DNA from: Methylibium rhizosphaerae
GTDB taxonomy: Bacteria > Pseudomonadota > Gammaproteobacteria > Burkholderiales > Burkholderiaceae_C
Assembly (NCBI RefSeq): GCF_006386545.1
Contig: NZ_SWAR01000009.1
Location: 99,714-163,713 of the forward strand
Length of the DNA: 64,000 nt
Reading direction: 5' to 3'
The notes under the pieces were generated by a model, which ran no database searches, was not told the DNA's origin, and was given only the letters and a program-made list of their open reading frames with translations. The position numbers were made by a program, and so were the translations under genes. Shown piece after piece: positions 1-64,000 of this stretch (its first letter is position 1; every line of letters starts with the position of its first letter).

Positions 1-1318
1 GCATGATCCTGGCGAGGATCGCCTTGCATGCCTCGATGTCGAACGGCGCACGGGTCGCGGCAGGCGGCGCGGCGACATTGGGGGCGTCCGACGCGGCATC
101 CGCATAGGACTCGCCATGGCCGTCGTCGTCATCGTCGCTGTAGTCGTCGCCGTACGCCGAGGCATGCGCCTGGGCCTGGCCGGGCGGCGGCTCGATCTCG
201 ACCTCGTCATCTTCGTACTGCCTGGCCTGCGCCGCATGGGCACCGTCGGCATCCTCGTCGGGCAGCATCTCCGGCACCGGCTGGCGCGACGGCGCATCGA
301 ACGCATGCACTTCATCGTCGTAACCGCCGGCGCAGGACTGGGCGGTCTCGTGTTCGGCGCCATAGCCGGGTTCGTCATCCTCGGCCTGCGTCTCGTAGGC
401 GCGCACGCCGGCCTGGGCGGGGGCGCCGTAGCCATCGTCGTAGTCGGCATCGGCCGCGCCGAGCCCGGTATCCACGTCGGCCGCGTCGCCGTTGCCTTCG
501 TCGAACGCGGCCGCCGCTTCGGCATCCTCGAACATCGGCGTGCGCCAACCTGCCTCGGCAGCGAGCGAGGCGCTCGCTCCATGGCGGTCATCGTCGGCGT
601 CATCTTCGGCATCGAGCGCCGCGGCTTGTTCGAGCCCTTCGTCGCCGTAGGGCTCCCCATAGCCCTCATCACCGTCGGCATCGCTCGCCGCCGCCTCGCC
701 GACCTCGTGGTCGGCATCGGCATGGCCATCGTCGGCGGCCAGCCCGATCGATTCGGGCAGTTCGGCTGAGACGTCCTCGCCGTCCTCGTCGGCGGCAAAG
801 GCGAGGACGGCACTGCGGCCGACGGGCAACAGCCGATTGACGGGCGTGCCGAACATCAGGCTCAGGCTGGCGGACAGTTCGTCCGCGATATTGACCGACG
901 GCGCGGCAGTGGCGAGCGCTTCGGGCGCATGGGCATAGGTGGCGCGCGTGCCGTCGCTGTCTTCGTAGGCGATGACGGTGTAGTACAGCCGTTGCGCCGG
1001 CAGCATTGCGTGCAGCACGCTGCGCGGCACGAGATAGAAGCAAGGCGGGCCGTCGTTCTGCTGGAGGCCCTCTCGCTGGCTGTCATAGAAGTTCGACGCG
1101 TTGCGTGCGCCGGCCTGCTCGGGCGCGAACAGCGCACGGTCGCGCGCGATCAGCACGCGATAGCTGGGCCGCCCGCCCGTGTCGATACTGAAGCTGAGGT
1201 CGCTGTAGCGCTTGTCCACGAGATCGCGGATAGGCGTGATGCGCGGCACGCCGGCCGCCAGCGGCTGCTGCGCGCGCGAGGCAGGGGCCGCGGCAGCGGG
1301 ATCGATCGTCATCAGCAT
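1..1318 (-). CDS. Large acidic protein of unknown function, C-terminus beyond the window
   Basis: The minus strand is open for about 439 codons from an ATG at 1318 to the left edge, preceded by a good ribosome site (GAGAGGA, 7 nt upstream). I do not recognise the family. Residues 1-170 look folded (for example LFAPEQAG and FYLVPRSVLHAMLP). From about residue 175 to 425 the chain is rich in Asp, Glu, Ala, Gly and Tyr, with runs such as YGDDYSDDDDDGHG, and is probably disordered. A more ordered stretch (FDIEACKAILARIM) begins at the edge, so a C-terminal domain is cut off. No signal peptide is visible. An ATG at 1312 is a second possible start. Codon use (GC at third positions) supports coding on this strand; the Arg-rich plus-strand frames are shadows. 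Confidence 0.75.
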   Translation of the reverse strand, partial: MLMTIDPAAAAPASRAQQPLAAGVPRITPIRDLVDKRYSDLSFSIDTGGRPSYRVLIARDRALFAPEQAGARNASNFYDSQREGLQQNDGPPCFYLVPRSVLHAMLPAQRLYYTVIAYEDSDGTRATYAHAPEALATAAPSVNIADELSASLSLMFGTPVNRLLPVGRSAVLAFAADEDGEDVSAELPESIGLAADDGHADADHEVGEAAASDADGDEGYGEPYGDEGLEQAAALDAEDDADDDRHGASASLAAEAGWRTPMFEDAEAAAAFDEGNGDAADVDTGLGAADADYDDGYGAPAQAGVRAYETQAEDDEPGYGAEHETAQSCAGGYDDEVHAFDAPSRQPVPEMLPDEDADGAHAAQARQYEDDEVEIEPPPGQAQAHASAYGDDYSDDDDDGHGESYADAASDAPNVAAPPAATRAPFDIEACKAILARIM

Positions 1319-1457
1319 GTCGATTCCTCTCGAAGAGCCGGGCACACGCCGAGGGTGCGCACCGGACCCGGCCTTCGATGCAACCCGGATGCCACAACGC
1401 AAGCATTTGATTCGCAAAGGATTTCACGAACGGCCGGAGCAGGGGTTTACGGTCGGG

Positions 1458-1522
1458 TGTTTACAGGCCAGCGCGCCGCGGAGCAGAAGCGCTGCAACAG
1501 CGGTGTTGCAGCGGTGTAAACA
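1458..1522. repeat. Nested inverted repeats, possible operator
   Basis: An inner perfect hairpin has 10-bp arms CGCTGCAACA / TGTTGCAGCG at 1490-1499 and 1504-1513 around a 4-nt loop. It is enclosed by an outer 8-bp pair, TGTTTACA at 1458-1465 and TGTAAACA at 1515-1522. No T-run follows on either strand, so a regulatory site for the divergent minus-strand gene is more likely than a terminator. Confidence 0.45.
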
Positions 1523-1617
1523 AGGACCGCCCTGGTCGCAGGTGCGGGCGAGACAACCACGCTCTTCGAGAAGAGAGGTCGCTCGGGATCTCGGTGACGC
1601 CGCCGCTTTTCGGGCAC

Positions 1618-1648
1618 TTGCTAAACCCCCGGCAGACCCGGCTATAAT
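1618..1648 (+). promoter_or_regulatory. Promoter of tRNA-Met
   Basis: TTGCTA at 1618-1623 and a consensus TATAAT at 1643-1648, 19 bp apart, end 11 bp before the tRNA. Spacing is slightly long but the -10 box is perfect. Confidence 0.6.
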
Positions 1649-1659
1649 CGCGGGCTCTT

Positions 1660-1736
<77 letters not shown>

Positions 1737-1746
1737 AAGTCTACGA

Positions 1747-1781
1747 AAGCCTCGCAGGTCAAGCACTTGCGAGGCTTTTTT
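1747..1781 (+). terminator. Rho-independent terminator after tRNA-Met, supplied by the island
   Basis: Stem AAGCCTCGCA (1747-1756) / TGCGAGGCTT (1768-1777) with an 11-nt loop, followed by a T-run to 1781. It lies inside the island and replaces the probable native tRNA terminator now found at 41658-41701. Confidence 0.85.
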
Positions 1782-1789
1782 CTTGGCCG

Positions 1790-1815
1790 GGGTATCCACT
1801 TTGGGTATCCACCTT
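1790..1815 (+). repeat. Tandem 13-bp repeat overlapping the integrase start
   Basis: GGGTATCCACTTT at 1790-1802 is followed directly by GGGTATCCACCTT at 1803-1815 (one mismatch). The repeat runs into the integrase initiation codon. It may be a recombinase or regulator binding site. Confidence 0.45.
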
Positions 1816-3544
1816 GTCCGCCAAGCCATCACGACTGACGAAGAACCGCCACGGCACCTACTGCCTGCGCTGGATCGTCCCAGTCGGCCTGCGTTCTGAC
1901 GGCTCCCCGCGAGAGATCCGCTTCTCGCTGCGCACGACCGACCCGGCCCGTGCCCGTATTCTGGCGCTCGAGTTCAACCTAGCGCTCGAGCGAGTACGTG
2001 CCATGACCCGAGATAAGCATCCCCACGCCGGGGTGACCCCACTCACCGTCACCATCGGCCAGACGCAGTGGGACATCCGCGACGACAACGACCGTCGCCT
2101 CTTCGACCAGCTCATGCATGACAACCCGGACATCCGGCAGGCCCTCCTGCAGTCGGTCCGCTCGGGCGTCGCACCCGCCGAGGCGATGGCGGCCTTGGTC
2201 CAGCAGGTCAAGGCCGCAACGGTGTCGGCAGCATCCGTAGCCAATCCCATGCTGTTGAAGACGGCGATCGAAGTGTTCGAGCAGTCCCGCGGCACCCTCG
2301 ACAGCAACCGACGCAGTACCGCGGGGGAGAAACGCCGGACCATGGACCTGCTGCAGGCGCATCTCATCGCCCACGGCCGACCGGCCGATTCCACCCATGT
2401 GCACGAAGTCCGCCGCGACGAACTGCTCGACTTCGTCAATGCGTATGCCCAGCGGCCCGCAAAAGCCGGGATCGACGCCGAACCTTCGGAGCCGAATTCC
2501 AGCGGCAGCGAAACAAGCGCCGGCGGCACGGGCGGAACGTTGTCGCCCCGGACGGTTCTCAAGGCGATCAGCCACCTCGAGAACTTCTTCACCTTCGCTC
2601 TGGGTAAGAACATGGTGGCGTCCAGCCCTCTGGACAACGCGTTCTATGAATCGCTGGAAGGCCTGCGCAGGAAGGCCGCCGGCGCCAAGCGGAACAACAG
2701 CTACGACGGTTTCCCCGACAGCGACCTCCGAGCCATCTTTGAACCGGTGCGCTACCTCGCCAACCTTCGCGCAGCGGACGACTTCTGGACCCCGTTGATG
2801 GGCGCCTACCTGGGCATGCGGCTGGCGGAAATCGTGACCCGGAAGGTCAGCGACATCTACCTCGACCAGGAGCAGGGCGTCTACGTCGTCGCCGTCAGGC
2901 AGGGCAAGAACGCCAACTCGGTGCGCCATGTGCCGATTCCTGAGCCCCTCATCCGGCTTGGACTGCTCGACTACGTGGAGCACGTGAGGGCCCTGGGAGC
3001 CACCGCGCTGTTTCCCCACCGGGAACTGAACGAGACGCGCAAGGACGACCCCTCCAAGCATGTCAGTCGCGTCTTTGGTCTGCACCTCGACGACGTCGGC
3101 ATCACGGCGCCGGAGAAGGTGTTCCACAGCTTCCGACACACCGTCATCACCCGCCTTCACGTGCACGGCACGCCCGTCGGCGACGCGGAGCTCATCGTCG
3201 GCCACGCCGCGCAGGACGTCCACATGCGGCTGAGCAGCGCCTCGGGGCAGTTCGGCGGTAAGTCGTCCACGCACCTGAAGACCTACGTGAACGCCGGCGC
3301 CTACGGTCAGGAATCGCTGTATGGACGTCTCAAGGCACACCTGGAAAACAGCCTGCACTATCCGCTCGACTTCGGCGGCCTGCGCGAAGCCGCCCGGATC
3401 GTTCAAGAGCTGACTGTCAAAAAGCCGGACGGAAGCTTCTCTTCCGGCTGGCACACGAACAACCGGGCCCTTGCCCAAGCCATGCTCGACCGCGTCTGCG
3501 CGACTGCGAGCCAGCCCAACGGCGCGGTGGCCGGCAAAGCCTGA
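1814..3544 (+). CDS. Tyrosine recombinase / island integrase
   Basis: A 576-residue phage-type integrase that should catalyse recombination between the tRNA-Met 3' end and the circular island. Catalytic residues are in order: Arg in GMRLAEIVTRK (about residue 335), HSFRH (about 438-442), the GH of IVGHAA, and the nucleophilic Tyr in LKTYVNA (about 490). The N-terminal 300 residues carry the arm-binding and SAM-like core-binding regions. The start is TTG at 1814; the next residues (SRLTKNRHGTYCLRW) match the usual beginning of this family, and no ATG lies nearby. A Ser/Gly-rich insert at about 215-240 lies just before the core-binding helices. Position 78 bp from attL supports its role. The long antisense frame is a shadow. 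Confidence 0.92.
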   Translation: MSAKPSRLTKNRHGTYCLRWIVPVGLRSDGSPREIRFSLRTTDPARARILALEFNLALERVRAMTRDKHPHAGVTPLTVTIGQTQWDIRDDNDRRLFDQLMHDNPDIRQALLQSVRSGVAPAEAMAALVQQVKAATVSAASVANPMLLKTAIEVFEQSRGTLDSNRRSTAGEKRRTMDLLQAHLIAHGRPADSTHVHEVRRDELLDFVNAYAQRPAKAGIDAEPSEPNSSGSETSAGGTGGTLSPRTVLKAISHLENFFTFALGKNMVASSPLDNAFYESLEGLRRKAAGAKRNNSYDGFPDSDLRAIFEPVRYLANLRAADDFWTPLMGAYLGMRLAEIVTRKVSDIYLDQEQGVYVVAVRQGKNANSVRHVPIPEPLIRLGLLDYVEHVRALGATALFPHRELNETRKDDPSKHVSRVFGLHLDDVGITAPEKVFHSFRHTVITRLHVHGTPVGDAELIVGHAAQDVHMRLSSASGQFGGKSSTHLKTYVNAGAYGQESLYGRLKAHLENSLHYPLDFGGLREAARIVQELTVKKPDGSFSSGWHTNNRALAQAMLDRVCATASQPNGAVAGKA

Positions 3545-3625
3545 GCCGCGTTTCAGCGCTACCGGGACGCCCGCATTTCAAGCCCTCGAGCACCTTGCAT
3601 TAACGACCAGATGAGGAAGATTGAA

Positions 3626-4588
3626 ATGCGGCCTGCCATCCCAACACAAACGCCGGATACCCAGAGCTTCTACCAACGCGTGATCGGTCGGCTCGAGCGG
3701 CACGCCGCGGAGATGGTCGTCGCAGGCGAGATGGTCTACAACGAGGACCGGAACCTGCGGATTGCAATCGCGTTCACTGACCTCGAGCCCAAGGTCACGG
3801 TAGCAACAGCGCGGCTGTATCGAGCGGCCGTGCGTCATGCGATGGCAACGAGCCCCGGCGATTTCGACCACGACGTCGATCAAATTCTCGACCCCGAACA
3901 CAACGAGACCTGGTTCGATCGGCAGGAACAAGTACGTCAGGAACGCGCCGCGAATCTCACTGAACTTCGCGGTGCCCAGCAGAAGGCGCGCTGGATTCCG
4001 ATGACAGACTGGGCCAAGCTCAACGCCGCACTGCGCGCGTCCGGCAGTGTCTGGGCAGAACCGGCATGCAGCTGGATTGGGGCGACCCTGGTTACCGGCC
4101 TGAGGCCATGCGAATGGCGCGGGGCCCAGCTAGTCGACAAGGCTCTCGTCGTCTGCAACGCCAAGCAGACCAACGGTCGTGCGCACTCAGAGACCCGGAC
4201 GATCGGCTTGGCGAGGTGCCCGCGGGAGGACATTGATCTCGTCTCCGGGTTCCTGAGCCGGGTGAAGTTGGCCGGCGATGAGTACGAAGCGATGTACGAC
4301 GGTGTTCGCGAACTCATTCGCATCGTCGCCCGGCGAACCTTTCCGGGACGCACTACGTTCCCCTCTCTTTACACGGCCCGCCATTGCTTCGCCGCCCGAG
4401 CCAAGTCGACCTACACCAAGGCCGGAGTGGCGGCGCTGATGGGTCACGCGAGCACCGACACGGCCGGTCGGCACTACGCCCAGGCTCGCCACGCTCGAGG
4501 TGGCCGACCGCTCGACGTCGAACCATCCAACGCCGACATCACGGCCGTGCGCCAGGCGAAAGCGGCCAGGGCGTTGCTTGAAACGTGA
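3626..4588 (+). CDS. Tyrosine-recombinase-like protein with altered active site
   Basis: About 320 residues, related to phage integrases in the C-terminal half: TGLRPCEW supplies the first catalytic Arg, TARHCFAARAK corresponds to the HxLRH box, and LMGHAS ... GRHYA supplies the second His and the Tyr. In the HxLRH box the first residue is Tyr rather than His, so activity may be altered. The N-terminal part is mostly helical. ATG 3626 is preferred because GAGGAAG lies just upstream; ATG 3611 is possible. It sits directly before parA with a TGA/ATG spacing of about 11 nt and probably belongs to the same operon. It could be an accessory recombinase or a DNA-binding protein for maintenance of the excised element. 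Confidence 0.7.
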   Translation: MRPAIPTQTPDTQSFYQRVIGRLERHAAEMVVAGEMVYNEDRNLRIAIAFTDLEPKVTVATARLYRAAVRHAMATSPGDFDHDVDQILDPEHNETWFDRQEQVRQERAANLTELRGAQQKARWIPMTDWAKLNAALRASGSVWAEPACSWIGATLVTGLRPCEWRGAQLVDKALVVCNAKQTNGRAHSETRTIGLARCPREDIDLVSGFLSRVKLAGDEYEAMYDGVRELIRIVARRTFPGRTTFPSLYTARHCFAARAKSTYTKAGVAALMGHASTDTAGRHYAQARHARGGRPLDVEPSNADITAVRQAKAARALLET

Positions 4589-4599
4589 GAGGACGTCCG

Positions 4600-5361
4600 A
4601 TGACACACGTGCTACTCGACCGGGCGGCGGCAACGCCACACGACACCAACAACAGTGATGACGTGGCAGCAAGCCGCCATGACATCAACTCGACCAGCCA
4701 CGCCGTTGATCGCATGCTGACGATCGCCGTCTTCTCGCAAAAAGGGGGCGCTGGTAAGTCGACCCTAGCGGTGCATCTCGCCGTTGCCGCCAGCGTGTCG
4801 ATGAAGGTGGTCCTCATCGATGCCGATCCGCAAGCCACCGTCGCTACGTGGGCCGCTGATCGCGCCAAGCATTCGCCGTTCGTCGCCCGCGCCGAATCGT
4901 CCACCATCGAGCAATTGCTGGCGAGTGCGCGTGACGAAGGGTATGACCTGGCGATCATCGACTGCCCTCCCCACGCCGCGCCCGGAACTGCCGCGCTGCT
5001 GCGCAGCGCGGATCACGTGGTCATCCCCGCGCAGCCAACGATGCCGGACCTCACGGCCACCGCCCGTTCTGTCGCTCTGGCACGCGCGGCCGGCAAGCAA
5101 TTCTCATTCGTGGTGAATCGAGCGCCAAGCCGGGCGCCGGAGGTATCGCAGGCGATCGAAGCGTTGCGCACAGGTGCGCCTGTGGCGCCGGTGGTGATCG
5201 GCGATCGGCGCGCGTTCTCGCGGGCGCTGACCGATGGACTCGCGGTCACCGAGTTTGCGTCCAGCACGTCGAAAGCAGCGACCGAGATCAATGGTTACTG
5301 GCAGTGGCTGTACGCGCAGATCAGGAGAGAGCAATGGCAAAGGCAACAAGCAGTAGCTTGA
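4600..5361 (+). CDS. parA: ParA-family partition ATPase
   Basis: A deviant Walker A motif, QKGGAGKST (about residues 47-55), and the switch sequence DADPQATVATWAAD identify a MinD/ParA ATPase; IIDCPPH is the Walker B segment. It should use ATP-dependent DNA binding to position or stabilise the circular form of the island together with the downstream ParB. The first 38 residues before MLTIAVFSQKGG are low-complexity and not typical. ATG 4714 would give the classic short ParA start, while ATG 4600 follows the upstream stop closely. The 3' end overlaps the next gene by 28 bp, showing translational coupling. Confidence 0.85.
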   Translation: MTHVLLDRAAATPHDTNNSDDVAASRHDINSTSHAVDRMLTIAVFSQKGGAGKSTLAVHLAVAASVSMKVVLIDADPQATVATWAADRAKHSPFVARAESSTIEQLLASARDEGYDLAIIDCPPHAAPGTAALLRSADHVVIPAQPTMPDLTATARSVALARAAGKQFSFVVNRAPSRAPEVSQAIEALRTGAPVAPVVIGDRRAFSRALTDGLAVTEFASSTSKAATEINGYWQWLYAQIRREQWQRQQAVA

Positions 5362-5594
5362 GCAAATTCGCGGTCAACAAGCCGACCGATTCGACGACAT
5401 CCAACGACAACGCCCTCGTTCAAACCCGCGGCAAGAACAAGCGGGTAGGCATCGCCGTACGGCTCAGTCACGACGACTGGCACAGGGCCACTGAGTTCGC
5501 GATGCGTGAGCAAACCTCGCTGCAACGCCTGCTTGTTGCCGGCATCAGCGAGTTGCTGAAGCAACGCGGCCTACCGCCGCTGACTGGGGATTGA
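5334..5594 (+). CDS. Small ribbon-helix-helix-like protein beside ParA
   Basis: 86 residues. The C-terminal half (KRVGIAVRLSHDDWHRATEFAM, then SLQRLLVAGISELL) fits a strand-helix-helix DNA-binding fold like ParG/CopG proteins, with a flexible N-terminus. ATG 5334 has a strong ribosome site (AGGAGAG). In many parA loci such a protein is the centromere-binding adaptor or autorepressor. Here a full ParB also follows, so its job is more likely regulation of the operon. Confidence 0.6.
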   Translation: MAKATSSSLSKFAVNKPTDSTTSNDNALVQTRGKNKRVGIAVRLSHDDWHRATEFAMREQTSLQRLLVAGISELLKQRGLPPLTGD

Positions 5595-5654
5595 TTGCAC
5601 GGTGACACGTCGCCGCGTCGCCATGTCATCAACAAGCAACGGTTGACGCGGAGT

Positions 5655-5674
5655 GCAGGCAGCGCGCTGCCTGC
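5655..5674. promoter_or_regulatory. Perfect 20-bp palindrome, candidate parS or operator
   Basis: The left arm GCAGGCAGCG is followed directly by its reverse complement, in the gap between the ribbon-helix-helix gene and parB. A looser inverted repeat TGACA ... TGTCA lies just before it (about 5607-5630). Location inside the partition locus suggests a binding site for ParB or the small protein. No T-run follows, so a terminator is less likely. Confidence 0.5.
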
Positions 5675-5750
5675 GATTGGCGCGTTCTGATCGACAAATT
5701 TGCGGTGACTCGCCAGACTTTCCCTCCATCGCAACCGTCCCGCGACCTCA

Positions 5751-6797
5751 ATGATCGATTCGAATCAGTGCCCCGCCGCCGCCATCGTGGGCAGTACGTC
5801 TAACGCCGGCTCCAGTCGCCCACGAGGCAGTCGACTGGAGCAAGGCCTCCGGGCCAAGGCTCGAGCGGCGATCAAGAGAGGCGACGACGTCGTTCATATC
5901 TACACGTCGATCCGCACGACCAAGTCCAAGCCTGCATGCGAGTCAGGCGAGGAACGCGCTGGATCGATCCTCCTCGACCCTGAGCTGGTCGGCCTTTCGC
6001 GCTGGGCCAACCGGCACGAACACAGTTATCTCAGCAGCGCCTTCCTCGAACTCAAGCAGAGCATCCAGCATGACGGTGGAAACCAAGTCCCCATCCTCGT
6101 ACGTCCACAGCCAAACGCCGATTCGTCTTCGCCTCCCTACGAGCTCGTCTACGGTCACCGTCGCCTCCGTGCCTGCCGTGAGCTGGGGCTGCTTGTCCGG
6201 GCCATCGTCGAGGAGTTCCCCGAGAGCCGGCGGCTGGTAGAGCGCATGCATGCTGAGAATCGCGACCGGGAGAGTCTCTCGGCGTTCGAGACGGGCGCTT
6301 TCTATAAGCGCCTCCTCAGCGAGCGCATGTACGCCAGCCAGCGAAAACTGGCCGAGGCGCTGGGGGTGGACCAGGGGGACGTCAGCCGCAAGGTTTGGCT
6401 GGCATCGCTGCCGGCCGACTTCTTTCGACTCGTGGGGTCGCCTATCGAGATCACCTGCGACGACGTCAAACGTTTGCAGCCTGCCTGGAACCGTGATCCG
6501 GAAGGAATGCGGCGCCACATCAAATCACTGCTGGATGAGGGCATGGATCAGACCGCCAAGCAGATGGTCTCGAAGTTGGTCGCCGGCCCAGCCAGAAAGG
6601 GTGATGGAGCCTCCATCACTCGGGACCAACAACTCGTGGAGATTCGCGGCTCTCATTCCACCGGCATGACGATTAAGGTGAACGCCCCACTGAGCGAGAA
6701 CGACCGGGAGCAGTTGCAGCAGCAGATCGAAGCCTTTCTCTCGGCGCGAGGATTCTGTGAAGCGCCTGCCACCAGCCATGCGGAGCGGGTTCTGTGA
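5751..6797 (+). CDS. parB: ParB-family partition protein
   Basis: 348 residues. The N-terminal ParB/Srx CTPase domain contains YELVYGHRRLRACREL (about 130-145, the ParB box) and ENRDRESLSAFETG (about 169-182). A helix-turn-helix follows (QRKLAEALGVDQGDVSRKV, about 197-215). It should load on a centromere site and work with ParA to keep the excised element from being lost. ParB is separated from the small gene by a 156-bp gap with a perfect palindrome. The stop overlaps the next ATG. Confidence 0.85.
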   Translation: MIDSNQCPAAAIVGSTSNAGSSRPRGSRLEQGLRAKARAAIKRGDDVVHIYTSIRTTKSKPACESGEERAGSILLDPELVGLSRWANRHEHSYLSSAFLELKQSIQHDGGNQVPILVRPQPNADSSSPPYELVYGHRRLRACRELGLLVRAIVEEFPESRRLVERMHAENRDRESLSAFETGAFYKRLLSERMYASQRKLAEALGVDQGDVSRKVWLASLPADFFRLVGSPIEITCDDVKRLQPAWNRDPEGMRRHIKSLLDEGMDQTAKQMVSKLVAGPARKGDGASITRDQQLVEIRGSHSTGMTIKVNAPLSENDREQLQQQIEAFLSARGFCEAPATSHAERVL

Positions 6798-7486
6798 TGC
6801 TTCAGGATCGGCTTTCGTCGAGCCTTTCGTCGAGCACCGACAGCAACCCATCTGCGGCGTCGCACTGCGACGTCGCTCCATCGCAATCGGGACTGATCAT
6901 CCACCCCACGGAAGTGGAACGGATGGCCCGCCAAAGCGTCCGCGACGCTCGTCGACAAAGCGCTGTGGCGATCCGGCTTGCGATGGCCGCGTCAATCGCG
7001 CATGGGAATTCTTGGTTCTCTGTCTCGGAAGCTGCGCGCGCGCTTGGCAGTGGTCTCGTCGAGCAAGCGACTTCCCTGGCATCGCGCCTCAGCGCTCTTG
7101 GGGTGGCAGAGACTCGCAAGACGTTCGTGCAGCACGGCCAGTACCCCCGCGTCGACGCTCGCCTCACTTTGCGACTGTTTGATGTGCAGCACCCGCTTGG
7201 CCGCATCTCTGTGCGAATCAGACGCGACGTGGAGCTCTATGGCCGAACCCATCCGTTGGCCACGCCGCTGCCCGCACTGCTGAGCGTCGGCATTCATCTG
7301 TATGGTTTCGTGACGTCGATCGAACTGGCTCACTTCCTTGAACCCGAATTCGACCGCAAGCGAAACCCATCGGCAGCGAGGAAGCCACTCCTATGCATGG
7401 AGCAGTTAGGCGTCGTGACCATCGTCCGCGATGGACCGCCGCCCAATCCATTCTTTGTCACGCCCATCGAACGTGCGTTCTGCTAG
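6797..7486 (+). CDS. Hypothetical protein of the partition block
   Basis: About 229 residues; the family is not recognised. The start ATG at 6797 overlaps the parB stop, so it is translationally coupled. The first 30 residues are Ser-rich. Residues 35-95 (WFSVSEAARALGSGLVEQATSL) and 150-190 (IHLYGFVTSIELAHFLEP) each look like a helix-turn-helix or winged-helix segment, so a DNA-binding role such as replication or partition control is plausible but not shown. The 3' end overlaps the helicase gene by 56 bp. Confidence 0.55.
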   Translation: MLQDRLSSSLSSSTDSNPSAASHCDVAPSQSGLIIHPTEVERMARQSVRDARRQSAVAIRLAMAASIAHGNSWFSVSEAARALGSGLVEQATSLASRLSALGVAETRKTFVQHGQYPRVDARLTLRLFDVQHPLGRISVRIRRDVELYGRTHPLATPLPALLSVGIHLYGFVTSIELAHFLEPEFDRKRNPSAARKPLLCMEQLGVVTIVRDGPPPNPFFVTPIERAFC

Positions 7487-8927
7487 ACCTCACCCAGTGG
7501 CCGACTGTCACGCAGGACCCGGACTGAAGCTGCGTGACTACCAGCAGGAGGCTGTGGCCGCGGCTGCTTCCCGGATCGCTCCCGGAGCGAATGTACTGCT
7601 GGTCATGCCAACCGGCTCCGGCAAGAGCATCGTGATCTCCGCCATCGTGGATTGCTTGGACGGCAGGCAGATCCTCATCATCACGCCGCGGAAGCGGTTG
7701 CTCTTGCAGACCTGCACTCGCCTTCGCCATCACGGCGTCTTGTCAGCCGGTCTGGGCAATGACCTGGGGCACGGGCATCGCGTGGTAGCCGGCACGTACC
7801 AAACGATGGTGCGTCGCAGCGAAATGGCGGCCCCCGACGTGATCATCATCGACGAGTGCCACCTCGTGCCTCCCGACGGAAGCTATGCCGAGCTTCTGCG
7901 GCGATTCCCCCGAGCGGCGGTCGTCGGACTCACGGCGACGCCGTTCCGAGCCCAGAGGCACATCAGGTACTGCGGGATCGATTGGCAGCAGGGCTTCGAA
8001 GTGCCGATGGTCGATCTGATCGATCAAGGTGTGCTCGTTCGCCCCATCAGCATGTCGACGGGCAAGGGCTTCTCGATGCCGGAGGACGAGACCGCCTCCC
8101 TTGAAGAAGTCACTACGCGCATCGCCCCTGGTCTGCGCGCTTCGGTCGCCTCGGAGCGACGCAGTCGCTGCGTCGTCTTCTGCGCAGACATCGCTCATGC
8201 CGTGTTCACTGCCGGGCAGTTGCGCGCCCAAGGCGAGGCCTCGGTGCACGTCGTTCACAGCAAGCAACGGGGCGACGTTCAGGAGGCCGAGATTCAGGCC
8301 TTTCAGTCGGCCGCGGGGCGGTCATGGCTCATCAACGTGAACCTGATTAGCGTTGGCGTGGACATCCCCTGCATCGATGCCGTGGCCATCCTGCGCAATG
8401 TATCCAGCCTTGCTCTTCTCATTCAAATGATCGGGCGTGGTCTCAGGATCTTCGATGGGAAGGCGGATTGTCTGGTGTGGGACTACGGAAACGGAACACG
8501 CAGGTTCGGCTTCATCGACGATCCAAGACTCGATGCGAACGAAGCAGGCACAGCCCCGCCATCGCAGAAGACTTGCCCAACTTGCAGCGCCTTGTTGCTA
8601 GCTTTGGCAAGGTCGTGCCCACGATGCGGCCACGAGTTTTCGAGATCCGTATCGCTGAACGACGCTGCATCTGGATCGCCGCTCCTTTCCGCCGACTACC
8701 GCGTAGCCACCTATGGGGGTGCCAGGGTCACCCGAGACGCCCGCGGCATCTGGATCGTTCAGCACGAACTCATCGATGATGGGGTGCGGTTGGTTTCAAC
8801 CACGTCGGCGCGTAGCGAGGCCGATGCCCGTATGGCCGTACGGCCAGCCGGCACATCGGTGCTCGTTCGGCGGCTGGCCGGCCGGCAGGTCAAGATCTGC
8901 TGCACGCATCGCCATCCACCGTCATGA
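7431..8927 (+). CDS. Superfamily 2 DEAD/DEAH-type helicase with zinc ribbon
   Basis: 498 residues with the ordered motifs of an SF2 helicase: LRDYQQEAV (Q-like), MPTGSGKS (Walker A, Lys66), IIIDECH (DECH box, about 138-144), GLTATPF (motif III), LISVGVDIP (motif V) and QMIGRGLR (motif VI). A four-Cys zinc ribbon follows (CPTCSALL ... CPRCGHEF, about 385-406), then about 90 residues of unknown fold. It resembles the short Ssl2/UvrB-like helicases carried by plasmids and phages. ATG 7431 overlaps the previous gene; GTG 7497 is an alternative start just after that gene's stop. The likely role is replication or repair of the element; a defence role cannot be excluded. Confidence 0.85.
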   Translation: MDRRPIHSLSRPSNVRSARPHPVADCHAGPGLKLRDYQQEAVAAAASRIAPGANVLLVMPTGSGKSIVISAIVDCLDGRQILIITPRKRLLLQTCTRLRHHGVLSAGLGNDLGHGHRVVAGTYQTMVRRSEMAAPDVIIIDECHLVPPDGSYAELLRRFPRAAVVGLTATPFRAQRHIRYCGIDWQQGFEVPMVDLIDQGVLVRPISMSTGKGFSMPEDETASLEEVTTRIAPGLRASVASERRSRCVVFCADIAHAVFTAGQLRAQGEASVHVVHSKQRGDVQEAEIQAFQSAAGRSWLINVNLISVGVDIPCIDAVAILRNVSSLALLIQMIGRGLRIFDGKADCLVWDYGNGTRRFGFIDDPRLDANEAGTAPPSQKTCPTCSALLLALARSCPRCGHEFSRSVSLNDAASGSPLLSADYRVATYGGARVTRDARGIWIVQHELIDDGVRLVSTTSARSEADARMAVRPAGTSVLVRRLAGRQVKICCTHRHPPS

Positions 8928-8933
8928 GGAATC

Positions 8934-9074
8934 TTGGTCAAGCACGACAGGCCCAAGTTCTCGCACACCCATATGGGCCTGCTGCTTCAGCTTCAGATTT
9001 CCGACGATCTGCATTTCGCTGCACGGCGGTACGCCGAGGCGAACCGCCGTGACACATGGATCGACGTTGCCTAA
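8934..9074 (+). CDS. Small protein of 46 residues
   Basis: A short frame directly after the helicase stop: TTG at 8934 preceded by GAGG, ending TAA at 9072-9074. The product (KHDRPKFSHTHMGLLLQLQ ... TWIDVA) has balanced, protein-like composition with a central amphipathic helix. It is probably co-translated with the helicase. No family is recognised. Confidence 0.4.
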   Translation: MVKHDRPKFSHTHMGLLLQLQISDDLHFAARRYAEANRRDTWIDVA

Positions 9075-9223
9075 GGCTTGGCATGCGGGCTTTTCGCAGT
9101 TTCTGCGAACAAGGCCGTGGAGATCTGCTAGTTCGCCGTTCGTCTTACCGCCCGCCTCTGCCCGCAGACTTTGCCGTGCTACATCAGCGGTCGTGTGCCA
9201 AGATGGTCCCGGGAGGCAAGAAC

Positions 9224-10048
9224 ATGGCAAAGCAAGACGACTTCGAACGTGTCCTTGTCATCGAGTCCGCTATGCACCGGGCGGAAGCGCCTGGTACGGA
9301 GCTCTTTGACGCCTCGAAGGAGAGCTTGCTCGCTCTCGGAGAGCTCCTAGCGCTGAGGCGCCAGTGGGAAAGGCAGGGGAAGGTTGTGCGGTTACGCGGC
9401 ACTGCACGGCGACCAGTCTTAAGCGTAGTTCGCGAGGTTTCGACGACACCAGGCTGCTCCTTCGCCGCCGGCCAGCACGCGGGATGTCTGAGGCTCCCAC
9501 CGGTATCCTCCCCGCTTGCAGAGCGCGACGAATCCTTCGACGAAAACTTGAATCGCTACTTGATGGGCGCCTCCGGCGTTCTCACCGGCGCAGGTTTCCC
9601 TGACAAGGCACGTCAGCGCTTGCTCGGAGCTCTCGGCGAGTTGCTCGACAACGTGTTTCAGCATACGGGCGGCTGCCAGTGGGCGCTGTCGGCCTATGAG
9701 GTGGACGACGGTGGCCGGTTCTCGGCAATCGTCGCCGATGACGGCGAGGGCGTTCTTGCCAGCTACCGTCGGAACGGGCAGCTAGGCTCGCAGGACAACG
9801 CCAGCCAGGCGCTCGACTTGGCGGTGCTGCAGCACCGCTCATGTACAGGCCGCGCTGACCGCGGCTTGGGCTTCAAAGAGCTCATGGACGCCTTGCGCTC
9901 GCTTGATGCGCTCGTCCGCGTGCGCAGCGACGATGCCAGTCTCACGCTGGCCGCTGGCGCCGCGGCCAGTGGTGAGCCGGCTCGCCTAAGCGAAGAGTTT
10001 GAGTTGCGAGGCTTCGTCGTTGGGTTCGTTGCGTCTGTCTGCAGGTGA
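9224..10048 (+). CDS. GHKL-type ATPase, anti-sigma-factor-like
   Basis: 274 residues. The C-terminal 160 residues show the GHKL ATP-binding fold: N-box ELLDNVFQHT (about 139-148), G1 box VADDGEGV (about 170-177) and G2-like RGLGFKEL (about 213-220). There is no His-phosphorylation site or membrane segment, so this is a soluble ATPase of the SpoIIAB/anti-sigma kind rather than a sensor kinase. Residues 1-105 are a helical region of unknown role. ATG 9224 has GGAGG 8 nt upstream and is preferred over longer starts. It converges on, and overlaps by 63 bp, the Cys-rich gene whose operon also encodes a STAS protein. GHKL kinase plus STAS is the core of partner-switching systems. Confidence 0.7.
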   Translation: MAKQDDFERVLVIESAMHRAEAPGTELFDASKESLLALGELLALRRQWERQGKVVRLRGTARRPVLSVVREVSTTPGCSFAAGQHAGCLRLPPVSSPLAERDESFDENLNRYLMGASGVLTGAGFPDKARQRLLGALGELLDNVFQHTGGCQWALSAYEVDDGGRFSAIVADDGEGVLASYRRNGQLGSQDNASQALDLAVLQHRSCTGRADRGLGFKELMDALRSLDALVRVRSDDASLTLAAGAAASGEPARLSEEFELRGFVVGFVASVCR

Positions 10049-11197
10049 CTTCGAGGCGGAGGGCGACGCTTCGTAGTCCAGAGGCCTCTGCGCCCGAAGA
10101 CCCTTGTGGCTGGGCTCGAGTGACGCCTTCCACACGTTGAGGTTGTGTCTCAGCAACGCCGTCAGTTGCTTTGGACCTTCTGTTGGCGACTTGCTGAAGC
10201 GAAGGCGGCCACTGGATGTCAGGTGACCTGCGCGGCGATGAATCGTCTTCTGGTACGGATTGGCGTCGAGCACGATGACGCGCTCGAAGTCCGCGGCGAG
10301 CTCGTGCCGGAGTTCGTTGTGCCCCCGTACAAGCAGCCACAGCGGCCGGCCAGCCTCTCTGGCGAAAAGCTTGAGGCGTTTGAGATACACGGGGATGTCA
10401 TCGACGCCGCTGGTCCCGGTGAGGAACTCGAAGGCGACCGCACGCAGCTCAGGGTGCTGGCGGGCGAACGCCGCCCATCGCATGAAGTCGTGCTCGGTCC
10501 GGCCGTTGATGTGCAGCGCCGCGGGAATGCCTGCCTCCTGCAGCAGATACCACATCCACGCGATGCGCTTCATGGCATGCAGGTTGTCGTGGCGGGGCGC
10601 GTCCAGGTACAGGCTGAAGTTCGGCGTGGTCGCCATTGCCACGCCGGAACGCTTAAGCCGTGCGAGAACCGCCGCAGCCTGACGCAGCCGCCAAGTGCGC
10701 TCTACATGGCTGTCCTGCTGCACGCCGGTGAGGACCCAACCGATGCGTGGTTTGACACCGAAGGTGTCTCTGAGCTCGCTCGCCGTCCTGGCTCGGTCGG
10801 TGCCATCTTCTCGACGCAGCGCCTTGGTGAAGGGTAAAGCGGCGAAGTCGAGGGACGTCAGAGGCTCGCCTCCGTGGTTGCCATCGAAGATCGGCAGAGC
10901 GTCGGGAAGCGCCGGCAAGGGCAGGTCACGCGCGATGGGGACGTTGTCGAGCGTTAAGCCGTGAACCTCGCGAATCCGGGCCGCGAAACGGCTGGGCGCA
11001 GTCGGGCAGACAAGATCACAGGCATCCGGGTTAGGGCACTGGCACTCACTGAGGCAGGTCATGTCGCCGAGGGCAATGGCCTTGCTATGCAGACCGCCGC
11101 AGGCCCCTCGGTCAAGGCATTCACTGCACCCGAGCCGAAGCTGTCCTCCATCCCGGTCCTTGAGCATCCAAATGTGGCGTTGCTGGACCACGTCCAT
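9986..11197 (-). CDS. Cys-rich protein with barrel-like domain, DUF4417-like
   Basis: About 403 residues. The N-terminus has a dense Cys cluster (GCSECLDRGACGG, then TCLSECQCPNPDACDLVC), probably a zinc or iron-sulfur site; it lacks the CxxxCxxC of radical SAM enzymes. The middle (ATTPNFSLYLDAP ... WMWYLLQEAGIPAALHING ... LFAREAGRPLWLLVRG) resembles the alternating strand/helix pattern of DUF4417 proteins, a barrel-like family of unknown function. The C-terminal 60 residues are Ser/Pro-rich. ATG 11197 lies 7 nt after the preceding stop and is chosen over upstream starts that would overlap. It is the last gene of the STAS operon. Enzymatic activity is unknown. Confidence 0.55.
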   Translation of the reverse strand: MDVVQQRHIWMLKDRDGGQLRLGCSECLDRGACGGLHSKAIALGDMTCLSECQCPNPDACDLVCPTAPSRFAARIREVHGLTLDNVPIARDLPLPALPDALPIFDGNHGGEPLTSLDFAALPFTKALRREDGTDRARTASELRDTFGVKPRIGWVLTGVQQDSHVERTWRLRQAAAVLARLKRSGVAMATTPNFSLYLDAPRHDNLHAMKRIAWMWYLLQEAGIPAALHINGRTEHDFMRWAAFARQHPELRAVAFEFLTGTSGVDDIPVYLKRLKLFAREAGRPLWLLVRGHNELRHELAADFERVIVLDANPYQKTIHRRAGHLTSSGRLRFSKSPTEGPKQLTALLRHNLNVWKASLEPSHKGLRAQRPLDYEASPSASKSPADRRNEPNDEASQLKLFA

Positions 11198-11204
11198 CGG
11201 CGTC

Positions 11205-11552
11205 TCACTCGTCAAGGCGCAGGTCCGCGAGACCGGCTGCTTCGTGCATTGCATCCACCGTGGCACAGGCAACGCCGCTTCCTTGCTCTAGGGCTTGGAT
11301 GAGCGCTCGTGGCGGCCGCACCAACGAGGCGACGCTGTGCGTCCCTTCGCAGGCCACCACGCCCTCGGGTGTTCGCCGAAGGAGGACGCGTTGACCGGCT
11401 TTCAGCGCCGTGCCACGACTGCAGGCCGCTCGAAGGGTTCGCCGGACAGAGGACTGTTGCTGCACAAACAGGTCAGGCGTGGCGAGCGTCGCGCTGTCGC
11501 GCCAAGCCTTGCGATGGGCCGGGCCCTTCTTGCGAATGAAGTCGTCACCCAT
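11205..11552 (-). CDS. Hypothetical protein, middle gene of STAS operon
   Basis: 115 residues, no recognised domain. It is basic at the N-terminus (RKKGPAHRKAWRDSA) with a central strand-rich part (ALKAGQRVLLRRTPEGVV). The start overlaps the end of the STAS gene by 8 bp and the stop lies 7 nt before the next start, so the three genes are translated as a unit. Confidence 0.55.
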   Translation of the reverse strand: MGDDFIRKKGPAHRKAWRDSATLATPDLFVQQQSSVRRTLRAACSRGTALKAGQRVLLRRTPEGVVACEGTHSVASLVRPPRALIQALEQGSGVACATVDAMHEAAGLADLRLDE

Positions 11553-12105
11553 GCTTCAGTCCTTTGACTATCGGCGAGTAGAACTTGGTCTTGCCCTGCT
11601 TTTCCTCGCGCAGCAGGCCCATTCTGTTCAGCGTGACCAGCCGGTTGTTCCACGCAGTCACCACGGTCGTTTCACCGGACGCCTTGGCAATGGATCCCGC
11701 ATCGGCCACGCCTGCCTCGCACACGAGGCGAAGCGTGAGATCAAGCTTCTCGTCAAGCTCGCCGAGGATGCGCGGATGGGTCAGCCGGTCTCCGTGCCGG
11801 GCGCCGATGATGACGGCGCCCCCATATGCCTTCAGCGATACGGCGATGTCGTCAGCCACGGCACTGTTGACGTTGGCCAGAACGAGGGCGGCGCCGTTCT
11901 CCTGACACCAGCTTCCGAGTGGCCAAATGGCCTCTCGAAAGTAGCTGGCCGAAAGCACCTCCACGTCTGCCAGGTCGAGAACCACCATTGCGTCCTGAAC
12001 GCCGCGCAGATGGCGCAGAAGAGCCGCGTGACCGGCTTGCCCGCGCGTGGCGCCGACAAGCACCGTTCCGAGCGTCTCGGAGAGGGGAAGCACAAACATG
12101 GTCAT
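11545..12105 (-). CDS. STAS-like domain protein with C-terminal winged helix (DUF4325 type)
   Basis: 186 residues. The first 110 residues resemble STAS-like anti-sigma-antagonist domains: a hydrophobic strand AMVVLDLADVEVLSASYFREA (about 39-59) matches the STAS strand-helix that carries the regulatory Ser. Residues 115-180 (GVADAGSIAKASG ... NNRLVTLNRMGLLREE) form a winged-helix DNA-binding domain. ATG 12105 or 12099 may be used; both lie within about 25 nt of the predicted transcription start. First gene of a three-gene operon opposite a GHKL ATPase. I infer a partner-switch regulator that binds DNA, perhaps its own operator at 12113-12130. Confidence 0.65.
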   Translation of the reverse strand: MTMFVLPLSETLGTVLVGATRGQAGHAALLRHLRGVQDAMVVLDLADVEVLSASYFREAIWPLGSWCQENGAALVLANVNSAVADDIAVSLKAYGGAVIIGARHGDRLTHPRILGELDEKLDLTLRLVCEAGVADAGSIAKASGETTVVTAWNNRLVTLNRMGLLREEKQGKTKFYSPIVKGLKHG

Positions 12106-12112
12106 TCATTCA

Positions 12113-12130
12113 CTCATTCACGTGAGTGAG
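12113..12130. promoter_or_regulatory. Operator-like palindrome over the STAS promoter
   Basis: An 18-bp near-perfect palindrome centred on CACGTG, with outer arms CTCATT / AGTGAG (one mismatched pair). It overlaps the -10 box and the transcription start of the STAS operon, the usual place for a repressor site. Confidence 0.6.
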
Positions 12131-12157
12131 AATAGACACTGGGAACCGCGATGTCAA
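12129..12157 (-). promoter_or_regulatory. Sigma-70 promoter of the STAS operon
   Basis: On the minus strand TTGACA (12157-12152) and TATTCT (12134-12129) are separated by exactly 17 bp. The predicted start near 12122 leaves a leader of only about 17-23 nt before the STAS start codon. Confidence 0.8.
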
Positions 12158-12254
12158 GCGGTCGCTTCGCCCATTCAGGACGGGCGCTGACGGTCGGTAG
12201 CGCGGCGTTCGCACTGCAAGGAAGCTGCTACCCTGCCCGAAAGGAGCGTGGAGC

Positions 12255-12968
12255 ATGGCAGGAGACAACCCGGCACGACTGGCGGTTCTCATCGACGCGG
12301 ACAACGCCTCGGCGTCGGTAGCGCGGGAGCTTCTCGAGGAAGTGGCCAAGTACGGCACGCCGACAGTGAAGCGTGCATACGGCGACTGGACCACGCAGAA
12401 CCTTGTCAGCTGGAAGGAAACCCTGCACCGGCATGCGATCCAACCGATCCAGCAGTTCGCCTACACCAAGGGCAAGAACTCCACCGACAGCGCGTTCATC
12501 ATCGACGCCATGGATCTTCTGTACGGCGGCAACCTCGACGGGTTCTGTCTGGTATCGAGCGACAGCGACTACACGCGGCTCGCGACCCGGCTCAGAGAAG
12601 CGGGCAAGCTCGTCGTCGGACTCGGAGAACGCAAGACTCCCGAACCATTCATCTCAGCGTGCGACAGGTTCATCTTCCTTGAGGTGCTCAAGCGTCCCGA
12701 GGGATCCGCGGCGCCTGCACAAGTCGCCGACGTGCCAGACCTGAAGGAATTGCTGACCCATGCCGTTCGCGAAACCATGCGCGAGCCGGGATGGGCGTCT
12801 CTTGCGGCGGTGGGCTCGTTCATCGGCAAGACCAATGCCTCCTTCGACCCGCGCAACTACGGCTACTCGAAGCTCGGCGAACTTGTCCGAAAGCAGTCCT
12901 ACCTCGAGATCAGGGAGACGCCCGACCAGTCGGGCTTTGTACATCTACACGTGAGGTTGAAGGGCTAG
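12255..12968 (+). CDS. NYN-domain nuclease with LOTUS (OST-HTH) domain
   Basis: 237 residues. The N-terminal 140 residues are a NYN/PIN-like ribonuclease domain of the LabA/MARF1 type: LIDADNAS (Asp14, Asp16), STDSAFIIDAMD and LVSSDSDYT give the acidic catalytic set. Residues 158-237 (LKELLTHAVRETM ... ASLAAVGSFIGKTN ... YSKLGELVRKQSYLEI) match the LOTUS/OST-HTH RNA-binding fold. The start follows an AGGAG site. Such proteins are predicted RNA nucleases; the bacterial substrate is unknown. It stands alone, divergent from the STAS operon. Confidence 0.85.
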   Translation: MAGDNPARLAVLIDADNASASVARELLEEVAKYGTPTVKRAYGDWTTQNLVSWKETLHRHAIQPIQQFAYTKGKNSTDSAFIIDAMDLLYGGNLDGFCLVSSDSDYTRLATRLREAGKLVVGLGERKTPEPFISACDRFIFLEVLKRPEGSAAPAQVADVPDLKELLTHAVRETMREPGWASLAAVGSFIGKTNASFDPRNYGYSKLGELVRKQSYLEIRETPDQSGFVHLHVRLKG

Positions 12969-13282
12969 CGACAATGAACTCACTGGTCGGACCTGCCCGT
13001 CTGGTGGCGAAGGCCTTCGACATTGCCGTCCCGAAAATCGAAGCAGCACGGCACCGCCCGGATCGGTCATTCGTCGCGTTCGATGGCGCCAAGCGTGAGC
13101 GAAACCGCAGGCAGCGGAGTCACCTTCGGCGCCGACAACCCGTCGTCAAAGCGGCCATCAGCACTCAGCCGGGTGACAGCGACGTGGTCTACGACTATGC
13201 CCCGAGTACCTGGAGTTCGCGGTCTCCGGTCAGTCAGCGGGCGCCGGCGCCGGCGCCGAGATGTGCGCCAGTAGGTGACTCA
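12969..13282. other. Gap holding an Hsp70-like gene remnant
   Basis: No intact gene. The central part is the frameshifted remnant described at 12995-13165; the rest shows nothing recognisable. Confidence 0.55.
12995..13165 (-). pseudogene. Frameshifted fragment of an Hsp70-like ATPase gene
   Basis: On the minus strand three frames in turn match the intact Hsp70-like protein encoded at 20487-22253, around its residues 98-134. LPAVSLTLGAIERDE matches LPQVSLALGSIEREE; a shifted frame gives TDPGGAVLLRF for TDPEVLLCLDF; a further shift gives FGTAMSKAFAT, identical to the phosphate-1 loop. Nucleotide similarity to 21861-21990 is plain on both sides of the frame changes. The piece is too short and broken to function. 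It shows a second, diverged copy of this defence gene once existed here or arrived by recombination. Confidence 0.8.
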
Positions 13283-14086
13283 TCACAGCTTCGCGTCGCC
13301 GCCGCGCTTGTTGTCAGACTGGGCCTTAGCAGTGGCCGCGTTGTTCATGGATGCGAAGAACATCCGTCCCGCCTCGAGGTCGACGAGTTGGCCGCCGCCG
13401 GCGCCGATGCTTTTGACGCCAGCCGTCTTGGTGATGCTGTAGTTGACCCACAGCACCTTGTTGCAACCGGGCTGCAGGGCGATGCTGTCGGTGGCCATGT
13501 GACTCAGCGGGGTGCCGGTGCATTTGCCGTCGTACAGCTCGACGCCGGACGTGCCCTTGGAGCCGTCGCTGGTCCGCTTAGTGCCCTCGATGACGTCAAA
13601 CATACTCTCGATCGGGCGAGCTGCCGCGTACTTTGTGGTCAGCTCGCCGACCATCTTGTCGTAGTCGTACTTGGACGACATGTCGTCGCGCCAGACGGCC
13701 CAGACCTTGCCGTCGTGGACCAGCAGCTTGATGAAGTCGTAGTTCGACTTCTGTTCCGGGCGTAGTTCAAACCGGACTCCGGCGCGCACCGGCTGACGGT
13801 TGCTCGGGTTGACCAGCATGTAGTCGGTCTGCTTGATCTTCATCGGGCGTCCCATGGCGTCCGGCGAACCGTCAGGGAAGCGCTTCCTGATCGCCGCGAC
13901 CGCGTCCGCCTCGCTCATGCCGAGCTTGACGCCGAGCATGTCGTACCCGGCCATCGCGCCAGTGGTGTCCTGAGGCTTCGGCTTCGAGGGGTCCACGAGT
14001 TGCGCCCGGGCGCTGACAGTCAACCCGATGAGGGCGGCCATGGTGAGGGTTCTCAGCGGCGAGTTCCGGGCGAAGTCGAGTGTCAT
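13283..14086 (-). CDS. Predicted secreted protein of unknown function
   Basis: About 267 residues from ATG 14086. An N-terminal signal sequence is visible (basic residues, then LTMAALIGLTVSARA, with cleavage probably before QLVDPSK). The mature part contains a short repeat-like segment (YDMLGVKLGMSEADAVAAIRKRFPDG) similar to those in small periplasmic proteins of Burkholderiales, and two late Cys (KCTGTP and QPGCNK) that could form a disulfide. The family is otherwise not recognised. It stands alone, divergent from the XRE regulator, and has no obvious link with the neighbouring RiPP operon. Confidence 0.65.
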   Translation of the reverse strand: MTLDFARNSPLRTLTMAALIGLTVSARAQLVDPSKPKPQDTTGAMAGYDMLGVKLGMSEADAVAAIRKRFPDGSPDAMGRPMKIKQTDYMLVNPSNRQPVRAGVRFELRPEQKSNYDFIKLLVHDGKVWAVWRDDMSSKYDYDKMVGELTTKYAAARPIESMFDVIEGTKRTSDGSKGTSGVELYDGKCTGTPLSHMATDSIALQPGCNKVLWVNYSITKTAGVKSIGAGGGQLVDLEAGRMFFASMNNAATAKAQSDNKRGGDAKL

Positions 14087-14248
14087 GCAGTCCTGTCCCT
14101 GGTTCAATGGTGAGCAAGGTGTGGCGCATCCAGCACCTTAGGCATAACCGTTAGGTCTATAGGTGAACTTAAATGATACACAAAGGGCGCATTTCGATCC
14201 ACCGTTGATGTGGTCATGCTGCGCTCCTGAAACGGATGCTTGGGCCTC

Positions 14249-14506
14249 ATGCCCAAAGCCAAGCAGCCCCTCACTGCCAGACAAGTTTTCGCTCGGAACC
14301 TACGACGAGCGCGGCGGTTGCAGGACCTGACCCAAGAGCAACTTGCGCTTGAGGCTGACATGCCACGCGCGTACATCAGCCGGGTCGAGCGTGGCACGAT
14401 CAACATCAGCATGGACAACGCCGACATCCTGGCCAAGGCGGTGGGGGTTCCCCTGCGCGATCTAGTGGACCCGGCGAAATTTCAGGGCCTCGACGACGCT
14501 GCGTGA
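14249..14506 (+). CDS. XRE-family transcriptional regulator
   Basis: 85 residues: a single Cro/CI helix-turn-helix domain (ARNLRRARRLQDLTQEQLALEA, then RAYISRVERG as recognition helix, then NADILAKAVGVPLRDLV). ATG 14249 is chosen; TTG 14240 is upstream in frame. It converges on the LanM-like gene with only 18 bp between stops. It may regulate the RiPP operon or the divergent secreted-protein gene; the sequence does not decide. Confidence 0.75.
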   Translation: MPKAKQPLTARQVFARNLRRARRLQDLTQEQLALEADMPRAYISRVERGTINISMDNADILAKAVGVPLRDLVDPAKFQGLDDAA

Positions 14507-14526
14507 AGCCCGCATTAAGGGGGCTT
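14506..14526. terminator. Small bidirectional hairpin between convergent genes
   Basis: AAGCCC at 14506-14511 pairs with GGGCTT at 14521-14526, spanning the stop codons of the XRE and LanM-like genes. No clear T-run, so termination would be weak. Confidence 0.3.
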
Positions 14527-16084
14527 AGCTTGCGGAAACTTCCTCGCTCGTCGCTCGCCTGAGGCGCTGCTTCGTTGCCTTCTCCAGCCGCGCGCGAAGT
14601 GCTGAAATTTGCTCGTCCACGGCGGAGGGACTCAGCTCGTTAATTCGCAGACGCACAACTTCTAGCGGAGAGAGGTCAAACACACCCGGAACAACTGCAT
14701 TCCGCACAAAAAGGTCCCTGCTGCCCGCTCGCACGTAAGCGGCTGGAATATCGAGCGCGTCAAGATCAGCGGACTCTTGGTCAAGAATGGTCCGAGCAGC
14801 AGCCGCAAAGCCATCTGGTGCTTCTTGCAAATCTGCCTCGAGGTGTGATCGCCACGCCTCTGGTGCGTATGAGGAGAAGCAGATCCCCGCCATGCGCTCC
14901 GCCAACACCGCGGCGTAGACGCGAGTCGCCCGTAGCGGCACCCTGAATATATGTTCCGGCGATATGAGCGCAATTAGCTCGTCCTTATGGCAGAGCAGAC
15001 ATTCCGATGCGTGGCGGATACCATCTACGAAGCACTCAAAGTGCTCAACTGCCGGTGCGATGCGTCGTCCATCCACCTCCACCGCGCTTCGACTACGGTG
15101 CAAGCGTAGTGACCGTTGCTCCCAAGGAAGTTCAACCTGAAGGCCTGCATTCGGATCGGCGCGAAACATTACGTCGACGCAACTGAGGCCTCCGTAGTCG
15201 ATCTCCTGGCCGCCATAGTGGTCGAAGTTAAGGAAAAGGGACGTCACATCGTCATGCTCTTCGCGTGGGCGACGCAGAAGGTAAGCAGCGGCGGCAGCCG
15301 AGAACCTTGGCTGACACATCGTTTCACAGTCGACGACGACAGGCCCCTGCTTGGTGGCAATGATGTTCTCGAAGTGCAAATCTGACGCGTTCAGCACTCT
15401 CGCCACGGCGTACAGCACCCCACCGGAGAAGGCAAAGTGCTTCGCGGCTTTGGAATCAATTTTCTCCTCGTACTCCACTCCGGCCATCCAATGGTAGCCC
15501 TCTCTTATCAAGGCTTCAGGAGCCACCAACGGGAGGCCCCAATGGCGAAGATGACGAGAGACCTCGCCACAAAGTGCAGCCCCAGAGCCAGAGCGAGGTT
15601 TGTAGTACAGATCGCCATGGCCAACAAAAGCGAACCGCAGAACGTGTTGACCGTGATGTTTGTCTGCCGAAGCAATTCGCACCGAGCTCAACTCAACGCC
15701 ATGCCGCAGTAGCCCATTGCTTATTAGCAACTCCTGATCGAGCAAATAACGATGACCTGCTGTAGCGAACTCATGGACCAACTGACATGATTGCTCGTAA
15801 AGCGCGCGATCAAGCACCGGACAAGATCGGAGATTGCGCAGTATCCATTGTGCGAGCCCGATCCCCGATAAAGCAGCGAACTGACGCTCAATTGCATTCT
15901 TCAGCGGATCACATAACCGTCTGTAGAGCGCGATGAGTTCAATCCCCAAGCCGAGCTCTACGGCTTGATTTAAGAGTCCATCGCCCTTCAATTTCGCGAC
16001 GACAAGGTTTGCGATCTGCTTAAGACAATCCTCTTCCTCAGCCGAATCGACATCTGCACCACCGATAAGTGCGGAAATCAGCAA
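14525..16084 (-). CDS. LanM-type dehydratase domain protein, no cyclase domain
   Basis: 519 residues matching only the N-terminal dehydratase half of class II lanthipeptide synthetases (normally 900-1000 residues). Kinase-like residues are all present: YKPR (Lys162), DLHFEN (Asp235, His237, Asn240) and DCET (Asp252, Glu254), with the spacing of CylM as I recall it. RVPLRAT (Arg381, Thr387) fits the phosphate-elimination pair. The zinc-binding cyclase half is absent and no remnant follows before the XRE gene. The enzyme should phosphorylate and eliminate Ser/Thr of the precursor at 17219-17539, like stand-alone PoyF in polytheonamide biosynthesis. TTG 16084 starts it, overlapping the JmjC stop by 7 bp, with GGAG upstream. 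Lower GC than neighbours suggests recent transfer. Confidence 0.85.
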   Translation of the reverse strand: MLISALIGGADVDSAEEEDCLKQIANLVVAKLKGDGLLNQAVELGLGIELIALYRRLCDPLKNAIERQFAALSGIGLAQWILRNLRSCPVLDRALYEQSCQLVHEFATAGHRYLLDQELLISNGLLRHGVELSSVRIASADKHHGQHVLRFAFVGHGDLYYKPRSGSGAALCGEVSRHLRHWGLPLVAPEALIREGYHWMAGVEYEEKIDSKAAKHFAFSGGVLYAVARVLNASDLHFENIIATKQGPVVVDCETMCQPRFSAAAAAYLLRRPREEHDDVTSLFLNFDHYGGQEIDYGGLSCVDVMFRADPNAGLQVELPWEQRSLRLHRSRSAVEVDGRRIAPAVEHFECFVDGIRHASECLLCHKDELIALISPEHIFRVPLRATRVYAAVLAERMAGICFSSYAPEAWRSHLEADLQEAPDGFAAAARTILDQESADLDALDIPAAYVRAGSRDLFVRNAVVPGVFDLSPLEVVRLRINELSPSAVDEQISALRARLEKATKQRLRRATSEEVSAS

Positions 16085-17205
16085 GCTTTGTACTCCAACA
16101 CCCCAAGAGTGATAAGCCGACGACCGAGCTCTATTGCGTCTTCAATCGGCAGACCCAGCTCCTGAGCGATTTCACGCGGAGTGAACTCGCACTTCTCGTT
16201 GATCAGTTGCATAGCACGATAGTATCCAGAGGGGAAGGCCGTCTTAGATCGTTGCTCCGAACGGACGCCATAGTCGAATAGCAGGCCTGACACTTCAAGC
16301 GTGGATAGGTCGCGCATCAGCTTGTAGGTTATAGGAACCCCATTCACGCGCACGAGCAAGTCTTCGGCGACAAGTCGACCTACGCGCAGCATTGACCGTA
16401 ACCCATCCCGCGGAAGATAGATTCTTTTCTCGGCGAGATCGGCATCCAAACCTGAATTCGCTTCTAGTGTCTCGAGCGCTTGGCGAATCAGCTCGTCGCG
16501 TTCACCAGCCGTGGCAGGCAGCCGAAGTGCCTCCTGAAGCAAGCTCGCTTTGCGGACAGCTTGGACGATTCCGTCCGCGATCGTCGGCACATGCACCCCC
16601 GCGGAGAGATGCAATGATCCCGCCTGACCAGGCAGCCCCCGATGAATGTGACCTCGCGGAATGTAGAGCACATCACCCGGCGAAAGATCAGTGCGAAGGT
16701 ATTCGCGCGCGCACTGGTCCTGGTCGACCGGGGGTTTGTACATTCCCTCAATAGGAAAAGGCGTAGAGGGCCTAGCCACAGACCACGACTTGACGCCATG
16801 GACCTGGACCAGAAACACGTCAACTTCGTCGTAGTGATACCCGAAACAATGCTGCGACGAAGGGGACAAGAACGCAGTTACGAAGGTCCGAGCTCCGTCC
16901 GGGTAAGCGCGATTGATCTCTTGACAGAGGCGCGCGACGTCAGCGTTACAAAGGTTTAGCTTATTAAAGATGGCCGTATAGCCATCCGCCAATCCTTCGA
17001 AGATCCACTGAAGGGCGTCTTGTCTGGCCGCTGCGACAGTGGGAAAGATCTCCTTATCCGCACCGGCCATCCGAATATTCTGCGCGATCTGGCCGCGGTT
17101 CGCCCAAAGATCCACCTCGAAGTCAGCCAGTTCGTAGTGGAAATCTGGCAAAGCATCTTCAAGGCGAAAGGTCCGTGCGAATTCCGACGGGATGAAACCC
17201 ATCAT
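16078..17205 (-). CDS. JmjC-domain Fe(II)/2-oxoglutarate oxygenase with winged helix
   Basis: 375 residues. The JmjC fold lies in the N-terminal half: HYDEVDVFLVQVHG supplies the metal ligands His124 and Asp126 (HxD), and YIPRGHIHRG supplies the distal His (about 188) in the arrangement of bacterial ribosomal oxygenases (RoxA/YcfD). The C-terminal 60 residues (FTPREIAQELGLPIEDAIEL ... LGVLEY) form a winged helix also seen in that family. Known relatives hydroxylate the beta-carbon of residues in proteins. Placed 13 nt after the peptide precursor and overlapping the dehydratase, it is most likely a peptide hydroxylase of the RiPP pathway rather than a ribosomal oxygenase. Confidence 0.83.
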   Translation of the reverse strand: MMGFIPSEFARTFRLEDALPDFHYELADFEVDLWANRGQIAQNIRMAGADKEIFPTVAAARQDALQWIFEGLADGYTAIFNKLNLCNADVARLCQEINRAYPDGARTFVTAFLSPSSQHCFGYHYDEVDVFLVQVHGVKSWSVARPSTPFPIEGMYKPPVDQDQCAREYLRTDLSPGDVLYIPRGHIHRGLPGQAGSLHLSAGVHVPTIADGIVQAVRKASLLQEALRLPATAGERDELIRQALETLEANSGLDADLAEKRIYLPRDGLRSMLRVGRLVAEDLLVRVNGVPITYKLMRDLSTLEVSGLLFDYGVRSEQRSKTAFPSGYYRAMQLINEKCEFTPREIAQELGLPIEDAIELGRRLITLGVLEYKAC

Positions 17206-17218
17206 CCCGGGAATCCCA

Positions 17219-17539
17219 TTAGCAAATGATCGACGGCAGAATCAGCTGCGTTCCCGCGCGAGCAACTTCAAGCATCTCAGAACGCGTAAGCGTTTGGGCG
17301 ACCGGAGGAGACGGGATAATGAAATGAAGCCGTGGCATTTCATCAGCAACAAACACGTATTCCACACCAGGGTTGACCTGAATACCCTCGGCTTGGAGAA
17401 CGGCCTTTGGATCGGCGAGCAAGGCAGCCTTGAATCCCGGGTCTTGCCAGCATTTCAGCACTATGGCAGCCATCTGCTCTCGAATGCGAGCTTTCTGTGT
17501 GCCCAGCGGTTCACCCGGGACAAGCATGTTATGCGGCAT
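17219..17539 (-). CDS. NHLP/proteusin-type RiPP precursor peptide
   Basis: 106 residues. Residues 20-78 match the nitrile-hydratase-like leader family: CWQDPGFKAALLADPKAVLQ, then a strand region ending PRLHFIIPSPP, the typical end of the leader fold. The tail contains ARAG (93-96), a double-small-residue motif of the kind cut after leaders, which would release the ten-residue core TQLILPSIIC (97-106). The core begins with Thr, as in polytheonamide precursor PoyA, and ends in a Ser-x-x-Cys motif like the AviCys ring site of some lanthipeptides. The start ATG 17539 has GGGAG about 6 nt upstream. First gene of a three-gene operon. No protease or exporter gene is adjacent. Confidence 0.82.
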   Translation of the reverse strand: MPHNMLVPGEPLGTQKARIREQMAAIVLKCWQDPGFKAALLADPKAVLQAEGIQVNPGVEYVFVADEMPRLHFIIPSPPVAQTLTRSEMLEVARAGTQLILPSIIC

Positions 17540-17672
17540 GTTGAGCTCCCATGTTTGGACGAGCCACAGTAGTTTGTGTAAACGAACATGTCAAGCTGGC
17601 GCAACCGCGTCACGTCATGCAGATTGATGACCCGCAAGTCATAAGGCCCCATCGAGGCGTTCGACTCTCCCT

Positions 17673-20483
17673 TCATTCCTCGAACTCCGCCGACGAAAAC
17701 TTCAGCACCGAAGCGTTCTCCTTCGCTGCCCGTTGGGTCGCGTCATCAAATACGCCGCCGCCTGCGTCGGCCTCGATCTCCACCCGAAGCTGAACGCTGA
17801 CCCCAGGCTTCGTAGTGAACAGCATGACAAGCTCATCGTAGAGGTCGTTGAAGCCTTTCTTTCCCAGCACGGGATCCAACGTCGTTGACGCGTAGAAGCG
17901 TCGCTTGACCGAAGAGGGCGTCGGAGGCTGTGCGTTGGAGCCGTTCTCCACGCTCGGCGGGGTCACCGGCGGCGGCACCACAGCCCCACCGCCCCCAGGT
18001 ATTGGTGACGTAGGGCTTCGCTCTCGAACCGAGTTCGCAAACGATGCAGCCGCGGAAGGCTCGATTAGCAACAGCGAGCTGTCCAGGATCGGCGTCGTGC
18101 GATTTCCGTAGACAAAACCGACGAAGCCGTCACTGTCCTTGCCCTGCGCCAGACCAAAGAAGTCGCGACTTTCGGCGCCAGCCGCCAGCGTGCTCTGGAA
18201 CACGCGATCATCCCGCAGGCGTGGCAGATAGAGCTGGTGGCAGGTCTGCTGCCATACACCCAGTGCGCCGACGTCCGTCTGTTCCGGCTTCCAGAACCAG
18301 TTGCGCAGCACCGTGGCGAGATGAACGGGCGCCCACGCCCCAATCACCAGTTCGTTCTCCTTCAGCACACGATCGAGCTCATCACCGAAGTTCGCCGTGC
18401 CTGGGTTGAGGGCGAAGTGCTCCCACTGCACATCTGAAATGCCCTTGCCGGGCCGCGCCTCCTGAGAGGGCGCCAGAAGCCACTTATAGGCCTCACGGAT
18501 CGTCCTACGCACGGTGTCAACCGCCTCTCCCAGGCTGCGCTCGGCCTGCCGCGCTTGGAGTTGGTCGAGGTTCAGCCGCAGATCCTTCACGTCATTGACG
18601 ATGGACTGCCAGGCCAGCATCGAGCGGACTTGGTCCTTCAGGCGAGACACGGTCTCGAAGTCGGCCGCGACGAAGAGCACCCGGTTCTGCTTGAATCGTG
18701 GCTGGTCGCCACGGCCTTTTAGGATCTCGGTCGCACGATCAATCGCCAGGCTCTGCCCACTGCGGCTGAATGCCGCGTCAGGGGGCAGAACGACCAAGCG
18801 AAGCATCCAATCGTCGGGCACGTCGGCACTTGGCGTGAACACGTGCACCGCATCGAATGAGGCGCTCGTGATGCTGCGCTGCAGCCGATCGCGGACGGAA
18901 GGGAAGACGTCCTCCTTGTCCTGGAACCGGCGTTTCCGGTCCTCCATCTCACGCCTCAGATTCGCGCGCACGTCGAACCAGAAGCGGTTGTTGCCGCTGT
19001 TCAGGTACTGAAGCCTATCGCCCAGGCGCCGCAAGGCATCTTTGAACAGGCTCGGCTGCTGTCCGGGCTGAGCGACGCCCAGGACAACGCGCTCTAGCTC
19101 AATGCCACGCACAACTTGACCACCATTGGTCGGCGCGCTCCCAAGAAAGATGGCGCGTGCAGCTCGGCGACATGCTTGCACGCTGCCCAAGCGCGGATCG
19201 CGACGCTCGATCTCGGTCGTCTCGGCACGCTCGCCGTCAATGTCCTTCTCCAGTACCGGGTCCCACCCCTGCGGCAGGTAGTAGATCGCCTCGTTCCGGA
19301 CATCGGCGTCGTACAACGGCAAGCTGCCGGGCATGATCAGCAGGTCGGTGTTGTTGGCATTCCAAAGCCGGTGGATGACCTTGGCCATCAACTTCAGCAC
19401 GCCTCGCGTGCGCTGGAAGTTGTCGAGGGACGACCAGTCCTCGTACAAGCGGTCGAACACCTCCGGATGGATCGGGTACGCCGACAGCAGACGGTCGTGG
19501 TACCTGGATTCCTGTGTCTCGTGCGGGAAGTCGTGCGCGTGACCAACGTACAGGTCCGCGAACGCACGGCACACCTCCTCTGCCGCTAGTTGGTCGCCAA
19601 TGGAGGCAAACAGTCGGCGGCGGACGATCTCGAATGCTTCGCTGGACGACACCGGCTTCCACAGCGCCTGCACGCGACCGAAGTAGTGGGCCAGAGCGCC
19701 CAACGCCTTGACCCCTCGCTGGCTTCCCGCCTCCTTGTCAGACTCCGGCAGGGAAGCCAGAAGGATGGCCGTCGGCACTGCCTTCAGGGCCTCTGTGAGT
19801 GCCTGGATGAAGCTCAGGTTCGAGTCGAAACTGCCGCCGCTGAGAGCCTTGCCCTCCTCGAACTGGCGGATGTAGGCAACCAGCTCGTCGATCAGGATCA
19901 CGCAAGGCGCATACCTCGACAGCAATTGCTCCAGCACCGCCTTGCCGGGCGAGGTGCCAGACTGATCGGCATCACGCACCAGCTCATAGGCCTCAGCCTT
20001 GCCCAGTTGCCAGGCCAGTTCGCCCCACAAGGTCTTCACGGCTAGGCCGTCATAAACCGCAGGCTGATTCGGCGACTGGCGGATGCCGTCGAGCACGACG
20101 ATACGGGCAGGCTGTAGGTCGACGATGCCCGCGCTCTCCAGGATGGCCGGGATTCCTTGCAGGTTTGTCGCCGGCACTGCGCCCTTGGCCAGGTGGTATA
20201 CGGCCAGCATCGTGTGCGTCTTGCCGCCACCAAATGCTGTCTGCAGCTGGATGACCGGATCGCCGCCCTTGCCAGCCAGGCGCTTGACCACGGAGTCGAG
20301 CAGCAGCCGCATGCCCTCAGTAATGAACGTGCGCTGGAAGAACAGCGCGGCGTCCTGGTACTCGGCCGACGCGGTCTTGTCATGCACGCGTGACAGATCC
20401 GCCGCGAACTCGGCTTGCTGGAAAGTGCCCTTCAGCACGTCCGAATGCGGAACGGCGACTTCACGCCACGGCTTCAATCCCAT
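17673..20483 (-). CDS. DUF499 AAA-type ATPase of defence operon
   Basis: 936 residues of the COG1483/DUF499 family. Walker A is AFGGGKTH (about 83-90) and Walker B is [12 protein letters not shown] (about 213-222). A Pro/Gly-rich linker (about 838-870) leads to a C-terminal domain. Family members occur in defence islands next to DUF1156 methylases and SNF2 helicases, and are distantly like the P-loop protein of BREX. The role is inferred as an ATP-driven motor or sensor in phage restriction. It is the last gene of the eight-gene operon, starting 3 nt after the Hsp70-like stop, so a tight complex with that protein is plausible. Confidence 0.85.
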
Positions 20484-20486
20484 TTC

Positions 20487-22253
20487 TCAACTCCCCGAGA
20501 TGCGCAAGTTCCCGGCCACATAGCCGTGGTGCCGTGAACCGCCGCCACCGAAAGTTGGTGGTGCTGTCAGCGTTTCCGGCATCGTCTCTGCTGCGCCGCC
20601 GATGGCCACGGCCAGCTGCGGATACACCGCCTCCAGCTCAACCGGCATGTCGTTCATCCACTGCGGCCGCGGATCGACAGCCTGGCGCAGGATGCGGTGC
20701 CCCTTGACGTCGATCGGGCCCTTACCAAGGACTTGCATCATCGGCAGCGGCGAGCTGCCGCCGGTCAGCACCACGTGCAAGCGCACACCATCCATCGCCA
20801 GCCATCGCAGCCATGTTTCGTCGACAGCGTCCAGCGACTTCTTGAAGCCGGCCTCCACCGCCTGGGCGAAACGCATCACCTTGTCGTCCGCCAGAAAGTC
20901 GTCGAGCTTCACCTCGCCCACGGTGCCGTCTGCCAGGGCGTACTCGAGCTTGCCCGTCTTGAACAGCGTCTCCTTCAGGCCGCGGATCCGACGATTCAGG
21001 TCCGCCAGGATCAAGCGGCCCGAGTTGTCGCTCAGGTCGATGGACTCCCGCTGCGCGATGTATCCACGCAGCAGCCCGTCCACCTTGTCGCCAGCCTGCA
21101 TCAGGCCGTGGATCGACGCGGGCACCTGAAAAACGCGGATCTCGCCGTCCTCCGGCCGGTGGGTCGAGATGAACAGGCCGAAGTCAGTCGTGCCGGCGCC
21201 GACGTCAACCACCATGAAGGCGTCGCGCAGGTTCTCGCTATCGGCGATCGCACCGGCGGCCACAGCCACCGGCTCTGGCACGCCGTCATCGATGAGGTAT
21301 TCGGGCCGCTTGCCCACGGCCTTGATCTGCTCGACAGCCGACTTCAGTTCGCCAACCGGGATACCGCCAGCCCAGCGATCGCTGAAGGTGTCGGCCAGGA
21401 TCTGCGCTTCGGCCAGCATGCTGCGCATCAGTCCGTCCGCCCACTTCGCCTGCGCCGCATCCGGCCAGCACGGACGGGCGAATCGGCGCTTGGCATACCG
21501 CGGTTCCTTCACGCTCTGAAAGGCGAGCGAACGCTCGGCCACGTCCGTCAGGTAGGCGAGATAGATGCGGATCAGGTCGCCTTCTGTTAGGCGAAAGCCC
21601 GTAGGGTTCATCGCGGGCTTGAGGACGCAGGCCTCGCCGTCGAGGTTGCCTTCCCTGCGCAGGCTCAGCCAGCCCTTGATCGAGTCCAGCCGCTCGCGAC
21701 CGGAGTCCACCAGGTCCTGGCTCTGCTCGATCGCTTCGAAGCCGAAGTAGGCCTTGCCATCGTCACCAATGAACACCGAGGAGGGCAGCGTATAGCCCTG
21801 CCGGCCAGCCTCGGTGCCCAGCTCCAGGTCGAGGTACTTGTCGGGGAAAACGGTCGCGAAGGCCTTCGACATCGCAGTTCCGAAGTCGAGGCACAACAGC
21901 ACTTCAGGATCGGTGACCTCCTCGCGCTCGATGGAACCCAACGCGAGCGAAACCTGCGGCAGCGAAGCAATCTTCGGCGTTGAAGTCGTCTTGTCCTCGA
22001 TGTTCACCGAGGTCGGTGCATTCGGAATCGGAGATGTCCCGTTGCCGCCGGTCACCGCAGCCGAAGCTGGGCTGGGCGCATTCGCCACCGGTTCCGCAGC
22101 CGCCGACGCATCGGCGTCGCCACCTGCCTGCAGCGCAAGCAACGCCAGCTGCAGCGCCTTGCGCTCCAGCGACGATACGGCACCAATAACCTGGTCGCGT
22201 TCGATGCGCTCCATCAGGCTCGCAATCAATATCGCAGCAGTGTTCTTGTCCAA
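20487..22253 (-). CDS. Hsp70/actin-fold ATPase of defence operon
   Basis: 588 residues. The actin/Hsp70 nucleotide-binding signature is present: CLDFGTAMSKAF (phosphate 1, about 121-132), VDVGAGTTDFG (phosphate 2, about 344-354) and VVLTGGSSPLP (adenosine motif, near 525). Unlike DnaK it has no substrate-binding domain after the ATPase, but an N-terminal extension of about 118 residues: a helix (ERIERDQVIGAVSSLERKAL), then an Ala/Pro/Thr-rich linker. Start is TTG 22253 with AGGAGG upstream. Genes on either side encode a possible GrpE-like protein and a DUF499 ATPase. I infer an ATP switch controlling the defence complex. A broken relative lies at 12995-13165. Confidence 0.83.
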   Translation of the reverse strand: MDKNTAAILIASLMERIERDQVIGAVSSLERKALQLALLALQAGGDADASAAAEPVANAPSPASAAVTGGNGTSPIPNAPTSVNIEDKTTSTPKIASLPQVSLALGSIEREEVTDPEVLLCLDFGTAMSKAFATVFPDKYLDLELGTEAGRQGYTLPSSVFIGDDGKAYFGFEAIEQSQDLVDSGRERLDSIKGWLSLRREGNLDGEACVLKPAMNPTGFRLTEGDLIRIYLAYLTDVAERSLAFQSVKEPRYAKRRFARPCWPDAAQAKWADGLMRSMLAEAQILADTFSDRWAGGIPVGELKSAVEQIKAVGKRPEYLIDDGVPEPVAVAAGAIADSENLRDAFMVVDVGAGTTDFGLFISTHRPEDGEIRVFQVPASIHGLMQAGDKVDGLLRGYIAQRESIDLSDNSGRLILADLNRRIRGLKETLFKTGKLEYALADGTVGEVKLDDFLADDKVMRFAQAVEAGFKKSLDAVDETWLRWLAMDGVRLHVVLTGGSSPLPMMQVLGKGPIDVKGHRILRQAVDPRPQWMNDMPVELEAVYPQLAVAIGGAAETMPETLTAPPTFGGGGSRHHGYVAGNLRISGS

Positions 22254-22303
22254 AGTTCCCTCCTCGACGACTTGTCAGCGATCGGGCCGAAGTGGCCCGC
22301 GAT

Positions 22304-23770
22304 TCACTCCACCAATCCCTTGGTCACCACGTCTCCCAGGCCACCATCTGCACGCTTGCGCACGATGGCAGGCTGCTTGACAACCATGCGCTGCCGCGGC
22401 GAACCTCCGACGACGGTGAAGAACTTGGTCGACATCTCGACCTCCTCCCCCGGCACGCCGTACAGGTCCAGTCCCCGCAGCGCGGCAGCCTGCTCCACCT
22501 GGATGGCCAGCGCCTGCACGCCATCCAACAAGGCCTGCGTGGACGGTGCCAGCGCGGGGTCGTAGATCTCGAGGTTCGACACCAGCGGATCTCGCAGCCC
22601 ATCGCGAAGCTTGCGGGCCTGGCGCGCGGCCTGTAGCGCGAGCCCGATACTCTCGTCGGCATTGCTGGCAGCGGCCTCCACGGCGGAACTGCTGGCTTGC
22701 CGCACCGGCCGCACCCGGCCGTGTTCCAGCCAGTCACGCACCTCTTCGTTCAGCTCGGGATGTCGGGCGGCGAGTTCACGGGCCACCGCGCGGGCCCGCT
22801 CAGGGTGGTTGCACAGCACCTCCAGCTGCGCAAGCAGGGCTTGATCACGCTGCCCCTGTCGACCCAGAAGTAGAAGCGCCTCGCTTACGTCAGTAATCAG
22901 CCTATCCAGCGGCTTCTGGAGCTCGTTGGGCCAGGAGCCCCCGCCCACCAGTCGTCGACAGTAATCCACTACCCGGTACATCGTTGGATCCGCGACGACC
23001 GAGATGCGCGTACGGACGATGTCGTGGACAAGAAGCAGCGCTTGCCGGCACAGGTCCACCTGTGCCTTGTCTTCCTGCGGTTTGCCAACCGCCATCAGCG
23101 GGGCACTGACCCACTCGTACAGCGCGATGCCTAGCTCGTCGCCAGCCTCGAGCTCGCTCTCGAGCAGTGCCTCCCGAATGGCCTCGATGGCCGAAGCAAG
23201 TCTCCGCGCCATCGTGTCACCAGGTGCCTGCGTGTCGGGTCGGTACGCTTCAAAGGCTTTCGCGAGACGGCGCAGCACTTCGGCGAGGCTGCCCGAACCG
23301 GCCATCAAAGCCGACACCAGCTCGAGGCGTGCCTTGTCCGCCGATGCCTCCTCGGCAATGGCTCGGGCCTGGTAGTCCGGCAGCCATGGCGCTGACATCT
23401 GGGCACAGGCGCGCGCTAAGTTGAGCCGGTCGTCCCCCTTAGCCAGCAGCTGCATATTCGGCAAGGGCTCGGAGAAGGCAGGGCGCAATTGCTCCACCAT
23501 CTCAGGCGCCCAGCGCTTGACGATCTGCACTAGGCGGATGCACTCGGCGATCGCAAGCAGTCGATGACCGGGCTCCGAGGCCGTAAGCGCCTGCTGTAGC
23601 AAGTGGCGTCGGCCGGCAGCGACTGCCGGATCCTCGTATTGCTTAGGCAGAAACTTGGTCGTGCTGAGCGTCGACAGGGCTTCGTATCGATCCTCCGGCG
23701 ATGCAGCCGGATCGGCGAACCTCGCCAGGGCCGATACCGCCTCCGAACTGCTTAAGGTATTGGTCGCCAT
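22304..23770 (-). CDS. Helical defence protein with possible GrpE-like C-terminus
   Basis: About 488 residues from ATG 23770 (MATNTLSSS), 10 nt after the methylase stop. Most of the chain is predicted helical, with repeat-like segments suggestive of an alpha solenoid. The last 65 residues (from LRGLDLYGVPGEEVEMSTKF) change to strand-rich sequence with the pattern of the small beta domain of GrpE nucleotide exchange factors. As the next gene encodes an Hsp70-like ATPase, I infer this is its dedicated exchange or scaffold partner. The GrpE similarity is by eye only and could be wrong. Confidence 0.55.
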   Translation of the reverse strand: MATNTLSSSEAVSALARFADPAASPEDRYEALSTLSTTKFLPKQYEDPAVAAGRRHLLQQALTASEPGHRLLAIAECIRLVQIVKRWAPEMVEQLRPAFSEPLPNMQLLAKGDDRLNLARACAQMSAPWLPDYQARAIAEEASADKARLELVSALMAGSGSLAEVLRRLAKAFEAYRPDTQAPGDTMARRLASAIEAIREALLESELEAGDELGIALYEWVSAPLMAVGKPQEDKAQVDLCRQALLLVHDIVRTRISVVADPTMYRVVDYCRRLVGGGSWPNELQKPLDRLITDVSEALLLLGRQGQRDQALLAQLEVLCNHPERARAVARELAARHPELNEEVRDWLEHGRVRPVRQASSSAVEAAASNADESIGLALQAARQARKLRDGLRDPLVSNLEIYDPALAPSTQALLDGVQALAIQVEQAAALRGLDLYGVPGEEVEMSTKFFTVVGGSPRQRMVVKQPAIVRKRADGGLGDVVTKGLVE

Positions 23771-23780
23771 GCGCTGCCCC

Positions 23781-26663
23781 TCACATGTCCAGCGAGGTTT
23801 GGGTACCCACGGGGCCCGCATCCTGCGCGGCCGACTCGATGCCTGCCCATGAACCGATCAGCTCGTTGTAGGCCCGCGCATCCTCGGCCTTGCCCTGCCG
23901 TTCGCACAGCGTGTACAGGCGATAGGCCAATGCACGGATGGGCTCAGCGCGCGCTGGCATGCGCGCGAGCAGCGCGCCGGCGGCCGACTCGCCGCCCTTG
24001 GCGAGCGCACCGATCAGCTGATGCAGAGCCTCCCAGATCGGCGTCCGGGTGTCAGCTTCAGGCGACCAGTCGGCCGGCATCTCGGCCCAGCGGAGAAGGC
24101 GCAGATCGCCACCCGCGCTCTCCACCACGCCCGACACGCGCAGACCTTCCACACTCGTGCCCTTGGCACGGGCCAGCACGTCAGCCTCGCCGAACTTTCC
24201 CGATGCCCAGCCACGATGCTCGAACCAGGCCAGGCAGAACTGGGTATCGTGGTCGAAGTCGTCTTCGGCCAAGAAGCGGTTGATCAGCTGCAACGCGGTC
24301 TTCACGCTCATCTTGCTGCCGTCGGCTTCCAGTACGGCGCCATACTGACTGAAGATGGCCATGCCAGGGCCGATGATGGCTTGACTTAGGTCCACCGGCG
24401 CCACGGGAGAATTGACGCCGCCGCGCGTCATCTCGTCCAGCGCGTCCGGGAGCGCGGCGTTCAGCTCGCGAATGAAGGCCCGGCGGCCGATGGTGGGTGC
24501 GTCGTTGGCGCGTTGGCGGCAGACCAGCACGATGCTGGATGCCAAGGCGTTGGAACCGATGCCCCGTGACCGTGCACTACGCTCGGTGCGCATGGGCCAC
24601 GTACCTGTCACCGCAAAGCCTGCATCCAGGACCGCCTGCAGAAAGGTTTCCCAGCCAGTGCTGGACGTTCCGGACTCAACTTCGGTCTCGCTCTGCTTGA
24701 ATGCATAGTAGATGGATACCGGAAAGGCGGGGTGCGCCTTTTCGGCCAGGTTGTGCATTGCCTGGGTCATTCCATCAAGAAAGAACGCTTCTGCCTCCTC
24801 AGTGCCGCCGTGGCGGTAAGGAGTAGCCACAAGTTCGTCGGCCTTTGGCACAGCCACCGTGGCGTACAGATTCGCGTAGATGGGTTTCAGGCTCCTGCGC
24901 AGCCAGACGTAGAAGAAGTCGGACAAGTCGGCATAGCCGATGTTGTCGTAATAAGGCGGATCGGTTGAGACCACCTTTGCTGCAGAGACGCTTTGAAGCT
25001 GCGCGCTGTCCTGCACAGCTGTGCCTTGGTATCGGACCTCCAGCCTATCCAGCACACGGCACATACTTCCCACTGTGGTCACGAAATCCCCGGCAGCATC
25101 GGAGAAAACGGAAGATTCGGCGAAGTCCCAGACCATCGGAATCGCTTGCCGGCGGAAAAGATGCTGCGTCTGATCAGCGCTCGGCCCCCATTGGCAAAGC
25201 GCGTTTTGCGCATCTGCTAGGCGACTCACCGCCAGTCCGAGGTAGACACCAACGGCTTCGGCGTAGGCAGTCGCGGCTTGTCCACCCGACTCCAAAGACA
25301 GGCCATCATCAGCAATTCCAGCGGCCAGAGAATCTGAACGGCAGCAGGCGATGACGTCATGCACTAGATCGGAGAAGGTACTTAGCGCGACGAGTTGGCG
25401 CGCGGTGAACAGGTCACTCCACTGCGCCATGCCGTAGTTTCCAACGCGGAATCCGAGGGCTTGCTGCAGGAACGCAACGTCCGGCTTCCACGTAGGCGTC
25501 GCATTCGCCGCGACGGTTTCGTGTTCGACAGTTGGTGTCAGATAGACGCGCCCGCGCTTCCCCTCGGCCACGATGGCCATCAACCGCGCACCCATGCGGC
25601 CGGCCTGACCCTCAGCCTTGATGTAGTCACCACTAATTGGCGCGCCCGACAAGAGGCAGAGGAAGTTGGCTCCGCGCCCTCCAGCTTTGGTTCCTGCTTC
25701 CGCAGCCTCGCCCGGTTTACCCATCCGCACGGTGAAGCGGTAGTCGCCCCCCGTAACCAGCGGCTGCACATACGCCTGCTTGCCTTCCTTGCTAGACAGC
25801 ACGAAGCTTGAGACCAGAGGCACCGCCACGTCAGCAAACGCCGGATTGGGGCTCTTAACCGTGCGCGCCCACAGCCATGCTATGACGGTGAGTCTCTCGC
25901 CCAGGTAGGGCTTCAGGTCCGGCCGCTCGGCCACCATCTCCGCCGTCACCTCGATCTTCGGGTACAGGTGTCCGATACGCTTGTAGGCCTCGGCGCGCAT
26001 CCAGGCGCCGTAGCGTCGAACGTCCTCGGCCAGGCCGCGCGCACCGCTCCAGTCCTCACCGAACTTACCCTGCTTGTCGCCCTCCAGGCGAGGCCCCACC
26101 GGTGCGCGGCCAGCGAACTTGGGCGGAATCTCGATCATCGCCTTGTTGATCGTCACTGCCACCGGGTTCAGGTCGCTAGCCCAGCTCTCCAGGCCCAGCC
26201 TCTGCGCTTCCAGCGGCAGCGCACCGCCTCCAGCAAAGGGGTCGTGGAAGGCCGGCAGCTTGTCCGGGTTGAACAGATCGGCGGCCTGCGGATGGCCCCT
26301 GTTCAGCCGGCAAGTCTCGACCCAGCTCTCGCGGATAGCGGCGCGGGCGCGCTCGAGCACCGCCTCGTTGTTTGTGTTCTCCCACTGCACCAGGTCTTCG
26401 ATGATCTTGAACAGCTCTTCGCGTTTGGCGTCGGCCTGGATCTTTGTCATGCCCGCAAAGTAGCCGCGCTCGCCGCCTGGGTCATTCACCATCTGCGCAA
26501 AGATCACCGCCCTCGCCGCGGCGAGCGGCCGACGCGCCCACCACAGGTGCAGCGTGCTCGGATGACCGTGGCGGATGGATTTCTCACGCGCCGACGCCGT
26601 ATTGATCACGTCCAGGGGCAACGCCACCTCGATGAGCTTTTTGGGAGACTTGACAGGGGTCAT
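23781..26663 (-). CDS. DUF1156 / COG1743 adenine-specific DNA methylase
   Basis: 960 residues. The DUF1156 N-terminus is clear ([14 protein letters not shown] ... [20 protein letters not shown]). The SAM-binding motif is [15 protein letters not shown] (about 139-153) and the catalytic motif is DPPYYDN (about 566-572), typical of N6-adenine methylases. It probably marks host DNA so that the helicase/nuclease members spare it. The start ATG 26663 overlaps the PtuB stop (ATGA), and the gene is inside the single long operon. Length and layout are normal for the family. The recognition site cannot be read from the sequence. Confidence 0.88.
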
Positions 26664-27385
26664 ACGAGAGCGGGGGCGTGCGCCTGCAAGGCGGCTTCAG
26701 CTGCGGCGCCGAAGAACTGGCGGGTGAGGGAGAAAAAACGGCTTAGCTTGCCGTTCACGGGGACAAGGTCGACGGCGGCCAGGTCAGGAAGGCTCCAGTT
26801 CTTCTGGCGATGCTCTTCGTACAGCGCGTCCAGTTCGTCCCACCATTGGCGACGACGGGTCAATAGGAAAGGGCTGTTGAGGTTGAGGATGTCGATGGTG
26901 TACTGCGCCTGGTCTTGTTCTGCCGGATTCAACCCCAACGAGGGAACAACCCGCCCATCGGACAAGAAGGCAAAGTAACGGCGGCAGTCAGGCCGATGAC
27001 ACGACACGAAGCGCAGCATGTCGCAGGCAGACTGCTTACCGGGTGCATGGCCGCCAAACACGACGTAGCCTTGCGCTTTGAAGGCCTGCAAGTCCTGGGC
27101 GCTATCGAGTGCACTCGCGGCAAGGTTCGCATAGTCGAAGGTACGCGGCGGGTTCTGGCTTTTGTTCTCGACGTGCTCGATGTGGTAGCCCAGGCCCTCC
27201 TCGTCAGCCCGCAGCTCGCTATAGCAGCAAAGCTGGAACTGCTCATCAAGCAGGCACTGCAAGACAGCTGGTTTGTGCCCGAACGAGCCCCAGCGGCTGG
27301 TGGCTTGTTGATGCGTCTGAGGCGGATTGGTGTGGGCTTGGCCTAGGTGGTACCCGCCGCCGCCCTGCTTCTGGATGCTCCTCAT
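26660..27385 (-). CDS. ptuB: PtuB-like HNH nuclease (Septu-type)
   Basis: 241 residues from ATG 27385, which overlaps the PtuA stop (ATGA); longer starts would lie inside ptuA. The sequence begins [10 protein letters not shown] and carries an HNH-type motif: CCYSE (about 53-57), [12 protein letters not shown] (His68, His71) and FDYANLAAS (about 83-91). This is the pattern of TIGR02646/PtuB proteins, the nuclease partner in Septu defence and in some retrons. It should cut nucleic acid when released or activated by the PtuA ATPase. The following methylase gene is coupled by a 4-nt overlap. Confidence 0.82.
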
Positions 27386-28746
27386 TGCTTCAGCGCCTCT
27401 TGACGCTGAATGCTGCGCTGCAGTCGCTGCAGTTGGGGGTGCTGTACGCCCAGAATGTCCGTCAGGCGCTGCAGGAGAGCACGAGCCTCTGTCTCCTGGT
27501 AACGCCCCTGGTCCACCCACTCCGTAAGGCGCTGCAGATCGGCCTTCTCCGCGACAGGCGGCTGGGGATCGACGAGCATCACACTGTGGAGCACGTCGCC
27601 GCTCGGTTCGCCATAGGTCATCGCTAGCGGCGGCACGGCGACGACCTTGCCCCTGCTGTCTTGCCCGATCACCCGGATGTTCTCGCGCTTCACGGTGCTA
27701 AGCACCTGCGGACTATGTGTGGTCACGATGAATTGCGTGTTCCGGAAGGTCTGCATCAGGTCGGTCAACACGCGTTGCTGCCAGGATGGATGCAGATGCA
27801 AGTCCACCTCGTCAATCAGAGCGATAGCGGGGAGGTCCAGCGGATTCATGACCTGCATGCCGTTGGGCAGCAGCCTGCTGTTGGCCTGCGCCATGCGGCG
27901 CGCTAAGTCCATCGTTAGGCCCAGCACCACCCGATAGCCGTCGCTGAGTTGGCTGATGCGCAGCGTTCGAGTGGTCCCGTCCGGCATCCTGCGGTCGATA
28001 ACGAAGCGAAGTGGGCCGACCTCGGTGCGGGGCCTGCTGAAGCCTTCCGGCAGCAAGCGCACGATGGCCGTACGTACAGCGCTCAACTCGGGATGCTGGA
28101 AGTCAAAGTCGCGCCGCGTCTCCCGCTCGCGGCGTTCGACGTCCTCCATCGCATTGAACCACTCGAACGCAGCACGGAACCGAGAGTTCGGATCGAGCGC
28201 TCCGAAGAGCGCATCGAAGCGGGAGAAGTTCTTTCTGAAGCCGCGGCGGCGCTGCACCTCTTCGCGAATCGCGCGGTTGGTGCCGTAGTAGGCGATGACT
28301 GGAAGGAAGTAGGGCTGCTGGTCGGCCTCGGCCTGGACAAGACCCAGCGTGAAGTCGTCCAGCTCTTTCAGCCCGCGGTTAAGCAGGGCTTCATGCTCCT
28401 CGGACAGCACCTTCTTGATGGTGGCAGCACCGACAGCACCATCGCGTTTACGACCAGTGGCCCATACAACAGGCACTTCGTCACGCGTGCGGGCCTCCCA
28501 CGCCAGCATCATGAAAGGCTCTCGGCGCTCGCCGTCTGCAACTCGAAGATCAGTGTCCTTGGTCGTGAGGCCGCCAATCCCCGGCAGCTTGGTGAGGTAG
28601 CGTCCGAAGCCGATCGCGATCGCGTCCAGCACAGCGGTCTTGCCGGCGCCGTTCTCGGCAATGATGACCGTGAGCCGCTTGCCGAAGTCGATGGTCAGAT
28701 CCTCAAAGCATCGGAAATTGCGAAGGTGAAGGTGTTCTAGTCTCAT
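27382..28746 (-). CDS. ptuA: PtuA-like SMC/ABC-type ATPase (Septu-type)
   Basis: 454 residues with ABC/RecF-like ATPase motifs: an N-terminal FRCFEDLTIDF, Walker A AENGAGKT (about 30-37), signature QLSDGYR (near 264), Walker B ALIDEVDLHLHP and H-loop VTTHSPQV. There is no TOPRIM domain, so it is not an OLD nuclease. The C-terminal 80 residues are helical, as in PtuA of Septu systems. With the adjacent HNH gene it forms a complete PtuA-PtuB pair nested in a larger defence operon. A 115-bp gap and a GC hairpin precede it, so it may have some separate control. Confidence 0.85.
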   Translation of the reverse strand: MRLEHLHLRNFRCFEDLTIDFGKRLTVIIAENGAGKTAVLDAIAIGFGRYLTKLPGIGGLTTKDTDLRVADGERREPFMMLAWEARTRDEVPVVWATGRKRDGAVGAATIKKVLSEEHEALLNRGLKELDDFTLGLVQAEADQQPYFLPVIAYYGTNRAIREEVQRRRGFRKNFSRFDALFGALDPNSRFRAAFEWFNAMEDVERRERETRRDFDFQHPELSAVRTAIVRLLPEGFSRPRTEVGPLRFVIDRRMPDGTTRTLRISQLSDGYRVVLGLTMDLARRMAQANSRLLPNGMQVMNPLDLPAIALIDEVDLHLHPSWQQRVLTDLMQTFRNTQFIVTTHSPQVLSTVKRENIRVIGQDSRGKVVAVPPLAMTYGEPSGDVLHSVMLVDPQPPVAEKADLQRLTEWVDQGRYQETEARALLQRLTDILGVQHPQLQRLQRSIQRQEALKQ

Positions 28747-28803
28747 GTCCCGGCTCCGGATAACATGGCCGCATGCCCCGTCAGAGATCGCATCTCTGGT
28801 CCG

Positions 28804-28832
28804 ACGCCTCCCTGGTGGAGGCGTTTCTCTTT
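28804..28832 (+). terminator. Hairpin with T-rich tail between helicase and ptuA
   Basis: ACGCCTCC (28804-28811) / GGAGGCGT (28817-28824) with a T-rich tail only on the plus strand. No plus-strand gene precedes it. On the minus strand it could act as an attenuating or mRNA-stabilising hairpin inside the operon. Confidence 0.35.
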
Positions 28833-28861
28833 GATGGCTCCGTCCTTCATCTGCGTCCGCA

Positions 28862-31800
28862 TTACAGGGAATCCTCCGCCGAGACCGCCCGCTGAAGCAG
28901 TTGTTGAAGGTCGAGGTTCACGCTGGTCACGGCCCAATCAGGCTCCTGGGTGAACGGACGACGGATGTAGTGCGGCCCGTCAACGCTCTCTCCATCGACG
29001 TTGACGACGGCGAGGAGGAATTTGTCTTGCTGGTTGAGGCCGTACAGGATCTCGTTCCGGGTGACTGTGACTGAGCCTGCGCCCTTCACGCGCCCCTTCA
29101 CTTCCAGGTGCCGAGGTGGCAACAGGCGCCCGTCGGCGGACTTGCGGATTGCCGTGACGTCCCAGCCGCACTTTTGCGCCGACACGTCAAACACCTCGTG
29201 CCCCAAGGCGCGCTCGGAGGCGATCACGGCATTCATTGCCATGCGCTCGATCCGGGCACGCGCTGCCGCGTCGGCTGACCAGCCTGGTTCGCCGCGACGT
29301 TGCGCCAAGAGACCTGCGGGAATCACAAGCGCCCCGCCGAGCACGACCGGGGTCGATGAGACGACATGGCGCATGGCCTTCAACTCGGCAGTCCGGGCCT
29401 GCAGGCGCGCCGTGAGGTCGTCCAGGGTCCGCAGTGCGTTGTCGTAGTTCAGGCGCGGCTGCTTTCCGGCGGCGACGTCGTCCTTGAGCTTGATGGCGCG
29501 GTCTTGCCAGAAATTGATTTCCTTGACCAGGCGCTCGTGGACCGCCGCCAGCGTCTTGTCGGCAGCGGCCTCGCGGCGCCGCTTGATCTCGTCGAAGTGC
29601 TCGGGTGCGAGCTGCGAACTCGCATGCGCGAGCGCCTGAGCTTCGAGATCCTTGGCGATCCAGGGGGCGGAAACGACATCGGCTACCAGCGCCAGATCTT
29701 GCGGTGCCAGCGGCGCGAGATCCAGGTGCGGCGCCCAGCCGGCGTGCTTGGCCTGCCCCAACGGATCGATCTCGACGAACTGTAGGCGCCGGCTGATGAC
29801 CCGGCTCGAGTCAGCGCCCTCACGAATGCTGTGGTCCAGGATGAACAGGACCCGAGGGGCTACGCCCATGTCTCCGGGCGCGACGAGCACCGCGCCCTGC
29901 TTGAGTTTGTTGCGATGCTGCTCGAGCACCATGTCCGTCACCGCCTGCATGAGCGGGTGGCCGGGGTGGATCAGGCTTGCCAGAGGTGCGCTGGAACGGT
30001 CGGCCACCCGGAGGTGCTGCTTCTCGAAGCAGATGCGCTCGTAGCGGCGCAGCACCGGATCGACATTGCGACGATCGCGGCCAGACAGCATCCGGTCGCG
30101 TTCTCGGACGGCGGCCGGGACGTGGCTGATCTCCCAGCGGCCCAGTTCGCGCGGTCGGAGCTCGCCGCCCAGCTGTTGGAAGGCTTGAGTGAAGAAGGCG
30201 CGCACGAAGTACGGCTGCAGTCGACGCGCTTCGGCCTTCTCCATCTCCTCCCGGACGGCGAACAGGCGCTTCGAGTCCATCACCTCTTCGCACAACGCGT
30301 TGCGGTGAATGATGTCCTCGAGATGGCGTGTGTCCAGCGCGCCTTCCACCTTCTTGCGCAACCGCGCCTTTACCTGCGGGTCGTCGCCGTAGCGAATGGC
30401 CTCAATCAGCAGGTCCTTGAGGCTGGTGTCCTCGAAGATCTCGCCGAGAACGTCAAACACCTTGCCCTTGAGCGTGGCCCGGGCGACCTCCATCTTCTCA
30501 AACAGCTTGTGGAAAACGTCGCCTTCGCGGGTCTCCTTGGCCACCATGTTCCAGAGGTGGCAGACCTCGGTCTGACCGATCCGATGGATGCGGCCGAAGC
30601 GCTGCTCCAACCTGTTGGGATTCCACGGAAGGTCGTAGTTCACCATCAGGTTAGCGTTCTGTAGGTTGACACCTTCGCCTGCGGCATCGGTGGCCACCAG
30701 GACACGGGTCGCCAAGTCGTTGCGAAACAGCTCCTGGACCCTGCGGCGATCCTCCCGCTTCACGCCGCCGTGGATCACGACGACAGCGTCCTCGCTGCCC
30801 AGGAGACCTCGAATCTTCTGAGCCAAGTAGTCAAGCGTGTCCTTGTGCTCCGTGAACAGGATGAGCTTGCGTTGGCGCCCTGACGCGTCTCGCATCTCGG
30901 GCGTGTTCTGAAGCAGGGAAGACAGTTCCTCCCACTTCTTGTCCGTGCCGGAATGGACAACTTGCCGCGCCTGATCTTCGAGCGCCTGGAGGCTGAAGAT
31001 CTCGGCCTCGAGTTCAGCGATGGTCTGCGACGCGGTTGCCTGGTCGACGACCTCTTCCTCGAAGGTCTCGTAGGCCTCGGCCGACATGGCTTCGGCCGCG
31101 TCCCACACGTCATCGGAGGCCATCGGTGGCGTTGCAACGTCGATCAGGGCCTGACCACGTTGACGAAGCTTTTCGTCTTCGACGCGGCGTGTCAACTTCA
31201 GACGTCTGCGCCGCAACGATTGGTAGATCGCCTGAGGACTGGAGGCCAGCCGACGCTGGAGCGAAGTCAGCGCGAACCCGACGGTGCCTTTGCGTGCGCC
31301 GTCCTGCAGCGTGTCGGCACGGTTCATCTCCTCGCGTACGTAGGCCGAGACGGCGTTGTAGAGCGCGGCCTCCTGCTCCGACAGTTTGTAGTTGACGGTG
31401 TAGGCCCGGCGCTCAGGGAACAGCGGCGTACCGTCGAACTTGAGCAGTTCCTCCTTGACCATCCGGCGCATCAGATCGGTGACGTCGACCTTGTGGGCGC
31501 CGTCCCTGAACTTGCCGTAAAAGCGGTCGCTGTCCAGGAGCGACATGAACAGCTGAAAGTCCTCCTCTTTGCCGTTATGCGGCGTCGCAGTCATCAACAG
31601 GAAGTGCCTGGTGATCGACCCGAGCAGTTCGCCAAGCTGGAAGCGCTTGGTCTTGTTGACCTTCTGCCCGAAGTAATTGGCCGATAGCTTGTGGGCTTCG
31701 TCGCAGACCACCAGGTCCCAGTGGGACAGCCGTAGCTTCTCGATCAGTTCGTCGCTGCGCGCGAGCTGATCAATGCGCGCGATCAACAGGTCGCGGTCAT

Positions 31801-32389
31801 CGAACGGATTCCCTGACCGGGACTGTTCGATCTGCTCACGGCTGAAGATGTCGAATGCCAGGCCGAACTTTTCGTGCAGTTCGTCTTGCCACTGTTCGAC
31901 CAGGCTGCCAGGCGCAACGATGAGGACGCGCTTGGCGTCGGCCCGCATCAGCAACTCGCGGATCAGCAAGCCCGCCATGATCGTCTTTCCAGCACCCGGA
32001 TCGTCCGCCAGCACATAGCGAAGAGGTTGCCGGGGCAGCATCGACTCGTAGACGGCGGTGATCTGGTGCGGCAATGGCTCCACGTTGGACGTGTGGACAG
32101 CCATCATCGGGTCGAACAGGTGCGCCAGATCGATGCGCAGTGCCTCAACGCCGAGCTTGAAGGACTCACCGTCGGCATCAAAGGCCCAAGGGCGCCCGAC
32201 CACTGCAAGGCTGAGAGTGCCCTCGTCCTGTCGAAACAGCATGCGCTCGTGGAGCGCGCCATCGGGCGTCTTGTAGTAGACCGTGATCGCGTTGTCGCCG
32301 ACTACCTCGGTGGTCACGACGCGCACGACATGGCCTGGTTCCAGGCCGACCAATGCCGCGTTCTTCTTGATGTCCTCAAGCTTCAGCAA
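28862..32389 (-). CDS. SNF2-family helicase with C-terminal DUF3883 nuclease-like domain
   Basis: 1175 residues. Helicase motifs in order: [10 protein letters not shown] (Walker A, Lys135), VVCDEAHKL (DEAH, about 228-235), [21 protein letters not shown] (motif V) and [11 protein letters not shown] (motif VI). It resembles RapA/HepA-like helicases of defence loci such as DISARM DrmD. The last 90 residues (CGWDVTAIR ... RHLEVKGRV) match DUF3883, with the D...ExK pattern of PD-(D/E)XK nucleases. This is the likely effector that moves on and cuts unmodified DNA. The start is TTG 32389 with GGGAGG upstream. It follows the WYL regulator by 30 nt. Confidence 0.88.
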
Positions 32390-32419
32390 TGTGCCCTCCC
32401 TGGGCTCTTGGCGCTGCAG

Positions 32420-33298
32420 TCATTCCCCGCCATAGCCGGGCGCCAGACTCAGATTCTCGACACCCACGAGCATGGGCCGGTTGCGCAACCAGAGGTGGTA
32501 CTCGGGGCCGCGCAAGCGGTGGTCGATGGAGCAGTCAACATTCATGCGGCGCAGCAGATAGCCCGCAACTGCAGCCCTCACACGGACTTCGAGCACGCCG
32601 GCTTCCATTCCGAACTCGGCCTCGATAGTGTCGGGGTGCTGGATGTTGGCGGGGTGTGGCACGAACTCGAGATCGACAAGCCGTTGCCACTGCGCGTCCT
32701 GGTCCAAGGCTTCGTGATCGTGGCGCACCGACGGCGATGCCTCAGCGTCGGCGATGCGGGCAATGACGAAGTCCCGGAACGCCATCGACCGCCGGTCGTA
32801 CGCCCGGATGTGCCAACGATGGCCATCGTTGGCCAGTGCCAGTGGAGCGACTTCCCGAGTAGTCAGGCCGCTGGTCAGCGATCGATACGTGATGCGCACG
32901 ATCTGCCCCTGATGCATCGCCCGCGTCAGCGCGCCCAGGACATCCAGCCTGATTGCCTGTGGAGCGATGGCGCTGGCGCTCGGCACCAGTGAACGACCGC
33001 GAGCCGGTGCAGCATCGCCCGCGCCTTCGGTAAGCCACGCCAGGACGCGCGAGGCACTATGGTCGAACAGGGGCTGGAAGCGATCGGTCCGGCGGTACGC
33101 CCGCGTACCCCCGTCCAGGGTCATGTTCTCTGGCGCCATCTCGCGGTAAGCGGAAAGGTCGCGGGTGGCCGCCGCTGTCTGAATCTCGAAACGTCCAACC
33201 AAGTCTCCCCGTCGCACCTCCCCGAAGAACTGCAGGCGCAAGTCGACGTGCGCCAAGCGATCACGCTGCGCAAGAGACATGGAAGCCAAGCTGGTCAT
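32420..33298 (-). CDS. WYL-domain transcriptional regulator, BrxR/CapW type
   Basis: About 292 residues. The N-terminal winged helix (RDRLAHVDLRLQFFGEVRR, then DLVGRFEIQTAAATRDLSAY) and the central WYL domain (near GHRWHIRAYDRRS) with a C-terminal extension (RVRAAVAGYLLRR) are those of BrxR/CapW repressors that sit in front of BREX, CBASS and other phage defence operons. These repressors bind palindromes near their own promoters and are thought to respond to infection. ATG 33298 is preferred. ATG 33334 lies inside the operator, and ATG 33280 also fits the family. First gene of the eight-gene operon. Confidence 0.85.
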   Translation of the reverse strand: MTSLASMSLAQRDRLAHVDLRLQFFGEVRRGDLVGRFEIQTAAATRDLSAYREMAPENMTLDGGTRAYRRTDRFQPLFDHSASRVLAWLTEGAGDAAPARGRSLVPSASAIAPQAIRLDVLGALTRAMHQGQIVRITYRSLTSGLTTREVAPLALANDGHRWHIRAYDRRSMAFRDFVIARIADAEASPSVRHDHEALDQDAQWQRLVDLEFVPHPANIQHPDTIEAEFGMEAGVLEVRVRAAVAGYLLRRMNVDCSIDHRLRGPEYHLWLRNRPMLVGVENLSLAPGYGGE

Positions 33299-33331
33299 GG
33301 TGAAAGGGCTGGGGAGATCTATTTGTATCCA

Positions 33332-33358
33332 CATTAGAGATCAAATTGATCTCTAATG
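33332..33358. promoter_or_regulatory. Perfect 27-bp palindrome, operator of the defence operon
   Basis: Two 13-bp arms (CATTAGAGATCAA and its exact reverse complement) flank a single central base. It lies directly upstream of the WYL regulator and covers its promoter, as expected for a BrxR/CapW operator. Confidence 0.85.
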
Positions 33359-33361
33359 CAA
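33333..33361 (-). promoter_or_regulatory. Sigma-70 promoter of the defence operon
   Basis: On the minus strand TTGCAT (33361-33356) and TCTAAT (33338-33333) are 17 bp apart, and the boxes are formed by the palindrome arms themselves. A dimer bound there would block RNA polymerase. Confidence 0.7.
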
Positions 33362-33398
33362 ATCGTCATGATCCTCGTCGACTCAAGCACTTCCCTTC

Positions 33399-35117
33399 CT
33401 ACCGGCTTCGGAACACCAGCGTCGCGACCACGCCCTGACCGACGATGTGCAGCGGGACGTCTGTCGGCTGAAAGTCGAAGGGAAGCGCGTCGCGAAGCGT
33501 GGATTCGATGGGAAGTGCGCCCCCGGTCGGCGCCGGGACTCGGCGGCCTTGGATCGCCTGCGTCGCAAGAAGGCGCCATATCTCTCGGCCGCGTCCTTCG
33601 CGCCAGCGTGCTTGGCCGATAGACGACCCGTCCAGCCAGTCCTCGACCAGCCGACCCATCGCGCTGCGCTGTTCGGACGAAATCGCCCCCGCCAAGGCGG
33701 CCAGGATCAACTCGCTGCTAAACCAGGTCCACGCCCAATAACCGGCCAGAACATCCTCCAGGCACTCGCCCGTGCCTCGTAGTGGCTTGTAGACCGTGTC
33801 GGCATAACGAAGGAAGCGCGGCTGACCCGAGTGCAACTCATTCCAGGTCAGGACGGCCTCCACTCTTGCATGGAAGAGCAGCCTTTCGTAGGCCAGCCCT
33901 ATGACCAGCCGGGCCGCCTGCCGATCCGCATCAGCCGCAAGTCCTCTTTGACGCAGTTCTTCTGCCGCCGCGCTGACGACAGCGTCCAACCGACCTGCAT
34001 GGATGTAGATGCCCCAGGCTTGCTCGGCAAAGCAGTGATGCGGCTGGTACCAACCCAGGGATGCAAGGCCGACCTGCCCGAAGGCCTCGCAGGCCCGAGA
34101 GATCGCTTGCTGCTTCTTGGGGAAGTCAAACTGCCGCACCTCTTCAAGCCGCTTGAGCCAGGACGGCTCGCGCGGGTCGAAAGGCCGAGCCGTCACGACG
34201 ACCTCGCCATCGGCGACCAGGTGCGAATTGGCGACATCCGGTCGAAGTCCAGACTGCCTCGGCTGAAGGAAAGCCCGCGCGAGGCACTTCTTGGAAGCCG
34301 CGCGAACTTCCGGGTATCCCGGAAGACCGCGATAGGGCGACCAGGTCACCAGCACGATGCGCTCACCGGAGTTGACCCCCTGCGTGACCCATCCCCGGTA
34401 CCGAGCGTCACGCGGCGGCGGATAGCTTGGGTTCACGCCCGAGCGGATGGCCATCTCGACCTTCTTGTGGATCACCTCTGGCGCCCACGACGTTCGGATC
34501 CGCACGGCCAAACCTTGCGGCAATCGGTTGGCGATGTCCCGCGTGACGCCGTCGAGAATCTCTGCTGGCAACCGTGGTACGCCTGATTTGGTCACCGACA
34601 CCTGCAGGCCGGCCGCAGGTTCGTCAACCGACGACACGGGAAGCAGGTCATTTGCGAGCTCCATGACCGCTGCGGAGGCCGCAGCGGCGGCACGCCACGC
34701 TCGGAGCTTTGCATCGAGCGTGATGGCGGCGTCGTGCACATCGGCTGGAACGAAGGCCGGTCCATTCATCGGCGCACGCGCCATGCACAGCGCCAGCTCA
34801 TGCCCTGAAGCAACACACAGGACGGCATGCCCATGCAGCCGGATCGCTTCGCCTCGCGGAATGCGATCCTTGTGATTCGCCCTCTGGAGGCTCGAGGCCA
34901 AGGCCGCTTCGATGCTACGCCCGCACTGCCGCATTGCTGCGAGTTCGTCCTTTAACCGAACGCCCCGAGCGGGAACCGCAACCTCAAACGCACCATCGCG
35001 AAGAACCGGCAGGTACTCAGCCGAATCCACCGGGACCAGGACGGTGATCAGATCGGCCCGCGATTCCAGATGAAGCTCAATCTCCTGCCAGATCCTGGAG
35101 GAGGGCAAAGGTGGCAT
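33399..35117 (-). CDS. Hypothetical protein, possible metalloprotease-like segment
   Basis: 572 residues from ATG 35117 (TTG 35120 is adjacent). The family is not recognised. The C-terminal half has FHARVEAVLTWNE followed about 25 residues later by GECLEDVLAGYWAW, a spacing that recalls predicted zinc-peptidase families with HxxxE and a downstream LEE motif; this is weak. Pro/Arg-rich segments in the middle (RSGVNPSYPPPRDARYRG) look surface exposed. No signal peptide or membrane segment. It lies upstream of the WYL promoter and downstream of the mobilisation genes on the same strand, and may be independent of both. Confidence 0.5.
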   Translation of the reverse strand: MPPLPSSRIWQEIELHLESRADLITVLVPVDSAEYLPVLRDGAFEVAVPARGVRLKDELAAMRQCGRSIEAALASSLQRANHKDRIPRGEAIRLHGHAVLCVASGHELALCMARAPMNGPAFVPADVHDAAITLDAKLRAWRAAAAASAAVMELANDLLPVSSVDEPAAGLQVSVTKSGVPRLPAEILDGVTRDIANRLPQGLAVRIRTSWAPEVIHKKVEMAIRSGVNPSYPPPRDARYRGWVTQGVNSGERIVLVTWSPYRGLPGYPEVRAASKKCLARAFLQPRQSGLRPDVANSHLVADGEVVVTARPFDPREPSWLKRLEEVRQFDFPKKQQAISRACEAFGQVGLASLGWYQPHHCFAEQAWGIYIHAGRLDAVVSAAAEELRQRGLAADADRQAARLVIGLAYERLLFHARVEAVLTWNELHSGQPRFLRYADTVYKPLRGTGECLEDVLAGYWAWTWFSSELILAALAGAISSEQRSAMGRLVEDWLDGSSIGQARWREGRGREIWRLLATQAIQGRRVPAPTGGALPIESTLRDALPFDFQPTDVPLHIVGQGVVATLVFRSR

Positions 35118-35253
35118 CAATAGTTCCGGTTAGGTGGCATGGCTCGTCAGCGGTGCGAGCAAGTCACCATGCCACCACGTTGCCACGATGACAGCATTCT
35201 GACGGACGAAGATGCACATGGATTCGCAGGGGCAGACGGCAACGGAGGCGCCG

Positions 35254-35919
35254 TCAGCGCGCCCTGTGCGTGCCCGCGACGCAGCCGTGCACGGCCGCCT
35301 TGTGCCGCTCGTTCAATAGCCGCGATGCGGCCGGCAGTCCGTATGCTCCAGCAACGTGTCTGGCGATCGAACGCAGGGTCGACGAGTTCCGCTCCGGAAG
35401 CTTGCAAGCTGGCGAGCCGGCGACCATCAGCGCCAGGACGATATGAACATGCAGATGTTGCCGGTCGCCGTGCGGCACGACGATCATTGGGAAGTGTTCA
35501 CCAACACCCAGGTTCTCCAAGGCATCCAGCGCAATGTGGACGGCTTTCGAGTGAACCGAGTTGCTCCCCATGGTGCTTCGCACCGTCGAACCCAAGCCGG
35601 CCCGTCGACTAAGCTTGGGCGAGTAACTGATGACAATGTGGCTGTACACGCGTCGGGGCAACCGTCCACCGCCCGTCCAACCCGCTCGGATGAATGCAAA
35701 CATCTGGTGTGCTAGATCCGTCGCTGCGTTCCGCGCGTCGAGCCCCCATGGCAGATGGCGCTGTACCACGCGACGCGTGACAGGCGGTCCAGCCAAACGC
35801 AAGTGGGCGCCGGTCTCCTGTTCGCCAGTTTGCGCAGCAAATAGATAGCGCAGGAGCCGGGCAAGGTCGCCTGGCCGCTGCGGCTCCACCGCGGCGTACG
35901 GCAGGATCTTGATGATCAA
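35254..35919 (-). CDS. Short relaxase-like mobilisation protein
   Basis: 221 residues. HGDRQHLHVHIVLALM (about 146-161) is the three-His metal site of MobA/VirD2-type relaxases, and Tyr residues near the N-terminus (ILPYAAV, LLRYLF) could be the nicking Tyr. The protein is little more than the minimal catalytic domain and lacks primase or helicase extensions. The start TTG 35919 overlaps the MobC-like stop. It should nick an origin of transfer so that the island can be moved by another element's conjugation machinery, as no secretion genes are present. Confidence 0.7.
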   Translation of the reverse strand: MIIKILPYAAVEPQRPGDLARLLRYLFAAQTGEQETGAHLRLAGPPVTRRVVQRHLPWGLDARNAATDLAHQMFAFIRAGWTGGGRLPRRVYSHIVISYSPKLSRRAGLGSTVRSTMGSNSVHSKAVHIALDALENLGVGEHFPMIVVPHGDRQHLHVHIVLALMVAGSPACKLPERNSSTLRSIARHVAGAYGLPAASRLLNERHKAAVHGCVAGTHRAR

Positions 35920-36335
35920 GCCACACTCCGCCCGGCGATTCGCTGGATCTGCTCAATCGCGTCGGCCAGTTGCGCCCGAGCCTCAGCCCGCCGATGCCGC
36001 GAGATGCGCCCTTCGAGAGTCTCAACGACGTAGCCCAGGCCAACGACGAGGTTCGCCAGCGTTACTACGTCATCGTGGATCGTAGATGGATAGATCCCGT
36101 CGGCGATGCCGAGCGACGGCGGGGCTACGCCCGCCTCGCCGCCGAGCAACCGCTGGATCGCCTGCCGGATCAGGGCCGACCGACTGACGTTTCTCCGCTT
36201 GGCCTCAGACATCAACGCCGCGCTCTCCTCAGCCGTCAGATGGACGCTGGTGGGGCGCACACCCGACCGCCGTGGTGTTGACACCGCGCGGTCGGACCGC
36301 TCTTTCGGTGCGCCTCCAATGACCTTCTTGGGCAT
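35916..36335 (-). CDS. MobC-like ribbon-helix-helix relaxosome protein
   Basis: 139 residues from ATG 36335. The pattern RPTSVHLTAEESAALMSEAKRR, then SRSALIRQAIQRLL (about 28-68) is a ribbon-helix-helix DNA-binding domain, followed by a helical tail (LANLVVGLGYVVETLEGRI) as in MobC accessory proteins. It directly precedes the relaxase with a 4-nt overlap. The 128-bp gap upstream of it (36336-36463) is the most likely place for an origin of transfer, though I see no convincing inverted repeat there. Confidence 0.65.
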   Translation of the reverse strand: MPKKVIGGAPKERSDRAVSTPRRSGVRPTSVHLTAEESAALMSEAKRRNVSRSALIRQAIQRLLGGEAGVAPPSLGIADGIYPSTIHDDVVTLANLVVGLGYVVETLEGRISRHRRAEARAQLADAIEQIQRIAGRSVA

Positions 36336-36463
36336 GCGATTCCTTCCTCTTGTATTCAATTCTCGACTATGTTTTCTTCTCGCCCAGCGACGGACAGCGC
36401 CCCGGTCTGCACATTGGTATCGATGCGCGGTCAGGACGGCGTTTCACGCAACGTGCGACGAGG

Positions 36464-36958
36464 CTACTGGTCTCTGCGGTCCGCCGGATCGGCAGCCTCA
36501 GCCGTCGCAGCGTTCGCTGCAATGCGAGCCTCGACCGTCCGCGCGATGCATCGAGCCCACTCCCACACTTCACGGTAGGCAGGAGCTGGCCAGGTTGCCA
36601 GCACGTAGTCACGCCCGGCAGGGTCGGCGCTCTCCAGCGTTCGCAGCAAACGGTCGCGGTCGCCGGTAGCGACGCACGCGTCAACGAGTGCTGCGATGTG
36701 CAAGCGAGAAGAACTTGCCGTCGACAAAACCGCTGCCAACGCGTCTAGTGCTTGCGCCTGGGCTAGCACGGCGATGGCCGCCTCCATGCGCTCTTTCAGA
36801 CAGACGACAGGGACGCCGCAAGGGCTGAATGTGTAGAGCCTGGCCTCGGGAGGCGCGCCTGGCGCGTGGCGAACCCATGCATGCACCTCGTCGTCCGAGA
36901 GAGGTCGCCATACGTCGGCCAGCAACGGCTCGTTGAATAGAGTCAGTCTTGCCTTCAT
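36464..36958 (-). CDS. Hypothetical protein
   Basis: 164 residues, no recognised domain. It is mostly helical (CLKERMEAAIAVLAQAQALD, EWARCIARTVEARIAANAA) and acidic towards the end. It begins MKARLTLFNEPLL at an ATG with no strong ribosome site. It lies between the AAA+ ATPase and the mobilisation genes on the same strand. Confidence 0.5.
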   Translation of the reverse strand: MKARLTLFNEPLLADVWRPLSDDEVHAWVRHAPGAPPEARLYTFSPCGVPVVCLKERMEAAIAVLAQAQALDALAAVLSTASSSRLHIAALVDACVATGDRDRLLRTLESADPAGRDYVLATWPAPAYREVWEWARCIARTVEARIAANAATAEAADPADRRDQ

Positions 36959-37060
36959 CGGTGCGCCTGATGTCGTTTGTAGGTTTGTAGATACCTTTGA
37001 ACAGAGCCAGTGTTGGCATGATCGACTCGCGGGTGGACAACACCTGCGCTGAACGAATCT

Positions 37061-38206
37061 TCAGGGCCGGAACCCGATAGGGCGCTGCTGTGGCTTGCTG
37101 TCCGGGACGTCGACGGACGAGATGGTCCACCGAGATTGCAGAGCTGCGCTGCCACACGCCCTCCGCAACTTTCCACGGATTTCGCGCGGCGAGCTATGGC
37201 TCAGCTTCTTCACCGCATCGTCACCGAGCCTGAAGCGCCCGATGTTCGGCTCTTCAGTGACGAGTCGACGCATGACGGATCGAACCATTTGTTCCGCCTG
37301 GCTTGGGTGCGGAAGCCGAATGTCGAACGGATGCAGTCTGCTGAGGATCGGCGCCGGCAACAGCGTGCGGTCGTTTGTCGTGGCCACCCAGAGAAGGGGC
37401 GACGCGTCGATGCATAGGCCAGGCACCGACTGGTCTCGGAACGACCGTGCGGCCGGCCTCTCGAGAAGTTGATAGAGCGGCCCGATCGGGCTGAAGCGCT
37501 CGCCAGGTGCCGATGCGGTCTTGTCGAGTTCGTCCAGCAGCACCAACTGATTTGCATAGGTGGCGCTGGTCAGCGTCGAAAAGATCAGCCCGGGAGAGGA
37601 GTTGGACCATGTGATCGCCGACCCGCCAATCTGCGCCCCTGCTTCGGCGGAGCTCATCTGCAGACGCACGAAGCCGCCCGCGACGGTCTGAGCGAGTTGC
37701 TCGGCGAACACAGATTTCCCACTTCCAGGGCACCCATCGAACACGATCGGATCGAGTTGGATGACGCCGTTACCCAGCTCGGCGAGAGCAGCCATCCCCC
37801 GGACATAGTCAATGACCCCGTCGAAGTTCGGAAAGTCCTGCTGCAGCGAGGTGAGTTCGCTTCTCCAGGTGGCCGGCAACCGGCGCAGCCGGCGGATCCG
37901 CCCCCCGACCGAACTCAGCTTTTGCGCGATGTTTGCATTGCGCCGCCGAAGTTCTTCACCGCCGATTTCGAGCTCCACGGCTGCCACCAGTTCGGCGACC
38001 GACTCACGGCTGCACAGGTAGTGAATGGGATCGAACCCTCGTTCGAGAGGACTTTCTTCGTCGAGGTCGAAGACATCGAACAGAACTTCTTCGATGGACT
38101 CGTGAAAGACGATCTCGGAGTTGAGCGGCAGCTGCAGCTGCTGCCACAGACCGTCGCCTGCACCCTCAGCTGGTGCGGCAGTGGTGGCGTGGGCCGTACT
38201 GGTCAT
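37061..38206 (-). CDS. AAA+ ATPase
   Basis: 381 residues from ATG 38206. Walker A is FDGCPGSGKSVFAEQLA (about 157-173), Walker B is LVLLDELDK, sensor 1 is LLWVATTND, and the Arg-finger region reads PILSRLHPFDIRLPHP. The AAA+ core is of the Lon/MoxR-like type; the N-terminal 140 residues are a helical domain without recognised family. No protease domain follows, so it is a stand-alone ATPase. It may remodel a partner among the small neighbouring proteins; no partner is evident. Confidence 0.75.
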   Translation of the reverse strand: MTSTAHATTAAPAEGAGDGLWQQLQLPLNSEIVFHESIEEVLFDVFDLDEESPLERGFDPIHYLCSRESVAELVAAVELEIGGEELRRRNANIAQKLSSVGGRIRRLRRLPATWRSELTSLQQDFPNFDGVIDYVRGMAALAELGNGVIQLDPIVFDGCPGSGKSVFAEQLAQTVAGGFVRLQMSSAEAGAQIGGSAITWSNSSPGLIFSTLTSATYANQLVLLDELDKTASAPGERFSPIGPLYQLLERPAARSFRDQSVPGLCIDASPLLWVATTNDRTLLPAPILSRLHPFDIRLPHPSQAEQMVRSVMRRLVTEEPNIGRFRLGDDAVKKLSHSSPREIRGKLRRACGSAALQSRWTISSVDVPDSKPQQRPIGFRP

Positions 38207-38591
38207 GCGATTCCTGTGTACCGACGAGCGCATCCCCCATGGTGCGCAACGCGTCAACAAGATCGCGACCCATCAGCCGCTATGAAAAGGTGTCGTGCAA
38301 CTCTAGCCGGCGGCCGCCAGCCAACCAAAAGAAATCGGACCGCGCCGGCCGAATCGTGGCGCGTACGCGTCAGCGCACGACGGACAGCGAGGGGCGCTCA
38401 GTGGGCGGCCCGGATGGGGGCCGAGACGCTCAGGTGCCAAACGTCCATGTTGTCTCGCTGCCAAGCAGCCCTCTTCGACCACTTTCCTGTACGTTTTGAG
38501 CACTTTGAGATTCAATTGGGAAAGTATCTGCCTCATCAAACGATGAGACTACAACCAAGAGCTCGGCGACGGCCGATTTAGGAGGCATGCG
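38207..38591. other. Divergent intergenic region
   Basis: 385 bp between the AAA+ gene (minus) and a plus-strand gene. The last 100 bp are less GC-rich and probably hold the promoter of the plus-strand gene. I see no gene, strong promoter match or repeat in the rest. Confidence 0.4.
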
Positions 38592-39101
38592 ATGTTTAGC
38601 GCGATGGAACTGACGCAAAACGCGGTGGATGGCTTCACGGCCGGGATCCGAAGCCTAGTGGAACAACGCGCCGCGCGAGCCGAGATGGAGGCTGTGACGC
38701 GGCAGTCCTCAGCGCAAGCATGGGCTGACTATGCGAAGCGCCTTGAGCGCGAGCGAGACGAACTTCGGCAGGCCGTGTCCACGCTCTTGGAGCGCCACGA
38801 ACAGGTTCGAGACCAACTCAATACCGTCCAGAACTGCTACATCAAGTACACGGCCCTGCTGGTATCACGGGTCAAGGGTCTCGACGAGACGGTACAGCGG
38901 AAGAGTGCCAACGAGTATGCGTACGAGAAGTTGCGCGAACACCTGGTTCAGCTTCTGCAAGAGCAGGGGGCTGGCGACGCCCATGCCTTGACCACCGACG
39001 ACGCACAGGTCGAGTTCCTCAAGATGTACTGGGACTACTTCATGGAACACAACGACGTGCGGCAAGGAGTGCCGACGTTGGCGGACGCTCTGAAGACCTG
39101 A
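38592..39101 (+). CDS. Hypothetical coiled-coil protein
   Basis: 169 residues. Residues 35-75 (YAKRLERERDELRQAVSTLL, then HEQVRDQLNTVQ) form a likely coiled coil, with further helices to residue 130. A strong GGAGG lies upstream of ATG 38592. No signal, membrane segment or enzymatic motif. Such proteins are frequent in mobile elements and often structural or adaptor-like. Confidence 0.55.
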   Translation: MFSAMELTQNAVDGFTAGIRSLVEQRAARAEMEAVTRQSSAQAWADYAKRLERERDELRQAVSTLLERHEQVRDQLNTVQNCYIKYTALLVSRVKGLDETVQRKSANEYAYEKLREHLVQLLQEQGAGDAHALTTDDAQVEFLKMYWDYFMEHNDVRQGVPTLADALKT

Positions 39102-39255
39102 TACGGCGCTTCATGGCGGTACTCGGCCGTTTGCGCAATGCGCGAACGGTGCCTTGGCCGGTCACCGGCTGGCTCGCAAGTTCGAGCCTCCGACTATCCG
39201 GCATGGATCAGCCGGGGATGAATCTGTCCGCACGCAAGGCGGATGACGATGGCAC

Positions 39256-39285
39256 TTGCTAAACGAAATTTTTCCGACATAGAAT
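39256..39285 (+). promoter_or_regulatory. Promoter upstream of the ImmA-type operon
   Basis: TTGCTA (39256-39261) and TAGAAT (39280-39285) are 18 bp apart in an AT-rich stretch, about 33 bp before the ATG at 39319. Confidence 0.5.
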
Positions 39286-39318
39286 CCGGATACGCGAAAT
39301 CGTCCACAGGATTCCCGA

Positions 39319-39978
39319 ATGACACCTTCGAACCGAGACACCGTGCCGGCCCTTTTGGTGAAGAACTTGGCCCGGGAGGTTGTGCTTGGGGTAGAGGAGG
39401 CGCTGACGGTAGGAGCTCAGCGCGCCTACACCGCCGCACGGGGCATGGATGAGGGGCACTTGCCTCACGTGGTTGGTCAATTGCGCCACTTCCATATGAA
39501 TGAGGCGTTCCAGCGGGCCTTGGCGACAGCAAACTCCTCTCCTTCGGCTCTTCGTGGCAACAGCATCGTCACGGGGCGGGCCGGGATTTTCACGATCGCC
39601 CGGTTCAACATCCCGGAAGGCTTTTGGATCAACGGGCGGCGCAGCCAGACACGGCGGCAGATGTCGTTCGCGAACAAAGCCATCGAACCGCTGGTCCAGC
39701 CTGAGCTCTTCGAGCAGTACCAGCCGCCTTCTGAGGGTGTCGCCTTCTTCGTCGCATGCTTCTCCGGTTCGCTGCAAACGCAGCCGGATTCGCCGGTCTC
39801 GATCCAGATTGCGGTGCCCGATCGCGAGATGCGCGGCTGGCTGTTCAGGGAACCCCTTGGCGAGTTCGTGAAGCGGTACGACCACCAGGACAGAAGCGCA
39901 ACGCAAGACGACCTCGCGGTGCCGAAGCTCAAGAAGCACGTCGTCAAGCGGCAAGACAAAGACGGAACATCAGAATGA
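39319..39978 (+). CDS. Hypothetical protein coupled to ImmA-type regulator
   Basis: 219 residues, no recognised family. A central strand-rich region (GRAGIFTIARFNIPEGFWING) and later VAFFVACFSGSLQ suggest a compact alpha/beta protein. The stop overlaps the next start (ATGA), so it is made together with the XRE/ImmA protein. In comparable pairs the ImmA protein controls or cleaves its partner, which could be a toxin or regulator; that is inference. Confidence 0.5.
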   Translation: MTPSNRDTVPALLVKNLAREVVLGVEEALTVGAQRAYTAARGMDEGHLPHVVGQLRHFHMNEAFQRALATANSSPSALRGNSIVTGRAGIFTIARFNIPEGFWINGRRSQTRRQMSFANKAIEPLVQPELFEQYQPPSEGVAFFVACFSGSLQTQPDSPVSIQIAVPDREMRGWLFREPLGEFVKRYDHQDRSATQDDLAVPKLKKHVVKRQDKDGTSE

Positions 39979-41186
39979 GTCGTGGCGCATTGCAGGGTTT
40001 CCGAAAGGAACGCCTGAGCCAAATCCTCGCTGCGCGCCGGCTGACGCAGGTTCAGCTCGCGTCGATGGCCGGCGTCTCGCCCGCCACGATCAGCAAGTGG
40101 CGCGCAGGATCTCAAGCGCCCGAGCGCGAAGCGCTGGAGCGGCTGGCCATGGTGGTCAATGTGACGCCAGAGTGGTTCACGCGGCCTGCGGCAACCAAGC
40201 TCACGCCGCCGCTGTTCCGCAGCAACGCATCGGCGCACGTGGCCGCTCGAGCAATGCTGGAAGCCCGACTCGACTGGGCGCAGGACGTCGCGGCCGCGCT
40301 GATGGAGTTCGTCGACTATCCCGCGGTGAACCTGCCGTCGCGCTCGTTCACGGATCCTGAGCAGATCACTTTCGAAGACATCGAAGTTGCGGCTTGCGAG
40401 TGCCGCGATAGGTGGCGTCTGGGGCGCACCGTGGTGCAGGACCTGATGCTGGCTGTCGAGGGAGCAGGTGTTGTCGTTGTCCGGGAGGAGACCGGGATCG
40501 CGCAAATCGAAGGGCTCTCTGCATGGAGCGAGGTCCTCGATCGACCAGTCATCCTCTTGTCCGCCGACAAGGACAACGGCTACCGCAGCAGATTTGACCT
40601 CGCACATGAACTCGGACACCTCGTCCTGCACAGGCACATCACTCGGCCGACCGAGCGTGATCGGCACAAGCTTCTTGAGCAGCAGGCTCACCGCTTCGCC
40701 GGCGCCTTTCTCCTACCGGCGGAGACCTTTGCAGCCGAGATTCGGGTACCGCCAACACTGGACGACCTACTGCTGTTGAAGCGTCGCTGGGGGGTCTCGG
40801 CCGCCGCGATCATCATGCGCTTGCGCGCCTTGGATTTGATCGACGAGGATGGCGCTTTGACGCTGTTCAAGCGTCGCTCGGCCCGGTGGGGTGCCAAGGC
40901 GGAGCCAGGTGACGGTGATCGAAGGCCGGAACAGCCGCGGCTGCTCCGTCGCACCATCGACTTGCTGGTGGCTGAGAACGTGATGCCGCTGGATGCCATC
41001 CCCCGGCACATCGGCCTCTCTGCTTCAGACATCGAGATGCTCGCGAGCCTTCCTGAGGGGTACTTCGCTGGCGGCACCGAAGGCAACGTGGTCCAGTTTG
41101 CGCGCCTGAAGTCCACAGGCCGGCCGTCTGCGCCAATTTCCTCCGGCAACACCGTGCTTCCGTTTCGCGACCGTACCAAGTCGTGA
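39975..41186 (+). CDS. XRE regulator fused to ImmA/IrrE-type zinc peptidase
   Basis: 403 residues from ATG 39975. An N-terminal Cro/CI helix-turn-helix (RLTQVQLASMAGVSPATISKW, about 18-38) is followed by an ImmA/IrrE metallopeptidase domain with FDLAHELGHLVLH (about 209-221), the HExxH-like zinc site. The C-terminal third is helical (RRTIDLLVAENVMPLDAI). Such proteins cleave repressors to switch mobile-element genes in response to stress. Coupled by 4 nt to the preceding gene and followed 21 nt later by a small gene. Confidence 0.8.
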   Translation: MSRGALQGFRKERLSQILAARRLTQVQLASMAGVSPATISKWRAGSQAPEREALERLAMVVNVTPEWFTRPAATKLTPPLFRSNASAHVAARAMLEARLDWAQDVAAALMEFVDYPAVNLPSRSFTDPEQITFEDIEVAACECRDRWRLGRTVVQDLMLAVEGAGVVVVREETGIAQIEGLSAWSEVLDRPVILLSADKDNGYRSRFDLAHELGHLVLHRHITRPTERDRHKLLEQQAHRFAGAFLLPAETFAAEIRVPPTLDDLLLLKRRWGVSAAAIIMRLRALDLIDEDGALTLFKRRSARWGAKAEPGDGDRRPEQPRLLRRTIDLLVAENVMPLDAIPRHIGLSASDIEMLASLPEGYFAGGTEGNVVQFARLKSTGRPSAPISSGNTVLPFRDRTKS

Positions 41187-41207
41187 TCCATTTCCCGAGA
41201 GACCGCC

Positions 41208-41456
41208 ATGACCAAGAACGCTAAGCAAACATCTGCCCGCATCGCGAAGCTCGCGGCTGAAACCTTGCAAGACAGCAAGGCCTCGCAGGTTGCCAAAAGC
41301 TTGGCGGCGTCTGCACTCTCGCAACGAAGCGGCCGCAAGCAAACCGGCGCGGAGATGGAAGACGTCGCGGCTCGTGTGCTCGCCAACGATCGGTCCGCAG
41401 AAGCTACGAAGGAGCTTGCGGCGTCGGTCCTGGCACAAGCCAACAAGCAACGTTGA
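41208..41456 (+). CDS. Small helical basic protein
   Basis: 82 residues, Ala/Ser/Lys-rich, with two similar segments (VAKSLAASALSQ and TKELAASVLAQ). It seems to be an internal duplication of an amphipathic helix. Third gene of the ImmA operon. The function is unknown; it is the last gene of the island. Confidence 0.55.
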   Translation: MTKNAKQTSARIAKLAAETLQDSKASQVAKSLAASALSQRSGRKQTGAEMEDVAARVLANDRSAEATKELAASVLAQANKQR

Positions 41457-41577
41457 CTTCTAGGTCGCGGCGAATGCGCCGGCGACAACGTACGTTCATG
41501 TCACCCTTCCCCGCATTTCGGGGTTACACTTCGGGGTGACGCTTTTGACCACCCTGGGCCAGGTCCAAGGTTGTCGT

Positions 41578-41587
41578 AAGTGCTTGA
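41578..41587. repeat. Inverted 10-mer shared with the left end
   Basis: AAGTGCTTGA here is the reverse complement of TCAAGCACTT at 1759-1768 near attL. Flanking bases raise the match to 12 of 14. It may be an integrase arm-type site; the left copy is also part of the terminator loop. Confidence 0.4.
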
Positions 41588-41631
41588 TCCGCCTCGCAAG
41601 AGGCGCGAGATTTAGAGATTTCGGTGGTGGC

Positions 41632-41648
41632 TCCCTGAAGCGCCACCA
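41632..41648 (+). repeat. attR, right attachment repeat of the island
   Basis: Exact copy of the 17-nt tRNA-Met 3' end at 1720-1736. The remaining tRNA sequence is absent, so this is an att site, not a second tRNA gene. Confidence 0.9.
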
Positions 41649-41657
41649 GATCCTTTC

Positions 41658-41701
41658 ATGAAGCGTTAGCAGGCAAGTGCCCGCTAACGCTTCATTGTTT
41701 T
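41658..41701 (+). terminator. Displaced native terminator of tRNA-Met
   Basis: A perfect 13-bp stem, ATGAAGCGTTAGC (41658-41670) / GCTAACGCTTCAT (41683-41695), followed by TGTTTT. It begins 10 bp after attR, where the tRNA ended before the island inserted. Confidence 0.85.
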
Positions 41702-41710
41702 GGGCACCGC

Positions 41711-42538
41711 ATGTTCAGCCTGACGCTGCTCACGATCCGCCGCGCAAGGGAAGAACGCCTGCCCCAGGTGGCCGGCAGCCTGGCCTTCGCGACCGTGCTG
41801 TCGATGGTGCCGCTGCTGGCCGTGAGCTTCGCGCTGTTCACGCGCTTTCCAGTGTTCACACGCTTCGAGCGCGCCATCGAAGAGCACCTGCTCAAGAGCC
41901 TGCTGCCGCCGGAGATCTCGCGCACGGTACTCAAGTACCTGGGCCAGTTCGCCAGCAATGCGAGCGGCCTCACGCTCGTGGGCTCGGTGTTCCTTCTGCT
42001 CGCCGCGCTTGCGCTGCTGCTCACGGCCGAGAACGCGCTCAACCAGATCTGGCAGGTCAGGAAGAGCCGCCCCATCCTCAAGAGGCTCGGACTCTACCTG
42101 CTGATGCTCGCCATCGGGCCGCCGGCGCTGGGCGCCAGCCTCTGGGCCACCTCGTATCTCGTCAGCGCCTCCCTCGGGTTGATCGGCACGCTGCCGCCTT
42201 CTGCCACGTTCGTGCTGAACCTGGGGCCAGTGCTGCTGGGCATGCTCGCGTTCGCCTGCGTGTTCTACGTCGTGCCCAATACCAAGGTGCGCCGGCGCGA
42301 TGCCTTGATTGGCGGCCTGCTCGCGAGCGCGGCCTTCGAGCTGGGCAAGCGCGGGTTCGCCGCCTACCTGCTCAAGGTGCCGACCTACAAGGCGGTGTAT
42401 GGCGCCTTTGCAGTGGTGCCGGTGTTCCTGCTGTGGATCTACTTCTCATGGCTGGTGACGCTCGCGGCGGCACTGGTCACGGCCAATCTGGGCCGCGGCG
42501 ACACCCGGCGCGTCGCTGGAAAAGTGCCTCGCCGCTAG
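41711..42538 (+). CDS. yihY: YihY/BrkB-family inner-membrane protein
   Basis: 275 residues of the YihY/virulence factor BrkB family (once misnamed RNase BN). Six membrane segments are visible, for example LPQVAGSLAFATVLSMVPLL, LTLVGSVFLLLAALALLLT and VFLLWIYFSWLVTLAAALV. The function is not established; roles in lipid or envelope transport have been proposed for the family. First backbone gene after the island. The overlapping 431-codon frame starting at 41677 is a shadow joined to the next gene. Confidence 0.9.
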   Translation: MFSLTLLTIRRAREERLPQVAGSLAFATVLSMVPLLAVSFALFTRFPVFTRFERAIEEHLLKSLLPPEISRTVLKYLGQFASNASGLTLVGSVFLLLAALALLLTAENALNQIWQVRKSRPILKRLGLYLLMLAIGPPALGASLWATSYLVSASLGLIGTLPPSATFVLNLGPVLLGMLAFACVFYVVPNTKVRRRDALIGGLLASAAFELGKRGFAAYLLKVPTYKAVYGAFAVVPVFLLWIYFSWLVTLAAALVTANLGRGDTRRVAGKVPRR

Positions 42539-42594
42539 GCAAGCCCCGAACTAAAATCGCCCCCTCCTTCCCCACCAGCCACTGGATCTACACC

Positions 42595-42972
42595 ATGTTC
42601 CGCTGTGTCCTGACGGCCGCCCTCGTAGCGGCCGCCCCCTTCGTCGCGCAAGCCCAGGTGGTGCGCAGTTTTCCGCAGAACGCGCTGCGCGGGCAGATCG
42701 TCGTCACCAACCCGCCCGAGATCACGCTCAACGGCAAGCCCTCGCGGCTCGCGCCGGGTTCGCGCATCAAGGGGCAGGACAACCTCCTCGTGATGTCAGG
42801 GGCCGCGGTAGGCCAGAAGCTGGTCGTCAACTACACGCTCGACCAGTACGGCCTCGTGTCCGACGTGTGGATCCTGCGTCGCGACGAAATTGCCAAGACG
42901 TGGCCGAAGACCGCGGAAGAAGCCGCGAAGTGGAGCTTCGACCCGGTGGCGCAGATCTGGACCAAGCCCTGA
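42595..42972 (+). CDS. Small secreted protein of unknown function
   Basis: 125 residues with a signal peptide ([19 protein letters not shown], then QVVRSF). The mature domain ([20 protein letters not shown] ... [19 protein letters not shown]) is strand-rich and common beside miaB in Burkholderiales. It ends 11 nt before miaB and is probably co-transcribed. Periplasmic role unknown. Confidence 0.75.
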
Positions 42973-42983
42973 AGGAGGCAGCC

Positions 42984-44357
42984 ATGAGCAGTACTGCCGA
43001 GACCAAGAAGAAGGTGTGGATCAAGACCTTCGGCTGCCAGATGAACGAGTACGACTCGGACAAGATGGCCGACGTGCTGAAGGCGGCCGAGGGCTACGAG
43101 CCCACGACCAACGTCGAGGAGGCCGACCTCATCCTGTTCAACACCTGCTCGGTGCGCGAGAAGGCGCAGGAGAAGGTGTTCTCCGACCTCGGGCGCATCA
43201 AGCACCTGAAGGGCCGCGGCGTGAAGATCGGCGTGGGCGGATGCGTGGCCAGCCAGGAAGGCGCGGCCATCATCGAGCGCGCGCCCTACGTCGACGTGGT
43301 GTTCGGCCCTCAGACGCTGCACCGCCTGCCCGACATGCTGGCCCGGCGCGACGCGCAGAACCGGCCGCAGGTGGACATCAGCTTCCCCGAGATCGAGAAG
43401 TTCGACCACCTGCCGCCGGCGCGCGTGGAAGGTGCCAGCGCGTTCGTTTCCATCATGGAGGGATGCTCCAAGTACTGCAGCTATTGCGTGGTGCCCTACA
43501 CCCGCGGCGAAGAGGTCTCGCGCCCCTTCGAGGACGTGCTGACCGAAGTGGCCGGCCTCGCCGACCAGGGTGTGAAGGAAGTGACGCTGCTGGGCCAGAA
43601 CGTCAATGCCTATCGCGGCAGGATGGGCGGCACCGACGAGATCGCCGACTTCGCGCTGCTGATCGAGTACGTGGCCGACATCCCCGGCATCGAGCGCATC
43701 CGCTACACCACCTCGCACCCCAACGAGTTCACGCAGCGCCTGATCGACGTCTATGCCAAGGTGCCCAAGCTGGTGAGCCACCTGCACCTGCCGGTGCAGC
43801 ACGGCTCCGATCGCATCCTCATGGCCATGAAGCGCGGCTACACCGCCATCGAATACAAGAGCACGATCCGCAAGCTGCGCGCGGTGCGGCCCGACATCAG
43901 CCTCTCGAGCGACTTCATCGTCGGCTTCCCTGGCGAAACGGAGGAAGACTTCGCAAGGATGATGAAGCTGATCGAAGACGTGGGCTACGACTCCAGCTTC
44001 AGCTTCGTGTTCAGCCCGCGGCCCGGAACGCCGGCCGCCGCCCTGCACGACGACACGCCGCAGGAAGTGAAGCTCAAGCGGCTGCAGCACCTGCAGGCCA
44101 CCATCGAGGCCAACGTGCGCCGCATCAGCGCCAGCCGCGTGGGCACGGTGCAGCGCATCCTGGTCGAAGGCCCGTCACGCCGGCCGGGGCCCGGCGGCGC
44201 GCCCGAGCTCATGGGGCGCACCGAGTGCAACCGCATCGTCAACTTCGCCGGATCGCCGCGCCTGGTGGGCCAGATGATCGACGTGACGATCACCGAGGCG
44301 CTGCCGCACTCGCTGCGCGGCGAGGTGGTGACCCGCGAAGAGATCCAGGCGGCCTGA
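42984..44357 (+). CDS. miaB: tRNA-2-methylthio-N6-dimethylallyladenosine synthase
   Basis: 457 residues. MiaB adds the 2-methylthio group to isopentenyl-A37 in tRNAs reading UNN codons. The N-terminal methylthiotransferase domain ([15 protein letters not shown]) has its three conserved Cys, the radical SAM motif is CSKYCSYC with CxxxCxxC spacing, and a TRAM domain closes the protein ([16 protein letters not shown]). ATG 42984 with GGAGG upstream is preferred over a longer frame. Full length for the family. Confidence 0.97.
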
Positions 44358-44364
44358 GCTTCGG

Positions 44365-44745
44365 TCAGGCCTGCGAGGGCGTGTAGACGCAGCGGTCGCC
44401 GCTGCTCTTGCGCTGCACGCTCACCGAATGCACCTGCGGCACGCGCTGCGAAATCTGTGCGTGAATGAACACGCACAGGTTCTCCAACGTGGGCGTGCCC
44501 ACGCCCGGCACCTCGTCGAGAAAGTGGTGGTCGAGCTGCTCGCGCACGGCGGCGATGGCCGCCCGCAGCACCCCCAGGTCCACCACCATGCCGGTGGCCG
44601 CATCACGGGCACCGCGCACGGTGACCTCGGCGGTATAGGTATGTCCGTGGATGCGGCGGCTGCCCTTGGCCTCCGCCTGGCCCACGGCCGGCCGGCGCAG
44701 TGTGTGCGCGGCCTCGAAGTAGAAGGACTGGCTCAGTTCGAACAT
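44365..44745 (-). CDS. queD: 6-carboxytetrahydropterin synthase
   Basis: 126 residues. QueD makes 6-carboxytetrahydropterin from dihydroneopterin triphosphate, the first committed step to queuosine. Zinc His ligands are in FEAAHTL and IHGHTY; the catalytic Glu/His set lies towards the C-terminus (VPQVHSVSVQRK). The usual CxxxHGH motif reads SRRIHGH, that is, Ser in place of the catalytic Cys. Adjacent to queE, which uses its product, with a 13-bp gap, so the two form an operon. Confidence 0.9.
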   Translation of the reverse strand: MFELSQSFYFEAAHTLRRPAVGQAEAKGSRRIHGHTYTAEVTVRGARDAATGMVVDLGVLRAAIAAVREQLDHHFLDEVPGVGTPTLENLCVFIHAQISQRVPQVHSVSVQRKSSGDRCVYTPSQA

Positions 44746-44758
44746 CGGGGAGAGTCCT

Positions 44759-45391
44759 TCAGCGGATGCCCAGGTACTTGTGCGTCTGCAGGCTCAGCTG
44801 CCAGCGCGGGTGCTGCAGGCACCATTGCACGGCCCACTCGGTGTTGGCCTCGCGTTGCGGGCCGTCCATCGGCTGCACCCGGCGGTGCTCGAAGTCCAGC
44901 GCTTCGAGTTCGGCAAGGTCGATGCCCGGCTGTGGCACCACGACCTTGAGCTCCTGACCAGAGCGCTGCACCAGCGGTGCGCCGGCCTTCGGGCTCACAC
45001 ACAGCCAGTCGATGCCGGGGGGCGCGGCCACGGTGCCGTTGGTTTCGACGGCGATCTCGAAGCCCTGCGCATGCAGCGCGTCGATGAGCGGCGGGTCGAC
45101 CTGCAGCAGCGGTTCGCCGCCGGTCAGCACCACGAAGCGACCGGTGCCGCCCTGGGGCCACAACGAGGCAACACGGGCGGCCAGCTCTTGCGGCTGCGCG
45201 AACTTGCCGCCCAGCGTGCCGTCGGTGCCGACGAAGTCGGTATCGCAGAACCTGCAGACCGCGCCGCCGCGATCCTGCTCGCGACCGGTCCAGAGGTTGC
45301 ATCCGGCAAAGCGGCAGAACACGGCCGGCCGGCCGGCATGGCTGCCCTCGCCCTGCAGCGTGTAGAAGATTTCCTTGATGCTGTAGGTCAT
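44759..45391 (-). CDS. queE: 7-carboxy-7-deazaguanine synthase
   Basis: 210 residues, a small radical SAM enzyme converting carboxytetrahydropterin to 7-carboxy-7-deazaguanine. The cluster-binding Cys follow a CX14CX2C spacing (CNLW ... CRFCDTDF) rather than CX3CX2C, as described for the Burkholderia multivorans enzyme. TGGEPLLQ is the SAM-binding GGE motif. Upstream of queD in the same operon. Confidence 0.93.
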   Translation of the reverse strand: MTYSIKEIFYTLQGEGSHAGRPAVFCRFAGCNLWTGREQDRGGAVCRFCDTDFVGTDGTLGGKFAQPQELAARVASLWPQGGTGRFVVLTGGEPLLQVDPPLIDALHAQGFEIAVETNGTVAAPPGIDWLCVSPKAGAPLVQRSGQELKVVVPQPGIDLAELEALDFEHRRVQPMDGPQREANTEWAVQWCLQHPRWQLSLQTHKYLGIR

Positions 45392-45407
45392 GTCCTTGCC
45401 CCGCTGC

Positions 45408-45689
45408 TCATCTGCGGCCCGGGCCCCAGCCCGCCCACAGCAGCGCCAGTGCGCAAGCCGCCGTCATGGCGATGTAGGTGGCCATGCGACCATCGCGCCC
45501 GGTGACCACCAGCCCGCCGATCAGCACCAGCGCACAGGCGCCCACGGCCCAGGCGGCGAGCCGGCGCAGCGAAACGCCTTGCAGCGCGTGCCGCCACAGC
45601 AGCTTGGTGAGCAGCGCGCTCAGCAGGCCGACACCCAGCGCGGGCATGAAGAAATTCACGAAATGGATCAGTGCGTCGAGGAGGCCCAT
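45408..45689 (-). CDS. Small membrane protein
   Basis: About 93 residues from ATG 45689. Three hydrophobic segments are visible (VNFFMPALGVGLLSALLTKL, LAAWAVGACALVLIGGLVV and ATYIAMTAACALALLWAGW), so it is an inner-membrane protein of unknown role. It precedes queE by 16 bp and may be in its operon. Confidence 0.65.
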   Translation of the reverse strand: MGLLDALIHFVNFFMPALGVGLLSALLTKLLWRHALQGVSLRRLAAWAVGACALVLIGGLVVTGRDGRMATYIAMTAACALALLWAGWGPGRR

Positions 45690-45783
45690 GTGTGCGGCCG
45701 ATGCAACTTGGCGCCAGTGCGGCGGAATCGCCACGCGGCGTCCGGCTATGGAGCCGATAAGTCTTTGAAAAAGCTCGCAATTT

Positions 45784-45789
45784 TATAAT
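45784..45789 (+). promoter_or_regulatory. -10 box immediately before hemA
   Basis: A consensus TATAAT ends 7 nt before the hemA ATG. The -35 region is weak. If used, transcription would start at or just before the start codon, giving a leaderless message. Confidence 0.45.
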
Positions 45790-45796
45790 CGCCGCC

Positions 45797-47137
45797 ATGA
45801 GCGTGTTTGCCCTGGGACTCAACCACACCACCGCCCCCGTGGACCTGCGGGGGCGGTTCGCCTTCACGCTCGAGCAATTGGCGCCCACGCTGCTCACCTT
45901 CCAGCAGCGGGTGCAACCCGCCAGCGCCCCGGCCAGCCGGGCCCCCGAGGCCGCCATCCTGTCCACCTGCAACCGCACCGAGCTGTACTGCGCCGCCGGG
46001 CCACAGCTCGTGCGCCCGGCCATCGAATGGCTGGCCGGCGTGGGCGGCGTGGGTGCAGACGCGCTGAAGAACCACGCCTACGTGCTCGAAGGCGGCGAGG
46101 CCGCGCGCCATGCCTTCCGGGTGGCCAGCGGGCTCGACTCCATGGTGCTGGGCGAGCCGCAGATCCTCGGCCAGATGAAGCAGGCGGTGCGCGAGGCCGA
46201 CGTGGCCGGCACGCTGGGCACCACGCTGCATCAGCTGTTCCAGCGCAGCTTCGCGGTGGCCAAGGAGGTGCGCACCTCCACCGAGATCGGCTCGCATTCC
46301 ATCAGCATGGCGGCGGCGGCGGTGCGCCTGGCGGCGCAGCTGTTCGAAGACCTGCGCGAGATCAAGGTGCTGTTCGTCGGCGCCGGCGAAATGATCGAGC
46401 TGGCGGCCACGCACTTCGCGGCCAAGACGCCCCGCCAGATGGTGGTGGCCAACCGCACGCTCGAACGCGGCGAGAAGCTCGCCACCCGGCTGGGCGCCGA
46501 AGCCATGCGGCTGGCCGACCTGCCGGCGCGGCTGCACGAGTTCGACGCGGTGATCTCCTGCACCGCCAGCACGCTGCCCATCATCGGCCTGGGTGCGGTG
46601 GAGCGGGCACTCAAGGCGCGCAAGCACCGCCCGATGTTCATGGTCGACCTGGCGGTGCCGCGCGACATCGAGCCTGAAGTCGCCCGGCTGTCCGACATCT
46701 ACCTCTACACGGTGGACGACCTCTCGGCGCTTGTGCAGACGGCGGGGGAGAAGCGCCAGGCTGCCGTGGCGCAGGCCGAGGCGATCATCGAGACCGGCGT
46801 GCAGAGCTTCGTGCACTGGCTCGACCAGCGTGCCACCGTGCCGCTGATCCAGGCGCTGCAGGCCCAGACCGACGCCTGGCGCGAAACCGAGATCGCCCGC
46901 GCGCGCAAGCTGCTCGCCAAGGGGACCGACGTCGAAGCGGTGCTCGATGCGTTGTCGCGCGGCCTCACGCAGAAGATGCTGCACGGCACTCTGGCCGAAC
47001 TGCACGGCGCCGACAGCGTGCAGCGCCAGCAACTGGCCGGCACGGTATCGCGCCTGTTCCTGCGCGGCGAATGGACGCCCGAGCTGCGCACTGCTGCCGC
47101 GCGCGCGGCCAACGACGACGACACCTCGCGCTCCTAG
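45797..47137 (+). CDS. hemA: Glutamyl-tRNA reductase
   Basis: 446 residues. HemA reduces glutamyl-tRNA to glutamate-1-semialdehyde in the C5 pathway to tetrapyrroles. The catalytic Cys is in STCNRTELY (about residue 57), the NADPH-binding segment is [14 protein letters not shown], and the [15 protein letters not shown] block is typical. The C-terminal dimerisation helices are complete. First of a hemA-prfA-prmC run usual in proteobacteria. Confidence 0.97.
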
Positions 47138-47196
47138 CGCCCCTGCCCCACAGTCCGGTTCGTGCCCAGGCACGCGCCTCATTTGCGCCTTCACCG

Positions 47197-48285
47197 ATGA
47201 AAGCCTCGCTCCGTCAACAATTCGACCGCCTCGCATTCCGCCTGCAGGAACTCGATGCCGCGCTGGCCGACCCGGGCGTCGCGAGCGACATGACGCGCTT
47301 TCGCGGCCTCTCGCGCGAACATGCCGAAGTGGAAGGCCTGGTGAGCCGCTACCGCCGCTACGTGCAGCGCGAGGGCGACCTCGCGTCCGCACGGGAGCTG
47401 CTCGAAGACCCCGACATGGCCGACATGGCCCGCGACGAGATCGCGAGCGCCGAAGAAGAGCTCGCAAGGCTCGACGGCGAACTGCAGCTCGCGCTGCTGC
47501 CCAAGGACCCGGACGACGAGCGCAACGCGTTCGTCGAGATCCGTGCCGGCACCGGCGGCGACGAGTCCGCCCTGTTCGCCGCCGACCTGGCGCGCATGTA
47601 CACGCGCTATGCCGAGCGGCAGGGCTGGCGCTGCGAGGTCATGTCCGAAAGCGTGTCCGACCTCGGCGGCTACAAGGAAGTGGTGCTGCGATTCGAAGGC
47701 GACGCGGTGTACTCGCGCATGAAGTTCGAATCGGGCGGCCACCGCGTCCAGCGCGTGCCGGCCACCGAAACCCAGGGCCGCATCCACACCAGCGCCTGCA
47801 CGGTGGCCGTGCTGCCCGAGCCGGACGAGGCAGAAGAGGTGCAGCTCAACCCGGCGGAGTTGCGCATCGACACCTTCCGCGCCTCGGGTGCCGGCGGCCA
47901 GCACATCAACAAGACCGACTCGGCGGTGCGCATCACCCACCTGCCCACCGGCCTGGTGGCCGAATGCCAGGACGATCGCTCGCAGCACCGCAACAAGGCC
48001 AAGGCCATGGCGGTGCTGGCCGCACGGCTGCGCGACAAGGAACGCCTCGAGCGCCAGGCCAGGGAAGCGGCCACCCGCAAGAGCCTCATCGGCAGCGGCG
48101 ACCGCAGCGACCGCATCCGCACCTACAACTTTCCGCAGGGCCGGCTCACCGACCACCGCATCAACCTCACGCTCTACAAGCTCGGCAACATCATGGAAGG
48201 CGACCTCGACGAGGTGACCGCCGCCCTGCAGGCTGCACGTGCGGCCGAACAGCTGGCCGAGCTCGAGACCGGCGGACTCGCATGA
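47197..48285 (+). CDS. prfA: Peptide chain release factor 1
   Basis: 362 residues, releasing the chain at UAA and UAG. The GGQ loop is in [18 protein letters not shown] (Gln target of PrmC methylation). ATG 47197 follows hemA by 59 bp; longer frames are extensions into it. The stop overlaps the prmC start by 4 nt, joining the factor to its methylase. Confidence 0.97.
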
Positions 48286-49103
48286 CCAGCGTCGCATCGC
48301 TGCTGCAGTCCGCGCGCGCGGCCGGGGTGGACCGGCTCGATGCCCAACTGCTGCTGGCCCATGTGCTGCAGCGCCCACGCGCCTGGCTGATCGCCCATGA
48401 GGACGCGGTGCTCGACGCGCAGCAGCTCGCGCAGGTGCACGCGGCAATCGATCGCAGGGCCGCGGGCGTGCCGGTGGCCTACCTGCTGGGCGAGAAGGAA
48501 TTCCACGGCCTCATGCTCGGAGTGACCGCCGATGTGCTGGTGCCTCGGCCCGACACCGAGGTGCTGGTCGACTGGGCCCTGGAACTGCTCGCGGCGGCAC
48601 CTGCCGGCATGGAAGTCGCCGACCTCGGCACCGGCAGCGGTGCCATCGCCCTGGCGTTGAAACAGGCGTGTCCGTCTGCGAAGGTCTGCGCGGTGGATGC
48701 GAGCGCCGCCGCGCTGGCGGTGGCCCGGGGCAACGGTGAGCGGCTCACGCTGGCGGTGGAGTGGCTGGACGGCCATTGGTGGTCGCCTCTGCATGCGCGG
48801 CGCTTCGATCTCGTGGTCAGCAACCCGCCCTACATCGCCGAGGGCGACCCGCATCTCGATGCGCTGCAGCACGAGCCGCAGCAGGCGCTCACATCGGGTG
48901 CCGACGGGCTCGATGCGATCCGGGAAATCGTGGCGAGCGCCGCCGACCACCTGCGCGCGGGCGCATGGCTGCTGCTCGAGCATGGCCACGACCAGGCGGC
49001 GGCGGTTTGCGCCTTGCTGCGCGACGCGGCCTTCGATGCCGTCGCCACACGGCCCGATCTGGCGGGCCTGCCGCGCTGCACCGGTGGCCGGTGGCCAGGT
49101 TGA
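48282..49103 (+). CDS. prmC: Release factor glutamine methyltransferase
   Basis: 273 residues. PrmC methylates the GGQ glutamine of release factors. SAM motif [13 protein letters not shown] and the catalytic NPPY in [12 protein letters not shown] are present; the N-terminal substrate domain is intact. Coupled to prfA by ATGA. Confidence 0.96.
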
Positions 49104-49233
49104 CGCAGGCCGTTGCGTCGCCGCCATTCCAGGCGGCAAGAATCCACCACGGAACCATGCAGGCGGCGTAGCATCGCTTCGAAGTGCCTTGTCCAGAAAG
49201 GCCCGAGGGGGCCGAACCGCAAGGAGGATCGCC

Positions 49234-49902
49234 ATGGGTAAGAAGTCTTGGCTGATGGTGATGACGGTGGCAGGCGCCATGTCAAGCGCCGGCGCATGGG
49301 CCGCCGACGCGGGGGTCGCGTCGTGGCGGCCGCGGCTGCAGGCCACCGAGATTTCTGACGGGTGGCTGTCGGCCGCGCGCCTGCAGGGCCGCCTGGGGCT
49401 GGCCACCAGCACCCGGCTGGGCCGGCTCGACAGTTCGCCTGCCAGTGCCGAAGACGGCTCGCGCATCGAAAGCGTGAGCCTCATGGGCGACTACTACTTC
49501 TCCATCCGCCGCGGCCTGCGCGCCACCGGCGGTGTCGTGCTCGGCTCGCGCCCCACCTTCTGGGCCGCCCAACCCAGCTTTGGCCTGCATGGCGCCACCA
49601 CGGCGCTCGCGGCCGAGCGCCGCAGCTTCACCCTCGGCGGCGGCGACATCCACGGCGACTCCGGCCCGACCACTGCCATTCCCTACCTGGGGGTGGGCTA
49701 CACGGGCACCGCTTCCGCGGCCCGCAGTGCAGACACCCTGCGGGCCGGCAGCTGGGGCTTCACCGCCGACGTCGGCCTCATGGCACAGAACTCGCGCCAG
49801 GGCCTGCGGCTGGGCGCCCGCCCGCAGCAGAGCTTCGACGACTTCCTGCGCGACCTGAAACTGGCGCCCATGGTGCAGCTCGGCGTGTCGTATTCCTTCT
49901 GA
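49234..49902 (+). CDS. Predicted outer-membrane beta-barrel protein
   Basis: 222 residues with a signal peptide (LMVMTVAGAMSSAGAWA) and alternating strands ending in VQLGVSYSF, an aromatic C-terminus typical of proteins inserted by the Bam complex. Segments LMGDYYFSIRRGLRATGGVVLG and IPYLGVGYTG fit small OmpW-like barrels. AGGAGG lies upstream of ATG 49234. The substrate or role is unknown. Confidence 0.75.
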   Translation: MGKKSWLMVMTVAGAMSSAGAWAADAGVASWRPRLQATEISDGWLSAARLQGRLGLATSTRLGRLDSSPASAEDGSRIESVSLMGDYYFSIRRGLRATGGVVLGSRPTFWAAQPSFGLHGATTALAAERRSFTLGGGDIHGDSGPTTAIPYLGVGYTGTASAARSADTLRAGSWGFTADVGLMAQNSRQGLRLGARPQQSFDDFLRDLKLAPMVQLGVSYSF

Positions 49903-49984
49903 GGTCTTGGCGCTGGCGCAAGGGGGCACCTTGCGCTTTGCCGTATAACCTCGTCTCTTTTCTGCTTGCATGACCGAGACCCCC

Positions 49985-50302
49985 ATGAGCGACGTTCAAC
50001 AACGCATCTCCGACCTGGTGCACGGCAACCGCGTGGTGCTGTTCATGAAAGGCACGGCCCAGTTCCCGATGTGCGGTTTCTCCGGCCGCGCGGTACAGAT
50101 CCTCAAGGCCTGCGGCGTGACGGACCTGAAGACCGTCAACGTGCTCGAAGACGAGGAGATCCGCCAGGGCGTGAAGGACTACGCCAACTGGCCCACCATC
50201 CCGCAGCTTTACGTGAACGGCGAGTTCGTCGGCGGCTCGGACATCATGATGGAGATGTACCAGGCCGGTGAGCTCCAGCAGGTGCTGGGCCAGCAAGCCT
50301 GA
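49985..50302 (+). CDS. grxD: Monothiol glutaredoxin
   Basis: 105 residues with the CGFS active site (FPMCGFSGRAV, Cys near 30), WPTIPQLYVNGEFVGGSDI and the rest of the Grx4 fold. It binds and passes [2Fe-2S] clusters. ATG 49985 (MSDVQQR) matches family starts; an ATG 15 nt upstream is possible. Confidence 0.95.
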   Translation: MSDVQQRISDLVHGNRVVLFMKGTAQFPMCGFSGRAVQILKACGVTDLKTVNVLEDEEIRQGVKDYANWPTIPQLYVNGEFVGGSDIMMEMYQAGELQQVLGQQA

Positions 50303-50339
50303 TCACCGATCGCTCGCCTCCGTTCGGGGCGGACCCCAC

Positions 50340-50918
50340 TTGGCTCAAGAGACCCACTCAACCCGGCTGGTCGTCGGCATCACCGGCGCCACCGGCGCCG
50401 TCTACGGCGTGCGCCTGCTCGAGCGCGCGCGCTCGCTTGGTGTCGAGACTCATCTCGTGGTCACGCCGGCCGGCGTGCTGAACGTGCACCACGAGCTCGG
50501 CCTCGACCGCACCACCCTGGAGGCATTGGCCGACCATGCCTACAACCCGGCGGAGGTGGGTGCCTGCATTGCCAGCGGCAGCTTCGACACTGCGGCAATG
50601 GTGGTGGCCCCTTGCTCGATGAAGAGCCTGGCCGCCATTGCGCATGGCCTGGGCGACAACCTGCTCACCCGCGCGGCCGACGTGACGCTGAAGGAGCGCC
50701 GACGCCTGCTGCTGATGGTGCGGGAGACGCCATTCAACCTCGCGCATCTGCGCAACATGACGGCCGTCACCGAAATGGGCGGCGTGATCTTCCCTCCGCT
50801 GCCCGCGTTCTATCACCGGCCCCAGACGGTGCACGACCTGGTGGACGACACGGTGGAGCGTGTCCTCTCCTTGCTCGGCGTGCAGCACGCGCAGCCGCGC
50901 GCCTGGACCGGGCTGTGA
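50340..50918 (+). CDS. ubiX: Flavin prenyltransferase
   Basis: About 192 residues. UbiX makes prenylated FMN, the cofactor of UbiD decarboxylase in ubiquinone synthesis. FMN-binding VVGITGATGAVYGVRLLE and VAPCSMKSLAAIAHG are conserved, as is the C-terminal RETPFNLAHLRNM. The start is taken as TTG 50340 because family proteins begin just before the GITGA motif; no closer ATG exists. Confidence 0.92.
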   Translation: MAQETHSTRLVVGITGATGAVYGVRLLERARSLGVETHLVVTPAGVLNVHHELGLDRTTLEALADHAYNPAEVGACIASGSFDTAAMVVAPCSMKSLAAIAHGLGDNLLTRAADVTLKERRRLLLMVRETPFNLAHLRNMTAVTEMGGVIFPPLPAFYHRPQTVHDLVDDTVERVLSLLGVQHAQPRAWTGL

Positions 50919-50931
50919 CGCCCGGCCCGGC

Positions 50932-51603
50932 TCACACGCCCCGCTGAGGGGCCGAGGCCGACGGCTCCGACTCGGGCGTGAACAGCCAGCGCTTGCGCGC
51001 GGCGAACACGGCGTTGGGGTACTCGGCCTTGCCGCGGCTGCCGTTGTAGCGGCCCAGCGCCAGAAAGAGATCGCCCTTCTCTCGGTCGATGTAGTGGCGC
51101 AGGATCACGCAGCCGAAGCGCAGGTTGGTCTGCATGTGGAACAGCCGGCTCGCGTTGCCGTCGCCGATCACCCGGCTCCAGAACGGCATCACCTGCATGT
51201 AGCCGCGCGCGCCGACCACACTGATAGCGTACTTGCGAAAGCCGCTTTCCACCTCGATGAGGCCGAGCACCAGCGCCGTGTCGAGCCCGGCCCGCTTGCT
51301 CTCGTACCACACCGCCTCGAGGAATTCGCGCCGCACCTGGAAGTCGGGCTTGCGCCGCTTGAGACGGTCGCCCACGTGGGCTAGCCAGCGCCAGTAGGCG
51401 AGGCGCTCCTGCACCGTGGCGAACTCGGGCCTGGGTGGCGCGTTGTTGGCAATGGCCGCAGAAAGGGCAGAGCGAACGGCGTCGGCCAGCGGCTCCTCCA
51501 CCTGCGCGCCCGCGAGCGACAAGCCCGGCAGCCCGACCGCCGCCAGTGCGACGCAGGCTCGACGGCGCGGCAACCAGACCTTGCTGACCTTGTGAAGACT
51601 CAT
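50932..51603 (-). CDS. Lytic transglycosylase
   Basis: 223 residues with a signal peptide (ACVALAAVGLPGLSLAGA). The SLT domain shows the catalytic Glu in GLIEVESGFRKYAIS, then GARGYMQVMPFW and LALGRYNGSRG. It cleaves murein glycan strands in the periplasm. The start overlaps the stop of the DUF418 gene (ATGA). Confidence 0.88.
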   Translation of the reverse strand: MSLHKVSKVWLPRRRACVALAAVGLPGLSLAGAQVEEPLADAVRSALSAAIANNAPPRPEFATVQERLAYWRWLAHVGDRLKRRKPDFQVRREFLEAVWYESKRAGLDTALVLGLIEVESGFRKYAISVVGARGYMQVMPFWSRVIGDGNASRLFHMQTNLRFGCVILRHYIDREKGDLFLALGRYNGSRGKAEYPNAVFAARKRWLFTPESEPSASAPQRGV

Positions 51604-52751
51604 GGCGTGATTTTCCGTCGGCGTGGCCCGGCGAGCCAACGTTCGAGCGGCCCGGTCCATCCCCTGGGCGCGGCCAGGCTGCCGAGGGCCGCAACGGCCG
51701 CCCAGCTGACCAGCGCCAGCGCAGCCACTGCCGCTGTGCCCGGCTGCCAGGCCGCGCCTGCACCACTGAAGCACAAGGCCAGCACCAGCGACCAGCCCAC
51801 ATACAGTGACAGGGTGTACCGCCCCGCCGGCGCCAGCTTCACCAGCCATAGCGCCGTCCCTGCTTGCCGGCTGGCTGCCAATGCGGCCACGGCAGCGGCC
51901 GAAAGCCAGGGGCCCACCAGCGCCGACGCAACGACCACCGTGTTCTGCGCCGCGTAGCCCCACGAGACCGCCCGGTCCAGCAGCACCGCATACGCCACAT
52001 TGGCCGCGAAGGCCACCGGCAACCAGCGGGCCAGCTGCAGGCGGGCCGTCTGCCAGCGCCGATGGGTCAGCCAGCGCAGGCGGCCAGCCACGAAACCGGC
52101 CAGGGTGATGGTCACAAGCTCCGGCAGGAACAGCAGCGGCGCGAGCAGCACCGTGTTCCAGTAGGCACTCACGTTGAGGACCCACCACTCGCGCCAGGTG
52201 CCGACGCTTGCGCTGTTCGGCATCGTTTCGGTCAGTGCAGGCGCGCCTGTGGTCAGCGTCGCGGCGAGCACCATCGAAGCCCCCCACAGCACGAGCAGCC
52301 AGGCCAGCCCGCGACGCAATGCCGACAAGGGCAGTTGCGCCCAACGCAGCAGGAGCAGGCCACACACCGCATAGGCGGTCAGGATGTCGCCGCTGTAGAT
52401 GAGCGCGCCATGCAAGACCCCGAGCAGCAGCAGGCGCCTCATCCGCCCTCGCCTGTGCATGACCGCAGTCGCCGCACGGCTGCGCATCGAGAGCGCAAAG
52501 CTGTAGCCGAACAGGAAGGCCAGCAGCGGATAGGCCTTGGCCTGGAACAACACCGTCATGGCGACGAACACCGCATGCGCGAGCCAAGAGTCGGCCGGCA
52601 CAGGCACGCCGGGCAGCGGGCCGTAGGGACCTGCGGCATAGCTCATGGCATTGACGACCAGCACGCCGGCCAGCGCCAGCATGCGCAGGCCGTCGACGAG
52701 CGGCTCGCGCGACACGCGGTGCAGCGGCTCGGCCTGCACCATGCCGCCCAT
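51600..52751 (-). CDS. DUF418-family membrane protein
   Basis: 383 residues from ATG 52751 (GTG 52754 adjacent). About ten hydrophobic segments; the beginning (PLVDGLRMLALAGVLVVNAM) and middle (YPLLAFLFGYSFAL, MRRLLLLGVLHGALIYSGDILTAYAVCG written as two blocks) are typical of DUF418/YeiB proteins, which are related to acyltransferase-3-like membrane proteins. Function unknown. Coupled to the lytic transglycosylase, hinting at an envelope role. Confidence 0.85.
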   Translation of the reverse strand: MGGMVQAEPLHRVSREPLVDGLRMLALAGVLVVNAMSYAAGPYGPLPGVPVPADSWLAHAVFVAMTVLFQAKAYPLLAFLFGYSFALSMRSRAATAVMHRRGRMRRLLLLGVLHGALIYSGDILTAYAVCGLLLLRWAQLPLSALRRGLAWLLVLWGASMVLAATLTTGAPALTETMPNSASVGTWREWWVLNVSAYWNTVLLAPLLFLPELVTITLAGFVAGRLRWLTHRRWQTARLQLARWLPVAFAANVAYAVLLDRAVSWGYAAQNTVVVASALVGPWLSAAAVAALAASRQAGTALWLVKLAPAGRYTLSLYVGWSLVLALCFSGAGAAWQPGTAAVAALALVSWAAVAALGSLAAPRGWTGPLERWLAGPRRRKITP

Positions 52752-52755
52752 CACC

Positions 52756-54507
52756 TCAGCTCGCGAGTCCGAGCCGCACCCTCACGTGCTGCAGCACCTC
52801 GCCGGGTGCCAGCTTGGTGGCAGCGGCGTCGCGTCGGCCCTGGTACTCGAGCTGGCCCTCCTTCAGGCCTCGGTCCGAGATCACCACCCGGTGTGGCACG
52901 CCGATGAGCTCCCAGTCGGCGAACATTGCGCCCGGGCGTTCGCCGCGGTCGTCGAGCATGACGTCGATGCCTGCGGCCAGCAGGTCGTCGTGCAACTGGT
53001 CGGCCGCGGCCTTCACCTCGGCGCTGCGGTCGTAGCCGATGGGGCACAGCACCACGGTGAACGGCGCAATGGCGTCGGGCCAGACGATGCCGCGCTCGTC
53101 GTGCGTCTGCTCGATGGCAGCGCCCAGGATGCGGGTGACGCCGATGCCGTAGCAGCCCATCTCCATCAGCTGCGGCTTGCCGTTCTCGTCGAGGTAGGTG
53201 GCGTTCATCGCCTTCGAGTACTTGGTGCCGAGGTAGAACACGTGGCCCACCTCGATACCGCGCTGGATGGCCAGCACGCCTTGGCCGTCGGGCGAGGGGT
53301 CCCCTTCGACGACGTTGCGAATGTCGGCCACGAGGTCGGGCTCGGGCAAGTCGCGGCCCCAGTTGACGCCGGTGAGGTGGAAGTCCGCCTCGTTGGCACC
53401 ACACACGAAGTCGCTCATGTTGGCCACGGTGCGATCGGCTACCACCTTCACCGGCTTCTTGAGGCCGATGGGACCCAGGTAGCCGGGCTTGCAGCCGAAG
53501 TGCTCCTCGATCTCGGCGACGGTGGCAAAGCGATAGCCCTCCTTCAGGCCCGGCACCTTGCCGGCCTTCACTTCATTGAGGGCATGGTCGCCGCGCACCA
53601 GCAGCAGCCAGACGGTGGACTTGGTGACGTCGCCGGCGGCGGTTTTTTCGTCGGTGGCAAGCACCAGCGACTTCACCGTCTGCGCCAGCGGCAGCTTCAG
53701 CAGCTCGGCGACGTCTTCGCAGGTGGCCTTGCCGGGGGTGGGCGTCTTCTGCATCGCCTGCGCGGGCGCGGCACGCTGTGCCAACAGCGGCAGCGCCTCG
53801 GCCAGCTCGATGTTGGCGGCGTAGTCGCTCGTGGGGCAGTAGACGATGGCGTCCTCGCCGGTTTCGGCGATCACCTGGAACTCGTGCGAGCGATCACCGC
53901 CGATCGCACCGGTGTCGGCCGCCACGGCCCGGTATTGCAGGCCAAGCCGATCGAAGATCTTGCGGTAGGCCGCGTACATGAGGTCGTAGCTCCTGCCGGC
54001 GGCCTCGGCATCGCGGTCGAAGGAATACGCATCCTTCATGGTGAACTCGCGGCCGCGCATCACGCCGAAGCGAGGCCGGCGCTCGTCGCGGAACTTCGTC
54101 TGGATGTGATAGAAGTTTTTCGGCAGCTGGCGGTAGCTGCGCAGTTCCTGGCGCGCGATGTCGGTCACCACCTCTTCGCTGGTGGGCTGGATGATGAAGT
54201 CGCGCTCGTGCCGGTCTTTCACGCGCAGCAGCTCCGGGCCCATCTTGTCGAAGCGCCCGGTCTCCTGCCACAGCTCGGCCGGCTGCACCACGGGCATGAG
54301 CAGCTCCACCGCGCCGGCACGGTTCATCTCCTCGCGGATGATGTTCTCGACCTTGCGAATCACCCGCAGGCCCATCGGCATGTAGTTGTAGATCCCCGCG
54401 CCCAGGCGCTTGATGAGCCCGGCCCGCATCATCAGCTTGTGGCTCACGATCTCGGCGTCGGCAGGAGCTTCCTTGAGAGTCGAAATGAAGAACTGGGAGG
54501 CTTTCAT
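52756..54507 (-). CDS. proS: Prolyl-tRNA synthetase
   Basis: 583 residues, bacterial-type class II ProRS with the YbaK-like editing insertion in the middle (residues about 230-390, including [17 protein letters not shown]). Motif 2 is seen in [17 protein letters not shown] and motif 3 in [17 protein letters not shown]. The start MKASQFF at ATG 54507 is standard. Confidence 0.97.
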
Positions 54508-54618
54508 GGGCGCGATGACGGCAAAAACATGCCGAATGTCGGAGAAAGAAGCAGGGAGCTTGCACACCGCGGCTTGGGGTTAGCCGGGGGTCGGGCCATG
54601 AGACCCGGTGCAATAATG

Positions 54619-54634
54619 ATTTCAGTACTGAAAT
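54619..54634. promoter_or_regulatory. Perfect 16-bp palindrome before rppH
   Basis: ATTTCAGTACTGAAAT at 54619-54634 equals its own reverse complement, in the 139-bp gap between divergent proS and rppH, ending 12 bp before the rppH start. Probable protein-binding site. Confidence 0.5.
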
Positions 54635-54646
54635 TTGGGGTTGATT

Positions 54647-55237
54647 ATGCTCGACCGTGAAGGCTTCAGGCCCAACGTCGGCATCATCCTGCTCAACCAG
54701 CGGAACCAGGTGTTTTGGGGCAAGCGCATCCGGACCCATTCCTGGCAGTTTCCGCAGGGCGGCATCAAGCATGGCGAAACGCCCGAGCAGGCGATGTTTC
54801 GCGAGCTGCACGAAGAAGTGGGCTTGCATCCGGAACATGTGCGCATCATTGCGCGCACGCGCGACTGGCTGCGCTATGAGGTGCCCGAGCACTACATCCG
54901 GCGCGACGCGCGCGGCCACTACAAGGGCCAGAAGCAGATCTGGTTTCTGCTGCAGCTGACCGGCCGCGACAGCGACATGAACCTGCGCGCCACCGACCAT
55001 CCGGAGTTCGACGCCTGGCGCTGGAATGAATACTGGGTGCCGCTGGACGTGGTGATCGAGTTCAAGCGCGACGTCTATCAGATGGCGCTGACGGAGCTCG
55101 CCCGGTATCTGCCGCGCACCAACCACCACAACCGCTACCTGCGCTCGGGCATGCGGCCGCATCGGCGCGACGACGAGCACCACCCGTCGGTGCCGCCTGA
55201 GGTGCCCGCACCGGCCCCGAGCGAGGGCGAGGGCTGA
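54647..55237 (+). CDS. rppH: RNA pyrophosphohydrolase
   Basis: 196 residues, a Nudix hydrolase that removes pyrophosphate from mRNA 5' ends to start decay. The Nudix box runs from [12 protein letters not shown] to [10 protein letters not shown] with all conserved Glu. The beginning [15 protein letters not shown] is typical. A Pro/charged tail of about 35 residues is extra. Confidence 0.95.
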
Positions 55238-55257
55238 CCCTCAGGTTGCGTCGGTCT

Positions 55258-56376
55258 CTAGACCAGCACCATGTTGTCGCGGTGGATCATTTCCGGCTCG
55301 GCGGTGTAGCCGAGCAGCCGCTCGAATTCGCTCGACGGCTTGCGCGCGATGAGTCGCGCTTCGGCGCTCGAGTAGTTGGCCAGCCCGCGTGCGATCTGCA
55401 CGCCGTCGGGGCCACGGACCGCCACCACGTCGCCGCGATGGAAGTCGCCCGTCACTTCGACGACGCCGATGGGCAGCAGGCTCTTGCCTTCATCGCGAAC
55501 CTTGTTCGCCGCGCCCGCATCGACCACCAGCGTGCCGCGCAGCTGCAGGTGGTCGGCCATCCACTGCTTGCGGGCGGCCTGCTTGGCGGTGCCGGCCACG
55601 AACAGCGTGCCGATGGCCTCGCCGCCGGCGAGCCGCACCAGCACGTCGGCTTCGCGGCCCCAGGCCACAACGGTATTGGCACCGCTGCCGGCCGCGCGCT
55701 TGGCCGCCAGCACCTTGGTGATCATGCCGCCCTTGCCGATGCTGGAGCCCGCACCGCCGGCCATCTGCTCGAGCGACGGATCGCCCGCGGTGACCACGTC
55801 GAGGAAGCGAGCGTTCGGATCCTTGCGCGGGTCGGCTGAATACAGCCCCTTCTGGTCGGTGAGGATCACCAGCGCATCGGCTTCCACGAGGTTGGCCACC
55901 AGCGCGCCCAGGGTGTCGTTGTCGCCGACCTTGATCTCGTCGTTGACGACCGTGTCGTTCTCATTGATGACCGGGATCACCTTGAGCGACAGCAGCGTGA
56001 GCAGCGTGGAGCGCGCATTGAGATAGCGCTCGCGGTCGGCCAGGTCGGCATGGGTGAGCAGCACCTGGGCGCTGCCCAGGCCCTGTTCGCGCAGCTTGGT
56101 TTCGTAGATGTGCGCGAGGCCCATCTGCCCCACCGCCGCGGCCGCCTGCAGCTCGTGCACTTCCTTGGGCCGGCTCGACCAGCCCAGGCGCTTCATGCCT
56201 TCGGCGATGGCGCCGCTGGAAACCATCACCACTTCGCGACCCTGCGCAGCCAGGGCGGCCATCTGGCGGCACCAGTTGCCGATCGCATCGGCATCGACGC
56301 CCCGGCCTTCGTTGGTCACGAGGCTGGAGCCCACCTTCACGACGATGCGGCGGGCGTTCTTCAGAACGTCACTCAT
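55258..56376 (-). CDS. proB: Glutamate 5-kinase
   Basis: 372 residues: an amino-acid kinase domain ([43 protein letters not shown]) followed by a C-terminal PUA domain ([19 protein letters not shown]). First step of proline synthesis from glutamate. Follows obgE by 15 bp on the same strand, a common Burkholderiales arrangement. Confidence 0.97.
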
Positions 56377-56391
56377 GGGGCTCCTGCGAAA

Positions 56392-58274
<1,883 letters not shown>

Positions 58275-58358
58275 ATCAGCCCTTTCAGTAACAAAGAACA
58301 CGCGCGACGGGGCTGCCCCCAAAGCGCAGCTCCTCGCCCGAGAGGCGAAGAGCCCGCG

Positions 58359-58367
58359 ATCATACCA
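58359..58367 (-). promoter_or_regulatory. Extended -10 promoter of rplU-rpmA
   Basis: On the minus strand TGGTATGAT is an extended -10 about 85 nt before rplU. A TTGACA lies only 12 bp upstream of the hexamer, too close for normal use. Confidence 0.4.
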
Positions 58368-58482
58368 CAGCCGACCTGTCAAGGCGCGCTTTCGCTCAGC
58401 GCGCGGCCAGGAGGTGTCCGCCCGCTCCCTATAATCCGCCGTCTGCTCACCGCGAGCCCGCCTCTGTTCAAGGGTCCCCAGC

Positions 58483-59466
58483 GTGTCCCCCGTCCCCAAA
58501 ACAACGACCTCCGCCGCAGCACTTCTGGCTGCCGACATGGCCGAGGTCGATGCCCTGATCCAGCGCCGACTGGCCTCCGACGTGGTGCTGATCAACCAGA
58601 TCTCGCACTACATCATCAGTGCCGGCGGCAAGCGCATCCGGCCGATGCTGGTCCTGCTGTTCGCACGGGCACTCGGCTTCAACGGGCCGGAGCGCTATGA
58701 GCTGGCAGCGACGGTGGAATTCATTCACACGGCCACGCTGCTGCACGACGACGTGGTGGACGAGTCGGCTCTGCGCCGCGGCCGTGAGACCGCGAACGCG
58801 CTTTTCGGCAATGCGGCCAGCGTGCTGGTCGGAGACTTCCTGTACTCGCGCGCCTTCCAGATGATGGTGTCGGTGAAGCGCCTGCGCGTGCTGGAAGTGC
58901 TGGCTGACGCGACCAACGTGATCGCCGAAGGCGAAGTGCTCCAGCTCATGAACATGCACGACCCCGACCTCGCGGTCGAGGATTACCTGCGTGTCATCCG
59001 CTACAAGACGGCCAAGCTGTTCGAGGCCAGCGCGCGCCTGGGCGCCGTGCTCGCAGGCGCCGACTCTCCGCTCGAGGAAACCTGCGCCTCCTACGGCCGC
59101 GCGCTCGGCACCGCCTTCCAGCTCGTGGACGACCTGCTCGACTATGAAGGCCTGTCGGCCCAGATGGGGAAGAACGTCGGCGACGACCTGCGCGAGGGCA
59201 AGCCCACCCTTCCGCTGCTGGTGGCCATGGAGCGCGGCACGGCACAGCAGCGGGCACTGATCCGCCACGCCATCGAACATGGCGAGGTCGAGAAGCTGCC
59301 CGAGATCATCGAGATCGTGCGCGAAACCGGCGCGCTGGAGGCCACGCGAGAGGCAGCTCGCGCCGAGGCTTCGAAGGCCCGCGAATGCCTTGCTGCATTG
59401 CCGATGTCAGAAAGCCGCGAAGCTCTGCTAGAATTTTGTGTTCGTTCGGTAGACCGCTCTTCCTGA
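58483..59466 (+). CDS. ispB: Octaprenyl (long-chain) diphosphate synthase
   Basis: 327 residues. The two Asp-rich motifs are [10 protein letters not shown] and [11 protein letters not shown], with GGKRIRPML upstream. It makes the isoprenoid side chain of ubiquinone. GTG 58483 gives the full frame; ATG 58537 is an alternative. A TATAAT at 58430-58435 is a probable -10. Confidence 0.95.
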
Positions 59467-59518
59467 GACGGTCTGACGAACCTGCAGAGCAGCCCGCAAC
59501 GGGCTCGTCACTGCAAAT

Positions 59519-59595
59519 CGGGGTGTAGCTTAGCCTGGTAGAGCGCTACGTTCGGGACGTAGAGGCCGGAGGTTCGAATCCTCTCACCCCGACCA
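59519..59595 (+). tRNA. tRNA-Pro (anticodon CGG)
   Basis: 77 nt with encoded CCA. Acceptor CGGGGTG pairs with CACCCCG; the anticodon stem CTACG / CGTAG encloses TTCGGGA (anticodon CGG). An integrase gene follows, so its 3' end is probably an attachment site. Confidence 0.95.
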
Positions 59596-59705
59596 ACTTC
59601 AACAGTCGGTTTTCATAGGGAAGCAAGCGCTTCTGCGGGTCGCAAGACCATTCGTGTGTCTGTTCGATGTGTCACTTTCCTCTCTGACACGTGGCACACG
59701 AACCG

Positions 59706-61502
59706 ATGGCAAAACCTCTTGGATTGTTCCTACGTGGCGGGTCTTACTCGCTGCGCGTCATGGTCCCGAAGGACCTTCAGGCCCAAAACGCGGGAGAAGG
59801 CGGTAAGCCGCGCACGAAGCTGGTCGTCGCATTGGGTACTGCTGACCTGCGCGAGGCTCGTTTGCGGGCCGCTCAGAAGCGAGCGGAATACGAAACGCTG
59901 TTCACGGTACAGCGTGCCCGCCTCAAGCCACGGAGCATCCAGCCGACCCGCGAGGTCGTCACACATCTTGCGGCGCTGTTCCGCCATGAACTGCTGAGCG
60001 ACGACGACAGGACCCGCGCAAACCCACACACCACCGGAGCGACGGCGGCGCTCGGAGCCGCGCTGCTCCTTGGGGCCGAGCCGGTTCACACGAAAACCAC
60101 GCCCACCGGCCACATCGTGCAGGTTCACGCACTTGGTGCGGAGCTGCTCCCAGACGATGACGCGGACCCGCTGGCAGGGTTCAAACGCGAGCATGCGCAA
60201 CTTATCAAGGCGGACCACCAGCGCACACTCGCGGGCTGGAAGGAGGACGCCGCGGATGGACGTCTGGAGGTCGCCCGCCGGGCAGCGGATCGCATGGCGC
60301 AGCGCATGGGCTTGCAGCTGGACTGGGGCACGGCAGGGGCACGTGAGCTTCTGGTGACGTTTCAGCGCAGCATGATCGACGCCGCGGCGGCCCTCGTGGC
60401 CCGTGGGGCCGGTGAGAGCGTGGAGACCCCGGAAGCGCCGGCAGCCCAGCAGGTCGCCGCACCTGCGAGGCTGCGCGATGCACTCGCCCCATGGAGGGCT
60501 GCCAAGCCCAACCGACACGCGAAGACGGTGCGCGATACCGAGCTGGCCCTGGAGGCCTTCGAGGCCTTCACGGGCAACCCCCCGCTATCGCGCCTAACGC
60601 TGGCACATGGCGACGATTTCCGTGCGTGGCTGCTCAAGCAGTCAAGCAGCGAGAAGACCGCTGCAAACAAGTTCGCTGCCGTCAACGGGCTGCTCAACTA
60701 TGCCGCCGACCAGCGCGGCATGATCGAACGCAACCCTTGGGCAAAGCTGCGCGTAAACATCACCAAGCGAACCAAGGGCGGCCCGTGGGCCCTCGGGGAA
60801 GTCGCCACTATCTTCGGCACGTCGCTGTTCACGTGCTACGAACTCCCGCCCCAGGAAAAGGCTGCTCAGGATGCGGCGTACTGGGTACCTCTGCTCGCGC
60901 TGTTCACGGGTGCTCGCGTGTCCGAATTGGCGCAGCTCCGCATTCGAGACCTCGTGCTTGCCGACAGCTCCGCAGGCCCTGCCACCCTTGCAGTCTTGAG
61001 CATTACCGATGAGCCAGAGGACGACGAGGTGGGCACGTTCGCAACGGCCACCAAGACCGCGGGCAGCGTGCGCACGGTCCCGCTGCATCGCGAGCTGATC
61101 CGCTTGGGGTTCCTGGAGTACGCAGCCGCCATCAAGGAAGCCGGCGCCGCCCAGATGTTCCCCTCCGTTCAGCGGCGCGAGGGTAAGGGCGCAGGCGACG
61201 ACCTATCTACCTGGTTCGGCAAGTACCGGCGAGGCCTGGGCATCACGCGACCTCGTGCAGGTATTCACGCCGCGCGACACACGATGCGCACCGCGCTTGC
61301 CAATGCAGGGGCCACCGATGCACAGGCATTTGCGATTGGCGGATGGTCGGGCGCCCGCGGCCCGGGCAATTCCACATACCTGCACGCCCTTTCGCCCGAG
61401 GTATTGCGAGAGGTACTGGATCGCGTTACCTATGCAGGCCTGACGTTGCCGAGAGTTTTCAAAGAGCCCGCCTGGGCCCCAAAGACCAACCGGGTCGGGT
61501 AG
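59706..61502 (+). CDS. Tyrosine recombinase of a second island
   Basis: 598 residues from ATG 59706 (GTG 59691 in frame upstream). The N-terminus (GLFLRGGSYSLRVMVPKDL) is typical of tRNA-targeting integrases of Burkholderiales. Catalytic residues: Arg in FTGARVSELAQLR (about 401-403), HAARH (about 521), Trp replacing the second His in IGGWSG, and Tyr in NSTYLHA. It should integrate at tRNA-Pro(CGG). The right end of this element lies beyond the window. Confidence 0.9.
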   Translation: MAKPLGLFLRGGSYSLRVMVPKDLQAQNAGEGGKPRTKLVVALGTADLREARLRAAQKRAEYETLFTVQRARLKPRSIQPTREVVTHLAALFRHELLSDDDRTRANPHTTGATAALGAALLLGAEPVHTKTTPTGHIVQVHALGAELLPDDDADPLAGFKREHAQLIKADHQRTLAGWKEDAADGRLEVARRAADRMAQRMGLQLDWGTAGARELLVTFQRSMIDAAAALVARGAGESVETPEAPAAQQVAAPARLRDALAPWRAAKPNRHAKTVRDTELALEAFEAFTGNPPLSRLTLAHGDDFRAWLLKQSSSEKTAANKFAAVNGLLNYAADQRGMIERNPWAKLRVNITKRTKGGPWALGEVATIFGTSLFTCYELPPQEKAAQDAAYWVPLLALFTGARVSELAQLRIRDLVLADSSAGPATLAVLSITDEPEDDEVGTFATATKTAGSVRTVPLHRELIRLGFLEYAAAIKEAGAAQMFPSVQRREGKGAGDDLSTWFGKYRRGLGITRPRAGIHAARHTMRTALANAGATDAQAFAIGGWSGARGPGNSTYLHALSPEVLREVLDRVTYAGLTLPRVFKEPAWAPKTNRVG

Positions 61503-61603
61503 AGCGCCCCAGCCCTTGCCCAGCGTGCCCGCGCACACCCACCTGGCTCCCGATAAGCGCCCCCGGGTTTCAGCGGCGCCACAACCTTGAGACGCAGAAG
61601 CCA

Positions 61604-62068
61604 ATGAACCGTCTTGCCACTGCCGAGTTCCTGACCTTCACACCCACCGAACAGGCGGCTTTGCATGCGTTGGCGCATTCACTGTCCCGAAGCCTTTGCG
61701 TGGGGGTCACCGCGGACTTCTATAGCCCCCAGGATAACGACGAGTACGCCTCGCTCCTTATGGTCGAGCCGGACAGATTGACGTTGGAGCCGCTGGCGAC
61801 GGTGCAGCTCATTCGAAGGCCTGCGCGTGGGTTCGGGCTCGTTATGGCGAGCGGTCGGGCCTATGGTTCTGCCACTTGGCGGGCCGCAATTGCGGCTGAC
61901 TTCTGGCTGACTCTGCGCTATGCCGAGCGCACGGCAATTCGTGCCGCTCTTGGTCTGCGGGCAGGTTCCTTCGCGCTGCAGCATGCCATGCCCCCCACTC
62001 CACAGTTGGAAGCAAAGGTGTGGCGGCTCAGCCGCGCGGCGTGCACTTCTCCGCTCCTTGACCGTTGA
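61604..62068 (+). CDS. Hypothetical protein of second island
   Basis: 154 residues, no recognised domain, from ATG 61604. A short strand-rich segment (SLLMVEPDRLTLEPLATVQLI) and Ala/Arg-rich helices. 101 bp after the integrase. Confidence 0.5.
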   Translation: MNRLATAEFLTFTPTEQAALHALAHSLSRSLCVGVTADFYSPQDNDEYASLLMVEPDRLTLEPLATVQLIRRPARGFGLVMASGRAYGSATWRAAIAADFWLTLRYAERTAIRAALGLRAGSFALQHAMPPTPQLEAKVWRLSRAACTSPLLDR

Positions 62069-62520
62069 CATGCGGCTCCGGGCTCCCTGCCTGGAGGCCC
62101 CATTGACGAACTACCGGTTAGGTAGGGGGCCGCTATCCCTGGCGCCCTCCACCGACGGATTGAACTCGCTCCAGTGCCGGTCGGAAAACCTTCGACGCGA
62201 CATGCAGTTGCAGTAACGCACGGTTAGGTAGCGACCTTAGCGCCACGCCAGCAGTCCCCACAGTTGCGAGCAACTCCCCGTCGGGGTCGCTGATGTGGCC
62301 CCAGGCAGGGCTGAAGCCAGGCAAATCAGCCGCGCCAGCCCGCGTCTCGCGCAAGCCCCCCCTGCCCCGCGCTATTTACGAGCCCAGGAGCCCCTTGCCG
62401 GTCTCGGCAGGCTCGTGATGCCCAAGAGCGCGGCCCCTCCGCGCATACGCGCAGGACCTGCCCCCTCTATCCCTGGCCTCCCGGCCGGGAGGGGTGCGTT
62501 CGACCACGAAAGACCCAGCA
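62069..62520. other. Intergenic stretch with an 11-bp direct repeat
   Basis: 452 bp without a convincing gene. It holds CGGTTAGGTAG at 62115-62125 and 62221-62231. The first copy sits in an inverted repeat CTACC-GGTTA-GGTAG. The rest is Pro/Ala-codon-like GC-rich sequence without clear signals. Confidence 0.45.
62115..62231. repeat. Pair of 11-bp direct repeats
   Basis: CGGTTAGGTAG occurs at both ends of this segment, 95 bp between copies. Near an integrase such repeats may bind an excisionase or regulator. Confidence 0.4.
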
Positions 62521-63108
62521 ATGACTCACAAAGTCCCCGTCCTCCTGAAGCGCTCGCCCAAGACCAACGACGTGCGTCCTCATTCACACTGGCCTGACGT
62601 GCTCGTCGTGCAATTACAGAACCGCCAGGCCTGCCAAATCAGCAAGGCCCGGTACGAGGCCCTGCAGGCCGCTGGCCACACTGGGCGCTGGTTCGCCAAC
62701 CGAGACGGCAAGTGCGGCCATAGCTACGTCCGTCTCGAAGGTCCATCCAACCTACTGACTGTCGCCCGCCTCATCACTGACTGCGAACCCGGGCAAGCCG
62801 TCCGCTACCTCAACGGCAACCGCTTCGACCTCCGCGACGAGAACCTTAGCGTGGTTGCCAAACGGGGCGGCAAGTGCAAGAACCCGGTGCAGGAAGCCGA
62901 GGACCGCTTCCCCGGGGACGTTGAGGCCCAAGCGGCCTGGTTGCGCCGCAGAGCCCGCAAAGGCGATCGGACCGACTTGGCTGTCATCGCGACCGCGCTG
63001 CATGGTGATACCCCGGCGGCCCGCGTAGGGCTCATGGAACTGTTCGGCGGGAAGCGCACCTTGGGCGAACTCGGTTGTGTGACCGTCTGGGCCACGGAGC
63101 CCGCATGA
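62521..63108 (+). CDS. HNH/AP2-like DNA-binding protein
   Basis: 195 residues from ATG 62521. AVRYLNGNRFDLRDENLSVV (about 98-117) resembles the segment joining HNH endonuclease and AP2-type DNA-binding domains in phage proteins, but the usual leading His is replaced, so nuclease activity is doubtful. ATGA coupling with the next gene. Confidence 0.5.
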   Translation: MTHKVPVLLKRSPKTNDVRPHSHWPDVLVVQLQNRQACQISKARYEALQAAGHTGRWFANRDGKCGHSYVRLEGPSNLLTVARLITDCEPGQAVRYLNGNRFDLRDENLSVVAKRGGKCKNPVQEAEDRFPGDVEAQAAWLRRRARKGDRTDLAVIATALHGDTPAARVGLMELFGGKRTLGELGCVTVWATEPA

Positions 63109-63704
63109 GCTGCACGCAGTGCGCGGCGCAGCGCACTCCAAACCCTGCACGACCGACTGAAGCGCAGCGACGCGCCCGGGAGGAATTCGACATTGACAAG
63201 GCAATGGCGGCACTTCCTGCCACTTCCACTGCGTGTCGTCCGCAAGGGGCAGCGGGTGTGCGGTTGCGCCGACATCACGTCGCGGTCATTCCGGAGGGCT
63301 TGTTGCGTGAGTTCGCCCGTGACACGCTCGGTGCCAAACGGATGTCGAAGCAATACCTTGATGCTCTTCGCGTGGTCCTCGGCAACAAGGCCGACGCAAG
63401 CTGCAGGCGGTACGTGCTGGAACTGAACATCCGAGTCCCGTTCGCGGCGGAACGCGTGATGCGAACCATCATCGACCAGATGAAGCGAGCGGGGCTCACC
63501 TATGGTCAAGGGGTCGCCCTGGGCAATGGGCGCACGCAAGTTGTCCAGTGCTTCGGCCCGCGTCGGCAGGAGTGTGCGGATGAAGATGCGCCGGCAGAAC
63601 TGGAGGCTGACCTGCGAAGGGAAGAGGAAGCGGCGCCCCATGCACCCGCCATGCCCCCAAATGCCGAGCCGTGGGGCATCCAGGCGAGCGAAGTGCCGCA
63701 CTGA
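63105..63704 (+). CDS. Hypothetical protein of second island
   Basis: 199 residues. An N-terminal CTQC pair, then a conserved-looking centre (RRYVLELNIRVPFAAERVM) and an acidic, Pro/Ala-rich tail. Translationally coupled to the HNH/AP2-like gene. Function unknown. Confidence 0.5.
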   Translation: MSCTQCAAQRTPNPARPTEAQRRAREEFDIDKAMAALPATSTACRPQGAAGVRLRRHHVAVIPEGLLREFARDTLGAKRMSKQYLDALRVVLGNKADASCRRYVLELNIRVPFAAERVMRTIIDQMKRAGLTYGQGVALGNGRTQVVQCFGPRRQECADEDAPAELEADLRREEEAAPHAPAMPPNAEPWGIQASEVPH

Positions 63705-64000
63705 CGAGCACCGAGCGGCCAGGTCTTAACGTCACAGTAAATGGGCCCCAGAGCCCTAAGGTCCAGACCATCCTTCGTGGCGCCGCTCTGGCGACCGCAA
63801 TTTCCAGCCTGAGACAGAAAGAGGATTCCCCAGCGGCCCGCGCCGGCGGTTTGATCTGAGCGACCATAGGCTACAGGGTACGCGTCTGTGCATCCCACCT
63901 TGACTGGTCAGCAGCAGCCCGGCAGGAAGGGCCGATGTCGTTGTAAGGTTGAGCACACCCAAGGCGCCAGCACGTTGTTCAGATGAACCAGTCCCCATAC
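63705..64000. other. Right edge without a supported gene
   Basis: Short overlapping frames on both strands, none with convincing start, length or protein-like product. I see nothing that can be assigned. Confidence 0.4.

What the first reader, a model, noticed from the sequence alone, without database searches (positions are those of the whole stretch)
14525..17539. Minimal proteusin-like RiPP operon: NHLP precursor, JmjC oxygenase and cyclase-less LanM dehydratase
Seen: three tightly spaced minus-strand genes (13-nt gap, then 7-bp overlap) encode an NHLP-leader peptide, a JmjC protein with HxD...H ligands, and a 519-residue protein with the complete LanM dehydratase residue set but no cyclase half. 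Known: polytheonamide biosynthesis uses an NHLP precursor (PoyA) and a stand-alone LanM-like dehydratase (PoyF), plus Fe/2OG hydroxylation. Inference: this is a stripped-down pathway making a dehydrated and hydroxylated short peptide. No radical SAM epimerase, methyltransferase, YcaO, cyclase, protease or exporter is adjacent. The JmjC plus cyclase-less LanM combination on a defence-bearing mobile element seems undescribed.
Basis: partly seen in the sequence, partly recalled or inferred. Interest (0 to 1): 0.95.

Follow-up and report, generated by a model that had tools for sequence, protein, structure and literature searches.

The report
Fixed-core RiPP operon on defence island
Three neighbouring genes that travel together encode a small protein with an almost unvarying nine-residue tail and two enzymes predicted to modify that tail, one by removing water from its only conserved serine and one by adding oxygen, so the set would likely make a single fixed peptide where related gene sets usually make ever-changing ones.

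Summary
In detail: a 106-aa precursor, a 375-aa JmjC protein and a 519-aa cyclase-less LanM-type protein, minus strand, 13-nt gap, 7-bp overlap. The set is a real unit: same order and overlap in Caballeronia; JmjC and LanM identities correlate at r=0.97 over 12 contigs. Nine residues needed by CylM and the JmjC HxD...H/Lys set are each invariant in 17 of 17 aligned sequences.

The precursor tail QLILPSI[I/L]C is the same in 16 of 16 sequences, whereas NHLP cores are hypervariable; there is no Gly-Gly site, and TIGR03793 scores below its cut-off (46.3 against 50.9). In the tail only Ser103 and the terminal Cys106 are conserved modifiable residues; another invariant Cys, C30, lies in the leader. 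I predict that Ser103 becomes dehydroalanine and that the JmjC enzyme hydroxylates the tail. The bold alternative is oxidative decarboxylation of Cys106 and an aminovinyl-cysteine-like ring.

The operon sits on a probable 39.9-kb tRNA-Met island (17-bp direct repeat) with Hma and Septu defence genes. Chemistry and role are untested. New variant of a known kind.

The parts
17219..17539 (-). precursor gene, 106 aa, NHase-alpha/NHLP-like leader plus short tail
17222..17251 (-). codons 97-106 of the precursor, predicted core TQLILPSIIC; residues 98-106 nearly invariant
17231..17233 (-). codon of Ser103, the only invariant Ser/Thr of the precursor, predicted dehydration site
   Evidence: the modification is inferred
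17222..17224 (-). codon of the invariant C-terminal Cys106
17450..17452 (-). codon of the invariant leader Cys30
16078..17205 (-). JmjC_2 (PF08007) gene, 375 aa, ROX-type Fe/2OG oxygenase family
14525..16084 (-). cyclase-less LanM-type dehydratase gene (DUF4135), 519 aa
16078..16084 (-). 7-bp overlap of the JmjC and LanM genes, also found in L002 and L003
1720..1736 (+). 17-bp direct repeat at the 3' end of tRNA-Met, probable attL
41632..41648 (+). second copy of the 17-bp repeat, probable attR
1814..3544 (+). tyrosine integrase of the probable island

Best explanation
Three co-inherited genes encode a small protein that resembles nitrile-hydratase-like RiPP leaders and ends in a nearly invariant nine-residue tail (QLILPSI[I/L]C), a JmjC protein with intact iron-binding residues and a LanM-type protein without the cyclase half; together they are predicted to make one fixed peptide, in which Ser103 is likely phosphorylated and eliminated to dehydroalanine and a residue of the tail is likely hydroxylated by the JmjC enzyme. 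Shown: genes, order, co-divergence, invariant catalytic residues, invariant tail. Inferred: recognition of the leader by both enzymes (the JmjC perhaps through its C-terminal winged-helix-like part), dehydration of Ser103 alone, oxidation of the tail, and release by a host protease, since no protease or exporter lies in the operon. A fixed product suggests one defined target or partner rather than a diversified antimicrobial; the defence-island setting makes a phage-related role possible, not shown.
For: The triplet stands in the same order in Caballeronia mineralivorans (15-nt gap, 7-bp overlap, TTG start of LanM); the JmjC-LanM 7-bp overlap recurs in Agaribacterium, whose contig ends before a precursor could be seen. 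With the contig lengths printed as labels, 17 of 31 lengths (window excluded) stand in at least two of the three homologue tables and 3 in all three. JmjC and LanM identities correlate at r=0.970, n=12, 0 of 9999 permutations. In 16 of 16 precursors 8 of the last 9 columns are invariant, against 32 of the first 97 columns; 10 of 20000 column shuffles give a last-nine as conserved. Window against Caballeronia: 3 synonymous and 0 nonsynonymous changes in the ten core codons, 39 and 22 in the 96 leader codons. CylM D252, H254, K274, D347, H349, N352, D364, R506, T512 correspond to D141, H143, K162, D235, H237, N240, D252, R381, T387 (counted by me on the alignment), each in 17 of 17; CylM mutants tie them to phosphorylation or phosphate elimination (PMC4550811 passages). 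JmjC H124, D126, H188, K139 are 17 of 17; the fold is nearest to NO66 and MINA, protein hydroxylases. JmjC BipG is reported as an ornithine hydroxylase of a RiPP (PMC12707348 passages).
Against: No product is known and nothing was assayed. TIGR03793 is below its cut-off and the Gly-Gly site is missing, so release of a core is unexplained. The invariant Cys30 and a well-conserved leader leave room for an uncleaved product. Leader positions 85 and 14 also hold Ser/Thr in 14 and 11 of 16, so Ser103 need not be the only site. 14 of 31 contig lengths stand in one table only, among them a Salmonella LanM relative (P0018, 39%) on a 135.8-kb contig; each cluster prints only its longest contig, so strict co-occurrence is neither shown nor excluded. 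A JmjC-related protein of another RiPP cluster, PbsQ, gave no further modification on co-expression (PMC12257519 passages). The JmjC model is moderate (mean pLDDT 80.7, pTM 0.61; TM-score to NO66 0.49, rmsd 8.4 in VIA-align), the precursor model weak (64.5).
Confidence: 0.55

Rival explanations
1. The JmjC enzyme is a C-terminal oxidative decarboxylase: it turns Cys106 into an enethiol that adds to dehydroalanine 103 and closes an aminovinyl-cysteine-like ring without LanD or LanC.
For: Ser103 and Cys106 invariant in 16 of 16 at the very C-terminus with S-x-x-C spacing (that epidermin has this spacing is recalled); a terminal Cys is kept although no cyclase is encoded; a plant Fe/2OG enzyme does C-terminal oxidative decarboxylation on a ribosomal peptide (PMC12871766 passages); a lanthionine of another class can close spontaneously (PMC12291118 passages).
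Against: Known Cys decarboxylases of this kind are flavoproteins, and AviCys closure is there aided by LanX; the nearest folds of the JmjC are hydroxylases.
Confidence: 0.17
2. The leader is not discarded: the precursor matures into a small stable protein, with Cys30 and the modified tail (Dha103 or Cys106) joined or acting together.
For: Cys30 invariant in 16 of 16 where NHLP and nitrile hydratase motifs have Ala; no Gly-Gly site, protease or exporter in the operon; mean precursor column identity 81% against 61% for LanM and 68% for JmjC.
Against: Conserved leaders are normal within NHLP families; the model of the precursor is too weak to test contacts.
Confidence: 0.13
3. The LanM-type enzyme is a kinase only, and the product is a phosphopeptide as in phospeptin.
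For: Cyclase-less LanM-like EmbM only phosphorylates (PMC9505594 passages).
Against: EmbM lacks the elimination residues; here their four counterparts D141, H143, R381, T387 are 17 of 17.
Confidence: 0.06
4. The JmjC protein is a ribosomal oxygenase by descent and function, and its place in the operon does not reflect action on the precursor.
For: Sequence and fold nearest to NO66/MINA and YcfD.
Against: Co-divergence with LanM (r=0.970) and coupling by overlap in three loci; the genome has a second, weaker JmjC match elsewhere (C107, E 1.4e-6), probably the ordinary ribosomal oxygenase.
Confidence: 0.06

Closest known systems
Polytheonamide and pythonamide proteusin pathways (PoyA/PoyF/PoyI; EreA/EreI)
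   Same: nitrile-hydratase-like leader; PoyF is a LanM dehydratase domain; PoyI and EreI are Fe/2OG oxygenases; the ere cluster is also short (PMC9505594 passages)
   Different: no epimerase or methyltransferase here; the oxygenase is a ROX-type JmjC protein; core of about 10 residues, fixed, ending in Cys
NHLP and NHLP-Burk precursors (TIGR03793, TIGR03795)
   Same: nitrile-hydratase-related leader; NHLP-Burk has no Gly-Gly motif listed, a short suffix and may end in Cys (PMC2887384 passages)
   Different: 46.3 bits (cut-off 50.9) and 13.5 bits (cut-off 41); invariant instead of hypervariable tail; partners are JmjC and LanM
Phospeptin pathway (EmbA, EmbM)
   Same: precursor with one cyclase-less LanM-like enzyme
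   Different: Nif11-type leader with Gly-Gly and no Cys; EmbM lacks the elimination residues that are kept here
Biphenomycin JmjC enzyme BipG
   Same: PF08007-type JmjC enzyme acting on a RiPP precursor
   Different: that cluster uses rSAM and MNIO enzymes and no LanM
Class Va AviCys lanthipeptides (LanK, LanY, LanD, LanX)
   Same: Ser/Thr dehydration, C-terminal Cys, no LanC
   Different: no LanD or LanX in this operon; decarboxylation unproven
Dehydrazoles (CcaA, CcaM)
   Same: NHLP precursor with a DUF4135 dehydratase (PMC10676384 passages)
   Different: CcaM has a fused cyclase-like domain and acts after a YcaO enzyme
Anti-phage lanthipeptides of Actinomycetota
   Same: RiPP genes among defence genes (PMC12360287 passages)
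   Different: no activity shown here; no cyclase

Membership tests
Proteusin / NHLP (TIGR03793) | leader related to nitrile hydratase alpha | tested here: met
   PF02979 28.5 bits, cut-off 27.2
Proteusin / NHLP (TIGR03793) | score above the curated TIGR03793 cut-off | tested here: not met
   46.3 against 50.9 bits
Proteusin / NHLP (TIGR03793) | Gly-Gly cleavage motif before the core | tested here: not met
   residues 95-96 are A-G in 15 of 16, S-G in 1
Proteusin / NHLP (TIGR03793) | hypervariable core | tested here: not met
   last nine residues identical in 15 of 16; one has Leu at position 105
Proteusin / NHLP (TIGR03793) | dedicated NHLM export system in the genome | tested here: inconclusive
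   TIGR03796: none of the matches over cut-off; TIGR03794 and TIGR03797 not searched
Stand-alone LanM-type dehydratase (PoyF-like) | kinase and elimination residues present, cyclase absent | tested here: met
Class II lanthipeptide synthetase (LanM) | C-terminal LanC-like cyclase | tested here: not met
   no such match; TIGR03897 alignment ends at 527 of 932
Class II lanthipeptide | lanthionine in the product | not testable with these tools
   needs mass spectrometry or NMR
ROX-type JmjC oxygenase | HxD...H iron ligands and 2OG-binding Lys | tested here: met
   H124, D126, H188, K139 in 17 of 17, aligned to NO66; the roles of these residues are recalled
ROX-type JmjC oxygenase | whole-length architecture of NO66/MINA | tested here: inconclusive
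RRE-bearing RiPP enzyme | three strands then three helices (winged helix) | tested here: inconclusive
   strands within 284-325, helices 326-337, 343-350, 354-367 in the model; no comparison with RRE structures was run
AviCys peptide | C-terminal Cys with an upstream Ser/Thr | tested here: met
   Ser103 and Cys106 in 16 of 16
AviCys peptide | LanD flavin decarboxylase in the cluster | tested here: not met
   none of the three operon proteins matches a flavoprotein family; the rest of the genome was not searched
Anti-phage RiPP | protection against phage | not testable with these tools
   only the location was examined

The most novel reading that the evidence does not exclude
A JmjC-family iron enzyme takes the place of the LanD flavoprotein: it oxidatively decarboxylates the invariant C-terminal Cys106, whose enethiol closes on dehydroalanine 103, so three genes alone make a fixed aminovinyl-cysteine-type nonapeptide that serves its carrier element, possibly inside the cell against phages.
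Probability: 0.15. Interest if true: 0.85.

Novelty: new variant of a known kind. Interest (0 to 1): 0.6.

Why it matters
Precursors related to nitrile hydratase normally change their core freely. Here a nine-residue tail stays the same although LanM on the same contig falls to 47-48% identity (P0013 with P0030) and JmjC to 45% (P0059 with P0035). That implies a product with a defined, shared target. Because only three genes are needed, the product could be made in a laboratory strain and read by mass spectrometry in one experiment. If the JmjC enzyme decarboxylates the terminal cysteine, it would be a new route to aminovinyl-cysteine-like rings; if it hydroxylates, it is still a very small proteusin-like pathway. 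Its place on a defence island adds a concrete candidate to the question of RiPPs in phage defence.

Tried and rejected
Rejected: residue 97 as a conserved dehydration site (Thr 8, Glu 6, Val 2 of 16). Rejected as main reading: a phosphopeptide product (elimination residues kept). Carriage by phage or plasmid not seen: tblastn of the JmjC found no record in plasmids (E 1e-20) or phages (E 1e-5); viral contigs gave no relative of the precursor (3 stretches matched a pattern) or of LanM (15 stretches); blastn of the triplet found nothing in E. coli genomes. The distant LanM P0018 against plasmids gave 11 records, all Gram-positive genera, annotated LanM, LcnDR2 or DUF4135. Rarity: the genome-contig scan gave 3 LanM relatives among 80 pattern matches. 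In overlapping draws of 199, 399, 369 and 398 genomes, G000 included in each, only G000 held a clear family member: 155 of 199 have some JmjC match at E <= 1e-3, the best outside G000 4.5e-21, 8 of 398 at E <= 1e-20, the best outside G000 2.5e-24, all over the catalytic part only, LanM in 4 of 399, the other three 8.3e-21 or weaker and in frames of 702-1120 residues, the precursor in 1 of 369. No sigma-70-like promoter was found in 14200-17800, which says little. Four C39 peptidase matches lie elsewhere in the genome; 8 of 14 control genomes have them too, and without a Gly-Gly site no link is argued. L051, L052 and L054, around distant JmjC relatives, showed no clear RiPP context by eye.

Limits: contig lengths serve as contig labels, so co-location of most homologues is inferred; only the window and L002 gave DNA with a precursor. 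Alignments left out fragments: P0017 and P0019 (LanM), P0060 and P0061 (JmjC). The homologue searches scored only the roughly 8000 candidates sharing most words. Papers were seen as search listings and passages; none was read whole. That the JmjC + NHLP + LanM set is not in print rests over open-licence PMC papers only; of the papers listed there I opened passages of four (PMC12710340, PMC12707348, PMC12257519, PMC10676384).

Full report
On the minus strand lie ORFs of 106 aa (17219-17539), 375 aa (16078-17205) and 519 aa (14525-16084), with a 13-nt gap and then a 7-bp overlap. The first matches nitrile-hydratase-like leaders (TIGR03793 E 2.8e-12, but 46.3 bits against a cut-off of 50.9; NHase_alpha 28.5 against 27.2). 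The second is JmjC_2 (E 5.3e-23). The third is DUF4135, the LanM dehydratase domain (E 4.9e-40), without a cyclase match.

The three genes are a unit. Homologue searches gave 25 LanM-type proteins, 15 precursors and 59 JmjC proteins besides the window's own; 18, 15 and 18 of them form the close family tabulated. With the printed contig length as a label, 17 of 31 lengths occur in at least two tables and three (6925, 108245, 644978) in all three. The other 14 occur once; as only the longest contig of each cluster is printed, this is weak evidence either way. In Caballeronia mineralivorans (L002) the order, a 15-nt gap, the 7-bp overlap and a TTG start for LanM are seen. In Agaribacterium (L003) JmjC and LanM overlap by 7 bp and the contig ends before a precursor. 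Over 12 contigs with both enzymes, LanM and JmjC identities correlate at r=0.970, 0 of 9999 permutations.

The precursor is the surprising part. Sixteen sequences, the window's included (60-92% identical in pairs), end in QLILPSI[I/L]C: 8 of the last 9 columns are invariant and the ninth has one Leu. Columns before the tail average 0.807 conservation, the last nine 0.993; 10 of 20000 column shuffles reach that. Between the window and Caballeronia the ten core codons differ by three synonymous changes only. NHLP cores are described as hypervariable after a Gly-Gly site (PMC2887384 passages); here that site is missing. Ser103 is the only invariant Ser or Thr, though leader positions 85 and 14 are Ser/Thr in 14 and 11 of 16; C30 and C106 are invariant Cys. 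NHLP-Burk precursors in the same paper have no Gly-Gly motif listed and may end in Cys, so the nearest kin may lie there, although the TIGR03795 match is only 13.5 bits.

The dehydratase looks competent. On the profile alignment to CylM (5dzt) I counted the counterparts of D252, H254, K274, D347, H349, N352, D364, R506 and T512; all nine are 17 of 17. In CylM, alanine mutants of D347, H349, N352, D364 and K274 lose or nearly lose dehydration, and D252, H254, R506 and T512 mutants accumulate phosphorylated intermediates (PMC4550811 passages). EmbM of phospeptin, a cyclase-less relative, lacks the elimination residues and only phosphorylates (PMC9505594 passages); that is not the case here.

Surroundings. 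A 17-bp direct repeat of the tRNA-Met 3' end occurs exactly twice on this strand, at 1720-1736 and 41632-41648, with a tyrosine integrase at 1814-3544. This marks a probable 39.9-kb island. It holds HmaA, HmaB and HmaC, PtuA and PtuB of Septu, and PDC-M61A and B; the triplet follows HmaC. The triplet's G+C is 0.56 against 0.633 for the rest of the island and 0.673 for the window outside it, so it probably arrived separately. In Caballeronia it lies about 4 kb from GajA/GajB-like genes and about 2 kb from an integrase split over two ORFs. Two loci are too few to claim an association with defence. Class II lanthipeptide genes near defence genes (PMC12715929 passages) and anti-phage lanthipeptides (PMC12360287 passages) have been reported.

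The family is rare among named species. The genome-contig scan gave L002, L003 and a distant Spirosoma locus (22% identity; four NHLP-like ORFs with Gly-Gly by eye; no JmjC noticed in the ORF list, not HMM-checked). Names given by sources to homologues include Cupriavidus, Ralstonia, Pseudomonas and, more distantly, Salmonella.

So the JmjC-NHLP link is wider than this family; the LanM partner and the fixed tail set this one apart.

Verdict: a real, co-inherited three-gene RiPP-type operon with an unusually fixed tail; chemistry and role unproven. I call it proteusin-like and do not file it as a TIGR03793 member, because score, Gly-Gly site and core variability were tested and not met.

Noticed in passing
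window 1660-41648: Probable 39.9-kb island at tRNA-Met bounded by a 17-bp direct repeat, with a tyrosine integrase at one end.
   Followed up: partly
window 17673-32389: Hma defence system (HmaA, HmaB, HmaC) with PtuA/PtuB of Septu and the candidate PDC-M61A/B genes lying between its genes.
   Followed up: partly
window 59519-61502: tRNA-Pro followed by a second DUF6538 tyrosine integrase, perhaps the start of another integrated element.
   Followed up: no
window 17450-17452: Invariant leader Cys30 of the precursor where NHLP and nitrile hydratase motifs have Ala; unexplained.
   Followed up: partly
L053:3103-5935: NHLP precursor with Gly-Gly, a P-loop AAA_33 protein and a JmjC_2 protein in a row, without LanM among them: a different NHLP-JmjC arrangement.
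   Followed up: partly
L004:7858-11275: Spirosoma: four NHLP-like ORFs with Gly-Gly (by eye) upstream of a stand-alone LanM-type dehydratase.
   Followed up: no
window 14240-14506: HTH_3 regulator gene convergent with the LanM gene, 18 nt from its stop; whether it regulates the operon is unknown.
   Followed up: no
L002:1142-6438: GajA/GajB-like genes and a tyrosine integrase split over two ORFs near the Caballeronia triplet.
   Followed up: partly
L052:4107-4556: A short Gly/Asp-rich ORF on the opposite strand beside a distant JmjC_2 relative; possibly its substrate, not tested.
   Followed up: no
window 12255-12968: NYN-domain protein with an OST-HTH/LOTUS domain on the same island.
   Followed up: no
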